Below are positions 1 to 64,000 of a stretch of 64,000 bases of DNA, one piece after another (the stretch's first letter is position 1; every line of letters starts with the position of its first letter). Source of the DNA: Gilvimarinus chinensis DSM 19667 (GTDB lineage Bacteria; Pseudomonadota; Gammaproteobacteria; Pseudomonadales; Cellvibrionaceae); the NCBI RefSeq assembly GCF_000377745.1, contig NZ_KB898707.1:98718-162717 (forward strand). Reading direction: 5' to 3'. A program made the translations under genes and the position numbers. The notes beneath the pieces were generated by a model, which worked only from the letters and a program-made list of their open reading frames with translations, was not told the DNA's origin and made no database searches.

Positions 1-2046
1 AACACCACATCGGAAATAATTTTTGATTCGGCTGGCAACCCGGTATCAATTCCAGGCGGTGCTTTGTCGGACATCCGTGCGATCGATTTTCAACGAAGTG
101 ACTCTTTGGCGTACGATGACTTTCTAAGCACCCTGGGCTTACCAAGTTTAAACTGGGCGCCCATCGACGTTGAAGCGGCCTATAACACCGTGGTGGGCGA
201 TCCTGAACTATCGCGCAACGTAGACCCAAGTAACACGCGCGAAACCACACTGGATACCTCAGCCCTCTACCTGAAGTTCAATTTTTCGTATTTCGATGAT
301 CGTCTAACAGGTGATATCGGGGTGCGTTACGTCGAGACCGAAGTTGAAGCCGTTGGTGCTTCGGGTGCGGTATATCACGACTTCCCGGACAACGCTGATG
401 AATCAGAGTTCTCTTCTTTAACTTTGATGCAACTTCGCGATACTTCATTACCCGAGTGTCCCACACCTTCTAACTGGACTAACGATCCTGCTGAACGTTT
501 TAATCAAATTCCCGCCTACGAAAACAAATTCTCTCGTATCGACGGCACTGGATGGGATACTTCAGCAGGACCAGACCCAAGCACCTGGACACCTATGCCG
601 ATGTTTGACCCCAATGGCGACGGCGTGCAAGATCCTTGTCACGATCCAGTGTACGCGCAATGGGCCATCGACTCACAAGAGCCTGGGTTTAACCAGGACG
701 AATATCCGTACCGCCCCACCTGGAACAACTTATGGCGTTATGCAGACGTAAGCACCAGCCGCAACAACGGTTGGGACTCCTCGCTAACAACTCCCAACAT
801 CGAATGGGACGGCACTATCGATAATGGCAGTATCGATCAGTACACTGTGCTTAATCAGCAAGATAAATCCATTGGCTCCTTTGCCACCGAAAATAGCCAC
901 AGTTACGAAAACGTTCTACCAAGCCTGAACTTGAACTATCTCTTTAGCGAAGACCTGATCGGCCGTATGGCGCTGTCAAAAACCATGACACGCCCCGCCA
1001 TCGATGAACTGCGCCCCGGCTTCCGCATTAACGAGCTTTGGGCGACCTACTGGGGCACTCTGCCATCAAACCCCGGTACGGTTAATATGTACAACACCAA
1101 GTTAGATCCGATGGAATCCAACAATTTGGATCTGTCGCTCGAATGGTATTTCAACGACACTTCCATGATCAGCGCAGCTCTGTTCTATAAAGACATGAGC
1201 AACTTTACGGATACAGAGTCGGCGCAAACCTACATCACTGACGTGCGTGATGTAGAGGGCACGTTTAGTGCTGATGACCTTATCATGCTGGCGGACTCAT
1301 CTCAGCCAAACAGCGGCTTAGAGGGCTGTATGCCGATTCGCTTTACCACACAATCTGGTTTTGGCGGCCCGCTAGCTTACTCAGACAACTATGAAGAACT
1401 TTGTAACCAGTTCAACATTAACAAGTTGGTTAATGGTAAAGGTGCCGAGATTCGCGGGCTGGAGCTGGGTTATACGCAAACCTACGACTTTTTGCCCGGC
1501 TACCTCTTAAGCGGTTTAGGGATACAGGCAAACTACACCTATCAAGACAGTGAATACGATGCTGATTTCTCCAGTATCGACCCTGATCGTCTGCTGCCAA
1601 CCTATCCAGTTGCCGAGACTCCCGAGCACACCTACAACTTAACCGCGTTCTGGGAGCAAGATGGTCACCAGGTTCGCGTAAGCTATCGCGGCTCGTCCGA
1701 CTCGCTGGTCGGTAACGACTGGAGCACCGGCCAGCGTGGCCGCACTTGGTTCCAGGGCTCTTTGTGGAATGAAGGTCGCGATACAGTTGATCTATCGGCC
1801 ACCTACGCCATTAACGACAATATGGACCTGACCTTCCAGGCCATTAACTTGACCGACGCCCTGTATCGCACCTACTACACGAACCGCGAACTGCAAGTTG
1901 AACAGCAAGTCGCCGAGGACGGCAGCATTAGCTACGTCGCAATGGAAGAAGGTAACCCCTTGGACGGCGACGCACCAACCGACCGTACCGTAAGCGCATA
2001 CAAAGTGGGCACTACCTTCCGCTTAGGTCTGCGCATGGTCTTCTAA
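1..2046 (+). CDS. TonB-dependent receptor, 3' part (5' end outside window)
   Basis: The reading frame is open from base 1 to the TAA at 2046, so about 681 C-terminal residues are visible; the signal peptide, TonB box and plug lie upstream of the window. The sequence has the alternating aromatic/polar strands of an outer-membrane beta-barrel, the internal phrases PSLNLNY, LSKTMTRPAI and NNLDLSLEWYF that mark the large TonB-dependent receptors of marine Gammaproteobacteria, and ends in a phenylalanine (GLRMVF), the usual barrel-assembly signal. The second receptor in this window (47330-50170) shares the same phrases. It should import oligosaccharides across the outer membrane. The next gene, 72 bases downstream, encodes a surface lipoprotein, so the two probably act as an uptake pair. 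Family assignment is firm; the substrate (agar fragments) is inferred from neighbours. Confidence 0.93.
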   Translation, partial: NTTSEIIFDSAGNPVSIPGGALSDIRAIDFQRSDSLAYDDFLSTLGLPSLNWAPIDVEAAYNTVVGDPELSRNVDPSNTRETTLDTSALYLKFNFSYFDDRLTGDIGVRYVETEVEAVGASGAVYHDFPDNADESEFSSLTLMQLRDTSLPECPTPSNWTNDPAERFNQIPAYENKFSRIDGTGWDTSAGPDPSTWTPMPMFDPNGDGVQDPCHDPVYAQWAIDSQEPGFNQDEYPYRPTWNNLWRYADVSTSRNNGWDSSLTTPNIEWDGTIDNGSIDQYTVLNQQDKSIGSFATENSHSYENVLPSLNLNYLFSEDLIGRMALSKTMTRPAIDELRPGFRINELWATYWGTLPSNPGTVNMYNTKLDPMESNNLDLSLEWYFNDTSMISAALFYKDMSNFTDTESAQTYITDVRDVEGTFSADDLIMLADSSQPNSGLEGCMPIRFTTQSGFGGPLAYSDNYEELCNQFNINKLVNGKGAEIRGLELGYTQTYDFLPGYLLSGLGIQANYTYQDSEYDADFSSIDPDRLLPTYPVAETPEHTYNLTAFWEQDGHQVRVSYRGSSDSLVGNDWSTGQRGRTWFQGSLWNEGRDTVDLSATYAINDNMDLTFQAINLTDALYRTYYTNRELQVEQQVAEDGSISYVAMEEGNPLDGDAPTDRTVSAYKVGTTFRLGLRMVF

Positions 2047-2069
2047 CAATAACTAAGACACTAGAGAAA

Positions 2070-2090
2070 GGTGCAGGTACAGCCTGCACC
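2070..2090 (+). other. Intercistronic hairpin
   Basis: GGTGCAGG and CCTGCACC form a perfect 8-bp stem with a 5-base loop between the receptor and lipoprotein genes. No T-tract follows, so it is more likely an mRNA-stabilising or processing structure than a terminator. Confidence 0.5.
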
Positions 2091-2118
2091 GAAATCTTAA
2101 AAAAATACGGTGTAAACT

Positions 2119-4107
2119 ATGAAACTCATGAATAAAAAAACATTACTCGTCAGTGCTATTCTCGCCTCGGTTACCGGTTGTGGCAGTGATGATTACAACC
2201 GCAATGCCGATAAAGGGCCAAACACCGCCCCTGTCGCTGGCAATGATATCGTTCTGAACTTTCACGAAAAAGACGCGTACTTCACTCAATATTTAACTGA
2301 AGGTTCATACGACCCAGATGCCGATATTCTGTATGTTAAAAACCTGACCGCTGATACCGAAGATTTAACAGGTTTTGAGGTAAACGAAGCCCGAATTGGT
2401 ATTCGCCCAACCGATCTTGCGCTGGAACTCGATAACGGCGAGTCCAGAACAGTTACTTTCTCTTACGACATTACCGATGGAGAAGCGACCGTACAGCGTA
2501 AAATGACCGTAACAGTTAACGGTGAAGATTTTGCACCGGAGTTCGACGATCTGTTTGTGTTAATTGATGATAAAAACCCCACCACTGAAATCGACTTAGT
2601 GGAGGGCGTGAACGACCCAGACGACGAGCCTTTGTGGGTGTCGGATTTTGTCGCCTCTGGCGATTTAACTTCCGCGCTGTACACTCTAGACGCTGACAAC
2701 GCAACGCTAACCTTGGACACACCGGCTATTCTGGCAGAGCTTGGCCCGGGAGAAGTCGCTGTCTTCCGAGACAATAACTACAACGTTCATGACCATAATC
2801 ACAGCCTGCCCCGCACGGCGACTTTTGTAGTAGCTAAAACTACGGAACAAGCGGCGCCACCCGCGGTTTTAGGCCCGGTTATGACTTCCGTCAGCACCAA
2901 CAGTGCGTTGAAGATGGTTGACCTTGCCAGCCCAGGTGCCGTGCTCGAGCCCAACGGCGATGCAATTGAAATCGACTGGAGCTCAATTGCACCGGTTGAC
3001 GGCGGCCCGGCGCTGCACTTTAACCGCTCCGAGGGCACGATGTTAGCCATCGATGGTATCGATTTTGGTACGTTTGTGGAAACAGGTGAAACCAAAACCT
3101 TTACCTATTCTTACGATTTGAGCGATGGCGATCCGGATCATACCGTTACCAACACCGTGGAAATTTCAGTGACTGGCGAAGCCGTCAAACAAATACTGAA
3201 CAATGGCAGCTTTGAAAGCGGCTTAGACGGATGGAACGCAACGGACGGCGTCAGCGCTGCGACCGCTTCAGCGCTTGGACTCAATGTGGATGGTAGCGCT
3301 TTTGCCTCTATGCTAGCCGGTGACGAGCTTAGCCCCGCCTTACCGGGCAATGCTCTGGAAGAAGGTGCCGGCTATATCATTGAGGCCCGTGGCGCCCACG
3401 GAAACTCTTGGGGTGCTTACCCTATGTGGGTTACCGGCGACGTTGGTGAAGAAACCGGCAAAGTGCTAAACCCGCAGGCTTGGTTTGCCCACGGAGCCAA
3501 CCCGCGTACGTTTGCTACTCGTTTCGAGGGCGCGGCAAATACCAAGATCACGGTCACCGCACCTGCTGCAGTCGGCGCTGCGGAGTACGACGCTTTTATG
3601 CTGTACAAGTACTCAACTGATCCAGGCAACAATCTGATTAGCCAAGACAACGCTACGTTCGAGAACGGCGCTGGCGACTGGACCCTTCAGGAAGGCGGCA
3701 GTATCTCCACTGACGGTCCGATTTCAGGTAGTGCGAGCTTAAACACAGGTGAACTTCAAGACCGTTCAAGCACACTTCCACTCGCAGCAGGTACGATCAA
3801 AAATGGCAGCCGTTACCTGCTTACTTACGATTTGGTGGCGGATGGCCTTCCCGAGGCTGGCAATAAAAAAATACGTGCATCTATTATCGACCCGATAACC
3901 GGTGAAACGGTGCAAGGAGCTCCTTTTAAGGGCGTTTTCGAAGTCCGTGAAAACATGAACCACATGGCCATGATCTTCGATCCCGACCTATACAGCGGTG
4001 TGAACGATTGGGAATCGCGTGATCTTGAACTTCGGTTAGGAGTTAACGTTTGGAGTGGAGGAATGAACTTCCGTATCGATAATGTGCGTTTAATCGAACT
4101 ACCCTAA
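2119..4107 (+). CDS. Surface lipoprotein with Ig-like and CBM4/9-like modules (putative glycan-binding protein)
   Basis: 662 residues. The N terminus is a lipoprotein signal with lipobox V-T-G-C (Cys21), so the protein is membrane anchored. After a short linker come about three beta-sandwich repeats (roughly residues 34-137, 138-245 and 246-357) carrying cadherin/Ig-like phrases such as TFSYDITDG and FTYSYDLSDGD. Two jelly-roll modules follow (about 358-503 and 504-662), each opening with the N-G-S/T-F-E-x-G-x-x-x-W pattern of CBM4/9-like carbohydrate-binding domains. No catalytic motif is seen. With a TonB receptor just upstream, the simplest role is glycan capture at the cell surface, analogous to the surface glycan-binding proteins of Bacteroidetes. 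The ligand is unknown; agar is inferred from context. A rho-independent terminator follows the stop. Confidence 0.7.
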   Translation: MKLMNKKTLLVSAILASVTGCGSDDYNRNADKGPNTAPVAGNDIVLNFHEKDAYFTQYLTEGSYDPDADILYVKNLTADTEDLTGFEVNEARIGIRPTDLALELDNGESRTVTFSYDITDGEATVQRKMTVTVNGEDFAPEFDDLFVLIDDKNPTTEIDLVEGVNDPDDEPLWVSDFVASGDLTSALYTLDADNATLTLDTPAILAELGPGEVAVFRDNNYNVHDHNHSLPRTATFVVAKTTEQAAPPAVLGPVMTSVSTNSALKMVDLASPGAVLEPNGDAIEIDWSSIAPVDGGPALHFNRSEGTMLAIDGIDFGTFVETGETKTFTYSYDLSDGDPDHTVTNTVEISVTGEAVKQILNNGSFESGLDGWNATDGVSAATASALGLNVDGSAFASMLAGDELSPALPGNALEEGAGYIIEARGAHGNSWGAYPMWVTGDVGEETGKVLNPQAWFAHGANPRTFATRFEGAANTKITVTAPAAVGAAEYDAFMLYKYSTDPGNNLISQDNATFENGAGDWTLQEGGSISTDGPISGSASLNTGELQDRSSTLPLAAGTIKNGSRYLLTYDLVADGLPEAGNKKIRASIIDPITGETVQGAPFKGVFEVRENMNHMAMIFDPDLYSGVNDWESRDLELRLGVNVWSGGMNFRIDNVRLIELP

Positions 4108-4126
4108 TTCTCCAGAGCAAGTCCTT

Positions 4127-4150
4127 AGCCCGCCTAGTGCGGGCTTTTTT
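4127..4150 (+). terminator. Rho-independent terminator
   Basis: AGCCCGC, a five-base loop and GCGGGCT form a 7-bp GC-rich stem followed at once by a run of T. It ends the receptor-lipoprotein transcript. Confidence 0.9.
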
Positions 4151-4206
4151 ATTTTCAGCTTTTCATCTTTGCAACTTGACATTATGGCTTACCTCGGCAA
4201 TAGTTT

Positions 4207-4218
4207 ATTGTATACAAT
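4207..4218. promoter_or_regulatory. Operator palindrome ATTGTATACAAT (site 1)
   Basis: A perfect 12-base palindrome ending 16 bases before the start codon of the halogenase-like gene, after the preceding terminator. Related ATTGT-N2-ACAAT sites lie at 7334, 25335 and 33977. The form resembles operators of GntR-type regulators (UxuR-like, two-base spacer), but the protein that binds it is unknown; the IclR gene at 34097, which has such a site in its own promoter, is one candidate. Confidence 0.65.
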
Positions 4219-4234
4219 AATAAAAAGGTGCCTA

Positions 4235-5767
4235 ATGACTAAGGCCATCACCCAAATCGCTATTCTCGGCGGTGGTACCGCCGGATGGCTAACCGCGGGC
4301 ATTATTGCCAGTGCGCACCAGCCTCGTTTACGCGACGACAGCTTGCGTATTACGCTCTACGAATCGGAGCAAATCCCCCCCATTGGTGTGGGTGAAGGCA
4401 CTTGGCCTACCATGCGCCAAACGTTACAAACCTTAGGTATCAGCGAGTCGGTGTTTTTACGCAAATGCGATGCATCGTTTAAACAGGGCTCTAAATTTGT
4501 TAACTGGCGTTTTGACCAACACCCTCACAGTTACTACCACCCGTTCTCGGTTCCCGAGGGTTACCAGCACCAGCTTAATATGGCTGAACACTGGCTTTTC
4601 CAGCATCAAGATACCGCGAGCTTTTCGCGCTGTTACAGCCCACAAGAGGCTGTCTGCAAGGCGCACTTAGCCCCCAAAGCACTGCAGCACACCGAGCAAC
4701 AATCGGTGCTCAACTACGGTTTTCATTTAGACGCTGGTAAATTTACTCAACTATTGCAAAAACACTGCACGCAAAAATTGCATGTTAAGCATCATTTTTG
4801 TGAAGTCACCGGTGCCACACTGGATAATGACGGTGCCATAGCGGCGTTACAAACCAACACCGGCGAACGTCTAAAAGCAGATTTATACATCGACTGCAGC
4901 GGAATGAAAGCCACCCTACTCGGGCAAGCGTTGGGTGTGCCCTTTAAACCGTTACACTCAGTGTTATTTTGCGATCGGGCACTGGCGACACGCCTACCCT
5001 ACCCCGAACCCAATGCACCCATTGCCTCATGCACCTTAGCCACGGCGCAACAGGCCGGTTGGATTTGGGATATTGGCCTACAAAGCCGACGTGGTGTTGG
5101 TTATGTATATTCTAGCGATTACCAAAGCGACGAACAGGCTCTGCAAACTCTGGCGAGCTATACCAATCAGTCAGCCGCTCACATCGACGTAAAATCTATC
5201 GCGTTTACACCGGGCCACCGTGAAAAATTTTGGCACAAAAACTGTGTTGCAGTGGGGCTTGCGGCGGGCTTTGTCGAGCCGTTAGAGGCCTCCGCCCTGT
5301 TGCTCGTGGAGTTGTCGGCACAATTTATTGCCAACAAATTGCCGCAAACTAACACGCAACTTTCATCCCTAGAGCACATATTCAATGAGCGATTTCTATA
5401 TCGCTGGTCGCGTTTAGTGGACTTTTTGAAACTGCACTATCTGCTTAGCGCTCGTACTAATGATGCTTTTTGGCGCGACAACCGAACCCTCTCCTCAATC
5501 CCAGATTCCCTCACCGACCTACTGAATCTGTGGCAACACACACCCCCTTGGCCACACGATTTTGATAGAACCGGTGAAATATTTCAGGCCTTAAGTTACC
5601 AATATGTCTTGTACGGAATGGGTTTTAATACCGAAATGCCGTTTTCTCCCGAGGCACACAAACAACAATTAGCCGATGCGCTGCTACGGCAAAATATCGA
5701 AGCCAGCCGCCTGTTAACCCAACAACTTCCCAGCAATCGGGAATACCTTAACCACCTGCACCACTAA
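4235..5767 (+). CDS. Flavin-dependent tryptophan halogenase family protein
   Basis: 510 residues from the ATG at 4235, chosen over an upstream TTG because AAAAAGG lies just before it and the flavin-binding G-G-G-T-A-G-W (residues 12-18) then sits at the N terminus as in PrnA-type enzymes. The active-site lysine (K83 in ASFKQG) and glutamate (E348 in GFVEPLEAS) are present. The W-x-W-x-I-P motif is changed: W276-I-W278-D-I280-G281, glycine replacing proline. Members of this family sit beside TonB receptors in many marine polysaccharide loci, where their substrate is not known; true tryptophan halogenation is doubtful. It needs reduced flavin from a partner reductase, which is not in the window. 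It is transcribed with the sulfatase 32 bases downstream, probably under the palindrome at 4207. Confidence 0.85.
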
Positions 5768-5799
5768 GTGCAGGTCAAAGCCACCCAACGAGAAGTCGT

Positions 5800-7185
5800 A
5801 TGCGTTTATTTTGTTTTTTCGTATTGTTTGTCCTCGCCCAAGCGGCTGTCGCCGCTCAAACTAAACCCAATATTCTATTTATTTTATCGGACGATGCTGG
5901 CTACGCCGATTTTGGCTATCAAGGCAGTAACGTCATGCGAACCCCCAATATCGATCAATTGGCGCAAGAGGGTATGGTGTTTGACCAGGCTTACGTAACC
6001 GCAGCTACTTGCGGCCCCTCTCGCGCTGGCATATTAACCGGTCGCTACCAGCAAAAGTTTGGTTTTGAGGAGAATAATGTCCCGGGCTATATGTCTGAAG
6101 GGGGCCTTATGGGCGATGAAATGGGTCTGCCGGTAGAAGAAAAAACACTGGGTAACTATTTGCAAGAACAGGGGTACACAACCGGAATAATCGGGAAATG
6201 GCATCAGGGAAACGCTGATCGTTACCACCCCACCAAACGTGGTTTTGACTATTTTTACGGCTTTCGCGGCGGCGCTCGCAGTTATTATGCGTTTTCCGAA
6301 AGCAATCCCAACCACCGGCCCGAAGATTATCTGGAACGAGGGTTTGGCAATTTCGCGGAATCTCCGCTGTATTTAACGGACGCTTTGGCAAACGATGCCA
6401 TCGAGTTTATTAAACGCGAGCAAGGCTCGCCTTTCTTTCTATTTTTGTCGTTCAATGCCGTACATTCACCCATGGAGGCGCGCGAGGAAGATCTTGCTCA
6501 ATTTCCCAACCTAAAGGATAAACGCCGTACTCTCGCCGCCATGAACCTTGCCATGGATCGCGCAATTGGTCGTGTACTTGCCACTCTGGAAAATGAAGGA
6601 TTAAACGAGTCCACATTGGTCATTTACAGTAATGACAATGGCGGACCAAGTGACGATAATGCTTCAGATAATTCTCCGCTGGCCGGAACCAAAGCCAACC
6701 ATTTGGAGGGCGGCATACGCGTTCCTTTTATCGCACGGTGGCCGGACAATATCAATGCAGGTAGCCGCTACTCGCACCCGATCAGTATGCTGGATTTACT
6801 ACCCACCTTTTATACCGTAGCCGGTGGTGACAGCGAAACGCTTAATGAAATCGATGGCGTTAATTTAATACCTTATATTACGCATAAGAATAACGCGCGC
6901 CCTCATCAAACACTGTATTGGAAAAAAGAAAACCGAGCGGCTATTCGCGACGGCGATTGGAAGCTATTGCGTTTCCCCGATCGCCCCGCTGAACTTTACC
7001 GTCTGGATAAAGACATTAGTGAACAAAACAACCTAGCAGAGCATAATCCAAAAAAAGTACGAGAACTTTACAAAAAACTTTTTGCCTGGGAATTAACTTT
7101 GAAGCGACCACGCTGGCAACTTAAACGGCAATATGAAGGCGATGCTATTGAGCGCATGGATTCGTATCGACACCCACAACGTTAG
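5800..7185 (+). CDS. Secreted arylsulfatase-type sulfatase (family S1)
   Basis: 461 residues. A hydrophobic signal peptide (about residues 1-19, ending AVAA) precedes the alkaline-phosphatase-superfamily start [12 protein letters not shown], where D31 and D32 should bind calcium. The maturation signature C71-G-P-S-R is intact, so Cys71 should become formylglycine. A second metal-site motif, SNDNGG, lies near residue 278. It should remove sulfate esters from algal galactan fragments in the periplasm or outside. The protein at 50513-51922 is a clear paralogue, sharing CGPSRAG, an RGG motif and the closing WELTL-RP-W segment. No formylglycine-generating enzyme or anaerobic sulfatase maturase was found in the window. 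It forms a two-gene unit with the halogenase-like gene. Position of the sulfate removed cannot be told. Confidence 0.92.
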
Positions 7186-7333
7186 GATTGTTAATCTCAT
7201 AGGGGGTTACGAGCCACATCTTATTGAAAGACATCAACACTAAGGTGTGGTTATCCGCCATTGTGATCTAATAGTTGTCGATTTTTCCGCCTGATTGCAT
7301 ATTAGCACGACAACCTTTCATCAGATGTTTGCG

Positions 7334-7345
7334 ATTGTGAACAAT
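7334..7345. promoter_or_regulatory. Operator ATTGTGAACAAT (site 2)
   Basis: Matches ATTGT-N2-ACAAT exactly and lies about 104 bases before the CBM6 protein gene, in a 263-base gap. A separate 7-bp inverted repeat (GTTGTCG at 7274 and CGACAAC at 7308) is just upstream; its role is unknown. Confidence 0.55.
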
Positions 7346-7448
7346 TAGACAGTTGATGTCATCCGTTAAATTTACTATTGCGCGGCCTACCCAAGGAAAG
7401 GCACTCGCAGTTTATATTTCAATATGTAAATTTCTAACGGAGCCACTT

Positions 7449-8888
7449 ATGACTATTATCAATTTTCTGACCAGGGCCGTTGCAGTTACTGCACTAAGCA
7501 GTGGTTTCTGCGCCTCTGCACTCGCCGAAGATCAATGCAATTATACGGCTCAGTGTAAAACCACGTTTGGTGAACAAGCCACTGACTGTGCCAATAGCCG
7601 CTCACTTTTTAGCGTATGCATGTGCGGCAGCTCTCCCTGCAGCGAAACCCAGCCTACTGACCCTGATCCCGAAAATACCATCCCGGTACCCGGCTTTATT
7701 CAAGCGCAAGACTATCACCGCTACTCTGATACCACTGAACAAAACCTAGGCGGGGAATATCGAAATGATGGCGTAGACATTCAATCAACCGCTGATAACG
7801 GCGGTCAATATAATGTTGGATGGACAGCCGCCAACGAGTGGCTAGAGTTTGATATTAATGTACAACAAGCTGGTAATTACAGCGCCAAGGTGAGGGTCGC
7901 ATCGCAGCCCGGGGGTGGTTTGTACACGCTTGAAATAGACGGCCAAGCCCGCGGCAATGCCGCCAACGTTGGCGCCACCGGAGGCTGGCAGAGCTGGCAA
8001 ACCCAAAAGATTGCGCTGGGCAACTTAAGTGCCGGGGCACACACATTACGATTGCAAATTCAGGCGGGTAATTTCAACATTAACTGGATTGAATTGGCGC
8101 AAGACTCTGACACTACGCCGACACCCATGATCGGCCGCTTTGATCCTGCGCAGGATCTGCTGCTGGCTAACTTTGACAGCCGTCCAGACCCGGATGATAT
8201 CCACACGGTAGCCGCGGTCGCCACCATTTTAAGCGACTCGCGCTTTAGCGCGGTTAACTACCACGCAGTAGCCGGTGCCTACGGTACACAGGGCGGCACT
8301 TTTATTGAGGCCGACCACCTGTTTAACATTGCTTTTGGTGCCAACCGCTGGTCCGATGCCCACAGCAATTACGCCGGCGCGCTAAACACCGTGTATCAAA
8401 AAGTGTCCGGTGTACTCAACAACGGCGGCGACATTTGGATTCAAGAGGCAGGGCAATCAGACTTCAGCGCCGACTTAGTGCGCCGAGTAAAACAAAATAT
8501 GGGCGGCATTAACACCAACGCCCGTATTCATGTTATTCAGCACAGCGAATGGAACCAGGATAAAACCACTCCCGCCGACTTGACTTACGTGCGCAACAAC
8601 ACCGATTACCAAAAGATCAGCGATGGCAACTCTCAAAATAACGGCACGCCAGGTTTTAACAGTAAAGACACGAGTCAATGGAACAGAGTCTTGAACCATT
8701 CTCGCGTAGGAGCAATCTGGGCCGAAGCAAAGCGTGTTGCGGATTACAGTATTGAACATCACCCCGGCTGGAAGAACCCCTCTATTCAAGCTGGCGGCAT
8801 GGATTTTTCCGATACAGTTGAAGATACATGGATTTTTGGCTTCAATAATTTAAAAAATCATGTGAGCTTCTTTGACGAATTTTTATAA
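7449..8888 (+). CDS. Secreted CBM6 protein with uncharacterised C-terminal domain
   Basis: 479 residues from the ATG at 7449, which has GGAG six bases upstream and gives a clean signal peptide (cleavage after SALA, about residue 26); an in-frame ATG at 7353 would bury the signal. A short module with six cysteines (about residues 28-65) is followed by a D/P-rich linker and a CBM6-type jelly roll (about 80-219) with typical W-x-x-A-N-E-W-L-E and N-I-N-W phrases. The last 250 residues begin LLLANFDSRPDPDD (about 239-250); this acidic D-x-x-x-D-P-D-D element recalls the metal site of inosine-uridine nucleoside hydrolase-like proteins, but the match is only suggestive and no glycoside hydrolase family was recognised. 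It may be an agar-binding protein or an unclassified enzyme. A strong terminator follows. Confidence 0.7.
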   Translation: MTIINFLTRAVAVTALSSGFCASALAEDQCNYTAQCKTTFGEQATDCANSRSLFSVCMCGSSPCSETQPTDPDPENTIPVPGFIQAQDYHRYSDTTEQNLGGEYRNDGVDIQSTADNGGQYNVGWTAANEWLEFDINVQQAGNYSAKVRVASQPGGGLYTLEIDGQARGNAANVGATGGWQSWQTQKIALGNLSAGAHTLRLQIQAGNFNINWIELAQDSDTTPTPMIGRFDPAQDLLLANFDSRPDPDDIHTVAAVATILSDSRFSAVNYHAVAGAYGTQGGTFIEADHLFNIAFGANRWSDAHSNYAGALNTVYQKVSGVLNNGGDIWIQEAGQSDFSADLVRRVKQNMGGINTNARIHVIQHSEWNQDKTTPADLTYVRNNTDYQKISDGNSQNNGTPGFNSKDTSQWNRVLNHSRVGAIWAEAKRVADYSIEHHPGWKNPSIQAGGMDFSDTVEDTWIFGFNNLKNHVSFFDEFL

Positions 8889-8900
8889 AATTTTTTCTTT

Positions 8901-8930
8901 AAGCTTCCTGATACATCAGGAAGCTTTTTT
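8901..8930 (+). terminator. Rho-independent terminator
   Basis: AAGCTTCCTGA, TACA loop and TCAGGAAGCTT make a perfect 11-bp stem followed by T residues, 12 bases after the CBM6 gene. The A-rich bases before it could let it work in both directions. Confidence 0.92.
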
Positions 8931-9077
8931 CTGTTGAAGTTTTTCATAGTTTTTATCCAAGAGCATAAACCTCATACTTTTCCCTCTATTTATTATATTC
9001 TTGTAGCTATTTCCTTCCTACTATCAAACAGCGTTTTACGCATATTAAATAAATAATAACCAGATAGAGGCACAATT

Positions 9078-10403
9078 ATGAGAGCACTACTGACGGCCGT
9101 TCTCGGCCTAAGCTGTACCCACGCCCTTGCCGCCGACTGGGATAACACCCCAGTACCCGCCAATGCCGGAAACGGTAAAGTATGGGAGCTTCAAACAATT
9201 TCCGATGACTTTAACTACACATCATCGCTCAACAATTACCATAACGAATTTACCAGTCGTTGGCATGAGGGCTTTATTAACCCATGGACTGGCCCTGGGC
9301 TTACCGAGTGGACCGACGGTCATGCCTACGTCACCGGTGGCAACTTAGGTATTGCCGCCACCCGCAAACCAGGCACCGATAAGGTGCGAGCGGGCTCTAT
9401 CACTTCGCACGATACTTTTACCTACCCACTGTACGTAGAAACCCGAGCAAAGATCAGCAAGCTTGTGCTCGCTTCGGACGTTTGGTTATTAAGCGCCGAC
9501 TCCACCCAAGAGATTGATATTCTTGAAGCCTACGGCAGTGATCGTCCTAGTGAGTCATGGTTCGCGGAACGAATCCATTTAAGTCACCACGTTTTTGTTC
9601 GCGACCCATTTCAAGATTATCAACCAACAGATGCAGGAAGCTGGTATACCGATGGACAAGGTACGGTGTGGAGCGATGACTTTCATCGGATAGGCGTACA
9701 TTGGAAAGACCCGTGGAATCTCGATTACTACATTGATGGCCAATTAGTTCGAAGTGTATCCGGCCCCAACATTATCGACCCCAACGGCTTCACCAATGGC
9801 ACTGGTTTAAGCAAACCTATGCATCTGATCATAAACACTGAAGATCAAGATTGGCGCTCAGATAACGGCATCTCTCCAACCGACACCGAGTTAGCCGACA
9901 CCAATAAAAGTATCTATTGGGTTGACTGGATCCGTGTTTACAAGCCAGTCGATGGCGGCAATAACGGTGCTAATACCGATGTACCTGCAAGCGCCTCCAG
10001 CATCAAAGGGCGCCAAAGCGGCAAGTGCATTGACTTAGCCTCGGGCTCATCCGCCAATGGCGCCAACATCCAGCAATGGGCCTGTGGGAATAATAACGAT
10101 AACCAGCAGTTCACGTTCGTCCCCGTAGACAGCGGCTGGTACGAGTTGCGCACCAAACACAATAAGTGTGTCGGTGTGGGTGGTAGCTCTAGCGCTAATG
10201 GTGCGGTAGTAATTCAGTGGGACTGCTTCAACGGCCAAAACCTGCACTTTAAACCTGTGGATCTAGGCAACGGTTATGTAGAGCTGCGCGCGCGTCATAG
10301 CAATAAGTGTTTGGACGTTGCCGATGCCTCTACTGCCAATGGCGCCGATATTCGTCAATGGCAATGCAACGGCAATACTAACCAGCAGTTTAGTTTTAAT
10401 TAA
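9078..10403 (+). CDS. GH16 beta-agarase with C-terminal ricin-type lectin (CBM13)
   Basis: 441 residues. Signal peptide about 1-18 (ending HALA). Residues about 20-290 are a GH16 jelly roll with the catalytic E145-I-D147-I-L-E150 core (nucleophile and acid/base glutamates) inside [10 protein letters not shown], the form seen in beta-agarases; the last strand reads [12 protein letters not shown]. After a short linker, residues about 305-441 form a beta-trefoil with three Q-x-W repeats (QQW, IQW, RQW) and paired cysteines, a ricin/CBM13 lectin. It should be a secreted endo-enzyme cutting beta-1,4 bonds of agarose to neoagarooligosaccharides. Porphyranase activity is an alternative, since the families are close. 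AGAGG lies a few bases before the ATG. The gene stands alone between a terminator and the convergent yeiH. Confidence 0.9.
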
Positions 10404-10460
10404 CTAAAATGATGTGATTAAAAAGTGGGGAACAATTCATTCCCTTACTAAACTATTGAG

Positions 10461-10494
10461 CGTCGCGGTGAGGTTTACTAACCACATCGCGACG
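10461..10494. other. Long imperfect hairpin between convergent genes
   Basis: CGTCGCG (10461-10467) pairs with CGCGACG (10488-10494), with an inner GGTT/AACC stem. It sits in the 189 bases between the agarase stop and the yeiH stop. No clear T-tract on either strand, so bidirectional termination is only possible. Confidence 0.4.
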
Positions 10495-10592
10495 ACACAG
10501 AAACGAGCAAGAGACCCACAAATATTTTTCTACCGATATTATAAACACGTAAATTCTCACGCTTTATATCCAGATAATCACAGGTGCACTTG

Positions 10593-11576
10593 TTACCAAG
10601 CCAACACCCAAGGCACCAGAAAAAAACCGCCACCGAGTAACAGCACCCACAACACCCCCGCCAGCAAAAAAGGCTTACCGCCACCATTTACCAACAGCGC
10701 CCAACGCGTTTTTAACCCCAGCGCCACCATAGCCAAAGCAAGAGCCGCTTGTGAGAGATAGCCAAGCCCTAGCAATAGACTCTCGGGAATTGACAAGACA
10801 CTGCGGGCGCAGGCCGCGGCGATAAAGCCCAGCACAAACCAGGGGATGGTCAGTGCGCGTTGCCCGCTTGGCGCATGGCCCTGCTGACGCTGCCAGTAAA
10901 GTCCCAACACAAACACCACAGGGGCCAGCAGCATAACCCGGGCGAGTTTGGCCACCAGTGCGCCCTGCAATGCCTGGGGGTCGATAGACTGACCAGCCGC
11001 CACTGCTTGGGCTACCTCATGCACCGTAGCGCCAATGTAGATGCCATAATCAACACTGTCCACCTCGATATATTGAAACAGCAGTGGGTAACTGAACATT
11101 GCCAGCGAGCCAAAAGTGACTACGGTGGCCACCGCCAGACTGATGTCTCGCTCGCGAGCTTTAACCACCGGCTCAACCGCCATAATGGCCGAGGCACCAC
11201 AGACGGCACTGCCCACACTGGTTAGCAGCGCCAGAGGTGCTGACATTTTTAACCAACGCACACCCAAATAAACACCCACACACAACACGCTGACAACCAC
11301 CATCAAATCCAGCGCCAATACCTGCCATCCGGCTTCTAGCAACTGTTGCAGGCTCAGACTAAAGCCCAATAAGACAACACCAAGGCGCAACAGCTTTTGC
11401 TGACAAAACCTCAACGTGGGTTGGCTTGTAGCTCGCTCGGCAATACGGGTGGTATTACCGAGTAGCATCCCCAGTAGAATCGCCACCGGCAACGCGCCCA
11501 ACCCCACCGTTGCAAACGCCGGTAGCTGCGCAATCAGTAACGCCAGGCACGCCAATACAAATAAAATCAACCACAT
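10593..11576 (-). CDS. yeiH: YeiH/UPF0324 family membrane protein (putative sulfate exporter family)
   Basis: 327 residues, almost entirely hydrophobic with about ten predicted membrane spans. The phrases GLGALPVAILLGMLLGN near the N terminus, SAVCGASAIMA in the middle and IGATVHEVAQAVAAG mark the UPF0324/YeiH family, which databases label a putative sulfate exporter although the transport activity is poorly documented. A very strong ribosome site (GGAGG, six bases before the ATG) sets the start. It is divergent from a LysR-type gene, as yeiH is from yeiE in enterics. Among many sulfatases it could relieve sulfate or sulfite load, which is inference only. Confidence 0.85.
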   Translation of the reverse strand: MWLILFVLACLALLIAQLPAFATVGLGALPVAILLGMLLGNTTRIAERATSQPTLRFCQQKLLRLGVVLLGFSLSLQQLLEAGWQVLALDLMVVVSVLCVGVYLGVRWLKMSAPLALLTSVGSAVCGASAIMAVEPVVKARERDISLAVATVVTFGSLAMFSYPLLFQYIEVDSVDYGIYIGATVHEVAQAVAAGQSIDPQALQGALVAKLARVMLLAPVVFVLGLYWQRQQGHAPSGQRALTIPWFVLGFIAAACARSVLSIPESLLLGLGYLSQAALALAMVALGLKTRWALLVNGGGKPFLLAGVLWVLLLGGGFFLVPWVLAW

Positions 11577-11620
11577 ACATCACCTCCGATTGGCAGGCAG
11601 TGTACGCAACGGAATTATTT

Positions 11621-11651
11621 AAGTATATTGGATATTAATTAATTGATACTT
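11621..11651. promoter_or_regulatory. Inverted repeat in divergent yeiH-LysR promoter
   Basis: AAGTAT (11621-11626) and ATACTT (11646-11651) frame an AT-rich core containing TTAATTAATT, 12 bases before the LysR start. Symmetry and place suit a LysR-type autoregulatory operator. Confidence 0.45.
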
Positions 11652-11662
11652 CGATTTTACTT

Positions 11663-12556
11663 ATGAATATAACCCTGCGACAAATGGCCATTTTTGAAGC
11701 CACGGCGCGACTCGCCAAGCTAAGTCTCGCCGCTGAGGAACAGGCCATTAGCCAAAGTGCCGCCAGCCAGGCGATTAAAGAAATGGAGGGCCAGCTCGAG
11801 TATCGGCTGTTTCAACGCCAAGGCCGCACGCTAACTCTTAGCCCAGAGGGTGAGGCATTACTGCCGCGCATACGGCAGATACTGGAGCTCAGTCGTGATA
11901 TCACCCGGCGCGACAGCCAAGCGGTGGCGGGCCATATGACCTTAGCGGCCAGCGTCACCATTGCCAGCTATTTAGCGCCCAGCCTAATCGGCCGAATGCA
12001 AAGCACCTACCCCGAGGTGCAGGTAAAACTCAGCATCGAAAACAGCGAAAACGTGCTCGACAGTGTGGCCAAAGGCCGGGCGCTGCTGGGGATGATCGAA
12101 GGGCCAGCCACACACCCAGAGCTAACCATTACGCCCTGGAAAACCGACCAACTGGTGATATTTTGCCCGGCTACACACCCCTTGGCACAAAAGCCCAAGG
12201 TTACGTTTAATGCACTGTTGCGCGAGCGCTGGATTGTGCGCGAGACAGGCTCGGGCACGCGCTCAATTTTGGACGCCGAGTTACAGAGATTGGGCATAAA
12301 CATTGATATTGCTCAGGCTCTTAACCGACAGGAGGCGATTAAACAATGCGTACTTGCGGGTTTAGGGCTTGGTTGTTTGTCACATTTATCCATTGCAAGA
12401 GAACTGGCCAGCGGGGAACTGGTTGCGCTTAATACGCCGCTTAATTTAAGTCGCCGTTTTAGCTGGGTGGCGGCGCCGGAGCGCGCCAACCACCCTTTGC
12501 ATCAAGCGTTTATAACCTTGTGCCAGCAAACCGATGCGCTGGGCACAGCTTACTAG
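11663..12556 (+). CDS. LysR-type transcriptional regulator (YeiE-like)
   Basis: 297 residues. Residues about 1-60 are the winged helix-turn-helix (RQMAIFEATARLAKLSLAAE, then ISQSAASQAIKEME and LFQRQGRTLTLSPEG), and about 90-290 the two-lobed effector domain with the phrase RETGSGTR typical of the CysB/CbbR/YeiE branch. It is divergent from yeiH across an 86-base gap holding an inverted repeat, so control of yeiH is the natural inference; the effector may be a sulfur compound. Its TAG stop shares the CTAG at 12553-12556 with the stop of the convergent GH50 gene, so the two coding regions overlap by four bases with no room for a terminator. Confidence 0.88.
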   Translation: MNITLRQMAIFEATARLAKLSLAAEEQAISQSAASQAIKEMEGQLEYRLFQRQGRTLTLSPEGEALLPRIRQILELSRDITRRDSQAVAGHMTLAASVTIASYLAPSLIGRMQSTYPEVQVKLSIENSENVLDSVAKGRALLGMIEGPATHPELTITPWKTDQLVIFCPATHPLAQKPKVTFNALLRERWIVRETGSGTRSILDAELQRLGINIDIAQALNRQEAIKQCVLAGLGLGCLSHLSIARELASGELVALNTPLNLSRRFSWVAAPERANHPLHQAFITLCQQTDALGTAY

Positions 12557-14841
12557 TCGTAACGACGTGTATAGAGCGATTGATTCACTGCGCGGGCGGC
12601 ATCAACTAAAGGCTTGTAAGGGATGTCCGTAACACTGACAAAACCTACATTATAATTTTCACCATCGTAGGCACGGCCAGTTAAAGGCGAGTCGATATAC
12701 TGAAACCAGTGCACGCCCACAAAGTAAGGGTTGTCGATCACGCTATTAACATACTCCTGGTATTTAACGCCGCGGTCGCGCTGAGATTCGGCATGGATTA
12801 AACCCGGGTTTAACAAGCCTGAATCCAGCGCGCCGTTGTGAAACTCGCCAATAATACTGGGTATATCCAGCTCGGCTAAAAAGTCCCAAAACACATCGCT
12901 TACGGCTTCGCGGTAATAGTTGTAGCTCATTACATCAACATAGGGCGCGGCGGCTTGTCGCACCTCGGGGGTCATGGCCCAATCGGCAAAGCGCGCCCCC
13001 AAATACAAATGATTGGGCATTAACTCGTCCATGGCCGCATCGACAATGCGGAAGTATTCGGCGGTATAAAGCTCGAGCATTGCGGCCATGTCAGTAATCG
13101 CCGCATCGGTATAGTGGTTAAGTTCAATGCCCTCTTCCAGGGTTTGCCAACTCGCCGCTTGAATGTTCCAGGCGTTGTTGATCGCCTCAATATCGCCATA
13201 ATGCTGTTTAAGGTAAGCGACAAAAGCCGCTTTGGTAGGGCTGTCACTTGCCTTACGCGTCAACGTATTCAAAACAACGCCATACTGAGACTCGACCGAT
13301 CCCATAATGCCCCAGCTTTTTTCGTTATCGATAAACACACCCACACACCAAGGACTGTTGGCGACCTCCTCGCTAATCTTTTGCACCGTGGCGTAGGCCC
13401 GCTCTGCGAATACCGGATCAAACGGGTCAGGCAATGCACCCCAGTAATCGTTACCGCTGGAGACGGTTTTAAAATCGCCAATAATCCAGCCGTTGGCAAA
13501 GTAAGGATAGTTTTTCATATCGTAAAACGCGGGGTCCACCCAGTTGCCAAACGAGGTGAAGCCCCAATTTTCCATGCGTTTAACAGTGGTATCGCGCCAT
13601 TTCTGCATCAGCGTGGCAGTATCGTGGGTGCGGTATTTACGGGCCAGATTGGCACGATAAAAACTGTAGGTTTCACCGCGCTCCATTGCCCCCGAATGCA
13701 CCTCACGCCGGTAGCCAAAGTGTTTCCCGAGCGGCTCTTGGTAATCGGGCAACCAGGTAAACATATCGGTGCGCAGTTCCGAGCTAACGTGACGGCTCGC
13801 TAAAGCCTGATCGGGAACCCGGTTTAACCCCAAAGAATCTTCCGGGGTAAAGTCATTACTGCTGCGTTCGGGGATAAGCTTGTGGTCAAAATCGTAACCC
13901 GTCATGGTCGAGGTATTGGCCATGCGCACATTGGCGATACCATTTGAGAAAAACAAATAACCCTCTGGGTCCACCAGACTCCATTTCCCTTGATACTTTT
14001 CCGTGCGATAAAAACCGGTGGCCTCTAACTTAGGCCCGTCGCGCCAGCCGTGATAACGCGAGCGGTCGGCCAGCAGACCGCTTTGTAGCTGTTGCTGTTC
14101 GGCGTCCGAGACGCGACGTAGCTGATCCACTGAATCAATTTTTTGCGCAAAGTCCATTTTGGCATTTTGGCCAAAGGAGTCTACCAGGCCTTTTAGGTAA
14201 TCATCTTTAAATTCACGGGGCTCTACTACTGTTATGTTATCGACAATAAGTGTTTTATCGCGCAGTGCGCCGCGCACATCAAACCGAATGCCGGTAATCG
14301 CCGAGGTATCCAATTGTTTTTTCCCGCCGCGCCAAATCAGCGGCTGATAGGGATTATCCCAGCTCTCGGGGTTGGAACGAATACCCGTCTCAGTGGCAAG
14401 CTCGGGCACGTCGATATCAATAGCATAGCGCTGGCTCGATATCGCCGGCACCACAAAGCTGCGCATTTGAAAATCGCCACTTTTGTCACTGGTGCTCACG
14501 TACATACTCACCGATTCGTCCGTTGGGTTGGCGATATCCAGCGTTAACGCAAGTGTCTTAAAGTCGCTAAAATCCCAGGGTTTATCCGGCTGAATAGTGA
14601 AACCTGAAATATGATTGGTAGCGGAATACAAGTCAATTTGAACCGCGCCCCCGTCAAGCTCAGCGTAGCTTACCGATGCTGCCAAAGGTGATATTTGTTT
14701 GATATCAGCTTTCTCGGAAAAATCCATCAGCCCTTTTTGTTTGGGTGAATCTTCGCTGAGATGACTGCAGGCGGTGATTAGCAACGATGCTACAAATAGA
14801 TTCGCCCAAGTAGTTACACTAGCTCTTCTTGTAAGTTTCAT
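12553..14841 (-). CDS. GH50 beta-agarase, lipoprotein
   Basis: 762 residues from the ATG at 14841. An ATG at 14881-14883, directly after the stop of the FecR gene, is an alternative adding 14 residues; the shorter form gives a normal lipoprotein signal (MKLTRR, then LLITAC). Residues about 50-230 are a beta-sandwich like the N-terminal CBM-like domain of GH50 agarases; the rest is an (alpha/beta)8 barrel. Candidate acid/base E507 lies in FIDNEKSWG and nucleophile E666 in IIGEFHNGALD; the closing HWFQYIDSPLTGR and DGENYNVGF are GH50 hallmarks. Such enzymes release neoagarobiose from the non-reducing end of agarose chains. It is the last gene of the operon that carries the sigma/anti-sigma pair. 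The other GH50 here is at 36960. Confidence 0.92.
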   Translation of the reverse strand: MKLTRRASVTTWANLFVASLLITACSHLSEDSPKQKGLMDFSEKADIKQISPLAASVSYAELDGGAVQIDLYSATNHISGFTIQPDKPWDFSDFKTLALTLDIANPTDESVSMYVSTSDKSGDFQMRSFVVPAISSQRYAIDIDVPELATETGIRSNPESWDNPYQPLIWRGGKKQLDTSAITGIRFDVRGALRDKTLIVDNITVVEPREFKDDYLKGLVDSFGQNAKMDFAQKIDSVDQLRRVSDAEQQQLQSGLLADRSRYHGWRDGPKLEATGFYRTEKYQGKWSLVDPEGYLFFSNGIANVRMANTSTMTGYDFDHKLIPERSSNDFTPEDSLGLNRVPDQALASRHVSSELRTDMFTWLPDYQEPLGKHFGYRREVHSGAMERGETYSFYRANLARKYRTHDTATLMQKWRDTTVKRMENWGFTSFGNWVDPAFYDMKNYPYFANGWIIGDFKTVSSGNDYWGALPDPFDPVFAERAYATVQKISEEVANSPWCVGVFIDNEKSWGIMGSVESQYGVVLNTLTRKASDSPTKAAFVAYLKQHYGDIEAINNAWNIQAASWQTLEEGIELNHYTDAAITDMAAMLELYTAEYFRIVDAAMDELMPNHLYLGARFADWAMTPEVRQAAAPYVDVMSYNYYREAVSDVFWDFLAELDIPSIIGEFHNGALDSGLLNPGLIHAESQRDRGVKYQEYVNSVIDNPYFVGVHWFQYIDSPLTGRAYDGENYNVGFVSVTDIPYKPLVDAARAVNQSLYTRRYD

Positions 14842-14883
14842 AATGTTATCGTGTAATACCTTTTGTAAATTTTTTATGACCAT

Positions 14884-16422
14884 TCAATGCGTCAGGGAAT
14901 TTGTACGCATCAGCTTATTAATGTCCTGCTGGGTTAAGGCAGTATCAAAAAGGTAAACCTCATCGACGCCGCCGCGAAAAAAACGATTGGTTTTATGGCT
15001 GTTGTTTGGGTCGTTAAAGGCGAGGTTGCGCCCCATCATCAAGGGTTTGGATTGCGGATGGTTTAGCTCGGTAGAAACGCGCGCGATAGATTTGCCATAA
15101 CTGCGCTCTAGCTCACCATCGATATATATCAATACATGGGTCGACAAGTCGGCTCTATCGCCACCAAACAACACAATGGCCACGTGGTGCCATTGGTTGT
15201 CGCGCAAATCGGTGGTGCCGACGATTTCCGCCTCGTTGGTGCCAACCCGTATACGCCCCAGCGGCCCACTGACATTCAACGGGTTTATTGAAATTTGCCA
15301 GGCAGATAGCTTATCGGCCAAGCCCCAACTGAGAATGCCAAACCCCTGATGGGGGGCAAAGTCTTGGGGCACTTTCACCCAAAAAGCTACCGTGCGCGGT
15401 TTATTGCCCCCAATGCCCGGAAACTCGGTATCCAACCATTGATCGGCTCCGTTAAACCATACCGCCTCACCAAAGGCGCCTTCAATTAACGCAGGTGGTG
15501 CGTTGTCGCCTTGCAAGGTTTGCGCTTGAGCGATAAAGCATTGTTGTCCTATTCCTGGGCCGGCGCAGTTAAACGTCGCGCTTTGATCAAGGCCTGCATC
15601 ATCAAAAGACCAGTGCAAATACTGTGGTTGCTGATAGCGCCGCCCCGGTAACGTGCGCATAAAACGATTGGGCTGACTTTGGATAACCGCCATTTGCTGA
15701 TTTGCATCAAAGCTTCGGGCATCGTCTTGATAGAGGTTTTCATACTCTTGCGAGCCCGGCGTTTTTACTTTGACTTCGCCCTCAAGCACATGCACCTGAG
15801 AGGCACCTGTGTCGTCCACCGCCACACCAAATTCGGTACCTAAATCGATAATATTGGCACTCGGAGTGTCCACCGCAAAGCCGGTCGCCTCGGGCGGCAC
15901 TTTGGCAACCAAGACGCCTTGCCTCAGTACTAGGCGATCAGCGTTTTCAAACATCAGCCGCGCCGGTGATTCCAACAGCAGTACCACGCCGTTAATCAGA
16001 GTTATTTCGGCGTAGCCTGCGTCCAGATAAAACTCGCCTGCCGAAATACTTTGGCCCGGCGTGTAATCCATCCCGGTACCCGCCAATTTGCTGATACTGC
16101 CCACACTGACGGATGTAGTTAAGGCATAAAAAACCGCTACCACACAGACTAACAAGCTAGCGCAAGCGGTTGCCCACCAACAGTAACGGCGGCGAGAAGC
16201 GCTCGCAGGCTCGGCCTGTACGCTTTGTAATACTGCCGCAGTAAAGGCATCGCCAGAGCTTGCCTGGTTGGCATAAGCCAGTAAGCGATGCATGTCCCGC
16301 TGCTGCGCGAGTTGTGTTTTAAACTCGGGATCGTTTTGCACCCGCTCAATAAGCGCTTGCCGGGCGTTTTTATCGCCGGCTAGGTAACGCTCAATCAGTT
16401 GAGAATCGGTCGGGCTTATCAT
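14884..16422 (-). CDS. FecR-type anti-sigma factor with C-terminal LamG/concanavalin-like lectin domain
   Basis: 512 residues from the ATG at 16422, five bases after the sigma-factor stop; a GTG at 16452 is a less likely start inside the sigma gene. Residues 1-80 are hydrophilic and presumably cytoplasmic, able to hold the sigma factor. One membrane span (about 81-102, WWATACASLLVCVVAVFYA) follows. Residues about 115-235 show the FecR pattern (AEITLINGVVLLLESPARL, then DLGTEFGVAV and VHVLEGEVKV). Residues about 255-500 form a LamG-like jelly roll (LHWSFDD, TVAFWVKVP, NQWHHVAIVL, GGVDEVYLFD). This FecR-LamG layout is familiar from Planctomycetes and Verrucomicrobia but unusual in a gammaproteobacterial agar operon. 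The lectin domain could sense a galactan in the periplasm; that is inference. Confidence 0.85.
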   Translation of the reverse strand: MISPTDSQLIERYLAGDKNARQALIERVQNDPEFKTQLAQQRDMHRLLAYANQASSGDAFTAAVLQSVQAEPASASRRRYCWWATACASLLVCVVAVFYALTTSVSVGSISKLAGTGMDYTPGQSISAGEFYLDAGYAEITLINGVVLLLESPARLMFENADRLVLRQGVLVAKVPPEATGFAVDTPSANIIDLGTEFGVAVDDTGASQVHVLEGEVKVKTPGSQEYENLYQDDARSFDANQQMAVIQSQPNRFMRTLPGRRYQQPQYLHWSFDDAGLDQSATFNCAGPGIGQQCFIAQAQTLQGDNAPPALIEGAFGEAVWFNGADQWLDTEFPGIGGNKPRTVAFWVKVPQDFAPHQGFGILSWGLADKLSAWQISINPLNVSGPLGRIRVGTNEAEIVGTTDLRDNQWHHVAIVLFGGDRADLSTHVLIYIDGELERSYGKSIARVSTELNHPQSKPLMMGRNLAFNDPNNSHKTNRFFRGGVDEVYLFDTALTQQDINKLMRTNSLTH

Positions 16423-16426
16423 GGTT

Positions 16427-16996
16427 TCAGTAGCCTCGGTTAATACAGTCACGCAGTTTTTTGCGGTAGCGGTTGAGTCGCATCGTGAGCGTTGAGTGCG
16501 CCACGCCCATAGCCTCGCGCAACTCCTGCAAGCTATAACCTTCGCGGTAATAAAGCCTGAGTGTTTTTTGCGCTGGGTGATCCAGTTTAAGCAGGCATTG
16601 CCGCAACAAACTTAACTCGGCCTCTTGCTCGTCCGGGTGCTGTTGCTGTTGTTCATCCAGAAGTTGCGCCAGTAAATCTGGCTCGGTGGGTGCCAACCTG
16701 GCCTGTTTGCGGTGGTGATTGCGCAAAAGGTTTTGCGCAATAGACAACACCCAACCACTAAACGCGGCGTCATCGTGCAAAGTGGCCAACTTTTGCCAAG
16801 CCAGTACAAAGCTTTCCTGGGCTAAATCATCCACATCGGCGCTGTAATCTGTGCGCTTAGCCAAATAACTGCGCACCCGGCTTTGCTGCTGGCTAACCAA
16901 ATATTCAAACGCCTTGATGTCACCGCCACGGGCACGTGCCACCCAGCGGCAAAGCCGCTGGGCATCGTTGGCATTATGCTCCGTGGCAAGCTTCAT
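16427..16996 (-). CDS. ECF-type RNA polymerase sigma factor
   Basis: 189 residues. Region 2 (about residues 20-90) includes DDLAQESFVLAWQKLA, the core and -10 binding part; region 4 (about 130-186) includes LRLYYREGYSLQELREAMGVAHSTLTMRLNR, a helix-turn-helix for -35 recognition. The style, with a loop rich in glutamine between the regions, resembles the Rhodopirellula/Verrucomicrobium sigma group. The ATG overlaps the stop of the FAD oxidoreductase gene (TAATG) and the FecR gene follows directly, so the pair is translated with the operon. It most likely drives an agar-responsive promoter, possibly that of its own operon; the target sequence is not known. Confidence 0.9.
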   Translation of the reverse strand: MKLATEHNANDAQRLCRWVARARGGDIKAFEYLVSQQQSRVRSYLAKRTDYSADVDDLAQESFVLAWQKLATLHDDAAFSGWVLSIAQNLLRNHHRKQARLAPTEPDLLAQLLDEQQQQHPDEQEAELSLLRQCLLKLDHPAQKTLRLYYREGYSLQELREAMGVAHSTLTMRLNRYRKKLRDCINRGY

Positions 16997-19305
16997 TATT
17001 TGGCCTGTGATGACGGGGCGCTGTGAATATAGACTTCAAACAACCCCGCCGGCACCTCGGCTGAGGGGTGCTCAAGCTCCAGCGTTAAGGTGCGGGTAGT
17101 CACTGGCTGATCAAAACGCACAAGGTTAACGCTTTGATGATTATCCGAGCACTGATAAATCAACCGGCCTTGATCGTCCAACAACCGATACTGACGTACA
17201 CAGAAAGGCATAATATTTTCTGGGTGCTCCATTAAAACCGTTTCTAATGCGTGGTCGTAATCGCAATCAAAAAACAGTCGCACGGCTTGAATACTTACCG
17301 GATCATGCCAGCGCCAATGCACCTGAGGTTTCACATCATCAGGCGAGGCGAACCAGGCATTGGTGCCCAGCCAAGGCCGGGTAAAGCCGTTGCTGAGATT
17401 CTCAGAGTGATATAACTCTAGCGGTTGGGCAAAGTGCAATGCCAGATTTTTACCGTCTGGGCGACGCTCGGGCGTCCAGATTTCAAATTCGTCGATACCG
17501 CTACCGGCGGGTGCCTCTTGCTTGCCAGTGTTAGAAACCGCTTTATGCTCTTTATGCATCACCGTGGCGATACCGCTTAAACGTTGCTCCGTGGTGGCCA
17601 ATTGGACTTTGTCATTCGCCATAAAACAGATAAAACCATACTGCTGGGTCGAGGCAGCAGCGTTAAAATCGAGCGTGATCTCTTGCTCGCCCGTCGCTAA
17701 TGACAAGGTTTGGCTTGCTAACGTGGTTTCCGGTGTATAGTTTTGCGCTTTTTCACTAACGCGCATTTGCACGGTTAGCTCGGTGGCGGTTTCGGCTTTA
17801 ACCCGTAATCGCGCTACCGGAAATTCGCGCTCGCTCAATGGCAGCATTTGTGCCAGTGACTGACTAAGCGGCGTCCAGCCGGTCGCCGCCCCCAAAGTTA
17901 ACCCCTCATAGGTGCTGCTGGCACTGACATCAGCACGACGACTTAGGCATTCCTCTTTATTAAGCGCTATTCCGGGCAGACCGTGACCGGTAAGATTCAA
18001 GCGTTGTTGCAATTGCGTCATGGTGGGCGACGCCAGCAACGCTTTAGGGTCACACTGGTTTCCCACACTCATGGCGGCAGCCTGTCCCATGGCCTGTCCA
18101 CCGTGGGCACAGGTAATCATCACCCGAGTTGAACCAAAGGCAATATGGCTAGCGCTGATGATACGCCCGGCTAGTAAAAGGTTGTCGATATCGCGGCTTA
18201 AAAAGCTGCGATACGGAATTTGATAAATACCTTTAGCGTGGTACTGCGAGCAAGGCGGCTTATCGCTGTAAACTCCCTCGGCCGGGTGAAGATCAATAGC
18301 CCAGCCACCAAAGGATATAGCGTCGTCAAACTCGCGCTGTTCGACAATATCTTGCTGTCTCAACATATACTCGCCTTCAAAACGGCGGCTTTCGCGTTTA
18401 CCGGGTATGGTACCCACCCACTCGAGGGTTAAGTTGTCGACATCGTCATAGCGGCCACTGTTTTTAATATAGTCCCAAATGCCGTAGACGATTTTCCAAA
18501 GCTCCCATTTAATGTCTTCTGTCTCATAAACGGTGTCTTTGATGCCGCCGTACTCCAGCCACCAAAATTTGCAGCCCGAGTCGCCGCTTTGAATATTTTT
18601 ACTGCGCGGTAAAGCGCCTATTTCTTCGTGGCTATAGGCAAAGTCCGGCGCCTGATAGCGAACCGGATGATTCATCCGCTTGCTGTAAAAAAATAGTGAG
18701 TGTCCCAAAAGCTCGCGGTTGGCCTCGGAAGGGGCCATACCCTCACCAAATTCGTCGCGTGCTTCGGCGCCGATACGAAAACTCGCCCCGGCGTTAAACG
18801 CCAGCAGACCGTCGCCTGTGGCGTCGATAAACACCGGTGCCGTTAACCGGTAATGAACACTGTTCTGGCTGCAAAAACCATCGCAGGATTCAATACGCCG
18901 CGATCCACTTTTGTTGACCTGATACACCGCGGTATTGAGTAGCAAGGTAATGTTGCGCTCGGCCACGACTTTGTCCAGTAGTACGGCGTCAAAAATCAGC
19001 GGATTACCCATAGGGTTTCGGTAGGTATTTTCCAGCATGATTTCGTCGATCAACCCGCCCTCGCGTGAGTAACGATTATTGTTGCCCATATGGGAGGTTG
19101 CACCCAGCGCCCACAACCGCACCTCACTGGAGGCATTGCCGCCCAGCACGGGGCGATCTTGCACTAAAATCACGCGAGCACCAGCGCGCGCGGCACTGAT
19201 GGCAGCGCACACTCCGGCCAAACCGCCCCCGGCAACGACTACATCGGCGCTCAAATCGGTGCGTTTATTGGCGCGCGCTTGCTCACTGAATTGCTCACGA
19301 ATCAT
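16996..19305 (-). CDS. FAD-dependent oxidoreductase (PF12831-like) with C-terminal beta domains
   Basis: 769 residues, no signal peptide. The N terminus has a Rossmann fold with G26-G-G-L-A-G31 and an acidic end of strand two near D50; GGNASSEVRLW and the pair RYSREGGLIDE are typical of the FAD_oxidored family. A second dinucleotide-contact segment lies near LLAGRIISASHIAFGSTRVM. Beyond about residue 440 the sequence turns beta-rich with no recognised family; the closing 120 residues (HWRWHDPVSIQAVRLFFDCDY) look like a discoidin-type sandwich. The start overlaps the GH117 stop by ATGA. Homologues occur in sugar-degradation loci but their substrate is unknown. Within an agar operon it may oxidise an anhydrogalactose-containing sugar or a derivative; this is inference. 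Family membership is confident. Confidence 0.8.
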   Translation of the reverse strand: MIREQFSEQARANKRTDLSADVVVAGGGLAGVCAAISAARAGARVILVQDRPVLGGNASSEVRLWALGATSHMGNNNRYSREGGLIDEIMLENTYRNPMGNPLIFDAVLLDKVVAERNITLLLNTAVYQVNKSGSRRIESCDGFCSQNSVHYRLTAPVFIDATGDGLLAFNAGASFRIGAEARDEFGEGMAPSEANRELLGHSLFFYSKRMNHPVRYQAPDFAYSHEEIGALPRSKNIQSGDSGCKFWWLEYGGIKDTVYETEDIKWELWKIVYGIWDYIKNSGRYDDVDNLTLEWVGTIPGKRESRRFEGEYMLRQQDIVEQREFDDAISFGGWAIDLHPAEGVYSDKPPCSQYHAKGIYQIPYRSFLSRDIDNLLLAGRIISASHIAFGSTRVMITCAHGGQAMGQAAAMSVGNQCDPKALLASPTMTQLQQRLNLTGHGLPGIALNKEECLSRRADVSASSTYEGLTLGAATGWTPLSQSLAQMLPLSEREFPVARLRVKAETATELTVQMRVSEKAQNYTPETTLASQTLSLATGEQEITLDFNAAASTQQYGFICFMANDKVQLATTEQRLSGIATVMHKEHKAVSNTGKQEAPAGSGIDEFEIWTPERRPDGKNLALHFAQPLELYHSENLSNGFTRPWLGTNAWFASPDDVKPQVHWRWHDPVSIQAVRLFFDCDYDHALETVLMEHPENIMPFCVRQYRLLDDQGRLIYQCSDNHQSVNLVRFDQPVTTRTLTLELEHPSAEVPAGLFEVYIHSAPSSQAK

Positions 19306-20537
19306 TGTTTATCTCTTGTGTGGTTAGCAAGCGCATGCTGTCTTGCTTGTTGAGCTCGTGCTTTTTTTATCTCTTCAGGTAAGCTTTGAGAAAAGCAAAC
19401 ATCCGGATGCCATTTAATTTCAGTATTGTTGGCAATATTCGAGCGCGGCATCTGGTTGCGTAAATCACAGTCAAACCGCCCTAGAAAACTGAATTTAGTG
19501 TCGGGTTTATCGTGATCGCAAAAATGCGATAAACCCCAGGTAAAACCCTGCCCTTCACCTTCGCTGTGGAAAACATCAGGTATATACGGGCCAGCGCCTA
19601 CCGGCATAAGTGCGGTGACCGCTGCAATATCGAAATTGATACCGTCGGGTGAGTACTGAATGGTGTTGCTTTCGATACCATTGCGTATCGCAAAAGCGGC
19701 AACGCCTTTGCCAAAACGAAACACCGTGGTTTCATGACAGGAATTTAACACCGGATTAAAAGGGTGTTTCACAAAAGGACCCAAAGGGTCGTCGGCAATC
19801 GCCACTCCATTGCCAACCAAGTAGTCCGGCCGATCACCAAATGCGGCCTTGTAATAAATATAAATTTTGTTATCGATGACTATAGGATAAGGTCCGTGAA
19901 TGGAAAATTGATCCCACTCACCCGGCGCACCATTGGGAATAATCGCGTCGCCACAAGGTGTCCAGGGGCCATCGGGCGAGTCGGCTACCGATACGCTTAC
20001 CGGGCAGTGGTCTCCCTTTAAACCACTGGGCTCTTCAAACGCCTGATAGTACAAATAGTACCTGCCCTTCCAGACCAGAATATCGGGCGTACACACCGAG
20101 CGCCATCCCAACTTAGGTTTGTCGGGGCGACCTACCGCTAGGCCTTTCTCCTGCCAATGAAAACCGTCCTCTGAAGTGGCGTACCAAATATCACTTAAGT
20201 CCCAGTCCGTGGACGGGATGGTCTCGGTGCAAGCTTGTGCCCCGCGCGGTGCAGAGACAGTATCGCGCTTGGTGTACCAAATATAATATTTTCCGTTCTC
20301 GCAGATTATTTTGGATGGATCGCGCCGCGAGACACGGCCATCTTCTGCACCATAATCAAACCCGCTGATACGCGTATATTTAAAGCTGGTGAATAAGGGG
20401 TTGTCTTCCGGGCGCGGTGTTATATAGTTGCTGTACAACCGCTCCATCGCTTTACTTAAGGGTCGATCGGGCCGAGTTGCCGGAATATCCCAAGGGAAAG
20501 CCCCATACTCAGTATCTTGATGGGTATCGCTCATCAC
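19302..20537 (-). CDS. GH117 alpha-1,3-L-neoagarooligosaccharide hydrolase
   Basis: 411 residues with no signal peptide, so cytoplasmic. The five-bladed propeller pattern shows repeated Y-Y-I/L-W/Y-Y strands, and the segment DYGAEDGRVSRRDPSKI (about 60-76) together with DIWYATSEDG, RSVCTPDI and QFSIHGPYPI matches neoagarobiose hydrolases such as Zobellia AhgA and the Saccharophagus enzyme. The product cleaves neoagarobiose and short neoagarooligosaccharides to release 3,6-anhydro-L-galactose from the non-reducing end. It follows the symporter gene with an ATGA overlap, which suits uptake of neoagarobiose followed by hydrolysis. The released aldehyde could feed the AldA-like dehydrogenase at 28222 or the FAD oxidoreductase encoded next. 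The identification is strong. Confidence 0.93.
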   Translation of the reverse strand: MMSDTHQDTEYGAFPWDIPATRPDRPLSKAMERLYSNYITPRPEDNPLFTSFKYTRISGFDYGAEDGRVSRRDPSKIICENGKYYIWYTKRDTVSAPRGAQACTETIPSTDWDLSDIWYATSEDGFHWQEKGLAVGRPDKPKLGWRSVCTPDILVWKGRYYLYYQAFEEPSGLKGDHCPVSVSVADSPDGPWTPCGDAIIPNGAPGEWDQFSIHGPYPIVIDNKIYIYYKAAFGDRPDYLVGNGVAIADDPLGPFVKHPFNPVLNSCHETTVFRFGKGVAAFAIRNGIESNTIQYSPDGINFDIAAVTALMPVGAGPYIPDVFHSEGEGQGFTWGLSHFCDHDKPDTKFSFLGRFDCDLRNQMPRSNIANNTEIKWHPDVCFSQSLPEEIKKARAQQARQHALANHTRDKQ

Positions 20538-22213
20538 TTACTCCAACCATTTTTGTTTTGTCGCTGTCGAAAATACATGGCCGCGCCCAGCGCCATAATT
20601 AAGCCCGCTATGGCAGCCACTAAACTTGCGCTAGCCTCGGCTATCACCGATAGCACCAGCATAATTAGGCCAATGGTAAAGACACCGACGGCGATCACTC
20701 GCAAGCCGTGCCGATTGTCAGCCTGATACTGGGACGGAGACACACTGGCGGCGGCCTCATGTTTGGCCTGCTCCAGCACCTTGTACTTTCGGTATTGAAG
20801 CGCCTCAAGGCCGCGATGTCGAGCCATTAACTCGCCAATCGCAAGCAGCAACACCGGTAAACCAATACCCAACAGGGTTTCTTGTTCACGGTTAAGGCTA
20901 ACGCCCCAAACTGCGGGAACCACAAATTTGAAAAAGGCATTGATCGCCAAGGTAAACAGCGAAACACGCAATAACATCGTCCCGGTCTGGTACTTTGAAA
21001 ATAACGCCCACACCGGTGGCAGAAACAGCGCGCCACCGGTCATGGCGGCTACAGTAAATACAAAGGAAACGATACCTCCCATTTTGGGAATAAATAATGC
21101 CACCGCAATGGTCACTAAACCCAAGGCTACCGTGGCTAAGCGCCCTACCCTCACCAGCGACCGATCACTGGCGTCGGGTTTGAGATTTTTATAAATATCA
21201 TTGGCAATAACTCCGGAGAACAAGTTAATAGCCGTGTTAACCGAGCTGGATGTTGCAAAGATCATTGCCCCGAGCATTAAGCCCAGCATGCCTACCGGAA
21301 GTATTTCTTTACTGATCAGAAGGTAAGCTCCCTCATCAGCCAAACCGGCCAAATCCGGGTTGAGAACCCGATACACCATAGGCGGTAACATCCAGACAAT
21401 CGGGCTAATGAAATACAAGCCGCCAAACAACAACCCTACTTTTTTAGCATCAGCCGGTGTAGCCACCGAGGTATAGCGCTGCACGTAAGGCCAGTTGCCG
21501 GCAATAAAAAACAGGTTGTAGAGCCCAAAAACCACAATAAACGTCCAGGTATAATCACCACTAACTGGAGCGAATAACTCCGACGGAGCCTGGGCGAAAA
21601 AACCACTAACACCCCCGACCCGGTCAAGCGCCAGCGGCACCACAATGATCACCGCCGCGGTTAACACCACAAACTGCAAAATATCGGTGACAATCACCGC
21701 CCACAACCCGCCCACGGCGGTATAAGCCAGAATCATCAGCCCCAAAATGGCAATGCTCACCGCCAGGGGGATACCGGTACTCACCTCAACAATCTTAGCA
21801 ACGGGATATAAAAACGCACCGGTAGAAAAACTGCCTATCAGTAACAAAATGTAGGTGTAGGTTTTTTGTACCCGCGCGCCCAAACGGTCGCGAATATACT
21901 CGGAGGCCGTTAGCGCTTTAGTACGATTCCAACGCGGTGCTATAAACAAACCCACCAGGATGCCAGCTATCGCCATGGTCCACTGAATCGTCATGGCAAC
22001 AAAACCCTGGCTATAGGCAATAGAGCCCCAGGTCACAAAGGTGCCGGATGAGAAAAAACTCATAAACAGAGATAAACCACTCATCCACCAGGGCAAAGCG
22101 CCACCGGCGGCGTAAAAGCTGTTCATGCTTTTACCAGAGCGCGAAAAGCTCAGACCACAAGCCAATACCAGCAAAGTGAAGACCAAAATAACGACACTAT
22201 CGATTACATTCAT
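20534..22213 (-). CDS. Sodium:solute symporter family (SSS) transporter
   Basis: 559 residues with about 13-14 hydrophobic spans. The N-terminal phrases FYAAGGALPWWMSGLSLF and the following helices with ALTASEYIRDRLG are typical of SSS sugar carriers (SGLT-like). It should use the sodium gradient of seawater to import a sugar over the inner membrane. It lies 62 bases after the GH16 gene and overlaps GH117 by four bases, so neoagarobiose or another small agar oligosaccharide is the likely cargo (inference). The last 100 residues include a charged loop and two extra helices. Confidence 0.9.
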   Translation of the reverse strand: MNVIDSVVILVFTLLVLACGLSFSRSGKSMNSFYAAGGALPWWMSGLSLFMSFFSSGTFVTWGSIAYSQGFVAMTIQWTMAIAGILVGLFIAPRWNRTKALTASEYIRDRLGARVQKTYTYILLLIGSFSTGAFLYPVAKIVEVSTGIPLAVSIAILGLMILAYTAVGGLWAVIVTDILQFVVLTAAVIIVVPLALDRVGGVSGFFAQAPSELFAPVSGDYTWTFIVVFGLYNLFFIAGNWPYVQRYTSVATPADAKKVGLLFGGLYFISPIVWMLPPMVYRVLNPDLAGLADEGAYLLISKEILPVGMLGLMLGAMIFATSSSVNTAINLFSGVIANDIYKNLKPDASDRSLVRVGRLATVALGLVTIAVALFIPKMGGIVSFVFTVAAMTGGALFLPPVWALFSKYQTGTMLLRVSLFTLAINAFFKFVVPAVWGVSLNREQETLLGIGLPVLLLAIGELMARHRGLEALQYRKYKVLEQAKHEAAASVSPSQYQADNRHGLRVIAVGVFTIGLIMLVLSVIAEASASLVAAIAGLIMALGAAMYFRQRQNKNGWSK

Positions 22214-22275
22214 ACACGCGGCTTTCTATTGTTATGATCAGCTAGGGGGTAATGGTCCGCTACCACATCGTTTTA

Positions 22276-23484
22276 TTACTGCTTGGTGTAATAGCGAACC
22301 CAATCCACTTTCATACTGGTTCCGTCAATGGCGTCCGTGACAGGACCTGCGATATCGGCCTTTAAAATAGCCAGGCTAAATAAGATAGTGGTATCGCTAA
22401 AGCAAACGTCGTTACGCATCTGGTGATACAACTCGCCATCTAGGTAAAAGCGAAAGTAGTCTTCATCCCACTCAAGCCCGTAGGTATGCCATTGTGCGGA
22501 GTAGTCGGCTACATGGGCTGCATCGTATTGCGCGACCTGCACCCAATCATCACCATCGTAGTACTCAATGACATAGTCACTAATCAGGTTACGGTACTTG
22601 CCCTCTGAAGCGCCAAACTCTTGCAGCCAACCGTTGCTAAACTCTATGGCCGATACCTGCTGCGGTTTATCCCAATGCAACTCCAGCCATTTTTCACCGT
22701 GTTTTTGTGAGACCCAACGGGTATCCGCTTTGCCATCGATGGCGAACTTTTCTTTTGAGGGAAGCTTCGAGAATACGCCATTGGTGGTGATGTTCGCCGC
22801 CGTCGCCGCATTCTCGCCGCTGTCGTTCAGAACCCGAAATTCGGCGATATGAATTGAAGCAGGGTTATTCGATCGCAGGCGAATTTTCTGCGTAGAGACC
22901 GCTTCTTCAAGTGTTACATGATGCTCAGGATCACCATGCAGGGTATGGTGCAATTGGTTATCTGAGTGGGAGATACGCCCGTCTGGCAAGGTGTACTTAT
23001 CCGTCCAATTGTGTACATTGGTGTTTATAATATTGGGGTAATGCCCTTCGTTGATATCAATTTCGCAGGCTTTTTCGCCTTCTGGCGTGCCTTGCTTGGG
23101 CCACAACCAAAATGAGTTGTTGGTGCCGTAAGCACCGGCGTATTTCATTTTGGCCTCATAGTATCCGTAACCAAATTCTTTTTTGCTCCATATATTGCCA
23201 GTGGTCCAATCCTGCCCACCTCGGGATTCTTTTCTCGCTTTTAGAAGTAAAACTCCATCTTCGATAACCGCGTTTTCTCGCCAACGACTGCTGAGCACCC
23301 ATTCATTCTCCGTGGGACCATTTTGGCTGATCCAATTTTCCGTTAACTGGTCATCGGTGTAGTTGAAGTCATCCGACCAGCTCAGCTGATATTTCGATAG
23401 ATCAATGCTATTTTTAATTTCGGATGCGTTTGATGCAACCGGAATACTCATCAGCACGAAAGTCAACATCATTTTTATATTCAT
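22276..23484 (-). CDS. GH16-fold hydrolase interrupted by a discoidin (CBM32-like) domain
   Basis: 402 residues. Signal peptide about 1-20 (VASNA). GH16 begins at SWSDDFNY (35-42) and has the catalytic E141-I-D143-I-N-E146 core. After VHNWTDKYTLPDGR the fold is broken: residues about 184-325 read as an F5/8 type C domain (KIRLRSNNPASIHIAEFRVLND, ADTRWVS, WLELHWDKPQQVSAIEFSNG, YVIEYYDGDDWVQV). GH16 then resumes with WHTYGLEWDEDYFRFYLDG (332-350) and ends VDWVRYYTKQ. All GH16 elements on both sides are intact, so this is an insertion into a loop rather than a fusion error. It heads the seven-gene operon. Subfamily (agarase, porphyranase or carrageenase) cannot be settled by eye. Confidence 0.82.
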   Translation of the reverse strand: MNIKMMLTFVLMSIPVASNASEIKNSIDLSKYQLSWSDDFNYTDDQLTENWISQNGPTENEWVLSSRWRENAVIEDGVLLLKARKESRGGQDWTTGNIWSKKEFGYGYYEAKMKYAGAYGTNNSFWLWPKQGTPEGEKACEIDINEGHYPNIINTNVHNWTDKYTLPDGRISHSDNQLHHTLHGDPEHHVTLEEAVSTQKIRLRSNNPASIHIAEFRVLNDSGENAATAANITTNGVFSKLPSKEKFAIDGKADTRWVSQKHGEKWLELHWDKPQQVSAIEFSNGWLQEFGASEGKYRNLISDYVIEYYDGDDWVQVAQYDAAHVADYSAQWHTYGLEWDEDYFRFYLDGELYHQMRNDVCFSDTTILFSLAILKADIAGPVTDAIDGTSMKVDWVRYYTKQ

Positions 23485-23698
23485 TATGTTCCCCTAGCAT
23501 TAGATTTTTGAATACCTGATATATCTTTAGGTGTTTTCAAGCCACCTATATGACACATTTATTTTTCTTTAATCTAAAAATCTATACTTGTATAAGTGGG
23601 GCAGCGAGGAATGATTTGATACGAGGAAGATATCTAAGGAAATATTGATATCATGAGTCCACGCGACCGCCGTCGCGTAACTATTTTCAACGATCCAA

Positions 23699-23733
23699 GC
23701 CCGCCTTGTCGATCGCTTGCAGACAAAGCGGGC
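23699..23733 (-). other. Hairpin downstream of sulfatase gene
   Basis: GCCCGCCTTGTC and GACAAAGCGGGC pair over 12 positions with one mismatch, between the sulfatase stop and the start of the GH16 operon. No T-tract on the minus strand. A second 7-bp hairpin (ACGCGAC/GTCGCGT) is at 23661-23678. The rest of the 266-base gap holds the GH16 promoter region, including an incomplete CTTGTATAAG element at 23587. Confidence 0.45.
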
Positions 23734-23750
23734 ATTGGCATTAACGCCTA

Positions 23751-25238
23751 CTACTCGGCTTTATAAGTCTCTCGGTTTTTTGAGGCTTTTAATCGCTCCT
23801 CATAAAGCTCATCGTAAAACGCTTTTCGGCGCTGCTGGTAAGGGTATGCTTGCAATTGAATATTGTTGATATTTTGACTGTTCCATTGATTCCAAAGATC
23901 GGCAAGTTCCTTTTGCTGCTCGGGCATATTACCGTACAGATTATTCTGTTCCGTGGGGTCGTTTTTCATATCAAAAAAGCTTTTGCCTACACCTGGCAAA
24001 GGCTGATTCATGTATTTATAGTCTTCAGTTCGTACGGCCCACAAATGGTCTGCCTCTTCCATGCGCCAAAACAAAGCAGGGTGAGGGCTACCTTCCTTTT
24101 CACCGGTTAAGAAAGGAACCAAATTCACGCCTTCCAGTTTCCCATCGGTAGCATCGGCCCCGGCTAGCGCCACAGAAGTCGCGGCAATATCCAGCGCCGA
24201 GACTAAACCATCAAAAGATTCTCCGGCTGGCAGTTTACCCGCCCAATGCACCACAAAAGGTACGTGTACACCCCCTTCTAAAAGGCTTACCTTACCGCGC
24301 CGATATGGAGAATTATTTGCCCAATCCGCATTAGGCATCCAACTTTCAGGGTAAACACCACCATTGTCCGACAAAAAGAAGATTAGTGTATTCTCGTATT
24401 TACCCGAATCTTTCAGAGCGTCCAGAACCATACCAATACCGCTGTCCATAGAGTCGACCATTGCCGCGTAGACGCGACGTTCTGAATCTTCGATATGCTG
24501 ATATTGATCGATTAACTCTTGCGGCGCTTGCAGCGGAGCATGAGGCGCGTTATATGACAGGTACAGCATAAACGGGTCGTCGGTCTCACGTACAAACCGT
24601 GCGGCATCGCGACTCATTTGAGTGGTTAAATACTCTGTGTGTTCGGCGCCTTTTTCATTTCGAACCAAAGGCAGGTAACCGCCTTCATTCACCATATAAT
24701 CTGGCTGACCACTCTCGACAAACAGTGGAGCCATTACCGTTTCATCTTGTGGAAAATAGCTGTGCCCACCGGATAAAAATCCAAAAAAGTAGTCAAACCC
24801 GCGATTATTAGGATGGTGATTGGGGGCGGCTCCCAAATGCCATTTACCGATGATTCCCGTGGTATAACCCACTTCTTGTAAACGTTTGGCAAAGGTTTGC
24901 TCTGATTCGGGTATACCCGCATGAGGGTCAAATGGCGAATAGGCGATGTTGTTTTCCATACCAAAACGCGCTTGATAACGTCCGGTTAGTAACCCTGCCC
25001 GCGATGGCCCACAGTAATTATGGGTGACGTAGCCGTTAGTCAGAACGACGCCACCTGCCGCCAATTCGTCAATGGTTGGGGTACGGATTTCCTTAGAGCC
25101 GGTATAGCCTAAATCACCGTAGCCTAAATCGTCAGCGAGTATCACCAAGATATTGGGTTGTTCGGCGGCAACCACCGTTAGCGGTAGCAGCAACAATAGA
25201 CAGGCATTGAATAACGAGGTATAGCGGTTGCGCAACAT
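23751..25238 (-). CDS. Secreted sulfatase (family S1)
   Basis: 495 residues from the ATG at 25238, supported by GGGAG seven bases upstream; a longer frame would put a 25-residue hydrophilic stretch before the signal peptide. Signal peptide about 1-25 (LTVVAA). NILVILADDLGYGD gives metal ligands D36/D37, and C76-G-P-S-R is the formylglycine signature. IGKWHLG and FFLSDNGG follow in the usual order. It should strip sulfate esters from galactan fragments. The 174-base gap before it holds an ATTGTATGCAAT site, so it is probably transcribed separately from the cupin operon. Confidence 0.92.
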   Translation of the reverse strand: MLRNRYTSLFNACLLLLLPLTVVAAEQPNILVILADDLGYGDLGYTGSKEIRTPTIDELAAGGVVLTNGYVTHNYCGPSRAGLLTGRYQARFGMENNIAYSPFDPHAGIPESEQTFAKRLQEVGYTTGIIGKWHLGAAPNHHPNNRGFDYFFGFLSGGHSYFPQDETVMAPLFVESGQPDYMVNEGGYLPLVRNEKGAEHTEYLTTQMSRDAARFVRETDDPFMLYLSYNAPHAPLQAPQELIDQYQHIEDSERRVYAAMVDSMDSGIGMVLDALKDSGKYENTLIFFLSDNGGVYPESWMPNADWANNSPYRRGKVSLLEGGVHVPFVVHWAGKLPAGESFDGLVSALDIAATSVALAGADATDGKLEGVNLVPFLTGEKEGSPHPALFWRMEEADHLWAVRTEDYKYMNQPLPGVGKSFFDMKNDPTEQNNLYGNMPEQQKELADLWNQWNSQNINNIQLQAYPYQQRRKAFYDELYEERLKASKNRETYKAE

Positions 25239-25334
25239 GGTAACTCCCGTAAGAGGTCGGCTGCACAACTGTCTGTGGCCAGTAACGTACCAACCAGAAG
25301 CGCAAGTGTGCAAAAACCATTCGTATTATTGTTT

Positions 25335-25346
25335 ATTGTATGCAAT
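25335..25346. promoter_or_regulatory. Operator ATTGTATGCAAT (site 3)
   Basis: Eleven of 12 bases match the palindrome at 4207; it is 97 bases before the sulfatase start at 25238 and downstream of the cupin stop. Confidence 0.5.
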
Positions 25347-25412
25347 ATATCAAAAGTTATACACGATATAAAGCCAAACGGTGTGATTTATTTATCTGCA
25401 CGAGGTGGCGGC

Positions 25413-25784
25413 TTATGCCGCCAATTTGGCCAGTACCACTTCAAAAGAATGGCCATCTGTTTGCCAGGCATGGGGGGTACTGGCATCGAAGGTGATAAAA
25501 TCACCGGCGTAGCAATCAATCCCATCGGTAATATCATCAGGTTCACTACCGGCGATTAAGGTAGCGCAACCCTTTATCACATACGCCAGCCAAGCCTCAT
25601 CTGACGTGTGCATAGCAAAGTAGTCCGCCTCGGGCTCGGCTCGTAGCACCAGTAGGCTGACACCACTATCGTTCATTGTTTGCAACGTCCAACCGACAAC
25701 ACCAATCTCTACGGTTTCGGGCTCACCCGAGCGAGTGAGGATACTGCAGTTTTGCACCTTAGACATTATTACGTGAAAAGACAT
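25413..25784 (-). CDS. Small single-domain cupin protein
   Basis: 123 residues, no signal peptide. The cupin pattern is seen in SLLVLRAEPEADYFAMHTSDEAWLAYVIKGCATLIAG split over two motifs: the first (H at THTSDE-like position, here MHTSDEAW then Y) and the second G-D-F-I-T-F-D-A-S-T-P-H-A-W. Such proteins can be sugar-phosphate or sugar isomerases, KdgF-like enzymes or small-molecule binders. KdgF, a cupin that linearises unsaturated uronates in alginate and pectin pathways, is a functional analogue, but homology is not claimed. AAAGGTG sits six bases before the ATG at 25784. It is the last gene of the CoA-transferase operon, 59 bases after GH2. Confidence 0.7.
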   Translation of the reverse strand: MSFHVIMSKVQNCSILTRSGEPETVEIGVVGWTLQTMNDSGVSLLVLRAEPEADYFAMHTSDEAWLAYVIKGCATLIAGSEPDDITDGIDCYAGDFITFDASTPHAWQTDGHSFEVVLAKLAA

Positions 25785-25811
25785 CGGACACCTTTAGTTT
25801 TTATGAATGGG

Positions 25812-25837
25812 CGGCCTGCCACATAGGTGACAGGCCG
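25812..25837 (-). other. Intercistronic hairpin
   Basis: An 11-bp stem with one G-T pair and a four-base loop (CGGCCTG.../...CAGGCCG) lies between the GH2 stop and the cupin start. No T-tract, so RNA stability or processing is likelier than termination. Confidence 0.5.
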
Positions 25838-25843
25838 ATGGAT

Positions 25844-28210
25844 TTATTCCATTTCCCACATTTCAGGCCAATAGCGATACACACTGTGGCCACATTTTTC
25901 TAACCGCTCGGTAGCTTCCGCCAAAAATTTAAGGCTTTGCGCCTTGGCCGCCGCCTGATCACCCACCAGCAAGGTGTAGTGGTTATCGGCGAGGGTTTCA
26001 CCCGATGCATCACTAATAGATATCTCTACCTCAAAGGTGCCTTCGGCATAAGCAGGCAACTGCCAGGCGATATCCACATAGTGAGCGGCACTATCGGTGG
26101 CAACATTCACCGCCTGGCTACCAGCAACACCGGTTTCCTTACCCTGATAGAGCACCCGCCAGTTGAGTGTTACCTCGTCAAAGCTGTGCTGGTAATCGTT
26201 CACTACCCACAAGCCCGCATTAAACTCGCTACCTGCATTCCAGCGGCGCTTATCAAACTGCAAGCTAGGCAACAGCGGCTGATAAGTGCGTTTTAGCCAT
26301 TCGAATGAACGCTTCTTCTCACCGTAGTAATCAATAATGCCCCACTTAATATCGGGCACATGAGTCATAAAGTGGCACAGGGCGACACCGCTCATTTTGG
26401 GTTTACGACGGCGGTAGGTTTCCAGCGCGAACTGAATGACCGTGCCCTGAGCAATTTGTGTCGCCTCGACAAATTCTTCCAGCGAATCCATTTTGTAGTC
26501 GTCAAAAACTTCAAAATTGAGGTTTTTGAGAATATCGATGTCCGCCCAGTGGTATGCCCAGCTGGGACCCATGGGCCATAGTTCATCGGAGGGGATAAAC
26601 TTTTTCAGACTTTCAATATTAGGCGCCGAGGCCGCCGTTAGCTCCGGTATAATGGCGCAGTCAAGCGAAGGATAGTACTCCTCCATAAACTCGGCGCCGC
26701 CTTGGTAGTAATGTTCGTTCGCGTGTATGCTCTCGTGGGGTTTAAAGCCCATGTTCTGGGCAGAGGGGGAGCTTAACGGCGAGGCCAAACCATAGGGGAT
26801 GTTGGTATGCTCAGCCACCGCGTCGCCAATGACCTCCATCAATTGCTTATTGCCACTCTCCTCGTGTGCACCGGAGAAGAACACTTCTTCGCCCCCCATC
26901 CAAAAGATATTGGAGGCGTGGTTGCGGCGTTGTTTAACCGTTTCAATACACTCGTGCAACACACCATCGACAAATTCTTTATCGCTTGGGTAAGCTTGTG
27001 TGGCCAGAGTAAAGTTCGTCCATACGGTAATACCCAGTTCATCGCACAGGCGATAAAAATCGGGAATTTCCGGTGGATGCCAGCCAAAAATACGCAAATT
27101 ATTAATGTTGGCCTCGCGCACCATAGCTACGCGATCTTCGTACTTTTTAAGCGTGTTGCGACCATACAAAAACGACGGCTGACCGCCCCAGCAGGCCGAA
27201 CGCAAAAAGTGCCGTTTGCCATTAATAAAAAAGGTCCAGGGGTACTCGTTGTCATCACGGGTGTAGCCTGGGTTAAAGTCCATGGTGACTTCCCGCAAAC
27301 CGATTACCTCAGAGGTGGCATCCAGCTCTTGATCGTTTTGCTGCAACGCTACATCCAGCTGATACAAATTCTGTTCGCCCATATCCCAGGGCCACCAGAG
27401 CTTAGCGTCATCCACTTTAAGAGTTGTGCTTACACTGTTTTCGCCGGGGGATACGGTAACGCTTTGGCTAAAGTTCTGCGCCGCGCCGTCGCAGTTTTTA
27501 CCCGCTAAAGTGCCCACAAGCTCAACGGTTTGGTCGGCATCAGTGTGGTTAATAATCTGCGCGCTCAGCTCTACTTGCGCTTGGTTGTCACCCTGAACAG
27601 TGACATCGGTACGCAGGTTATCGATACGCACTTGCTCGGTGGCCTCGATCCGTACCGGTCGCCAAATACCAAACGGCACCAGACCCGAGAAATAATCGCC
27701 CGAAAAGTTAACTTTTTTGCCGCCGCAGTTGCGGTAGTTTTTCGGCGGCGGATCCAGTTTAATCATCAGCATGTTGGAGCCGTCGCGCCAGTCGGCAAAA
27801 CTAACGGCGTCGGTAATATCAAACTCAAACTCCGAGAACATGCCTTCGTGACGGCCTAAAAAGTGGCCGTTTAACCACACGCTGCAACTGTAATCCACAC
27901 CTTCAAAAATCAGGCGAATTTTTTTGCCTTGCATGTCGTCAGGTACGGCAAAGCGACGGCTGTACCACCACTCATACTCGGCGACCCATTTGGCGCGGTG
28001 CATGTTGCGGCCAAAGTAAGGGTCGGCAATTTCGTTGGCGCGGTGCAAATCGGTATAGACATCGCCCGGCACATTGGCAAAGTTCCAGCTAAAGTGAGTA
28101 CCCTGGTACTCAGCAGGCAATAAGTGCAGCCCTTCTATTTCGCCCTGGCCCGGGCGCATGCGCTCCATCTGCCAGCGAAAGCCGCTTAAATCCAGGTTAA
28201 TGCGTGACAT
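25844..28210 (-). CDS. GH2-family beta-galactosidase/mannosidase-like enzyme
   Basis: 788 residues without signal peptide, so cytoplasmic. The order is a jelly-roll sugar-binding domain (about 1-190, with YEWWYSRRF and FEGVDYSCSVWLNG), an Ig-like domain (190-310), a TIM barrel (about 315-640) opening with NGKRHFLRSACW, and a C-terminal beta domain. The acid/base position reads WMGGEEVFF (near residue 440), where the usual N-E or D-E is G-E-E; E in AIIPELTAAS (near 523) is the candidate nucleophile. GH2 agarolytic beta-galactosidases that trim agarooligosaccharides are known from Vibrio, so a similar role is plausible. It follows the aldehyde dehydrogenase by 11 bases. Exact specificity is unknown. 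Confidence 0.85.
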   Translation of the reverse strand: MSRINLDLSGFRWQMERMRPGQGEIEGLHLLPAEYQGTHFSWNFANVPGDVYTDLHRANEIADPYFGRNMHRAKWVAEYEWWYSRRFAVPDDMQGKKIRLIFEGVDYSCSVWLNGHFLGRHEGMFSEFEFDITDAVSFADWRDGSNMLMIKLDPPPKNYRNCGGKKVNFSGDYFSGLVPFGIWRPVRIEATEQVRIDNLRTDVTVQGDNQAQVELSAQIINHTDADQTVELVGTLAGKNCDGAAQNFSQSVTVSPGENSVSTTLKVDDAKLWWPWDMGEQNLYQLDVALQQNDQELDATSEVIGLREVTMDFNPGYTRDDNEYPWTFFINGKRHFLRSACWGGQPSFLYGRNTLKKYEDRVAMVREANINNLRIFGWHPPEIPDFYRLCDELGITVWTNFTLATQAYPSDKEFVDGVLHECIETVKQRRNHASNIFWMGGEEVFFSGAHEESGNKQLMEVIGDAVAEHTNIPYGLASPLSSPSAQNMGFKPHESIHANEHYYQGGAEFMEEYYPSLDCAIIPELTAASAPNIESLKKFIPSDELWPMGPSWAYHWADIDILKNLNFEVFDDYKMDSLEEFVEATQIAQGTVIQFALETYRRRKPKMSGVALCHFMTHVPDIKWGIIDYYGEKKRSFEWLKRTYQPLLPSLQFDKRRWNAGSEFNAGLWVVNDYQHSFDEVTLNWRVLYQGKETGVAGSQAVNVATDSAAHYVDIAWQLPAYAEGTFEVEISISDASGETLADNHYTLLVGDQAAAKAQSLKFLAEATERLEKCGHSVYRYWPEMWEME

Positions 28211-28221
28211 AATGACCTCAG

Positions 28222-29673
28222 TTAATCGTAGTTAAAATAAACGGCGCGTTTTTGCAGGTAGTTTTCGATACCGTAAACGCCGTCTTCACCGCCGGTGCCG
28301 CTGCGCTTATGGCCCGAATGGTAACCCTGGATGTAACCGACAATTTGACGATTCACAAACACGGTGCCTACTTCCATATGGTTAATAGCGTGCATAACGG
28401 TGGGGATGTCTTTACTGAAAATGTACGCCGAGAGCCCTTCTTCTCGGGAGTTACTGATCTGCAATGCCTCTTGGTAATCTTTGACGGAGATAATCGGCAG
28501 TACCGGGCCAAAAATTTCTTCAGCCGCCAATGGCATATCGGGGCTGACATTGCTCAGCACCGTAGGCTCAAACCAAAACCCTTTCTCAAAGGCCTTGCCC
28601 GCGGGGCGCTTTCCGCCGATTTCTACTTTCGCACCCATGGCGACACTGTCATTAACCATTGCTTCAACACGGTTAATACTCTCGCCTGTCACACTGGGGC
28701 CCATATTGACGTCTGTGGCCGGATCGCCGTAAGTGAGCTCTTTAACACGCTCGACCACGCGGCGGGTAAATTCTTCGGCAATACTCTCTTGCACCAGCAC
28801 CAGTTCGGCACAGATACACACCTGTCCACAATTGGCGTAGCGCGAGATAACAGCGGCCTCGACGGCGCGATCTAAATCGGCATCTTCCAGAACTATAAAG
28901 GTGGCTTTGCCGCCCAGCTCCAACACTAAGCCAGATACATTATCGGCCGAAGATTTATAAATCGCCTGCCCGGCACGGGTACTGCCGGTGAGCGACACCA
29001 AACGGGTTATTGGGTTGGACACCAGATACGAGCTAACACCGATACCGGCCCCACTCACCAGGTTAATGACCCCGGGCGGAAATCCTACTTCATCCACCAC
29101 TTTGCAAAACTCCGAGGCGGTAACCGGGGTGGCCTCATGGGCTTTAAGGACCATGGTATTGCCGGTTACCAGCGCCGGGCCGACTTTGCGCCCAATTAGT
29201 GCCAGGGGAAAGTTATAAGCGCACAGCCCGAGGGTGACGCCGTAGGGAACCTTTTGAATCCACAATTGTTCGTTCGGGTTGTCTGACGGAAATATATTGC
29301 CTTCGATACGTCGCGCTGCCTCGGCGGCATAGGTAATATAGTTGAGGGTATCGTCAAACTCGCCGTAGGCCTCGGGCAAGGTTTTGCCCTGCTCGATCAC
29401 CAAAAGCTTGGCAAAATGATCGCGTTTTTCTTTAAGCGCATCCACCAACTTAAACAAATATTGCGCCCGTTGAATAGGCGGCAAGGCTTGCCAGGCGGGC
29501 TGCGCTTCGCGCGCACTTTGCAGGGCTTTTTCGGCATCGGCATCGGTGCAGTCGGGTACGGTGGCCCACGGCTGCTCGTTAGCGGGGTTGACTACCTCAA
29601 ACTTTGCACCATTGCTGGCGTCTGTCCATTGGCCGTGAATATAACAGGGGTAATGTGTCAGCGTTGTTGCCAT
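28222..29673 (-). CDS. AldA-like NAD(P)-dependent aldehyde dehydrogenase (candidate 3,6-anhydrogalactose dehydrogenase)
   Basis: 483 residues from the ATG at 29673, with GAGG eight bases upstream; a longer frame lacks such a site. The fold is standard: LCAYNFPLALIGRKVGPALVTGN, the glutamate in LELGGKA, and the catalytic cysteine in NCGQVCICAE (near 285). The C-terminal third, with YIQGYHSGHKRSGTGGEDG, follows E. coli AldA (lactaldehyde dehydrogenase) closely. The 3,6-anhydro-L-galactose dehydrogenases of agar-degrading bacteria belong to this superfamily, so oxidation of anhydrogalactose to anhydrogalactonate is a good candidate reaction. Against this, the operon also carries CoA-transferases and a crotonase, so a different aldehyde acid is possible. 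Confidence 0.88.
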   Translation of the reverse strand: MATTLTHYPCYIHGQWTDASNGAKFEVVNPANEQPWATVPDCTDADAEKALQSAREAQPAWQALPPIQRAQYLFKLVDALKEKRDHFAKLLVIEQGKTLPEAYGEFDDTLNYITYAAEAARRIEGNIFPSDNPNEQLWIQKVPYGVTLGLCAYNFPLALIGRKVGPALVTGNTMVLKAHEATPVTASEFCKVVDEVGFPPGVINLVSGAGIGVSSYLVSNPITRLVSLTGSTRAGQAIYKSSADNVSGLVLELGGKATFIVLEDADLDRAVEAAVISRYANCGQVCICAELVLVQESIAEEFTRRVVERVKELTYGDPATDVNMGPSVTGESINRVEAMVNDSVAMGAKVEIGGKRPAGKAFEKGFWFEPTVLSNVSPDMPLAAEEIFGPVLPIISVKDYQEALQISNSREEGLSAYIFSKDIPTVMHAINHMEVGTVFVNRQIVGYIQGYHSGHKRSGTGGEDGVYGIENYLQKRAVYFNYD

Positions 29674-29703
29674 TATTATGTCCTCACATCGGTTAGGCGC
29701 CAA

Positions 29704-30474
29704 TTAGCGGCCGGTGAATATTGCGTCGCGTTTCTCAATAAAAGCATTAAACCCTTCGGCGGCATCCTCGGTGTCGTACAAGGTATCGCACAGCTTTTTC
29801 TCGAGGGCCAGACCGTCTTCTAAGCTCATTTGCACGCCGCCGCGCACCGCGTGTTTGGTGGCCGCCAGCGCCAGCGCCGGGCCTTTGGCCACGCGCTGTG
29901 CGTACTCACGCGCTTGCGGTAGTAGCTCGTCGGCATCCATTAAGCGGCTCACCAAGCCAAACTCGAACGCTTCTTGAGTTGAGAAGCTATCGCCGGTGGC
30001 CAACAACTCTAATGCTTTGCTCATACCCACTAAGCGCGCCAAGCGCTGGCTGCCGCCATTGCCGGGAATAAGCCCCAGTTTGATTTCGGGCAGCCCCCAC
30101 AGATAACCACCGTGAGCTGCAAAGCGTAAGTCGCAGGCCATTGCCAGCTCCAGCCCACCACCCAATACGTGACCACCAATACAGGCGATAAACAATTTAT
30201 CGCTGGCCTCCATTTGCGCGGTGTTGGCGCGCGCCCGGGCCACTAACTGATGGTTTTGCTCGGTGGTGTTTTTCGCAAATGCTTTAATGTCGGCGCCGGC
30301 GCAAAAAAACTTATCGCTGGCACTGGTTAGCAGCACCACGCTCGCCTCTTGCTCAGCGTCAATCGCGTCCAGCTTTTGCGCCAAGGTTTGCATAAACTCC
30401 AACGTGTAAGCATTGGCCGGAGGGCGGTTAAAGGTTAGCTCTAACACACGGCCATTTTTATTAAGCTCAATCAT
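29704..30474 (-). CDS. Enoyl-CoA hydratase/isomerase family protein
   Basis: 256 residues, crotonase fold. The oxyanion-hole segments FFCAGADIKAF and CIGGHVLGGGLELAMACD are present, and both hydratase glutamates are in place (GLELA and LPEIKLG), followed by LIPGNGGSQRLARLVG. It should therefore be a working hydratase or related lyase on an acyl-CoA. It lies ten bases after the CoA-transferase gene and 30 before the aldehyde dehydrogenase. A CoA step in a sugar-acid route is unexpected; the natural substrate is unknown. Confidence 0.9.
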   Translation of the reverse strand: MIELNKNGRVLELTFNRPPANAYTLEFMQTLAQKLDAIDAEQEASVVLLTSASDKFFCAGADIKAFAKNTTEQNHQLVARARANTAQMEASDKLFIACIGGHVLGGGLELAMACDLRFAAHGGYLWGLPEIKLGLIPGNGGSQRLARLVGMSKALELLATGDSFSTQEAFEFGLVSRLMDADELLPQAREYAQRVAKGPALALAATKHAVRGGVQMSLEDGLALEKKLCDTLYDTEDAAEGFNAFIEKRDAIFTGR

Positions 30475-30484
30475 GGTCTATCCG

Positions 30485-31621
30485 TTATGGTTTGGCGCCG
30501 GTAAATTCAGCCCGCAGGGCGCTATTGTGTTGCCCAAGTGTCGGGCCGCCCTCCGACTGGGTCAGTAACTGATCGTCAAGGCGAATAGGACAGCGAGTGG
30601 TTAAGTAGCGCCCACCGGGAGACTCCACCTCTTGCACCATGTCCAGCACAGTAAAACCTTCGTGGGCCACGAGCTGCTGCCAGTTAAACACCTCGGCGCA
30701 CCAAATATCGGCGGGCTCTAAGATACTCAACCAGTGGGCGGTACTCTGGTTTTGTAAGTGCTCGGCTAGAATCGTCTTAATGGCGTCGCGTTCGGCATAC
30801 CAGCGCCCGGCATCGGTAAACGCCAGCAGCGGTTGGCAATTTAATAACTCGCCTAGAAACGGTATCGAGCCCATGGCCAGCGCCAGGTAGCCGTCTTGGG
30901 TTTTATACAACCCATAGGGTGCACCGACTAACGCGTGAGCGGCATTCTCGCGGCCGCGATCGACCGGCTCACCATCGTGGTAATAAAGCGTAAGCGGTTC
31001 AAACTGAAAATCCAGTGCCGCCTCTAACATACTCACTTGCACCAGAGCGCCTTCGCCGGCGTAGAGCGCAGCTAATACGCCTTGAACCAATTGAGCACCG
31101 GCGAGGTTATCGACAATAGCGAGCCCCATGGGCACCGGGCCTGAGTTTTCATCGCCGCTTAACCCGGCCAACCCCGACAGTGCTTGCAGCAGTAAGTCCT
31201 GTCCTGGGCGATCGCGCCAAGGGCCGTCATGACCATAGCCGGTAATCTCGCCGTAAATTGCATTCGGGTTGATGGCTTTGATATCGGCCACACCCAGACC
31301 CAGGCGCTCCATTACACCTGGGCGAAAATTGTGTAACACGATATCGGCGTGGGGCAGTATGGCTTTTACCTGGGCAAAATCGCCCGAGTCTTTTAGGTCA
31401 AGCGCCAGGCTTTCTTTGGCGCGGTTAATACCTTGGTAAAAACCCGACTGGCCTGCAATATTTAAGTGCGAAGCGTAAATATTACGGCAAAGGTCGCCCT
31501 TTACTTTGTGCTCAACTTTTATCACCCGTGCGCCCAAATCGCTCAAGCGCAAGCTGGCCGAGGGGCCCGACAAAAACTGGGTAAAATCCAGTACGGTAAT
31601 ATCCTGCAGGGGTTTAATCAC
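30485..31621 (-). CDS. Family III CoA-transferase (CaiB/BaiF type), first paralogue
   Basis: 378 residues. [33 protein letters not shown] is the family N terminus, and the catalytic aspartate is in [14 protein letters not shown]. These enzymes move CoA between carboxylic acids, forming aspartyl-CoA intermediates; they act as interlocked dimers. The neighbouring gene (31618-32760) is a paralogue overlapping by ATGA, so a heterodimer is possible. Together with the hydratase it suggests that an organic acid is activated to a CoA thioester in this operon. Confidence 0.92.
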
Positions 31622-32760
31622 AATGCAAACTCCTGTTGTATCCGCTCATTATCGGCGCCCACTTTGGGCGCGGCTTTATCACTGTAAATGCGCTCGCCGT
31701 TGTAGCGAATGGGGCAACGCGTTGTTGTTAAGCTGGCACCATTGCGCTCTAAGGTCTGCTCCATGCCCAATAATTGATAAGCCTCGTGTTGCGTTAGCGC
31801 TTCATAATCAAGGACTTCGGAACACCAATAGCTACCCTGCTCTAACATTTGCAACCATTCACCGCTGGTGCGGTTCTTTAAGTGCTTCTGTAGTGCGGAT
31901 TTTATGTTATCGCGCTCAAAAAATTGCGCGTCAACGCCGTAAAATTCCTCTAGCCCTTGCAGGTCAATAGCCTTGCATAGTGTTTCAAGACTCCCCATAG
32001 ATATCGCAATGTGGCCATTAGCCGTAGCGTAGATACCATAGGGTGCACCTACATAAGGGTGAGCGTTTGCAATTTGGCTGCGCTCGGGTAATTCATTATC
32101 GGAGTTTAAATAAGCGGTTAAACCTTCAAACTGAAAATCCAAAATAGATTCCAGTAAACTGACATTGACTTTGGCCCCTACCCCAAAGCGCTTTTTGCGC
32201 ACCAGCGCCGCCAGTAAGCCCTGGGCCAAATGAGTCCCACAGAGCATGTCGGCCACGGCGATACCAAATGGCGTGGGCGGCTGATCACCATTACCGGTAA
32301 CCCAAGTTAGGCCCGACACGGATTGCGCCAGTAAATCCTGGCCGGGTTTGTCTTTCCAGGGGCCGGTATCACCATAGCCACTCACCTCGCCATAAATCAG
32401 CGCAGGGTTTACGGCTTTTACCGATTCATAGTCCAGCCCTAAACGCTGCATAATACCGGGGCGAAAGTTATGGGTAATCACGTCCGCCTGAGCGATCAGC
32501 TTTTTTACCGTGGCGACATCGGCTGGGTCTTTAAGATTGGCCGCAAAGCTCTCTTTATTGCGATTAATGGTATGAAACAACACACTGTCGCCATCGGCCC
32601 ACAAATTTTTAGTGGCCAGCTGACGGCAAGCATCGCCCTTACCGGGGCGCTCGATTTTAATAACTCGCGCCCCAAGATCAGCCAAGCGCAGGCCCGCATA
32701 GGGGCCTGCCAAGTACTGGCTGAATTCAAGCACGGTTAAACCGGCTAAAGGTAAACTCAT
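31618..32760 (-). CDS. Family III CoA-transferase (CaiB/BaiF type), second paralogue
   Basis: 380 residues. The N terminus [33 protein letters not shown] and the catalytic aspartate in [14 protein letters not shown] mark the family. It resembles the adjacent 378-residue paralogue along the whole length, including [11 protein letters not shown] versus [11 protein letters not shown], the closing TTRCPIR segment and the W-C-S/A-E-V motif. It is coupled at both ends by ATGA overlaps: to the solute-binding protein upstream and the paralogue downstream. Substrate unknown. Confidence 0.92.
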
Positions 32761-33917
32761 GGATTCTGGCTCTTTGACTGGACGTAAAGATCATTCAACT
32801 TCGTTAACAACTGCCTCTCGTCTCCACCGTTCATCAGGTACTCGCGAATCGGAGCGCCCGAGTTGTCCTGGAAGAACATATGACCGTGATAGCGCGGACG
32901 CAAGAAGGCGCGATCCAACGCCGGCAAGGTGTCTTTAAAATAATTGTCGGTGGTGCTATTGGGGTAGTCCGCAAGCCAGGCTTTGCGGTGACCGGGCTGA
33001 CCGCCAAACTCCACAAACTGACCCGACTGCATGGTTTCATTGGCAACAAATTGAGCGTAGCGCGCAGCGATTTCTTTATTGGGCGAGCTGCCCGAAATAG
33101 CCAACCCTGTTCCCCCTAAAGTGGTGCGGCAGCGATCAGTACCGGGCAAGGTCACCATATCGCCAAACTTAAGCAAGCCTTTGGCATAGCCGGGCTTGGC
33201 ATAATTAGAGTAGCCATAGGCGAAGGGACAGTAAGCGAAATTATCCGTACAAGTCATCGCCTCGTAGGTTTGAATGGGGTTCCAATCAAAGCAATTCCGG
33301 GGCAGTAATACCGATAGTTCGCGCAGCATTTGCAGCGCTTTCACACCCATTTCTTCGCTGACCACCTCATCTTCACGCACGCAAGGGTCTTCGCCCATCG
33401 TCGAGCACAGCATGTAAAAGTTCATTAAGGTGTCTTGCGGAATTGACGGCACTAAGACTTTACCGCGCTTGGCCAGCGCCAATAGCTCATCCCAAGTGTC
33501 CGGTACTTTTTCCCCTAACTCGGCGAGCAGATCCATACGGGCCGAGGCAACAGGTGTGGCGGCATCGATGGCCAGTGCCCACTGCTTACCGTCAAAGCTG
33601 TAGCTCTCATGAGAATGCCCCACACTGTTGGCCTTTTGATCGGCCATAAAATCAGCTGGCAGCCAATCATCCAGGGCCACAGTCACCCCGGTACGCGCGG
33701 CAAAGCCTGACCAGGGGTGATCAATCACCAATAAGTCGTAACGTTTAGCCAGCTGATCGATAGGTTCGTCGGCAAACGCCTGCAAAGAACGTTTATCCCA
33801 GCTGATCCGCACGCCCGGATTTAGCTCTTCAAAGCGCTGGGCGGTGGCCGTCATAGGCACAAAGCCACGCGTGTGATTCCAAGTAATACCTTTCAATTCC
33901 GTGATTGATGAACTCAT
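32757..33917 (-). CDS. Family 1 solute-binding protein-like, without signal peptide
   Basis: 386 residues. The fold of ABC sugar-binding proteins is recognisable: [29 protein letters not shown] near the N terminus, [14 protein letters not shown], then [17 protein letters not shown], and [12 protein letters not shown]. The N terminus ([10 protein letters not shown]) has no signal sequence or lipobox, and no in-frame start upstream restores one before the divergent promoter. No ABC permease or ATPase gene is in the window. It heads a seven-gene operon with CoA-transferases. It might be a cytoplasmic ligand-binding or scavenging protein, or an enzyme derived from a binding protein. Nearby operator palindrome at 33975 suggests control with the rest of the agar genes. 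Confidence 0.8.
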
Positions 33918-33974
33918 AAAGACCCCAGAGGAACGTTTATATATAAATCTATAGTTCCACTATAAATCAACATT

Positions 33975-33990
33975 CTATTGTCGACAATAG
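33975..33990. promoter_or_regulatory. Operator CTATTGTCGACAATAG (site 4)
   Basis: A perfect 16-base palindrome in the 179 bases between the divergent solute-binding and IclR genes. Its core ATTGTCGACAAT belongs to the ATTGT-N2-ACAAT set. Confidence 0.7.
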
Positions 33991-34096
33991 ACTTTATGCA
34001 TTATATTGGCACATCATTACGATTAGATCTGCAAATATGCACGATAGAAATGGCCGACCAGACCTACAAAGTGCCAAGAGACTTCAATGGAGAACT

Positions 34097-34876
34097 ATGA
34101 ATACCGCTCAAATAGATAAGACTAAGAAGTATTCGGCACCCGCGTTAGATAAAGGTTTGGACATTATCGAGTATTTATCCTCGGAGTCTGCCGCCCGCTC
34201 TCAGGCTGAGATCGCAGCGGGGCTCGATCGCAGCCCCAACGAGATATACCGAATTTTGGTTAATTTACAGGCAAGAGGCTACCTAAACCGCGATGAGAAC
34301 TCGGGCAAGTATCGCTTATCGCTTAAACTTTATTCCTTATCGCACACACACTCACCTATAGAGCAGCTAGTCAATGCAGCACGGCTTCCACTGCAAGAAC
34401 TAGCCGAAAAAATCGGTCAGGCATGTCACCTAAGCGTCCCTTACAACGGGCAACTTATGGTCGTCTGTCAAGTCAAAAGCCCCGACCCAGTATCATTGTC
34501 TATCTCTGAAGGGACATTATTTCCGCTGTTTACTACCACATCAGGACGGGTTCTTTTAGCTAACTTCGAACATGAAGAACAAGAGCGACTTCTACGATCC
34601 GACAGCCGCTTCAACGGTTTAAGCCCCACTGAGCAGGAACAAGCTCAGCAACAGCTTGTTCAAATACGCGAAGAAGGTCATCACTGCGCCGCCAGTGAAA
34701 TCACCAGCGGCGTTACCGATTGTGCAGCCTTTGTCGGCACGGCAGCCTCAGGGTTAATGGCCGCTGTCGCCGTGTCATCACTGACCACCACCCTGGGGCA
34801 ACGCCACGATCAGAAAACCATTACCCAAGCGCTGATTAACACAGCTGAGCACATCAACCAGCGCATGGGCTTATAA
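34097..34876 (+). CDS. IclR-family transcriptional regulator
   Basis: 259 residues from the ATG at 34097, with GGAG six bases upstream; the frame also has an ATG at 34037 that lacks such a site. Residues about 12-75 are the winged helix-turn-helix (PALDKGLDIIEYLSS, RSQAEIAAGLDRSPNEIYRIL, RGYLNRDENSGKYRLS); about 80-255 form the IclR effector domain (FTTTSGRVLLA, ASEITSGVTDCAAFV). IclR members often control sugar-acid catabolism, for example KdgR. It starts a three-gene unit with 34879 and 36075 and is divergent from the CoA-transferase operon. The palindrome between them makes it a candidate controller of both sides, not proven. Confidence 0.9.
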   Translation: MNTAQIDKTKKYSAPALDKGLDIIEYLSSESAARSQAEIAAGLDRSPNEIYRILVNLQARGYLNRDENSGKYRLSLKLYSLSHTHSPIEQLVNAARLPLQELAEKIGQACHLSVPYNGQLMVVCQVKSPDPVSLSISEGTLFPLFTTTSGRVLLANFEHEEQERLLRSDSRFNGLSPTEQEQAQQQLVQIREEGHHCAASEITSGVTDCAAFVGTAASGLMAAVAVSSLTTTLGQRHDQKTITQALINTAEHINQRMGL

Positions 34877-34878
34877 CG

Positions 34879-36078
34879 ATGAACAAGTTCCGCTACCTAG
34901 CGGCACTTACGGGAGCTATCGTCATGTCTGCCAGCACGGCCTTTGGCCAAACCTTTGACAGCGACCTCAAGCTCATGGGCAAGCATTTCTCACCGTTGGT
35001 GTTAAAGCGCCAAGAGCAACGAATTGCGGTTATGGGAGAATTACAGGGTCGCGTTATGGTCACCAGCCTCTCGGGTGAGACGGGCCAAAGCATAGGCTGG
35101 ATTAATCGCGATTATTTACGTGAAGGCAATCTAACACCCAATCGCCCTATGGGCGGCGCCGACCGTTTGAGCTTTGGGCCCGAAACCGGTAAATACTCAC
35201 TGTTGTTTAAGCCAGGTGTTGAGCAAATCAGCGATAACATCAGCTATCCGCCGGCGATGACAATACAACCCTACCCATTGGTATCTCACAGCGATACCCA
35301 AGCGGTCTTTAAGCGCTCCTTTAGTTTAACCAACTACAGCAACACCAGGTTTGATATAGAGGTAACCCGCACAATCGAGTTGCCTGACAAGCAACACATC
35401 AACGATTTGTTTCAGGTCGAGCTACCCAACAAAGTGCAATGGGTGAGCTTTAACGTTCGCTCGGAGCTTACCAATAGCGCTGATACTGCCTGGCAAAAAG
35501 CCACGGGACTGCTTAGCTTATGGCATTTAACGGCACTGGAGCCCGGCGACAACAACACCGTGGTTATGCCCCTAAAAGGCCGGCTGGATGAAATGGTGGA
35601 GTACTTCTCACCCAACCTGCCCAGCCACAGTAAAATTATCGGCCAGCACGGGTTTTATAACGCCGACGGCAAATATATGAACAAAATTGGCATCCCGCCG
35701 CAAAACACCCGGCCAGTTATGGGCGCCTGGGATGCAGACCGGGAGCTGCTCACCTTAGTGCACTTTAGCTTTACCCCCAAGCAAGGTGTGTACGTTAACT
35801 CGGTATGGACGCCCGAGCCCGATCCATATGGAGGGGATGTTATCAATGTATTCAACGATGGCGTAGTGGACGGCTTTGGGCCCTTTGGCCCTTTTTATGA
35901 GCTGGAATCGTCATCCCACACTCGTGAGCTCGCCCCCGGCGAATCGCTGCACCACACGCAAACCACGGTACACTTGCAAGGCCCGCGGAAATCACTGGAT
36001 ACCATTGCCCGACAAGTACTTGGTGTTAGCCTGGACAACATCGAGCAAGTGTTTAATAAAACAGGAGCCACGCCATGA
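34879..36078 (+). CDS. Secreted DUF6786-like protein, possibly mutarotase-fold
   Basis: 399 residues. Signal peptide about 1-23 (STAFGQ). The beta-rich body contains GWINRDYL, FGPETGKYSLLFKPG, the run NSVWTPEPDPYGGDVINVFNDG and ends with ELAPGESLHHTQTTVHLQG. The pattern recalls DUF6786 proteins of marine polysaccharide degraders and the galactose-mutarotase fold, but no catalytic histidines can be assigned. It follows IclR by two bases and overlaps the SDR by ATGA. Role unknown; a periplasmic sugar epimerase or a glycan-binding protein are options. Confidence 0.55.
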   Translation: MNKFRYLAALTGAIVMSASTAFGQTFDSDLKLMGKHFSPLVLKRQEQRIAVMGELQGRVMVTSLSGETGQSIGWINRDYLREGNLTPNRPMGGADRLSFGPETGKYSLLFKPGVEQISDNISYPPAMTIQPYPLVSHSDTQAVFKRSFSLTNYSNTRFDIEVTRTIELPDKQHINDLFQVELPNKVQWVSFNVRSELTNSADTAWQKATGLLSLWHLTALEPGDNNTVVMPLKGRLDEMVEYFSPNLPSHSKIIGQHGFYNADGKYMNKIGIPPQNTRPVMGAWDADRELLTLVHFSFTPKQGVYVNSVWTPEPDPYGGDVINVFNDGVVDGFGPFGPFYELESSSHTRELAPGESLHHTQTTVHLQGPRKSLDTIARQVLGVSLDNIEQVFNKTGATP

Positions 36079-36761
36079 GCCATGTCATTATTACAGGCGC
36101 CAGCCGCGGCATTGGGCTCGGTTTAACGCGTCAATATTTGCACACGAACCATAACGTCATTGCCAGCCACCGACCGGGCTCGATAAGTGACGAGCTTGCC
36201 TGTTTAAATAACGAGTACTCAACACTAACGCTGGTACCGCTCGACCTTGCCTGCGATCACTCTATTAGCGAGTTTGCGGATACGCTTAATGGCAAAACCA
36301 TTAGTCTTCTGATTAACAATGCTGGCACCACCAACCATGTGGAGTACGGAGGCTGGAGCCGGCGGGACTTTCTCAATAGCTACACCATCAATGCTGCTGG
36401 GCCTGCCTTGCTGATTCAGGCACTCAACGATCAACTCGCCACCGGCGCTAAAATAATACAACTAAGCTCGGGGCTGGCCTCGTTAGCAGAAAACATTAAT
36501 CCCACCGGCCCGTTTGAAGAGTACGCCATGAGCAAAGCGGCGCTGAACATGCTCACCCGACGCTTGGCAGTAAAACTTTCTGAACGTGAGATTATAGTAG
36601 CCGCCATAAGCCCCGGTTGGGTACAGACCGACATGGGAGGAAATGAAGCTCCCACCAGTGTAGCTGAAGGGGCACAAGCAATTGCAAGCGGGATTGCTTT
36701 GCTAAAAGAAAAACACAACGGTGGCTTTTTCGATACTCAGTTAAATCCAATTTTATGGTAA
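36075..36761 (+). CDS. Short-chain dehydrogenase/reductase
   Basis: 228 residues. The cofactor motif G8-A-S-R-G-I-G14, the NNAG loop and the Y-A-M-S-K active-site tetrad element are in order, with a serine in QLSSG ahead of them. It is a cytoplasmic NAD(P)-dependent oxidoreductase of the C-factor-like (csgA) subgroup. The start overlaps the previous gene by four bases. A sugar or sugar-acid is the likely substrate given the operon, but nothing in the sequence decides this. Confidence 0.88.
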   Translation: MSHVIITGASRGIGLGLTRQYLHTNHNVIASHRPGSISDELACLNNEYSTLTLVPLDLACDHSISEFADTLNGKTISLLINNAGTTNHVEYGGWSRRDFLNSYTINAAGPALLIQALNDQLATGAKIIQLSSGLASLAENINPTGPFEEYAMSKAALNMLTRRLAVKLSEREIIVAAISPGWVQTDMGGNEAPTSVAEGAQAIASGIALLKEKHNGGFFDTQLNPILW

Positions 36762-36959
36762 TAGAGTTACTCGCACCAACCCATGAGCGTCAACAGTTAA
36801 TAATAATTACCCTTTAAGCCAAGCAAACCATCATGGTCATATTTCTAGCACTATAGGATAGCAGGGCGCTATTTATCAGAACGCATAAATACTATTGTCT
36901 CTCTAATAATAATGACAAAACTTCAAAATAAATGATTAACGTCAATAGCAGGTAAATCA

Positions 36960-39167
36960 ATGAATATACATAACTCTTTGCAAATGATATTGGGCGGCAT
37001 TGCCGGGCTGGCCCTGGCTACTTTTGTCTCAGCTGACACCAGCAAGAATAATCAAACCGTAGCCGATAGCGTTATGCTCTTCGATTTCGAAGGAGAGATA
37101 ACTTCTAATACTTTGGAAACAAATGATGCCAAGGTTAATTTGATTGATCACAATGGGTCAAAAGTGCTGCAACTGAAAACTGGTATTCAAGCGGGTGCGC
37201 CAGGTGTCACAATCAAAAAAACCAGCGGCAGCTGGGATTTAAACCCTTATTATCATGTAAAAATGGATATCACTAACGCCGGAGAAGATCCGGCTCGAAT
37301 AATCTTTAAAGTTGGCGATCCCGAAGACGGGATGCAAGCGTGGCAGATGGAAATTCGTTTTGACCTGGCACCAGGAGAAACTAAAACGGTTTCGGACGAT
37401 ATCGTCACAACACCATGGCGCTTCACTGAAGCGTTAGATTTATTAGCCATGCGTGCCGCGCCAGGAGAAGCCAAATCCGATCTAAGCGCAATAGATCAAG
37501 TTAAGGTTACTATTAATTATCCTGCTAACGAACACACTCTACTGATTGACAATATTCGGGCCACCAACCCTGTTCGCTGGGTTACCCCTGAAGGTTTCTT
37601 ACCCTTTATAGACAGGTTTGGTCAATACAAGCATGCTCACTGGCCAGGAAAAACACTTTCAGTAGATGACCTTCGCCAACAAGCTCAGGACGAGCAACGA
37701 GAGCTTTCCGCACACCCCGGACCTAAGTATTTTAATAAGTATGGCGGATGGGAGACTGGCCCCCAACTGGAAGCAAGCGGCTATTTCAGAGTTCAGAAAT
37801 ACAAGGGAGCCTGGTGGTTTGTTGATCCGTCAGGAAAGCTGTTCTGGTCTCATGGTGTAGGGGTTGTCAATGCGGGCACTGCCATCACCGGCATTACTGA
37901 CCGAGAATCGTATTTTGAGTGGCTACCAGAAAAAGATTCCCCATATGGAGCTTTTTACGGCACGGCTGGGAGAGCTTCGCACGGGTACTACAGCACCATT
38001 GCCGAGCGAGAAACCTATAACTTCACCGCCTCCAATCTTTATCAAAAATACGGAGACAACTGGAGAGATGAATTTGACCGAGTCACTCACGCAAGGCTTA
38101 GAAGCTGGGGTATGAACACCCTTGGCGTTGCCTCTGATAAACAACTGACCACAGATGGAGTTACCCCTTATACCGAAACCGTATGGGTAACAGGGACCAA
38201 AAAAATTGAAGCATCAAAGGGCTACTGGGGAAAATTCCACGATGTTTTTGATCCAAGTTTCAAAAAGCAACTTAAGCTCGCACTCTCTAATCGTGAACAC
38301 ACTGTTGACGACCCATGGCTATTAGGGTTCTTTATCGAGAATGAGTTATCGTGGGGAGCGGAAGGATCACTTGCAGTTGCGACCTTAGAAAGCCCAGCTG
38401 ATCAACCTGCAAAAATAGAATTCGTTAAAGACTTAAAAAACAAGTACAGCAGTATTGATAAGCTAAATAAAGCATGGGGCACCCAGCACGCTTCGTGGGA
38501 CGAATTATTAGAATCAAAAAAATCGCCCAACCAAACCAAAGCCTGGAACGATCTCAGCGCTTTTTACAGTAAAATTGTTGATACGTATTTCTCAACGGTT
38601 CGAGACGAGCTGAAAGCCGTAGCGCCGAACGCATTATATCTTGGCTGTCGTTTAGCATGGGCTAATAGCGACACAGTCATCCGTACTGCGGCTAAATATT
38701 CTGACGTTATCAGTATGAATAAATACCAGTATGACGTGAGTAATGTTGGCTTACCTGAGGGTGTAGACAAACCTATTTTAATCGGCGAGTTCCATTTTGG
38801 CGCTCTCGACAGAGGCGCCCTTCATCTTGGTGTCGTCGAAGCGCAGAGCCAATCCCATCGTGCAGAGCTGTACACACACTACCTTGATAGCGCGTTATTA
38901 AACCCGTTTATCGTCGGTACGCACTGGTTCCAATATGCGGAGCAACCACCAACGGGTCGAGGCGATGGAGAGAATTATAATGTAGGTATAGTAGATCTTG
39001 CAGACAAGCCGTTTCCAGAATTAGTTAACAGCATACAGGAAGTGGGGTATCGGTTTTATACCTTTCGAGACAAAGCAGCAGAAGCGGGTAAACTTGTGCA
39101 GCCCAAAAAATCGAATACTATCCAGCATATCCAAATAGACGAGGATGCTCACACCCGCTCCAACTAA
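36960..39167 (+). CDS. GH50 beta-agarase, secreted
   Basis: 735 residues. Signal peptide about 1-25 (GLALATFVSA). An N-terminal beta-sandwich (about 40-200, with VMLFDFEGEI and NIRATNP) precedes the catalytic barrel. Candidate acid/base E462 lies in FFIENELSWG and nucleophile E610 in LIGEFHFGALD; THWFQYAEQPPTGR and DGENYNVGIVD are GH50 signatures shared with the enzyme at 12553. It probably releases neoagarobiose from agarose. It is monocistronic: 198 bases separate it from the SDR gene and a hairpin follows its stop. The 12553 enzyme is a lipoprotein, this one looks free, so the two may act at different places. Confidence 0.92.
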   Translation: MNIHNSLQMILGGIAGLALATFVSADTSKNNQTVADSVMLFDFEGEITSNTLETNDAKVNLIDHNGSKVLQLKTGIQAGAPGVTIKKTSGSWDLNPYYHVKMDITNAGEDPARIIFKVGDPEDGMQAWQMEIRFDLAPGETKTVSDDIVTTPWRFTEALDLLAMRAAPGEAKSDLSAIDQVKVTINYPANEHTLLIDNIRATNPVRWVTPEGFLPFIDRFGQYKHAHWPGKTLSVDDLRQQAQDEQRELSAHPGPKYFNKYGGWETGPQLEASGYFRVQKYKGAWWFVDPSGKLFWSHGVGVVNAGTAITGITDRESYFEWLPEKDSPYGAFYGTAGRASHGYYSTIAERETYNFTASNLYQKYGDNWRDEFDRVTHARLRSWGMNTLGVASDKQLTTDGVTPYTETVWVTGTKKIEASKGYWGKFHDVFDPSFKKQLKLALSNREHTVDDPWLLGFFIENELSWGAEGSLAVATLESPADQPAKIEFVKDLKNKYSSIDKLNKAWGTQHASWDELLESKKSPNQTKAWNDLSAFYSKIVDTYFSTVRDELKAVAPNALYLGCRLAWANSDTVIRTAAKYSDVISMNKYQYDVSNVGLPEGVDKPILIGEFHFGALDRGALHLGVVEAQSQSHRAELYTHYLDSALLNPFIVGTHWFQYAEQPPTGRGDGENYNVGIVDLADKPFPELVNSIQEVGYRFYTFRDKAAEAGKLVQPKKSNTIQHIQIDEDAHTRSN

Positions 39168-39177
39168 TTAATGAAAA

Positions 39178-39200
39178 GGTGAGGGATCCCAGCCCTCACC
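39178..39200 (+). terminator. Probable terminator hairpin
   Basis: GGTGAGGG and CCCTCACC form a perfect 8-bp stem with a seven-base loop, 10 bases after the GH50 stop. The T content after it is low, so termination is likely but not ideal. Confidence 0.55.
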
Positions 39201-39367
39201 CCTCTATTTGCAAGAGTTTCTTACTAAGCCTCAATCAACAGTAAAACCAATTGGGGCTATCCCTTCTTTCGAGTACAAAATTCTCTATCATCAAAATAGC
39301 CAAGCCTGTACAGAATGGAATAAAATGTCATCCACAAACCAAGGGGTCCATTACCCTGCATAGAGAA

Positions 39368-41038
39368 TTAGCAACATTGGTTTTTAAAATGAATTCTATT
39401 TAACGGAAAACTAACTTCTAGGTACATTCCTAAAGAAGGGTTATTATCTACTTCGACTGACCCATCAAAAGCAATAGCTCTTTCTTTGATTCCTTTAATA
39501 CCGTAAGAACCTGATTTAACATTCCAGTCAGGCTGCAATCCAACCCCGTTATCTTTTATATTTAACCGAAGCAGGTGTTCATCTTCTGATAGTGTGATAG
39601 TGACAAATGTTGCACCTGAATGCTTAGCGACATTAGTCAATGCTTCTTGCGTAATTCTAAACAACGCAATACATGCCTCTTTCGAGAATTCATAATCATT
39701 TAAACAACTCTTAAATCCACATTCGATGTTAAGATGTGATTGAAATTCATGAGCAAGCCATTCGAGCGCAGCAATAAGACCAAAATCCTCTAATATACTG
39801 GGCCTTAAATCGGACATTATTCGACGTGAGGTTTCAGAAGCTTCTTTAACAAGGCCTTTAAGCTCTGACAATTGCATATGTAATTTTTCAGAATTCCGAT
39901 CGAATTCTGTACCACCTAAAAGATGAGCTAAATGCCTGATTCCCATTGTTAATGCTGTTAACGTATGACCTAAATCATCGTGTATTTCTCGTGAAAGTTT
40001 CGCTTTTTCCTCTTCACGTACGTGCTCCATGTGACGTGCCAGATTTCGAATTTCAAATTTCGACATTTCAATTTCGTGAGTTCTTAGTATTACTTGATGC
40101 TGTAGCTTTCTATTCCAATATAAGATTAATAAAACAACCACTAAAATCATCGACAGAAAAATTGATCCATAAATTAATATTTCTCTTAGGTAAACTTTCC
40201 TCTCGGCCTCAACATTAACCCATTTATCAAAAATTAATCTTCGTTCACGCTTGCTTAAATCATCGAAAACTTTTTCGACTATAGGAATTAATGGGGCCGC
40301 ACTTGTGTTAGCTGAAAATCGAATATCAAATTCGTATGGCGTTAAAGAAACTATTTTTAACGGGGTTAAATCCTGTCTTCTTTGAAAATACTCAACGGAG
40401 AAAACGTTATGCATAAATAAATCGGCTTTACCGGACTGAACAAGCTTCATTCCCCCAAGAGTCGAATCAGTAGATTTAAACGAAAGCAAGGGAAAATCCC
40501 GCTTTAAGATTTCACTCGCTCTTGAGGGGTTTTCCACCGCAAGAGATTCGTTGACAATCTCGCTTAAACCGCTAATAGATGAAGATTCCTGTCGTCCAAA
40601 AAGTACAATGGGCACTTTAATCATGGGCTTAGAATAATGAATGTCTTGTGCAGATGGCCCTAAATAGCTTGCAGTTTGAATCTCTCCAGAACGCATTTTT
40701 CTGATAAGCTCTTCATAATTTCTAACCTTAACCCGTTTAAATTCGACACCCAAATGATCAGATAATATTTGTACATATTCTGATGTTAGGCCTCGATGTT
40801 GTCCATTATCGTCCACATATTCGAAAGGAATATCATTGGCGGAAACACCATGTACGATAACAGGGTGATCAATAAGCCATTTTCTTTCTTCTTGGCTTAG
40901 CAGGTGGTCTATGATCCGTGACGGACTATTCTCCGAAGAATACGCAGGTATAGAATTAACGATAAAAAATATAAATACAGTGACGTGATAAAATATAATG
41001 TCGATATTTCTATTTTCTTTTATCGCATGAGTAAACAT
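39368..41038 (-). CDS. Sensor histidine kinase with periplasmic solute-binding domain
   Basis: 556 residues from the ATG at 41038, 25 bases after the response-regulator stop; longer frames run into that gene. A first membrane span (about 12-30) leads to a periplasmic SBP_bac_3-like domain (about 45-285; LSQEERKWLIDHPVIVHGV, YEELIRKMRSGEIQTASYLG), as in BvgS/EvgS-type sensors. A second span (about 290-312) is followed by a coiled linker, a NarL-type HisKA_3 domain with the phospho-acceptor H353 in REIHDDLGHTLTAL, and an ATPase domain (NVAKHSGA, DNGVGL). The DNA here is clearly richer in A and T than the agar operons. It pairs with the response regulator next to it; the signal may be a small sugar or organic acid. 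Confidence 0.9.
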   Translation of the reverse strand: MFTHAIKENRNIDIIFYHVTVFIFFIVNSIPAYSSENSPSRIIDHLLSQEERKWLIDHPVIVHGVSANDIPFEYVDDNGQHRGLTSEYVQILSDHLGVEFKRVKVRNYEELIRKMRSGEIQTASYLGPSAQDIHYSKPMIKVPIVLFGRQESSSISGLSEIVNESLAVENPSRASEILKRDFPLLSFKSTDSTLGGMKLVQSGKADLFMHNVFSVEYFQRRQDLTPLKIVSLTPYEFDIRFSANTSAAPLIPIVEKVFDDLSKRERRLIFDKWVNVEAERKVYLREILIYGSIFLSMILVVVLLILYWNRKLQHQVILRTHEIEMSKFEIRNLARHMEHVREEEKAKLSREIHDDLGHTLTALTMGIRHLAHLLGGTEFDRNSEKLHMQLSELKGLVKEASETSRRIMSDLRPSILEDFGLIAALEWLAHEFQSHLNIECGFKSCLNDYEFSKEACIALFRITQEALTNVAKHSGATFVTITLSEDEHLLRLNIKDNGVGLQPDWNVKSGSYGIKGIKERAIAFDGSVEVDNNPSLGMYLEVSFPLNRIHFKNQCC

Positions 41039-41063
41039 GGAATAATACTTTTTTATTTTCAAT

Positions 41064-41708
41064 TTATTGATTATCCATAGGTAAATTTTTATTGGCGTAT
41101 AAAATGATGTCTGCATTGGTCGAGAAATCCATTTTCTCAAGAATTCTCGCTCTGTGTGTTGTTACTGTTTTTGCACTCACATTCATCTTTTCTGCTATAT
41201 CAGTAATTCTTGTTCCTGAAGCAATCTCTAGAAATACTTGATACTCCCGATTTGAAAGCTTTTCGTGTAGACTTTCTGGGTCAACATTTTCTCTCTTCAG
41301 TTGATTGGCCAACAACTTACTTACAGTATCGCTGATATACTTATGCCCCCCCAAAGCAAGCTTCACAGCTTGGACAATTTCTGATTCTTCTGCGTCTTTT
41401 GAAAGATAACCGGAAGCACCAGATTTAAGAAGGCGAACAGCATATTGTGATTCAGGGTAATTACTGAGGATGAGCACCGAAAGCTTCGGTTGCGCGTGCT
41501 TAATCTTATTCAGAACTTCCACACCGTTTGTTCCTGGCAATCTAATGTCAAGCAGTACCAAATGCCAATCGTCAGTGCGTAATAGCTCATAAGCTTGTTC
41601 GCTGTTGGAAGCCTCACCAAATGTTACCGGTCTGAATTTATCTTCCAATATTAACTTTATACCATTCCTTACGACAGCATGATCATCAATGAGTAAGATT
41701 TTTATCAT
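41064..41708 (-). CDS. NarL/LuxR-type response regulator
   Basis: 214 residues from the ATG at 41708, with AGGA eight bases upstream. The receiver has acidic D8/D9, phospho-acceptor D54 (LVLLDIRLPG) and the lysine in GYLSKDA. The LuxR-type output domain (about 148-210) has LSNREYQVFLEIASG, then ITDIAEKMNVSAKTVTTHRARILEKM. It is transcribed with the kinase, which follows after 25 bases. Divergent from the sulfatase at 42210 across 501 bases, which it may regulate. Confidence 0.93.
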   Translation of the reverse strand: MIKILLIDDHAVVRNGIKLILEDKFRPVTFGEASNSEQAYELLRTDDWHLVLLDIRLPGTNGVEVLNKIKHAQPKLSVLILSNYPESQYAVRLLKSGASGYLSKDAEESEIVQAVKLALGGHKYISDTVSKLLANQLKRENVDPESLHEKLSNREYQVFLEIASGTRITDIAEKMNVSAKTVTTHRARILEKMDFSTNADIILYANKNLPMDNQ

Positions 41709-42209
41709 TCTAGTTCCTACCTCTTTTTTCAAACCCAGAGCCAATCATACAACAGACCTAAAAATCGTGAAAAACCCAATTCGGAGTTATTATAAATATA
41801 TATTTTAGGTTTTCAGTGACTCATAAATTCTTAATATTTAAGATAGCTTACAACAGGATCATAATAAAATCGGGTTTTCCCTACATCTTTCATACTTGTA
41901 GATTTCGTAAAATAACGCTCGAATTGAAGTCAGACGTCATGATATATCCACATACGATGAATAATCATAAAACACGGGAATGAACAGTCGTTTGTTTATT
42001 ACCCGATAAAGAAACGTTTGGGCTAAGGCTGCCTTCAGATTTTTATAAGCACTTTAACCTGGCCTTTTGTTTAGATTCGCCATTTCTAAGTCGATACATG
42101 ACGTCCTAGTTCTTGTTCGGCTAATCTAGTAGAGCTAGAACGCATTAAATTTGACGCTTTTTATTGGTGTTAATTAACGTAAATTACTTATCATAAGGAA
42201 TAAAATAAG
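41709..42209. promoter_or_regulatory. AT-rich divergent intergenic region
   Basis: 501 bases between the response regulator and the first of two sulfatase genes, with no convincing coding frame. It contains the palindrome AAATATATATTT (41794-41805) and long A/T runs. No copy of either operator family described elsewhere in the window was seen. It must hold promoters for both sides. Confidence 0.5.
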
Positions 42210-43799
42210 ATGAAATTTGTAAAATTCCTGCTTTTGCTATTTCCGCTGTGCGCTGTGCTAGATTCTGCCGTAGGGCAAGAGCCCCTGGCCTCACAAGCAG
42301 AGTCAAGCTTGAAACAACCGCCACCAAATATCATTTTCGTACTGACTGATGACCAACGTTACGATGCAATGGGATTCTTAGATCCCACTCTGAACACCCC
42401 TAATATGGATCGAATAGCCGCTGAAGGGGTCCACTTCAAAAATGCCTTTGTGTCGACGGCGCTCTGTTCGCCAAGTCGAGCGTCAATTATGACGGGTCAA
42501 TATATGCATGACCATGGAATCGTTGATAACAATGTTAAGTTTCAAGGTAATCCAACCTTCTTTCCCCAATTGTTGCAAACTGCTGGCTACAATACTGCTT
42601 TTATAGGCAAATGGCACATGGGCGCACATTCGGATGAGCCCCAACCTGGGTTCGATCATTGGATCAGCTTTCGTGGACAGGGGCATTATTTACCTGAGGG
42701 CCATGTTCTCAACATCGATGGTGAACACGTACCACAACCGGGCTATATCACCGATTCACTGAACCGGTATGCAGTAGATTGGATTTCTGAGCGTGAGGCA
42801 AGCAAGCCCTTCTTTCTTTATCTTAGTCACAAAGCGGTTCATGCGGATTTCATTCCTGCCGATCGACACAAAGACCAATACGCTGACGTTGAAATGGTCG
42901 CACCGCAGACCATGGCAGATACTCCCGAAAACTATGAAGGAAAACCCCGTTGGGTTAAGGACCAACGCAACTCCTGGCATGGGGTAGATTTTCCATACCA
43001 TTCAGATCTCGACGTACTGGAATATCGTCGTCGTTACAATCAAACGCTATCAGCAGTCGATGACGGATTAGGAGATATAATCTCGGAGCTCGAGAAACGA
43101 AATATGCTTGATAACACAATTGTATTCCTTATGGGCGACAATGGTTTTATGTTCGGTGAGCATGGACTGATTGATAAGCGTAATGCTTACGAAGAATCAA
43201 TGCGTGTACCTCTCATTGCTTTTGGTGGAGAGGTTGCCAAGGGGAAGACTGTTTCAGACGCCGTTGTTGGTATTGATATCGCACCAACTATTCTTTCTCT
43301 TGCTCAGGTTGAAGAGGAAATGCCCAAACAAGATGGCAGAAGCTTCATGCCGCAACTTCTTTCAGGTAGTAATGCAAAGACTTGGCGTGACGCGTTCCTC
43401 TATTCATATTACTGGGAGTACAATTACCCTCATACGCCCACAACGTTCGCGGTACGCACAGATCGGTTTAAGCTGATTCAATATCACGGGGTTTGGGATA
43501 CTGAAGAACTCTATGATCTTCAAGCAGACCCTAAAGAAACCAAAAACCTGATTAATAATCCGAAATATGATGAGGTTAAAGTTGAGCTGCGGGCCAAGCT
43601 TTTCGACCTTTTGCAGCGAGATGATGGACAGCGACCGAATGTCGAATATTCAGAACGCTTCGGTCCCGGTGCGGTATTTCGCAATGCTGAAGGTTCCAGC
43701 GCTTCAGAGTTTCCCGATCACTGGATTCGCCATTCAACCGACAGCGACCTTAGACGCCACACACAGAATGAAGGTGGCAAAGGTCATGGTGGAAAATAA
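42210..43799 (+). CDS. Secreted sulfatase (family S1)
   Basis: 529 residues. Signal peptide about 1-22 (DSAVGQ). NIIFVLTDDQRYDAMG gives the metal-binding aspartates; C86-S-P-S-R90 is the formylglycine signature, and IGKWHMG and FLMGDNGFMFGEHGL follow. The layout differs from the 460-residue sulfatases at 5800 and 50513, with a longer middle part (about 230-280), so it belongs to another S1 subfamily. AAGGA lies ten bases before the ATG. It is followed by a second sulfatase 177 bases downstream. A role in removing a particular sulfate ester from galactan is inferred. Confidence 0.92.
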   Translation: MKFVKFLLLLFPLCAVLDSAVGQEPLASQAESSLKQPPPNIIFVLTDDQRYDAMGFLDPTLNTPNMDRIAAEGVHFKNAFVSTALCSPSRASIMTGQYMHDHGIVDNNVKFQGNPTFFPQLLQTAGYNTAFIGKWHMGAHSDEPQPGFDHWISFRGQGHYLPEGHVLNIDGEHVPQPGYITDSLNRYAVDWISEREASKPFFLYLSHKAVHADFIPADRHKDQYADVEMVAPQTMADTPENYEGKPRWVKDQRNSWHGVDFPYHSDLDVLEYRRRYNQTLSAVDDGLGDIISELEKRNMLDNTIVFLMGDNGFMFGEHGLIDKRNAYEESMRVPLIAFGGEVAKGKTVSDAVVGIDIAPTILSLAQVEEEMPKQDGRSFMPQLLSGSNAKTWRDAFLYSYYWEYNYPHTPTTFAVRTDRFKLIQYHGVWDTEELYDLQADPKETKNLINNPKYDEVKVELRAKLFDLLQRDDGQRPNVEYSERFGPGAVFRNAEGSSASEFPDHWIRHSTDSDLRRHTQNEGGKGHGGK

Positions 43800-43890
43800 T
43801 GTCCAATCGATGTGAAATCTCAAAACAACGATTGAATTAAAGTTACTTTTCTCTTAGACAATATATGTCAGCTAAAAGGAAAATATAATC

Positions 43891-43918
43891 GCGATGATGC
43901 ATTCTCGTGCATCATCGC
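43891..43918 (+). other. Strong hairpin between two sulfatase genes
   Basis: GCGATGATGCA and TGCATCATCGC form a perfect 11-bp stem with a six-base loop, in the 177-base gap. No T-tract follows, so partial termination or mRNA processing is possible. Confidence 0.55.
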
Positions 43919-43976
43919 CGTTGCCAGAAACTTTGGAAGCTCAATACAAAAAACTTAACCATGAAAGAAGAATAAA

Positions 43977-45626
43977 ATGAAGTTCAAAAAACTACTACCA
44001 TTGATAATTCCACTGTTCGTATTAGGCTGTTCTGAGGACCAGGCGTCTTCTCCTCTAAAACCTACAACAAGCTTGCCCTCGGCTCCGCCAAACATAGTCT
44101 TTATTATCACCGACGATATGTACCCACACATGTTCAACGTCTTGCCTGAGGGGCAGGATGAAACAGGCAGTGGACGAAATGTTACCCCCAATATAGATCG
44201 AATCGCTCAGGAAGGCTCTTTTTTAAGCAACACCTTTGTGGCCTCACCCGTTTGTACACCGAGTCGTTACAATGTACTGACAGGAAATTACGCCAGTCGG
44301 GCTCAAAATAAACAATTTACGGACTTTACCGCCAGAAACGAAAACCAGACCGTTATTCAATGGAATTCTTTTATTACCCCCGGGGTTGAAAACACTGTGG
44401 GTAATCACCTTCAGAAGATGGGTTATCGCACTGGGTTTGTCGGAAAAAATCACGTTATTGAAAGTTTGGAACAAATCCATCAGGATAAATCTCCAGACCT
44501 TTATGCGGATCCAACCAGCCCTGCGATCAAGGCTGAGTTGGAATACCGACACGAAGCATTGCAAGACGACATTCGTCGTGCAGGCTTTGAATTTGCCGAT
44601 AACCTTTATCATGATAATCCTAGATGGCTGGGCATCGATGCGCTGGCATCTCAAAACATGGACTGGATCACCGAGGGCGGTGTTCGGTTTTTAAGATCAC
44701 GTGATGAACGCCCTTTCTTTCTATATTTCGCGACAACCATTCCCCACGGTCCCACAAATGCTGAAAACTCCTGGCTGGCTGACCCTCGTATAACACCAAA
44801 GGGTATTCTGGACGAGGCTCCTGATCTCATGCCGGGGCGCGATACACTAACCCCCCGTGCTAAAGCGGCTGGTAGAGCGGGTGAAAATCATGAAAACCTG
44901 ATCTGGTTAGACGATGCGATAGGTGTATTGCTGGAAACGCTTGAAGCCACGGGTGAGATTGACAATACAATCCTTTTCTTTTTTAACGACCATGGCCAGA
45001 ATCAAAAAGGAACACTTTATCAGGGTGGTATTCGCAGCCAGGCTTTTGTTTGGCAAAAAGATGGCTTTTCCTGCGGAAGTGTCTGCGATTTTTCTGTATC
45101 GAATACGGATTTTCTCGAAACGATACTGGAGATGGCGGGAGCACGAGACATCGAAGAGGTGAGCGACGGAAGCAGTTTCTATGGAGCGCTAAATGGCACC
45201 CCTCGTGAAGAGGCCCAATCGATGTACTTTGAGCTGGGCTATATGAGGGCAGTGATAAAAGGCGACTACAAGTACATCGCATTGCGATACCCAAACTATG
45301 CACATGAGTTGTCACTCAAAGAAAGGCAAGCAATGCTTGACGAATACAATTCATTCAGGCGCTCCTTTGGAGCGAAAGCGGTTAACGATGATGCGTCTTT
45401 ACCATTCGGGTTGCTGGAGATGGTACCCGGCGGCGGCGGTGCTGAAAATGCCGTTTATCGATCAAAGCCCGGAATCTTCGAGCCGGATCAGTTGTATAAC
45501 TTGAAAGAAGATCCTATGGAAGAAACGAATCTCGCTAACAAACCAGAGCATCAAAAAACTCTTACGGAGATGCGAGCGGAACTGCAAAATTATCTTGATC
45601 AACTACCGGGAACGTTCAATCTTTAA
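43977..45626 (+). CDS. Lipoprotein sulfatase (family S1)
   Basis: 549 residues. A lipoprotein signal with lipobox V-L-G-C (Cys18) is followed by a linker rich in S and P. NIVFIITDDMYPHMF gives metal ligands and C93-T-P-S-R is the formylglycine signature; FFFNDHGQNQKG is the later metal-site motif. It should be anchored at the membrane surface, unlike the free sulfatases of this window, so it may act on large sulfated chains. The unusual segment HEALQDDIRRAGFEFADNLY near residue 190 is specific to its subfamily. It is convergent with the halogenase gene at 45704; the gap holds a small hairpin. Confidence 0.92.
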   Translation: MKFKKLLPLIIPLFVLGCSEDQASSPLKPTTSLPSAPPNIVFIITDDMYPHMFNVLPEGQDETGSGRNVTPNIDRIAQEGSFLSNTFVASPVCTPSRYNVLTGNYASRAQNKQFTDFTARNENQTVIQWNSFITPGVENTVGNHLQKMGYRTGFVGKNHVIESLEQIHQDKSPDLYADPTSPAIKAELEYRHEALQDDIRRAGFEFADNLYHDNPRWLGIDALASQNMDWITEGGVRFLRSRDERPFFLYFATTIPHGPTNAENSWLADPRITPKGILDEAPDLMPGRDTLTPRAKAAGRAGENHENLIWLDDAIGVLLETLEATGEIDNTILFFFNDHGQNQKGTLYQGGIRSQAFVWQKDGFSCGSVCDFSVSNTDFLETILEMAGARDIEEVSDGSSFYGALNGTPREEAQSMYFELGYMRAVIKGDYKYIALRYPNYAHELSLKERQAMLDEYNSFRRSFGAKAVNDDASLPFGLLEMVPGGGGAENAVYRSKPGIFEPDQLYNLKEDPMEETNLANKPEHQKTLTEMRAELQNYLDQLPGTFNL

Positions 45627-45635
45627 CTTTTGGCA

Positions 45636-45651
45636 GGCACAGGGATGTGCC
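45636..45651. other. Small hairpin between convergent genes
   Basis: GGCACA, GGGA loop, TGTGCC, flanked by TTTGGC and GCCAAA elements that could extend an alternative stem. No T-tract. It may contribute to ending both the sulfatase and halogenase transcripts. Confidence 0.35.
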
Positions 45652-45703
45652 AAATGGCCCCTATACTTGTAAAAATTTTTAATATTTAGGCGTCATATAC
45701 CTT

Positions 45704-47203
45704 CTATTTCAGCAGCTTGTCGATAAATTGAGCGTGCGTAGGGGCCATTTTCGCTGCATTTCTTAGTGCCATAACTCCCCTTTGCATAGAGTCTCTAACC
45801 CTCATATAGTCTGAAGAATCAACGTTGGGTAGGTATTGTCTGGGGCGTAAACCCATTCCCTCTAGTACAGCCCACCAACTTTCTTCAGAGAATAGATCCA
45901 TCGGATTCTTAAAAATTTGACCATTAGCGGAAAAAACATCTAACTTCGTTCTCAAGCTATCGGGTATTTCCCTCTCTTTCCAAGACCTCCAGAAATCAGA
46001 ATCATCCCTTTTAGTAAGGCAATAATGAGCGACGATAAAGTCTCGAATACAATCAAACTCAATATGCATCAATCGATTGTACTCATCAATAAGACTCTGT
46101 TCATAAGTAGAGCTGGGAAAGTTTTCCACAAGGTTTAGCATTGACTTCATCGCCAAATAAATACCGGTTGATTCCAGTGGCTCCAGAAAACCGCTGGATA
46201 ACCCCACAGAAACACAATTCTTGTACCAAAAATGTTTACGCTTGCCTGTCTTAAATCTTAGCGTTCTGGGTTCGGTTATTACTTTACCTGTTATGTTTTT
46301 ACATAAAGATTCCAAAGCCTTATTGTCATCACAGAACTTACTGGAATAAACGTATCCATTACCCAAACGGTTTCTCAGAGGAATATTCCAGCACCAACCA
46401 TACTCCAACGCTTTTGCTTTGGTATAAGGCGAAAGAGGACCGTTATGATCTGTGTGAACGACTATTGCCTTATCGACAGGAAGATAACGCATCCAGTCGA
46501 TGTACTCGACTTTCAAAGTCTTATCGATCAACAGCCCGGCATGCCCTGTACAATCAATATAGAGATCTGCAACCAGATTTTCCCCTGAATCAAGGATCAA
46601 TCTATCAATCATCCCCTGCTCGTCTAAGGTTGCTCTGTTTACATCGGCCAGAACGTGTTTAACCCCTTTCTCTATACAGTATTTATTTAAGTATTGAGCC
46701 GTTTTTTCAGAATCAAGGTGTAAAGCATAAGCAGCTTCAGATAAAATACTTTTCGAGGATTTTGATGGGGCTAGAAAGTGACCATACTCAGCTAAAGCGA
46801 CAGACGGTGAGAAGTCGGAAAACTCACTAGATTCACAGTTGAATTTTGACTTAAGCCAATGATGATAAAAAGAAACTCCATCAATTTTTGCTCCTATTGA
46901 GCCAAATGGGTGCCAATACTGATCACCTATTTTCAGCCAATCTATAAATTTTATGCCCAGTTTAAAAGTTGAATTTGTATAAGCGATAAAATCCTTTTTG
47001 GATATTTTTAAATAATCCAATAGGTCTAAAAATGAAGGAATAGTCGATTCCCCTACCCCGACGGTAGGAATATTGGGTGACTCTACCAGAGTAATGGTGC
47101 AAGGAAGATGTTCTGTCGATCTGGCCAATATCGCTGCGGACATCCACCCCGCCGTCCCACCCCCGACAATTATAATACTTTTGACGTTATTATATTCTGC
47201 CAT
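45704..47203 (-). CDS. Flavin-dependent tryptophan halogenase family protein
   Basis: 499 residues, no signal peptide. G14-G-G-T-A-G-W20 binds flavin, the catalytic lysine is K81 in STFKLG, the active-site glutamate is E341 in GFLEPLES, and the W-x-W-x-I-P motif is complete (WCWNIP, near 272). All residues needed for hypohalous-acid chemistry are thus present, more so than in the homologue at 4235. It follows the TonB receptor gene (126 bases and a terminator hairpin between), a pairing seen in many marine and plant-associated Gammaproteobacteria. What it halogenates, if anything, is not known. Confidence 0.88.
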   Translation of the reverse strand: MAEYNNVKSIIIVGGGTAGWMSAAILARSTEHLPCTITLVESPNIPTVGVGESTIPSFLDLLDYLKISKKDFIAYTNSTFKLGIKFIDWLKIGDQYWHPFGSIGAKIDGVSFYHHWLKSKFNCESSEFSDFSPSVALAEYGHFLAPSKSSKSILSEAAYALHLDSEKTAQYLNKYCIEKGVKHVLADVNRATLDEQGMIDRLILDSGENLVADLYIDCTGHAGLLIDKTLKVEYIDWMRYLPVDKAIVVHTDHNGPLSPYTKAKALEYGWCWNIPLRNRLGNGYVYSSKFCDDNKALESLCKNITGKVITEPRTLRFKTGKRKHFWYKNCVSVGLSSGFLEPLESTGIYLAMKSMLNLVENFPSSTYEQSLIDEYNRLMHIEFDCIRDFIVAHYCLTKRDDSDFWRSWKEREIPDSLRTKLDVFSANGQIFKNPMDLFSEESWWAVLEGMGLRPRQYLPNVDSSDYMRVRDSMQRGVMALRNAAKMAPTHAQFIDKLLK

Positions 47204-47284
47204 TTATACCTCAAAATAAACTATTAAGAATATTGGCAACTTGTGCCAGTATTATTTCAACAGACAACAGCACTGGCACTTTAT

Positions 47285-47312
47285 AAAAAAACGACCGGAT
47301 TTCTCCGGTCGT
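47285..47312 (-). terminator. Rho-independent terminator of the TonB receptor gene
   Basis: On the minus strand ACGACCGGA and TCCGGTCGT form a 9-bp stem with a four-base loop followed by seven T residues, 18 bases after the receptor stop. Some read-through would be needed to express the halogenase unless it has its own promoter. Confidence 0.9.
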
Positions 47313-47329
47313 ATAATATTGCTATCGTA

Positions 47330-50170
47330 TTAAAAGTTCATTCTCACACCTACTTTATAACGCGTTCCTGTATACTGCATTAACGAGAGCCTCTCTTTAA
47401 CATCTACATATTCTAGCGTTCTCTCATCGGTAAGATTTATCGCCTCAGCCGTCAAAGTTAAATAGTCGTTTACATCATAAGAGAAGCTTGCATCTAGCTG
47501 TCCATACGCTTCGACGTGTTCTGGTAGGCCGCCAGATCTTTGTCCAGTTCTATACTGCAAGAAATCGTCACGCCAATTATAAGCAAGACGAGCCTGATAG
47601 CCGTTCATATCGTAAAACGCAATCACATTGTAGGTATCTTCAGCGAAGCCTTCTAAGCCAGCTCTTGGCTCAGCTACGCCTTCCAAATTCACCGCTAGCG
47701 CATTTTCATCCTTCGAATGAGCATAGGTATAATTTGCCTGAATCCCCAAACCACTGAAAAGTCCAGGAAGATAATCAAAATAATGCAGAGCTGCTAATTC
47801 GACACCGGTTATTTCGCCACCGTCCCGATTATCTTTTTGAGTGATTGTCTCAACAATTGTGCCAAATCCTGGCAAAGAGTAACTGCTATCGACATATTCA
47901 CCCTCTACGTAGATATCGGGGGTGTCATCACGGTATGTCGTAGTAGAAATGAATGTCTCGATATCTTTGTGGAATACATTCATCGAGTATGTGCTTCCCG
48001 AAGAATGATAATATTCTAATGAAAAGTCTAACTGGTTGGCTTCGTAAGGGTTTAGGTAAGGGTTCCCTCCTGAAGTACTGAAATTGACAGCTTGAACATC
48101 AACATAGTTTTTGTTGACGCCAATATCCTCAATGGCCGGCCGGGCGATTGCTTTTGATGCCGAAAACCGCATCATAAGCTCTTCAGTCAGCTCGTAAGAT
48201 AAATTAAGACTTGGGAGAATGTCATCGTAGTTATTGGACCGACTGATTTGACCGGGGTCTGTGTAGTAAACGTCCAATATCGCTTGGTTACTGGTATCGA
48301 TTCTAGGTTCGATGGCTATACGCTCTTTACCGTAGCCTGTAGATTCTGTGTCGGTATCGATATAACGAAGGCCAACATTACCTCGCCATGGGTTTCCGAA
48401 AATCAGACCGGACATATTTACTTGAATGTATGATGCAATGCTCTCTTCTGAGGTCGTGCTCGAACGGGTCTCATTAAACACTTCATTTGGCCAGTCTGAA
48501 ACGCCGGTCATGTCAGATATAGCCTGGTGATATTGACCCACATCGTTGATCACAATGAAATCGCGTGGAAAGTCCCCTTCTACATCGCCTAAATAATCAC
48601 TGTTGTTATTAACCGAGAAAACGGAGTCGTCCATATCACGAAATTGACCACAGATCTCCATCCTTCCTTCACCGATGCCACAGTTATCCTCATGAAGTGT
48701 CTCATAGACATTTTTCACCTTTTCCCTATCAGACATCGAGGCGCCAAAACTAACAGAGTCAATACCAAAGGTATCTCCAAACTCTGTGTCAAAAGCGTAT
48801 TCGCCATCAATTTTCAGCTCGGTAATCTCGTCTTCCAGTTCTTGATGTGAAATATGATTCCAGTGCGCCCGCACACTGGCGGGATCAGCATAATCAATAG
48901 TGGAATTGAGGTCTAAAACAGCTCCCCCGGTAGTGTCATAGGTAAAGTAATCATTCTCAGGATCAAGCCCCTGAGGAAACTGCTCGGGATCACGATTATT
49001 ATTCACATAGTTCGGGACGAGCGTGTCTTGACGAGGATCCGCCTTCGCAGTTGAATAAGAAGCGTCAATGCTCAACTCAAGCCTGTCCCAGTTTTTTGTA
49101 CTATTAAAGCCGACTGCCTGAGTCTCAGATTGCTCACCCCTCACTTGGAATAAACCATCATGTGGCTGAACACCATATTTGGTGGCCGCGACTGCCGTAC
49201 CATGTTCGGAGGCCACTACGTCGGTCCAACCGGGAAACTGAAGGCCAACTTGCATACCTTGGCTAGTAGCAACGCGAGAAAAATCCGTATACAGATAATC
49301 CAGTGTGTTTTCCCAGCTATCATCCGGTCCCCACTGAATTCCGACATTGACACCTGTACGCTCTCTTTCTTCTTCATCCAGCGTAAATTCAAAGCGCCCC
49401 GGATACCAAAGCGTGTCAGGGGTTACGACCTCACCGTTCGTGTCAACTATATCGCCAAGGACCACATCTGAGTCACTGGCATTCAATGTTGCCCAGCGGC
49501 TAGTCGATGCTGCATCTATTCTGTTATCACCCTCTTGGCGGGAAAAACCAAATAAAACACCCAGGGTATCATCCGCAAAGGTGTTGCTGAAAACACCAGA
49601 GAATTCAGGGCTGGTTTCTTCGCTCAAATCATTGTATTTGGCATTGATTGAGCCCGCCATTTGCAATCCAGGTGTATCAAGAGGCCTAGCTGTTTTCACA
49701 TCAATATAAGCACCTATACTGCCTTCCGGTGTTTTTGCCATAGGACTTTTCACAACATCAGCACCAGAAATCAACTCCGATGCGAGCACCTGAAAATCAA
49801 ACTCTCGGCCATTCTCTGTAGTGGCCAATGTTCTACCGTTAAGCGTCACAAGGTTAAACGACGGACCAAACCCTCTTACCGTAACTTTGGAGCCTTCCCC
49901 ATTAGTTCTAGAAATGCTCACACCCGATATACGCTGTAAGGATTCCGCAACGTTTTGATCGGGAAACTTTCCTATGTCTTCCGCTACGATACTATCCTGA
50001 ATTACCGAACTTTCTCTTTTGAGGTCCGACGCCTCCTCTAAGCTTTTGCGAATACCTGTGACCACAACCTCCTCTAAAAGCGGCTCATCACCCTGGGCAA
50101 GAGTTTGATTAAAGGAACATGCGGATGTGACCGCAATAATTGCGCTGGCAAGTCTATTTCTTGAGTACAT
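47330..50170 (-). CDS. TonB-dependent receptor
   Basis: 946 residues, full length. Signal peptide about 1-25 (FNQTLAQ), then a TonB-box-like EEVVVTGIRKSLEEA. The plug domain (about 45-170) has DIGKFPDQNVAESLQRI, VTVRGFGPSFNLVTLNGR and the barrel about 760 residues with NNYDDILPSLNLSYEL and LSFSASKAIARPAI-type strands; it ends in F (GVRMNF). It should import an algal oligosaccharide with energy from TonB-ExbBD, encoded elsewhere. The promoter region holds a match to the operator set near the GntR regulator, suggesting the same regulon as the MFS-GH127 operon. The halogenase-like gene follows after a terminator. Confidence 0.95.
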   Translation of the reverse strand: MYSRNRLASAIIAVTSACSFNQTLAQGDEPLLEEVVVTGIRKSLEEASDLKRESSVIQDSIVAEDIGKFPDQNVAESLQRISGVSISRTNGEGSKVTVRGFGPSFNLVTLNGRTLATTENGREFDFQVLASELISGADVVKSPMAKTPEGSIGAYIDVKTARPLDTPGLQMAGSINAKYNDLSEETSPEFSGVFSNTFADDTLGVLFGFSRQEGDNRIDAASTSRWATLNASDSDVVLGDIVDTNGEVVTPDTLWYPGRFEFTLDEEERERTGVNVGIQWGPDDSWENTLDYLYTDFSRVATSQGMQVGLQFPGWTDVVASEHGTAVAATKYGVQPHDGLFQVRGEQSETQAVGFNSTKNWDRLELSIDASYSTAKADPRQDTLVPNYVNNNRDPEQFPQGLDPENDYFTYDTTGGAVLDLNSTIDYADPASVRAHWNHISHQELEDEITELKIDGEYAFDTEFGDTFGIDSVSFGASMSDREKVKNVYETLHEDNCGIGEGRMEICGQFRDMDDSVFSVNNNSDYLGDVEGDFPRDFIVINDVGQYHQAISDMTGVSDWPNEVFNETRSSTTSEESIASYIQVNMSGLIFGNPWRGNVGLRYIDTDTESTGYGKERIAIEPRIDTSNQAILDVYYTDPGQISRSNNYDDILPSLNLSYELTEELMMRFSASKAIARPAIEDIGVNKNYVDVQAVNFSTSGGNPYLNPYEANQLDFSLEYYHSSGSTYSMNVFHKDIETFISTTTYRDDTPDIYVEGEYVDSSYSLPGFGTIVETITQKDNRDGGEITGVELAALHYFDYLPGLFSGLGIQANYTYAHSKDENALAVNLEGVAEPRAGLEGFAEDTYNVIAFYDMNGYQARLAYNWRDDFLQYRTGQRSGGLPEHVEAYGQLDASFSYDVNDYLTLTAEAINLTDERTLEYVDVKERLSLMQYTGTRYKVGVRMNF

Positions 50171-50333
50171 AGCATCTCCGAATATTTTCTAATTGTGTAC
50201 TTCTTCAAAGAATTATATGAGTAGCTTCAACTTCACTATAGAAAGCCGAGCTCAGGTTTAGCTACTCACATAATGGGTTTTAAACAAAGCGGAAGTCCTA
50301 TTTTGAGTTTTACACATCACCTACATTATCTTT

Positions 50334-50352
50334 ATAAAGGTATGATGTTTTA
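50334..50352. promoter_or_regulatory. Operator-like sequence upstream of TonB receptor
   Basis: ATAAAGGTATGATGTTTTA agrees at 15 of 19 positions with the perfect site at 55598, and lies about 165 bases before the receptor start. The weakest of the four members. Confidence 0.4.
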
Positions 50353-50386
50353 GTGCATTCAGTTAAGAATGACAATATGCACTAAA
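50349..50386. repeat. 10-bp inverted repeat TTTAGTGCAT / ATGCACTAAA
   Basis: Perfect arms at 50349-50358 and 50377-50386 with an 18-base spacer, in the 342-base gap between receptor and sulfatase. It abuts the operator-like element at 50334. It could be a second regulator site or an RNA hairpin in the receptor leader. The rest of the gap is AT-rich without a gene. Confidence 0.45.
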
Positions 50387-50457
50387 CGTACATATCTTTA
50401 TCTATAGAGATGGTCGAAGTAATTACATTAAGCCAGCCGAGAATTCGGTGACTATGA

Positions 50458-50484
50458 GAAGCAAGATTTTGAACGTCTTGCTTC
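50458..50484 (-). terminator. Hairpin downstream of sulfatase, possible terminator
   Basis: GAAGCAAGA and TCTTGCTTC form a 9-bp stem with a nine-base loop, 29 bases after the sulfatase stop; no clear T-run follows on the minus strand. Confidence 0.45.
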
Positions 50485-50512
50485 CGCAGATTATAGGTGT
50501 GCTGTTAGATAC

Positions 50513-51922
50513 TCAACGATAGTCATCCATGCGCTGAATATCGTAGGCTTCGTATTTTTGTTGCAGTAACCACAGAGGACGCTCCAAGGTAAGCTCCCAG
50601 TGATACAAATCTTTGAACATTTCTTTCAACCGGTCTCGCTCTTGCAATGCTTGATCGTCATGCTCTGCAATATCCTCGGGCAGATAAAACAATTCTGCCG
50701 GACGGTCTCTATGACGAATAAGCTTCCAATCACCCTTTCGAATCGCCGCCCTTGCGTCTTTCTTCCAGTACATCATTTCATGCGGACGACCGTCTTTTTC
50801 AGAGGTGACGTAAGGGATCAAATTTTTACCATCCACATCGTCCAGATCCTCTGTATTACCACCAGCGGCCGCATAAAAAGTTGGCAGAAGATCAAGGGTA
50901 ATAACGGGCTTTTCGTAGGTTGTACCAGCTTCCAATCTCTCCGGCCAACGCATAACGTACGGCACACGAACACCACCTTCCAAATGATTGGACTTGGTTC
51001 CTGATAACGGGTCGTTTACCGAGGCATTTTTATCACTGGGTCCACCGTTATCATTCGTAAATACCACCAAAGTATTGTCTTCGATATTCAGCGTTTCAAG
51101 CTCATCCAAAATTGCTCCAGAGGCTCGATCCATAGCCAACATCATTGCCGCATAGGTTTTACGCTTCCCCTCTAAATTTGGAAATTGTGCTAAGTCTTCC
51201 TTAGTAGCCTCCATAGGGGTATGAGGAGCATTAAATGAAACGAATGCAAAAAAAGGCTTGTCATCGGAGTTAGCCTGGCGAATAAATTCAATCACCTCAT
51301 CGGCGATCTTGTCTGTCAGGTATTTTTCAGGCTCTTCATAATGACCGAACCCGCGCTCCATACGCTTATCAGCCAAGATCGGGCTGTTTGGATCAATTTC
51401 GCCCTCGGCATAAGCAAAATAACTACGATCTCCCCCTCGAAAGCCATAAAACTCATCAAATCCGCGCTTTAATGGATGATAACGGTCGGCAGCACCCAGG
51501 TGCCACTTGCCGAACATACCATTGCGGTATCCTCGCTTTTTCAAGTAATCGGCCATGGTTACCTGATCCACCGGCAGCCCCATGTCCTCCCCTTTGAGCG
51601 CAGAATTGGGACTCATAAAGCCGGGAACGTTAATTTCTTCGTAGCCGAAACGCTGTTGGTACTTACCAGTCATTAAGCCAGCACGAGATGGACCGCAGGT
51701 AGCATCGCTCACATAGCCTGCGGAAAAAATCACCCCTTCTGCGGCGAGTGCATCCAGATTCGGTGTGCGAATCTCCTTGCTACCATGAAATCCAAAGTCG
51801 CCATAACCAGCGTCATCGGTAAATAACAGAAGTATATTGGGCTTATCTTGCTGTTGAACGGCCGCATTAGCGAAAGAGCTAAACAAAGAAATGAATAATA
51901 GGACAGAAATTAGAATTTTCAT
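50513..51922 (-). CDS. Secreted sulfatase (family S1), paralogue of the 5800 gene
   Basis: 469 residues from the ATG at 51922; a TTG four codons earlier has no advantage. Signal peptide about 1-21 (SFANA). [15 protein letters not shown]76-G-P-S-R80, [20 protein letters not shown] and the closing ELTLERPLW segment are shared with the sulfatase at 5800 nearly throughout, so the two belong to one subfamily and probably arose by duplication or joint acquisition. It is the last gene of the MFS-GH127-sulfatase set but is preceded by a terminator hairpin, so its level may be set apart. Confidence 0.92.
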
Positions 51923-51949
51923 GGTTATATCCAAGTTTTAAGCTGTTTG

Positions 51950-51980
51950 AAAAAAGGCCCTACCGGAAATCCGGAGGGCC
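51950..51980 (-). terminator. Rho-independent terminator inside the MFS-GH127-sulfatase set
   Basis: On the minus strand GGCCCT-CCGG and CCGG-(T)-AGGGCC form a 10-bp stem with one bulge, followed by TTTTTT. It lies 22-52 bases after the GH127 stop and 28 bases before the sulfatase ATG. Partial read-through, or a separate promoter in too little space, would be needed to express the sulfatase. Confidence 0.82.
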
Positions 51981-52001
51981 AAAGCTCACATGCAACCCAA
52001 C

Positions 52002-53984
52002 TCAACCTCTCAACAGAGGCACAAACACCGACATTTCTGCCGTGCCTCGGTTACTCCATGAAAAATAGGGCACAAATTGCGACTTATGATTTATAAATTT
52101 CGCTGATTTTAATTTTCGATACATACCGCCAGCATCGTCGGTTCTAAGTTTCAAGTTCGCCTCGATAACCGTGAGGCCACCTAAAAATTCAGGTTTATGC
52201 AGCGGCTTTAACTCTTGTTTCTCGTCAAGATATACATCCAGAATCTTAGTCCCTTCGGGTAAGTCTGGTGATTCAACCGCGTAAACCACAGGGCCACGGC
52301 GCAGAGCAACCTGGTTACGCACTTCCTCAATGCGTGGATGCCCCTCGATAAGATCGACATTCATCGGTAAAGTTAGATTAATCTCATCACCAGCCTTAAA
52401 TGCACGGTTAATAACAAAAAACTCTCCCGTTTTAACATCAGAGCTAACGACCTCACCATTCAATTTCACTTCGGCCTCATCGCTCCACCCCGGAATTCTC
52501 AGCATCAAATCAAATTCTTCTGCTTTACATTCCTCAATGATAATACTGACAGAACCATCCCACGGGTATTCGGTTTTTTGCGTCAGTTTAATATCCGACC
52601 CGTCATTTAACTGGGTATGCAGTTTATTGCTACCGTACAGGTTTACCGCAACACCGTTTTCACTTAAACAGTAAGCCCATCCACTCACCTTAGCAATGGT
52701 GCGTACTAAGTTAGGGGGACAACAGAAGCACTCGATATAAGGCTCGCGATCCGCTGACTCTGTACAATCAGCGTGATCGCTGTATTCGCGCTGACCATGG
52801 TTAAAACGCAGAGGGTTTGCGTAGAAATAGTGCTTGCCATCATTACTGATTCCCACAAGCGCAGAGTTGTAAAGAACGGTCTCCATAATATCGCCGTACT
52901 TCGCCTCGCCCTTAATAGACATCATTCGCCAGTTAAACATGGCGTTGGAAATATTTGCACAGGTTTCGTTATAGGCCGTGGAGTTTGGCATCAGGTAATC
53001 ATCCACGAAACCTTCATGAATCATGTTCTGATCATCATAGGCACCGTGATGAACCTGGCCGAGCGCACCGGTTAAATACATTTTATGATTAATGGCTGAA
53101 TCCCAGATACGATCCAAAGCATCAATAATATCCTTATCGCCCGTCTCGGCATAAACATCGGCGGCACCTGACCACAAGTACATACCGGTAACGGCATGAC
53201 CTACGGCTTCGACCTCTTCGCGCAGTGGCGTTTTCATCTGACACTGGTCACCGGTAAACCAATAGGGAACCGTTTCGTGCAAATCCATAGGCACTGAACC
53301 ACGCATGGTGACGAAAATATCCGCAAGCTCTACATATTTTTTATTGCGAGTCGTGCGGTACAACTCTACGAGGGACATAATTTGTGAAGGGTTAAAACCA
53401 AAACGCGCCAAACGCTCTTCGCGCGGCTCAAACACGTCATATAGATAATCGGCCGCTTTTACCGCCAGATCAAACCAGTTGGTTTTTCCGGTAATACGAT
53501 AATGAATTAAACCGCCCTGAATAAGATGCCCAAAATTATAAAGCTCATGATCGGTGACAACTCTCCAGCGACCACTGTTATTGATTTGTACATGCGTGTG
53601 CAGGTAGCCGTCATCTTCTTGAGCCTTAGCGATAACCTCGATAATCTCGTCAAGCTCTTTCAGAATGGACTCATCTTTATTGTGCGCATAAATATATATA
53701 CACGCTTCCATCCACTTATAGAAGTCGCCATCGTGCCACAACATTCCCTTAGCTTCGCCTTCCATCAAACCCGCAGCGACTTTAAAGTTGTTATAAGCAT
53801 GGCCCACCTCGCCTTTCAACAAGGTTCCCATATGAGGTGCCATAACCTCCTCACACAATTTAAATTTGTCTGCCCAAAAACCTTCTGTCCACTGACAGTC
53901 ACCCATGTTTATGCTTCGCAGTTTAACGAAGGGGCTTTCGCTGTTGCCAACAATGGCCGCACTTTTTATATGATTTTTGCTCAT
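52002..53984 (-). CDS. GH127-family glycoside hydrolase (candidate anhydrogalactosidase or beta-L-arabinofuranosidase)
   Basis: 660 residues without signal peptide, so cytoplasmic. An (alpha/alpha)6 barrel precedes beta-sandwich domains (LMLRIPGWSDEAEVKLNGE). The zinc and cysteine-nucleophile site of GH127 is complete: E340 and C342 in NETCAN, and C419, C421 and C422 in CFCCPPN, matching E338, C340, C415, C417 and C418 of Bifidobacterium HypBA1; C421 is the expected nucleophile. HypBA1 is a beta-L-arabinofuranosidase, but GH127 members of carrageenan loci in Zobellia cleave terminal 3,6-anhydro-D-galactose. Beside an MFS carrier and sulfatases that second activity is the better guess. Confidence 0.88.
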   Translation of the reverse strand: MSKNHIKSAAIVGNSESPFVKLRSINMGDCQWTEGFWADKFKLCEEVMAPHMGTLLKGEVGHAYNNFKVAAGLMEGEAKGMLWHDGDFYKWMEACIYIYAHNKDESILKELDEIIEVIAKAQEDDGYLHTHVQINNSGRWRVVTDHELYNFGHLIQGGLIHYRITGKTNWFDLAVKAADYLYDVFEPREERLARFGFNPSQIMSLVELYRTTRNKKYVELADIFVTMRGSVPMDLHETVPYWFTGDQCQMKTPLREEVEAVGHAVTGMYLWSGAADVYAETGDKDIIDALDRIWDSAINHKMYLTGALGQVHHGAYDDQNMIHEGFVDDYLMPNSTAYNETCANISNAMFNWRMMSIKGEAKYGDIMETVLYNSALVGISNDGKHYFYANPLRFNHGQREYSDHADCTESADREPYIECFCCPPNLVRTIAKVSGWAYCLSENGVAVNLYGSNKLHTQLNDGSDIKLTQKTEYPWDGSVSIIIEECKAEEFDLMLRIPGWSDEAEVKLNGEVVSSDVKTGEFFVINRAFKAGDEINLTLPMNVDLIEGHPRIEEVRNQVALRRGPVVYAVESPDLPEGTKILDVYLDEKQELKPLHKPEFLGGLTVIEANLKLRTDDAGGMYRKLKSAKFINHKSQFVPYFSWSNRGTAEMSVFVPLLRG

Positions 53985-54004
53985 AACTCTACTCTCAGTT
54001 CTGG

Positions 54005-55558
54005 TTAAGACGCTTTTACAAGGTCTTGCTCAATTTCTTCAATGGATTTTCCTTTCGTTTCCGGGAGGAAAATACCCATAACAACTAGCCCCGCCAGCGC
54101 GACAAAGGCGTAGTTCAGGAATGTACTCGCAGCCCCCATCACCTCAAGCTGCCAGGGAAATATTTGCTGTATTGAGAAACTTGCTAAGGTTTGCACCAAT
54201 GCCGCAAAAGGCAAAGCGACACTGCGGACGTCATTGGAGAATATCTCAGAGAAAACGACCCACATAATAGGGCCAATACTCATATTGAATGCGGCCAAAA
54301 ATGCGAATAATCCGAGCAGTACAAATGTCGCGTCAATATCAATACTGGCATTGATTACTGCGCCACTGATTAACGGGAGTTCGGATTTATCGAATCTCTC
54401 TGCCAGCACGGCTTTTAATTCCACGTCATTAGCGTAAGTGGTACCGATTAGAGATCCGAGAGACTCTACTTCAACGCCTTGCTCAGCGATTACAGTAAGG
54501 CTTTGCTCATCAATACTGTAGCTCGCGTTGTTAAAGCCATACCAAATGGAGCAGTGCGCCAACACTATTATGGTTAAGCCGACCAACGTCAGGTTTCTGC
54601 GACCAAACTTTTCCACACTGAAAATAGCAACCAAGGTAAAAATAACTGCGACGGCACCGAGAAGTATCGTTTGCATAAAGCTGCTTTCTACCGTAGCCCC
54701 TATCTGCTCAAACACGGTTGGAGCATAGAAAAGCACAGCATTCATACCGCTACCGCCTTGCACCACTGCATAAGCAACGGCAACCAGCAAAACAAAACGC
54801 ATCGGCCCACTAAAAAGCTGGCGCAGCTGTTTTAGTACGGGTACATCACCTTCCTGATGAATACTGTGCTGTATCTCTAACATTGTGTTATCGACTTGCT
54901 CGGCAGGTAAGGTCATTAACAACACTTTGCGGGCATCGTCATCGCGACGCTTTTTCGCTAACCAACGGGGGCTTTCTGGGATGGTTACTAATAAAGCAAT
55001 CCACACAACATTAACAATTAGCTCGGCTCCGAGCATAAAACGCCAAATGTTACTCTCGTTCAACCATTCAATCCCGGCCATAGACTTCACGAGAAAATAA
55101 TTCACCACAAAGGCAACTAAGCTGCCGAGTGTAATCAAAAGTTGATTAATTGAAACAAAACGCCCGCGGGTTTTCGGTGGTGCCATCTCGCCGATATACA
55201 TAGCCGATACCGTTAAAGAGGCAAATGCAACCCCACCAATAAAGCGCCCCGCAACCAACATGGGGTAATTCATCGCGAGCGACGAAATTAATGAAGACAA
55301 TGTATAGGCAAATGCGATCCCAAGTAGAACCGATTTCCGACCAAAACGCTCCACCAACGAGCCAGTAAAAAACAGCGCCACAATTACGCCCAACAGGGCG
55401 CAACTAACTACCAAGCCTTGCTCTAAGGCATCCAATTGAAATTGCGCACTCACAAAACGTACAGCGCCGCTGATATTGGCGGCATCAAGACCGAAAACAA
55501 AGCCCCCGAACGCCGCAATAAGAGAAAATTTGGTAACTTTATTATCGTAGCTATGCAT
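54005..55558 (-). CDS. MFS sugar-porter family transporter
   Basis: 517 residues, 12 membrane spans. Signatures of the sugar-porter family: GGFVFGLDAANISGA in helix 1, ERFGRKSVLLG between helices 2 and 3, IPESPRWLAKK before the central loop and LPETKGKSIEEIE at the C terminus. A longer periplasmic loop (about 335-395) sits between helices 7 and 9 and is unusual for bacterial members. It probably imports a monosaccharide or small oligosaccharide together with H+. The GH127 gene starts 20 bases after its stop; a palindromic operator lies 40 bases before its start. Confidence 0.92.
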   Translation of the reverse strand: MHSYDNKVTKFSLIAAFGGFVFGLDAANISGAVRFVSAQFQLDALEQGLVVSCALLGVIVALFFTGSLVERFGRKSVLLGIAFAYTLSSLISSLAMNYPMLVAGRFIGGVAFASLTVSAMYIGEMAPPKTRGRFVSINQLLITLGSLVAFVVNYFLVKSMAGIEWLNESNIWRFMLGAELIVNVVWIALLVTIPESPRWLAKKRRDDDARKVLLMTLPAEQVDNTMLEIQHSIHQEGDVPVLKQLRQLFSGPMRFVLLVAVAYAVVQGGSGMNAVLFYAPTVFEQIGATVESSFMQTILLGAVAVIFTLVAIFSVEKFGRRNLTLVGLTIIVLAHCSIWYGFNNASYSIDEQSLTVIAEQGVEVESLGSLIGTTYANDVELKAVLAERFDKSELPLISGAVINASIDIDATFVLLGLFAFLAAFNMSIGPIMWVVFSEIFSNDVRSVALPFAALVQTLASFSIQQIFPWQLEVMGAASTFLNYAFVALAGLVVMGIFLPETKGKSIEEIEQDLVKAS

Positions 55559-55597
55559 TGTTATAACCCAACGTACATTTTTGTATTATTCGCCCAT

Positions 55598-55616
55598 ATA
55601 AACATATGATGTTTAT
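55598..55616. promoter_or_regulatory. Operator ATAAACATATGATGTTTAT (perfect inverted repeat)
   Basis: Eight-base arms ATAAACAT and ATGTTTAT with a three-base spacer, 40 bases before the MFS start and beyond the GntR gene terminator. Related sites lie before gntR (56475), the molybdoenzyme operon (59893) and the TonB receptor (50334). Best candidate binder is the GntR/FCD protein encoded at 55694. Confidence 0.75.
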
Positions 55617-55643
55617 AGAGTCAATATGTTAACTTTTGCTTAC

Positions 55644-55669
55644 AAAAAAGCCCTGACAATGCAGGGCTT
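55644..55669 (-). terminator. Rho-independent terminator of the GntR gene
   Basis: On the minus strand AAGCCCTG, a six-base loop and CAGGGCTT, followed by T residues, 25 bases after the GntR stop. Confidence 0.9.
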
Positions 55670-55693
55670 CATTGATGATGCTGGCGTGAAAGT

Positions 55694-56434
55694 CTATTTA
55701 AAGCCACCCAGCTCTTTATCTAATCGCTCGCACGCATCACTCAACAGTTTTACGGTTAAACGTTCTGCCTTATCACCATCTTTCTTTGCAATTGCCTCAA
55801 AAACCTTCCGGTGATAGGGCACCGATGCCTTATTGCCCGCTACATCCTGATTGGTTAACCGCACGCTCACCAGAATGGCCGAATAAATCACACCTTCCAT
55901 TGCCGAGACGAATTCGTTGTGAGCCGCTTTCAGTATAGCTCGGTGAAACTTGGCATCAGCAATTATAAACCCCTCAACGGACCCTACCTCTAGATCCATA
56001 CGCACTATGGCTTCGCGAATGGCGTCTATATCTTCTTTACTACCCCGCTCGGCCGCCCAGCGAGCCGCTTTGGGCTCAAACGCCAAACGAACATCCATCA
56101 ACTGCTTGAGAAAATCTGGTGTGGGCGAGCTGGTAAGGTGCCAAGCCAGTACGTCATCGTCCAGCATGACCCATTGGGTACGCGGCTTCACCTTGGTGCC
56201 TATGCCACGGCGAACATCCAACATGCCTTTACTGACCAAAATCTTAACGGCATCACGCACCACCACTCGACTCACCTGATAACGCTCTGCCAGGGCATTT
56301 TCGTCATCGATCAAGCTGCCGGGCTCAAAATGCCCCGCCACGATACGGCGCCCCAACTCCCGCGCCACCTGTACAGGCAGGCTCGGAGTCATGGAGGCCG
56401 CGCCTTTTAAATCGTAATAAACCAGCTCACTCAC
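55694..56434 (-). CDS. GntR-family regulator, FadR/FCD type
   Basis: 246 residues. Residues about 12-80 are the winged helix (VQVARELGRRIVAGHFEPGSLI, ENALAERYQVSRVVVRDAVKIL, RRGIGTKV); about 95-235 are the all-helical FCD effector domain, which in this group binds sugar acids or organic acids with a metal (LMDVRLAFEPKAARWAA, DAKFHRAILKAAHN). It is placed between the MFS and molybdoenzyme operons with its own terminator, and an AACAT-N3-ATGTT element 41-55 bases before its start suggests autoregulation. A likely controller of the right-hand galactan genes; effector unknown. Confidence 0.92.
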   Translation of the reverse strand: MSELVYYDLKGAASMTPSLPVQVARELGRRIVAGHFEPGSLIDDENALAERYQVSRVVVRDAVKILVSKGMLDVRRGIGTKVKPRTQWVMLDDDVLAWHLTSSPTPDFLKQLMDVRLAFEPKAARWAAERGSKEDIDAIREAIVRMDLEVGSVEGFIIADAKFHRAILKAAHNEFVSAMEGVIYSAILVSVRLTNQDVAGNKASVPYHRKVFEAIAKKDGDKAERLTVKLLSDACERLDKELGGFK

Positions 56435-56474
56435 TTGTGTACATCCCCTTTATGGGCCCAATGTATTCAAACCG

Positions 56475-56489
56475 AAACATCCCATGTTA
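56475..56489. promoter_or_regulatory. Operator AAACAT-CCC-ATGTTA before gntR
   Basis: AACAT and ATGTT arms with the same three-base spacer as the site at 55598, 41 bases before the GntR start. Confidence 0.55.
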
Positions 56490-56573
56490 GCACTAACCGC
56501 AGATATAGACATAATTTATGTAAAGCCTGCTTGGGTGCAGGGCCCCATGAGTAAGAAAATCAGGCTACCTATC

Positions 56574-58826
56574 TTAAATTATTTCTTGCCGTCGTAACGG
56601 CAGCTCACGCCACCTTCTGCCCGTAGCCGCAAAAAACGCATTACAAACAGCTGGTGCCACAGGTGGCACGCCCGGCTCACCCACTCCCCCAGGGAAAGGA
56701 TCGCCTATATCAATAAGCTCAGTCACGATCTCTGGTGTTTCGTCCATTCGCAACAGCCGATAACCATCAAAGTTATTTTGTTTCGCAGCACCCTTTTCAT
56801 GAGTGATTTCGCCGTAATAAGCGAGACTTAAGCCAAAGATGGCCGCCCCTTCAAGCTGAGCTTTTACCCGGTCTGGATTCACTACCGTACCCGCATCCAT
56901 CACCATCCAGATTTTTTTAATTCGTGCTCGCTCGCCGTTTTTCTCAGCCATGGCTACACAGGCTACATTGCTACAGAAGCTGCGGTGCACACTTATGCCA
57001 AGCCCCTGTCCCTTTGGCAGCTTTTGGCCCCAATCGGATAAGTCGGCGGCCCGACGTAAAGTACCTTTTATGCGCCCCACATCAAACGGATAGTCTTTGA
57101 GGTTTTCACCATAATTAAAGTATTCCGTACCCTGCTCGGTAAAGTCTATTTGACGATCAGGCCCCAACAGCTCCAACCAATAGTGGTAGGGGTCGCGCCC
57201 CAAGTGGTGAGCCAACTCATCCACATACGAGCCAATTGAAAAAGCATGACCAATATTCGCCACCGATCTCAACCAGCCGTACCGCACATGAGCCTTACCC
57301 GGACCACTGGTGCAGAGCACATTCTCCACTGCAAAGGGCATATCACGCATACCCATATTGGATTCAAATTGAATTCCGCTGAAATCCGGTTTAAAAATCG
57401 ATTGAATACCTGGACCAGCCTCGCGGTGTCGCCAGGCGGTGATTTCCGTCCCACTCAAAGCGGTCGTTATTTCTTGGTATGTGGGAGCCTGATAGTAATC
57501 GAACAGCAAATCATCTTCGCGCGACCAGATAACTTTAACGGGTCGCTTTAGGGCTTTACTGAGATAGGCCGCTTCGACCACAAAATCCTGTTTACTTTTA
57601 CGGCCAAATCCACCACCTAAAAAGGTGACATGTACTTTTACCTGAGCCTCATTAATACCAAATTGATCCGCTACCGCTTTTTGCGCCGCTTGCGGATTCT
57701 GGGTTGCTGCCCACACCTCTACAACATCGGCTCGCCAATCTGCGCTGGCTGAGGGCGGCTCCATCGGAGCATGCGCTAACGCAGGCACATAGTAACCACG
57801 GGTAAAGGTTGAATCCGAGTTTTCGATTAATTGCGACGCCTCACCCTTTTGCCGATGGGTTCGATGAGCTTTATCGACATCGAGTTTAAGACTTTTGGCG
57901 TACTCGGCAGAATCGAAATGATCGTTGTCTGAAGCAGACCACTGCACATTGAGCTTACTGCGCCCTTGCATTGCAGCCCAAGTGTTAGCGGCCACTACCG
58001 CAACGCCGCCCAGGGGTTGAAACCTGACGGGGTGTTTTAACGGCGGCATTTCAATAACATCGATAACACCCGGTATTTTCAGAGCTGCTTCACGATCATA
58101 TTTAACCGGCTGAGCGCCGAGTACCGGTGGTCGCTCAATCACCGCCACAGCCATTTCGGGCAGAACCGTATCAATGCCATACACCGCACGCCCAGTTAGC
58201 ATTGCAGTTGCATCTAGATTGCCCATATTGGCATTGCCAATAAAACGAAATTTGTTCGGAGTCTTCAACTCTAGCTGTTCTTTGCCTGGTACCTTTTGCG
58301 TCGCCGCCAGTTGCGCCAGTTCACCAAAGCTAATAGAGCGATCGCCGGCCCAAACCCTACCCTCCCGGGCACGGCAACTGGCCGGTTCAAACTTCCACAA
58401 TTGTGCCGCCGCGTGTTCCAACATGTGGCGGGCGGTAGCACCCGCCTCGCGCAGTGCTGTGTAAAAACCTCGAATGGAATTGGAACCATCCGTGTTCTGG
58501 CTACCGTACTTTTTATCGCCCAGCGCCTGCACAACCTTTACCTGCGACCAGTCGGCATTTAACTCATCGGCCACCACCATCGCCAATGAGGTTCGGATTC
58601 CCTGCCCCATTTCACTGCGATGACAAATAATCCGTACCCGATTATCAACGTTTATTTCTAAATAGACGCTGGGGGTAAATACTTGCTCAGGTGACTCTTT
58701 ATCGTCCTCGGCACCCAACACCCTGGGCACATACCCCACCGAGGGCAGACTGGCCCCCAGCAACAAGGATGTTTTTGCCACGCCCGCCAACCAACGCCTA
58801 CGGCTAATGCATTTTACCTGTGACAC
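56574..58826 (-). CDS. Molybdenum hydroxylase large subunit (IorB/xanthine-dehydrogenase family), Tat-exported
   Basis: 750 residues. The N terminus has a twin-arginine signal (S8-R-R-R-W-L-A-G, then LLLGASLP), so a folded enzyme is exported to the periplasm. The molybdopterin-binding part is like isoquinoline 1-oxidoreductase beta subunits: CHRSEMGQGIRTSLAMVVADELN, the loop LGGGFGRKSKQDF, and the catalytic glutamate in GVGEPGVPPVAPAV near the end. It should oxidise an aldehyde or heteroaromatic carbon, using water and passing electrons to the 2Fe-2S subunit encoded 11 bases upstream. Its placement among sulfatases and GH127/GH42 genes with a shared operator points to a sugar aldehyde such as anhydrogalactose, an inference. 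Confidence 0.92.
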   Translation of the reverse strand: MSQVKCISRRRWLAGVAKTSLLLGASLPSVGYVPRVLGAEDDKESPEQVFTPSVYLEINVDNRVRIICHRSEMGQGIRTSLAMVVADELNADWSQVKVVQALGDKKYGSQNTDGSNSIRGFYTALREAGATARHMLEHAAAQLWKFEPASCRAREGRVWAGDRSISFGELAQLAATQKVPGKEQLELKTPNKFRFIGNANMGNLDATAMLTGRAVYGIDTVLPEMAVAVIERPPVLGAQPVKYDREAALKIPGVIDVIEMPPLKHPVRFQPLGGVAVVAANTWAAMQGRSKLNVQWSASDNDHFDSAEYAKSLKLDVDKAHRTHRQKGEASQLIENSDSTFTRGYYVPALAHAPMEPPSASADWRADVVEVWAATQNPQAAQKAVADQFGINEAQVKVHVTFLGGGFGRKSKQDFVVEAAYLSKALKRPVKVIWSREDDLLFDYYQAPTYQEITTALSGTEITAWRHREAGPGIQSIFKPDFSGIQFESNMGMRDMPFAVENVLCTSGPGKAHVRYGWLRSVANIGHAFSIGSYVDELAHHLGRDPYHYWLELLGPDRQIDFTEQGTEYFNYGENLKDYPFDVGRIKGTLRRAADLSDWGQKLPKGQGLGISVHRSFCSNVACVAMAEKNGERARIKKIWMVMDAGTVVNPDRVKAQLEGAAIFGLSLAYYGEITHEKGAAKQNNFDGYRLLRMDETPEIVTELIDIGDPFPGGVGEPGVPPVAPAVCNAFFAATGRRWRELPLRRQEII

Positions 58827-58837
58827 GAGCGCCTCCT

Positions 58838-59302
58838 TTATTTAACTTCTACGGCCAAATCGGCGGCAAGCTTGATGGCGGTTTTAATTCGCGGATAGGT
58901 ACCACAACGACAAATATTACCGCTCATGGCGTTATTAATGTCGTCATCACTAGGGGCCTGATTGTTTTGCAAAAGAGCCGCTGCCGACATCATTTGACCG
59001 CACTGACAGTACCCGCATTGGGCGACATTCAACTCTTGCCAAGCTCGCTGCACCGGATGGCTGGCATCATCACTTAAACCTTCTACGGTCGTAATGCTTT
59101 GACCTTCGATCGCTTGTACCGGTAGGGTGCAGGAACGTACAGCTTGCCCATTCAAATGCACAGTGCAAGCACCACACAGACCTTTTCCACACCCAAACTT
59201 GGTGCCTTTTAAATCAGCGATATCACGCAGAAACCACAATAGCGGCATTGAAGCATCGCCACTGTAGCTGTGCTCTTTGCCATTCACCTCAAACTTGATC
59301 AT
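58838..59302 (-). CDS. 2Fe-2S subunit of the molybdenum hydroxylase (IorA-like)
   Basis: 154 residues. The plant-ferredoxin-type cluster site is C38-GKGL-C43-GA-C46 with a further cysteine near 58 (RSCTLP), and the second cluster site reads CGYCQCGQM plus CRCGTY. No Tat signal, so it should be carried out with the Tat-bearing large subunit. It passes electrons away from molybdenum to an acceptor that is not encoded here; c-type cytochromes usually found with IorAB enzymes are absent from the window. The start overlaps the previous gene by ATGA. Confidence 0.94.
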
Positions 59303-59751
59303 GGTTGAGCTAACTCCCGCACTTGCCTGGAAAATCCGGGTTCGGCCACTAAACGTTTACAGATAATGTCTTGCAGTACCTGCCAAGGACGCAGAATGCA
59401 TAAGCAGTCACTCTCTGCCAAAGTAGGCCTTTGTAAACTTGCCAGAGGCACTTCCATGGGTTCTTGAAAGTGCAAATATTGCAGTAACTGATGATACAAA
59501 ACCGAAAAATAACCAATATCCGAGCCTTGCATTAACCGACTCATCACACCAGCCGATTCGCAACATATTCCGCAACAAACGGGACGGTAGACCAACGACT
59601 TAATCGTTTGCTTATTCCACTGGACTTTAAGTGTTTGCGTGGAAAAGCATTGATTTTCTGATCGAAAAACAGAACCATTCTGAGGCATGAGCGCTTTAGC
59701 GCTGGAAAACGAGCTAAGCTGGTCTCGGTGTAATAATTGGCGCTGTCCCAT
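59299..59751 (-). CDS. Small cysteine-containing protein of unknown function, in the molybdoenzyme operon
   Basis: 150 residues, no signal peptide or membrane span, no recognised domain. It carries a C-C-G-I-C-C cluster near residue 60 and a C-L-C pair near 117. The frame is read through with GAGG 11 bases before the ATG and an ATGA overlap with the 2Fe-2S gene, so it is probably a real gene. It may be a chaperone, a metal-handling protein or an acceptor for the enzyme; none of these is shown. The operator at 59893 lies 142 bases before its start, making it the first gene of the operon. Confidence 0.6.
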
Positions 59752-59892
59752 TTAATTTATTTCCTCGTTGTTGTTTTTATTATGTAACCGTTGGGGTACT
59801 TAACCGTGTTCGCAACATTACTGACCAACGGAGCCTTTCCATTTTCTCGGCGATAAGGACAAAATTTTTACTTTGGCTTTTATTTTATTTAT

Positions 59893-59911
59893 ATATACAT
59901 ATGATGTTTAA
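59893..59911. promoter_or_regulatory. Operator ATATACATATGATGTTTAA before the molybdoenzyme operon
   Basis: Matches 17 of 19 positions of the perfect site at 55598. It is in the 204-base gap between the MocA-like stop and the small Cys protein start, on the promoter side of the latter. Confidence 0.65.
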
Positions 59912-59955
59912 ATATACGAGCACAGCATCAACCTGTCAAATTAATAATGTCTTTG

Positions 59956-60555
59956 CTACGACAGAATATTAAACCTCGATATATCCTCTAGCCGGTCGAT
60001 ATCTAGACAAACATCTTTGGCTTCTACGGGCACATGCTTCACCCACCGGGCATTGCGCTGCAAGATTGTCGAACCCGTCTCAGCACCATTGAGCAAAGCT
60101 AATTCCGGCCAGAAACGTCGCCCAAATACCACGGGGTGGCCGGGCTGCCTTTCAAACATTGGGCGCACAATCTTATCTTTGCCCGCAACCTCCAGCACAG
60201 GCGCGCAAGATGCTTTTTGGATAAAAGGCATATCACCTAAAAACACTGCCGCACTATCGACATATTCAGTGGCCAATAAAGCTTTAAAGCCATCCGCCAT
60301 ACTCGCACCCAACCCTGACGCGGCACACTTGGTGCGAATGATCTTCGCGCTCTCACTTAATCCCAACTCCCTGGCATCATCTTCTTCACGTAACACCACC
60401 CACGAGCGCGGGCAAATTTGCGTCACGGCTTTATAGCTCTCGGCCAGCAAAGTTGCACCTGAAGGTGCCCTTAAAGCACGCTTATCCAAAGCACCAAAGC
60501 GACGAGAAAACCCCGCCGCCAATACCAGGCCTACAACAGAGAATTCAGAGCTCAT
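59956..60555 (-). CDS. mocA: MobA-like nucleotidyltransferase (MocA-type molybdenum cofactor cytidylyltransferase)
   Basis: 199 residues. LVLAAGFSRRFGALDKR is the nucleotide-binding loop and VFLGDMPFI the metal-binding aspartate region; ERQPGHPVVFGRRFW is the cofactor-side motif common to MocA. It should attach CMP to molybdopterin to make the MCD cofactor that hydroxylases of the xanthine dehydrogenase family need. It follows xdhC with an 11-base overlap and precedes the enzyme operon, so a dedicated maturation system comes with the enzyme. Confidence 0.85.
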   Translation of the reverse strand: MSSEFSVVGLVLAAGFSRRFGALDKRALRAPSGATLLAESYKAVTQICPRSWVVLREEDDARELGLSESAKIIRTKCAASGLGASMADGFKALLATEYVDSAAVFLGDMPFIQKASCAPVLEVAGKDKIVRPMFERQPGHPVVFGRRFWPELALLNGAETGSTILQRNARWVKHVPVEAKDVCLDIDRLEDISRFNILS

Positions 60556-61516
60556 CTCGCTCCCTTCCCTTCCTTACCCGCACGATATCAGCCATAACCG
60601 CAAGGGCAATCTCAGCAGGTGTTTTGCTGCCAAGTGCCAAACCAATGGGCATATGGATACGCCCTATTTGATCATGGGTTAAATGGGCAATGCGCTGCAA
60701 ACGCTCGGCTCGAGCCTCGGATGTTTTTCTTGACCCCATAACACCAATATAAAAAGCATCGGTCTCTACGGCCTCAACTATCGCCAAATCGTCGATACGG
60801 GGATCGTGAGTCAGAGCCACTATCGCACTCGCGCGATGACACGCCCCAGGCGTCGCTATATATAGAGATGGGAGTTGTTGTTTAACGGTACAGCCGGCAA
60901 ACGAAAACTGGTTTAACCGCTCTTCGCAGGGGTCGCAAACGACCACTTCAAACCCCAAGGTTTTGGCAAAACTGGCGCAGACTTCCGACACGCTGGAGGC
61001 ACCGGCAATAACGAGCTTTGTGGCCGCTCCTATGCGAATAAAAACCCGTCTGTTCTGATACTCTACCCTTTTACCTAAACAGATGTCCTCTTCTAGCTCA
61101 ACCTCACCGGAATCGAGGTTTACGGTACGTCGTATGATGGTTTGCCCAGCGAGAGCGCTGCGCAGCAAACGGAAATGCCGCCGTGCTCGAGAGGTGGAAT
61201 CAAACCTCTCCAGCATCAGGCTTAAAGTGCCTCCGCAAGGTAGCCGAACAGCAGTTTCGGTAGCCGCGGAACCATACATCAGCTGGCTAACTTTTTGACT
61301 GAATTCTCCCGCGCGTATTCGCGCGAGAAAATCCTCCTCAACACACCCACCTGACAGAGAGCCGACGTATTCGCCATTACCACGAGCCACCAGCATGGAT
61401 CCGGGCTCTCGTGGCGATGAACCGTAGGTAGACAGCACAGTTGCCAACCACAAGGGCTCTCCGACCTCCAGCCATTGGCATGCGGCATCCACAACCTGAA
61501 CGTCCAGCTGCTGCAT
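60545..61516 (-). CDS. xdhC: XdhC/CoxI family molybdenum-hydroxylase maturation factor
   Basis: 323 residues from the ATG at 61516; a GTG at 61573 overlaps the GH42-like gene and is less likely. Residues about 20-90 hold the XdhC/CoxI domain (WLATVLSTYGSSPREPGSMLV, GGCVEEDF), and about 170-310 a Rossmann fold with LVIAGASSVSEVCASFA and IGVMGSRKTSEARAERL. Such proteins bind the molybdenum cofactor, guide its sulfuration and load it into the hydroxylase. It is placed 32 bases after the GH42-like gene, so glycosidase and maturation genes share a transcript. Confidence 0.9.
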   Translation of the reverse strand: MQQLDVQVVDAACQWLEVGEPLWLATVLSTYGSSPREPGSMLVARGNGEYVGSLSGGCVEEDFLARIRAGEFSQKVSQLMYGSAATETAVRLPCGGTLSLMLERFDSTSRARRHFRLLRSALAGQTIIRRTVNLDSGEVELEEDICLGKRVEYQNRRVFIRIGAATKLVIAGASSVSEVCASFAKTLGFEVVVCDPCEERLNQFSFAGCTVKQQLPSLYIATPGACHRASAIVALTHDPRIDDLAIVEAVETDAFYIGVMGSRKTSEARAERLQRIAHLTHDQIGRIHMPIGLALGSKTPAEIALAVMADIVRVRKGRERDEL

Positions 61517-61548
61517 CTGCTTTGCGACAACCGCGTTATAACTGCTAC

Positions 61549-64000
61549 TTACTGGCCAGCCCTCACCTGCCACAAGGCAACACCTTTAGGTGCTAATACA
61601 GGCTTGGAGGCCACCGGCTGCTGAGTGAGCATATCGACAACGCTCAGTTCACCGCCGCCCTCAAGGTTAAGGGTAAGGGTTGCGTCGTTTTTACCCAGGT
61701 TAATCGCGCTGACCAGATAGCCGCCACCTTGTTGAGCGATGGCTTGCCAGCGAACACCTTTATACTCGGTACCATTGTTTTCCCGAAGTGTAATTTTAGG
61801 CAGGGACTCTTTTACTGTCTCTAGCGCCAGCTCACGTATTTTCTCCAAACTTTCGTCGCCAGAAAGCTGAATTAATCGGTCTTTGGGCCCTGTCAGCGCA
61901 ACAGAGTGCGGCTGACCATATTCATCTTTGCTTAAGCTTTCTGGGCTATCGACGATCACAGTGCCGCCGTTATCCAGGTATTGCTGTAAAGCCGCAAGCT
62001 CCGCACGGGTGACAAATTCGGTTTTGTACACCAACACCGTATCCCACAAATCATTATCTTGTTTCTGAATAATATTCTGCGTAGCAAAGCCTACAGGGAA
62101 GCCATCAAAAAACAGTTTTTCGTAAATACTAAACTGCTCTGACATATGGAAAGATTTATTAATCGCTGAAGTTTCAGAGTGGAACAGACGTAGGGGACGA
62201 CGCTGCTCGCGCAACTGAATAATCTCCTCCGCGAAGCTATTCAAGTCGTACATAACCTGAGTAAAAGCATTCGCAACGTGTGGCTGCTGGTTAACTGAAC
62301 CTGCGAACGAGCCAGCCAATGCCGGATCGAAAAAGTCGAGCTCGCCTTCTAGGCGATCCTCAAACGAACCATCTGGATCACGCGCCCAAAACCAGGCCAT
62401 ATTGGCATCCATACCCTGCAAAGTAGCCAGCCAGTAAATGGCGTTGACATAATCAATACTGGTGTCCAGGTCGCGCCACCAAGAGGCCGATAAAAAATGC
62501 GATTCAGAGTTAACGTGAATTTTTTCCGGCGACACCGACTCCATAAAGTCGTATGACATACTCATTTCTTCCCAGAACATGGAGTAGTGAGCTTCCCATT
62601 TTTCTGGCTTTTTGTGATTGAGCAGACGAGACTCACGGGCCTTGGCATCATCACCAATCATGGTGGTCAACTCGGTCAGCGCTTCTACATCAATGCCGTG
62701 GGAGCGGTTATTCTCGCTGTACATATTGGGCATGATTTTGATGTGCGTATCGGCCTCAGGATTTCCTTCTTTTAGCTGCCCTTGCAAAAAGGTAAACCAA
62801 TCGATCGAGCGATCCATGTTAAAACGGCTCCAGTCGTACCAAACCGGCGTACCACGAGTTTCAGGGTCGATGGGTATACCAATGGATACCTCATCAAACG
62901 AGGCAAATTCTGTTTTCCAGTTAGTATTTAAGGGGGCAATATTGCCAGCATATTTCTCTTTCAGCCATTCACGGAAATGAGCCAGAGTGTAGGAAGAAAT
63001 GTCGTTCATTTCCTGAAAGTTCTGACTCCAGTGGCCTGCCTCGGAATACCAGTGTGGCTCATTAGCCAGGATATACCCCAGCTGAGTCACCCTTTTCCCC
63101 TGCGTTAATTTACCGGTTTCTTTGGCAATAGTACCCCAGACTTCGCGCACCAAGGGGTTATCAATATCGTAGCCAGTGAACAGCGAACGACCTTTGCGAA
63201 CCTCCGGCTCGCGCGCCTCTACCCACTCGGGAATACCCATATTCCAATAGATCAAAAACCCAACGTTGCTGTTGTCTATTTCCGTGACTTCACGCAAAAG
63301 TTCTTCGTCGAAGCTGCCATCCTCATTCAACAAAAAGGAGTTGATGGCGCGGTCATGGTCTACTGGATACAAATTCTCGCCACCGTGATAAATGGCACCG
63401 AGATGATCGTTGTAAACGGCCGTATCGGTGAGCGGACGCCCTACCGATTTCGAGAAATAATCGTACAGGAAAATGGGCTTACCATTGCTCAACAGCTTAT
63501 TATCGGCAACGGTAATATTCTGCCAGTCGACCTTGGGAACCGGACGGCGCTTGATCTGCCCTGTTATGACTTGATCCAGCTCGACTAAGGCGTCATCGAG
63601 TATGTCAATGACCTTCTTGCGCTGAAAATCCGGAATCTCGTCAGCCAGTTTCTCGCTACGATCAGCATAGGGAGCGTACTGTGCAAAAGCGTAGGCGACG
63701 GCGTCGCGGTTCGCCTCATCCCAATCGGCAAATTTGAGGAACTCTTTGGCGAACCAGACTACGGTCTCTTCACGGGTGATGTCTATATTTTGTGATTTAG
63801 CGTCTTGCATCTTCGCTTGCAAGGTGCTGATTTTCTGTTCAGCTTCTTTTACGTAAGGGCTGTTTATAGAGCTAGAACTCATTTGCTCCAAGGTTGCCAC
63901 ATTAGTGGCGGGTGACACGGAGGCCGGTTCATCATTGGAGCAAGCGGCCAAGGCAAGGGGAAGCACGCCGGCCAAAGCCATTACTAGCAGTTTTTTTGAC
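61549..64000 (-). CDS. GH42-like beta-galactosidase, lipoprotein, N-terminal tip outside window
   Basis: At least 816 residues; the frame stays open to the window end (SKKLLVMALAGVLPLALAAC), so the true start is a few codons beyond base 64000. Lipobox L-A-A-C predicts membrane anchoring. An alpha-helical N-terminal region (about 40-155) precedes a TIM barrel with the acid/base motif LANEPHW and candidate nucleophile glutamate in VNSESHF, then a Rossmann-like trimerisation domain (VLVYKTEFVTRAELAALQQYLDNGGTVIVDS) and a C-terminal beta domain. This is the GH42/GH167-type architecture; relatives occur in carrageenan and agar loci. It should release galactose or a neocarrabiose/neoagarobiose unit. 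It heads the transcript into xdhC and mocA. Confidence 0.82.
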   Translation of the reverse strand, partial: SKKLLVMALAGVLPLALAACSNDEPASVSPATNVATLEQMSSSSINSPYVKEAEQKISTLQAKMQDAKSQNIDITREETVVWFAKEFLKFADWDEANRDAVAYAFAQYAPYADRSEKLADEIPDFQRKKVIDILDDALVELDQVITGQIKRRPVPKVDWQNITVADNKLLSNGKPIFLYDYFSKSVGRPLTDTAVYNDHLGAIYHGGENLYPVDHDRAINSFLLNEDGSFDEELLREVTEIDNSNVGFLIYWNMGIPEWVEAREPEVRKGRSLFTGYDIDNPLVREVWGTIAKETGKLTQGKRVTQLGYILANEPHWYSEAGHWSQNFQEMNDISSYTLAHFREWLKEKYAGNIAPLNTNWKTEFASFDEVSIGIPIDPETRGTPVWYDWSRFNMDRSIDWFTFLQGQLKEGNPEADTHIKIMPNMYSENNRSHGIDVEALTELTTMIGDDAKARESRLLNHKKPEKWEAHYSMFWEEMSMSYDFMESVSPEKIHVNSESHFLSASWWRDLDTSIDYVNAIYWLATLQGMDANMAWFWARDPDGSFEDRLEGELDFFDPALAGSFAGSVNQQPHVANAFTQVMYDLNSFAEEIIQLREQRRPLRLFHSETSAINKSFHMSEQFSIYEKLFFDGFPVGFATQNIIQKQDNDLWDTVLVYKTEFVTRAELAALQQYLDNGGTVIVDSPESLSKDEYGQPHSVALTGPKDRLIQLSGDESLEKIRELALETVKESLPKITLRENNGTEYKGVRWQAIAQQGGGYLVSAINLGKNDATLTLNLEGGGELSVVDMLTQQPVASKPVLAPKGVALWQVRAGQ

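What the first reader, a model, noticed from the sequence alone, without database searches (positions are those of the whole stretch)
14884..16996. ECF sigma factor with a lectin-domain anti-sigma factor embedded in an agarase operon
Seen: sigma gene and a FecR gene whose protein has one membrane span and a C-terminal LamG jelly roll, coupled by TAATG and a five-base gap to the FAD oxidoreductase, GH117, symporter and GH50 genes. Known: FecR-LamG with this style of sigma factor is common in Planctomycetes/Verrucomicrobia, and clostridial RsgI anti-sigma factors carry carbohydrate-binding modules as polysaccharide sensors. Inference: this is a lectin-based sensor that frees the sigma factor on binding an agar fragment, without the usual signalling TonB receptor, perhaps acquired from another phylum.
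Basis: partly seen in the sequence, partly recalled or inferred. Interest (0 to 1): 0.85.

Follow-up and report, generated by a model that had tools for sequence, protein, structure and literature searches.

The report
Lectin-tipped anti-sigma switch for agar genes
Agar-eating marine bacteria carry a transcription switch, a sigma factor held by a membrane protein tipped with a lectin-like domain, that sits inside the agar-digestion operon and seems to turn on agar genes through its own promoter signal; the sugar binding itself has not been tested.

Summary
In detail: an ECF sigma gene (16427-16996, -) and a one-span FecR protein with a C-terminal LamG domain (14884-16422, -) lie in a GH16-symporter-GH117-oxidoreductase-sigma-FecR-GH50 operon of a Gilvimarinus genome. 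New evidence points to a dedicated agar regulator. (1) Of 144 family genomes 10 have FecR-LamG, all among the 11 with GH117. (2) An element, GTGTCA-N13-15-AACA(C/A) or close variants, precedes 16 of 19 chosen operon heads, whether GH16, TonB receptor, GH50 or sigma comes first, in two bacterial families. (3) A second, fucosidase-linked pair has a different element before both sigma and fucosidase. (4) The periplasmic beta domain matches FecR-family anti-sigmas and keeps the Gly-Thr bond that self-cleaves in E. coli FecR, but LamG stands where receptor-docking STN would be; the genome's only STN hit is secretin-like. (5) LamG is far better conserved between families (51%) than the anti-sigma domain (26%). 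Best reading: a periplasmic lectin senses agar oligosaccharides and triggers release of sigma. Sensing and release are inferred, not shown. Acquisition from Planctomycetes/Verrucomicrobia fits the FecR tree; the sigma tree is undecided. New variant of a known kind.

The parts
16427..16996 (-). ECF sigma factor, TIGR02989-like (Rhodopirellula/Verrucomicrobium family)
   Evidence: Pfam and NCBIfam; solved ECF sigmas as relatives
14884..16422 (-). FecR-LamG transmembrane anti-sigma factor, 512 aa (ATG start)
16216..16413 (-). Four-helix cytoplasmic anti-sigma domain (residues 4-69)
   Evidence: AlphaFold helices; best sequence hits are the anti-sigmas RsiW, the AlgU regulator and RseA, weak, E 0.022, 0.67 and 0.96
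16117..16182 (-). Single transmembrane helix (residues 81-102)
15685..16107 (-). FecR periplasmic beta domain (residues 106-246)
   Evidence: Foldseek: the four PDB hits at E<=0.001 are three BDI_1681 anti-sigma chains and PupR 6ovk
15835..15840 (-). Gly195-Thr196 codons, aligned with the self-cleaving Gly181-Thr182 of E. coli FecR
   Evidence: invariant in 29 of 29 rows
14902..15621 (-). LamG/concanavalin-type domain, proposed sensor (residues 268-507)
   Evidence: Pfam, profile against PDB, Foldseek to AbnA domain 4, TMt 0.72
23531..23556 (-). Candidate sigma promoter GTGTCA-N15-AACAC upstream of GH16
22276..23484 (-). GH16 glycoside hydrolase, first gene of the operon
   Evidence: Pfam
20534..22213 (-). 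Sodium:solute symporter (SSF)
   Evidence: Pfam
19302..20537 (-). GH117-type alpha-(3,6-anhydro)-L-galactosidase (family number recalled)
16996..19305 (-). FAD-dependent oxidoreductase
   Evidence: Pfam
12553..14841 (-). GH50-type beta-agarase with Agarase_CBM (family number recalled)

Best explanation
An autoregulated agar switch. The ECF sigma is held at the inner membrane by the four-helix cytoplasmic domain of the FecR-LamG protein. The periplasmic LamG domain binds an oligosaccharide released from agar. Binding alters the adjoining FecR beta domain, which probably carries a self-cleaved Gly195-Thr196 bond, and leads to proteolysis of the anti-sigma. Freed sigma transcribes from GTGTCA-N15-AACA(C/A)-type promoters ahead of the agarase operon (including its own gene) and a second GH50. 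Shown here by computation: architecture, conservation, promoter distribution, co-occurrence with GH117, absence of a signalling receptor. Inferred: that sigma reads this promoter, the ligand, self-cleavage, proteolysis.
For: Promoter: 16 of 19 chosen heads carry the element, against a mean of 0.02 (maximum 1) in 300 sets of dinucleotide shuffles; 9 of 244 other ORF upstreams carry it, 6 of these being further agar heads. It follows whichever gene is first: GH16, TonB receptor, GH50 or sigma. In the window genome TGTGTCA-N13-16-ACAC occurs at 7 distinct places; 3 are intergenic, 2 of them before agarase units. Fucosidase-linked pairs have a different element, GAAA(C/T)(A/G)-N14-GACA, before both sigma and GH29 in 3 genomes (6 of 7 upstreams). 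Co-occurrence: 10 of 11 GH117 genomes against 0 of 133 others (Fisher p 1.4e-14, not corrected for kinship); within the genus 4 of 8 genomes have both genes and 4 neither. Structure: FecR-family fold and four helices in the anti-sigma part. LamG is 51% identical between the two families and the beta domain 48%, against 26% for the anti-sigma domain; LamG is 18% identical between agar and fucosidase-linked types. No signalling receptor.
Against: No expression, binding or proteolysis data. LamG_3 is a broad fold; its PDB matches include glycan-binding proteins (AbnA, sialidases, pentraxins; binding recalled) but also pappalysin. 3 of 19 heads lack the element (G067 sigma, Gayadomonas GH50, Agaribacter), 4 of 19 with the pattern. 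The motif was first seen by eye in part of the same data, and the pattern was adjusted later. Total numbers of sites per genome are only a little higher with the pair than without (mean 4.0 in nine genomes against 2.8 in nine). One GH117 genome (G028) has no such FecR. In Cellvibrionaceae the element is partly palindromic and could be another regulator's site. A paper seen in passages calls the FoxR Gly-Thr residues non-conserved (PMC7186176), and another says their loss keeps about 70% of signalling (PMC9249621).
Confidence: 0.6

Rival explanations
1. LamG binds a protein partner rather than sugar, for example the operon's TonB receptor, GH50 or another envelope protein, and that partner relays the signal.
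For: FecR-type anti-sigmas normally take their signal from a protein; a TonB receptor ORF lies just upstream of GH16 in 3 of 4 close relatives; LamG folds also bind proteins (recalled).
Against: The two such receptors scanned carry no STN domain. In the window and in three Catenovulum loci the gene upstream of GH16 is something else. LamG resembles a module of a glycan-degrading enzyme.
Confidence: 0.17
2. The pair answers general envelope or cell-wall stress during growth on agar; LamG anchors the protein to the envelope.
For: Many ECF pairs sense envelope stress (established knowledge); related pairs also lie beside non-CAZyme genes in Planctomycetes/Verrucomicrobia.
Against: Presence tracks GH117, and of the upstreams examined those with the element are nearly all agar-linked.
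Confidence: 0.11
3. The shared element is the site of an ordinary DNA-binding regulator, and the sigma pair is a passenger.
For: In Cellvibrionaceae the element is partly symmetrical (GTGT...ACAC); an AraC-type gene with the element lies nearby in one genome.
Against: In Catenovulum agarivorans and C. maritimum the right half is AACAA, losing symmetry, while the spacing stays 15; the fucosidase-linked pair has a different, non-palindromic element with fixed spacing before sigma and GH29.
Confidence: 0.08

Closest known systems
FecI-FecR cell-surface signalling (FecR, FoxR, PupR)
   Same: ECF sigma plus single-span anti-sigma; FecR beta domain; aligned Gly-Thr bond
   Different: LamG where STN, the receptor-docking domain, would be; no STN-bearing TonB receptor found in the genome; regulon is agar breakdown, not iron
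Planctomycetes/Verrucomicrobia sigma (TIGR02989) with FecR-LamG
   Same: Sigma subfamily, FecR-LamG architecture and adjacent genes
   Different: There the neighbours scanned at four loci include DUF1549/DUF1553 cytochrome proteins and in one a DUF1501 protein; here the pair is inside an agarase operon
Clostridial SigI-RsgI
   Same: Transmembrane anti-sigma with an outer carbohydrate-binding-type module, tied to polysaccharide enzymes (PMC12203970, passages)
   Different: Different sigma group, no RsgI domain match, different periplasmic domain
RsiV of Bacillus
   Same: Anti-sigma that binds its ligand directly (PMC4183432, title and start of abstract in a listing)
   Different: Ligand is lysozyme; sensor domain not compared here

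Membership tests
ECF sigma factors | Regions 2 and 4 only, ECF-type | tested here: met
   Pfam Sigma70_r2 and Sigma70_ECF over cut-off; region 4 models match under cut-off
TIGR02989 Sig-70_gvs1 | Score over curated cut-off 124.55 | tested here: not met
   117.6 bits, its best family; of 10 other sigmas given, 7 exceed the cut-off and 3 (L014, L016, L021) do not
FecR family (PF04773) | FecR domain over cut-off and fold of known members | tested here: met
   35.8 against 24 bits; 4m0h/4m0n and 6ovk matches
TonB-dependent cell-surface signalling | C-terminal STN in the anti-sigma and an STN-bearing TonB receptor | tested here: not met
   LamG in place of STN; one STN hit in the genome, in a secretin-like ORF
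Self-cleaving FecR-type anti-sigmas | Cleavage at the Gly-Thr bond | not testable with these tools
   Bond conserved in 29 of 29 rows; cleavage itself not shown
Class I anti-sigma domain | Four-helix domain resembling RsiW/RseA | tested here: inconclusive
   Four helices predicted; sequence hits weak, best E 0.022
LamG/concanavalin superfamily | Profile and fold match | tested here: met
Glycan-binding modules | Binds a carbohydrate | not testable with these tools
   Only fold similarity to modules such as AbnA domain 4
RsgI | RsgI domain and SigI partner | tested here: not met
   No RsgI family among Pfam hits of the window protein or among the families listed for 30 aligned members; sigma is ECF

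The most novel reading that the evidence does not exclude
FecR-LamG/ECF pairs are a general class of direct glycan-sensing sigma switches, born in Planctomycetes/Verrucomicrobia by swapping the receptor-docking domain for a lectin and exported at least twice to marine Gammaproteobacteria, each pair with its own lectin, promoter code and target sugar (agar, fucose-containing glycan).
Probability: 0.42. Interest if true: 0.8.

Novelty: new variant of a known kind. Interest (0 to 1): 0.64.

Why it matters
Six Planctomycetes/Verrucomicrobia genomes gave 5 to 22 FecR-LamG-type matches each (partial matches included; genomes picked because a scan had hit them), and I found no described function for such pairs in the searches made. 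This locus gives a tractable case with a clear substrate, a candidate promoter and a predicted regulon, in a genus of which several strains are sequenced, so that a lectin-gated sigma factor can be tested directly. It would also give Gram-negative bacteria a way to sense a polysaccharide without a signalling TonB receptor.

Tried and rejected
A class-wide draw of 369 gammaproteobacteria found only the window's own genome for both genes: the pair is rare there, but this adds no test of co-occurrence. DNA search of plasmids found nothing; protein search found Catenovulum adriaticum and, over 30% of the query, a Singulisphaera plasmid. In C. adriaticum the element lies 49 bases before GH16, a near copy of the C. 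sediminis site, and a second match lies about 390 bases before a sulfatase gene. The strict Catenovulum form AGTGTCA-N14-AAACAA gave 5 hits in 4 of 6 genomes: 3 are GH16 heads, 2 fall in ORFs; the reversed control gave 3. Classical TonB signalling was rejected for lack of STN. A single clade of all gammaproteobacterial pairs is rejected by the FecR tree (AU p 4e-7) but not by the sigma tree (p 0.41); the group was named after the trees were seen, long branches are present, and the root is not inferred. The Nif11 match at the N-terminus (20.5 bits, under cut-off) was set aside as chance.

Rows dropped before the promoter count: six further agar heads (L012 receptor; L063, L064, L022, L026 and L028 GH16), near copies or close orthologues of counted ones; all six carry the element and turned up in the control set, so with them it is 22 of 25. 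The pattern differs from that (spacing narrowed, second half loosened); with the earlier one G089 GH16 is a miss too, 15 of 19. The start codons of the receptor genes are not certain: in G007 the mechanical start lies inside the element, and in G026 the frame opens 2 bases before it, with the next in-frame start 12 bases after it; the G026 start used was a guess. The fucosidase-linked element was fitted to the six sites it is counted on.

Full report
What is there. On the minus strand of a Gilvimarinus genome (G000; three same-genus genomes match named Gilvimarinus contigs by length and place) the order is GH16, sodium symporter, GH117, FAD oxidoreductase, ECF sigma, FecR-LamG, GH50. The sigma is nearest to TIGR02989, the Rhodopirellula/Verrucomicrobium family, at 117.6 bits against a cut-off of 124.55. 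The anti-sigma has four cytoplasmic helices, one membrane helix, a FecR beta domain and a LamG domain. It is the only FecR-family match in the genome at E<=0.001. The GH16 has no solved relative at E<=1e-20, so agar as its substrate rests on its neighbours.

Conservation of the arrangement. The seven genes keep their order in the four other genomes with a close full-length match in the first draw of 58: Gilvimarinus agarilyticus, G. polysaccharolyticus, Gilvimarinus sp. 2_MG-2023 and Marinimicrobium agarilyticum (names). A genome-contig scan gave 28 loci: these four, seven Alteromonadaceae loci (five Catenovulum, Gayadomonas, Agaribacter), and 17 more distant ones, 15 of them Planctomycetes/Verrucomicrobia, one Colwellia and one second Gayadomonas locus. 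In five of the seven Alteromonadaceae loci the order GH16-symporter-GH117-oxidoreductase-sigma-FecR holds; Gayadomonas has GH16-sigma-FecR-GH50, and Agaribacter has a lactonase-like gene inserted before sigma. In five further genomes of the window's family the sigma-FecR-GH50 trio is kept, and in two of them sigma heads its own unit.

Co-occurrence. Of 144 genomes of the family, 10 have the FecR-LamG gene at E<=1e-20 and 11 have GH117 at E<=1e-50; all 10 are among the 11, and the eleventh (G028) has GH117 only. The ten fall in 5 of 32 genera and are related, so the Fisher p of 1.4e-14 is only a guide; but the pattern also holds inside the genus, where four genomes have both genes and four have neither.

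Promoter. A shared element was seen by eye and then tested. GTGTC(A/G)-N13-15 followed by AACA(C/A) or (C/G)ACAC stands before 16 of 19 chosen operon heads; in 300 sets of dinucleotide shuffles the mean was 0.02 and the maximum 1. Of 244 other ORF upstreams in the same loci 9 match: six are further agar heads, two are GH2-like genes beside agar loci (labelled by 21 and 23% blastp identity only), one is an AraC-type regulator. Sites met only after the GTGTCA form was set, such as the Marinimicrobium receptor, the second GH50 of the window genome and two separate Catenovulum GH50 genes, agree. In the window genome TGTGTCA-N13-16-ACAC occurs at 7 distinct places (9 rows), 4 of them inside ORFs; the three intergenic ones are the operon, the second GH50 (a beta-agarase) and a palindrome by a transporter gene. 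The reversed control pattern gave 4 rows. Nine genomes with the pair have a mean of 4.0 rows and nine without it 2.8, so the evidence is position, not number.

A second system. G. polysaccharolyticus, another genus of the family (G060) and a Colwellia carry a divergent sigma/FecR-LamG pair beside a GH29-type fucosidase. There a different element, GAAA(C/T)(A/G)-N14-GACA, precedes both sigma and the fucosidase; with the Gayadomonas relative, which lies beside other genes and lacks it, this is 6 of 7 upstreams, the pattern having been fitted to these six. Genome-wide GAAACA-N13-CGACA has 3 hits in G006 and 4 in G060, two in each being these sites; the reversed control has 3 and 5. Two pairs with two promoter codes and two target enzymes argue that each pair drives its neighbours.

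Mechanism. The beta domain's four PDB matches at E<=0.001 are all anti-sigma proteins, BDI_1681 and PupR. PupR consists of an anti-sigma domain, a membrane helix, a juxta-membrane beta domain and an STN domain (PMC7186176, passages); here LamG stands where STN would be. The Gly-Thr bond that self-cleaves in E. coli FecR (Gly181-Thr182, PMC9249621, passages) aligns with Gly195-Thr196 (hhalign probability 74%, E 2.8e-5; numbering), and both residues are invariant in 29 of 29 sequences. Such cleavage would leave the LamG part held without a covalent link, as in the two-domain FoxR (PMC11637429, passages). This is inference; that literature also says cleavage is not essential in FoxR and calls its residues non-conserved. 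The genome has one STN match at E<=0.001, in a 713-residue ORF that looks like a secretin (label from recalled features, not family-scanned). Receptor ORFs lie upstream of GH16 in three of four close relatives; the two scanned have plug and barrel domains and no STN.

Sensor. Between the two bacterial families (54 pairs) LamG is 51% identical, the short linker before it 52%, the beta domain 48%, the membrane helix 20% and the anti-sigma domain 26%; agar and fucosidase-linked types share 18% in LamG and 34% in the beta domain. Conserved ligand or partner recognition within the agar type is the simplest reading. The nearest single-domain structure is domain 4 of the arabinanase AbnA (TMt 0.72). 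No binding was tested.

Origin. In the FecR tree the agar type (15 rows, 100/99) and the fucosidase-linked type (4 rows, 100/99) lie apart among Planctomycetes/Verrucomicrobia, and one clade of both is rejected (p 4e-7); the sigma tree does not reject it (p 0.41) and holds the agar type together only weakly (86/68). Six Planctomycetes/Verrucomicrobia genomes hold 5 to 22 matches each, partial ones included; six agar-linked Alteromonadaceae hold 1 to 3; all twelve were chosen because the scan had hit them. Transfer into Gammaproteobacteria is likely but its direction is not proved.

Print. Searches of the open library for ECF, FecR and LamG together, for agarase with sigma and anti-sigma, and for related terms gave no description of such a system (listings and starts of abstracts only). 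Many subscription papers are not held, and the one look-up for the main ECF reclassification failed.

Odds.

Noticed in passing
L030:2404-9599 (Gayadomonas joobiniege): A second sigma/FecR-LamG pair lies directly after a planctomycete-type PSCyt1/DUF1592 protein and a DUF1552 protein, as if a whole cassette had moved into a gammaproteobacterium.
   Followed up: partly
L015:819-4588, L061:8797-12646, L035:7402-11341: Sigma/FecR-LamG pairs beside a GH29-type fucosidase with their own promoter element.
   Followed up: yes
L036, L037, L042, L043: In these four Planctomycetes/Verrucomicrobia loci the pair is followed by a PSCyt1/DUF1549/DUF1553 protein, and in L043 by a DUF1501 protein.
   Followed up: partly
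window 4169-5767 (+), near 64-2046: A tryptophan-halogenase-like gene close to a TonB receptor barrel and a sulfatase.
   Followed up: no
window 36960-39167 (+): Another protein with Agarase_CBM; the exact element TGTGTCA-N12-18-ACAC is found only once in the window, before GH16, not here.
   Followed up: no
window 10593-12556: YeiH-type transporter and a YeiE-like LysR regulator between the agar operon and a ricin-B lectin gene.
   Followed up: no
G000:C2:182010-182037 (L069): Near-perfect palindrome containing TGTGTCA just before a predicted transporter gene; perhaps a different regulator's site.
   Followed up: no
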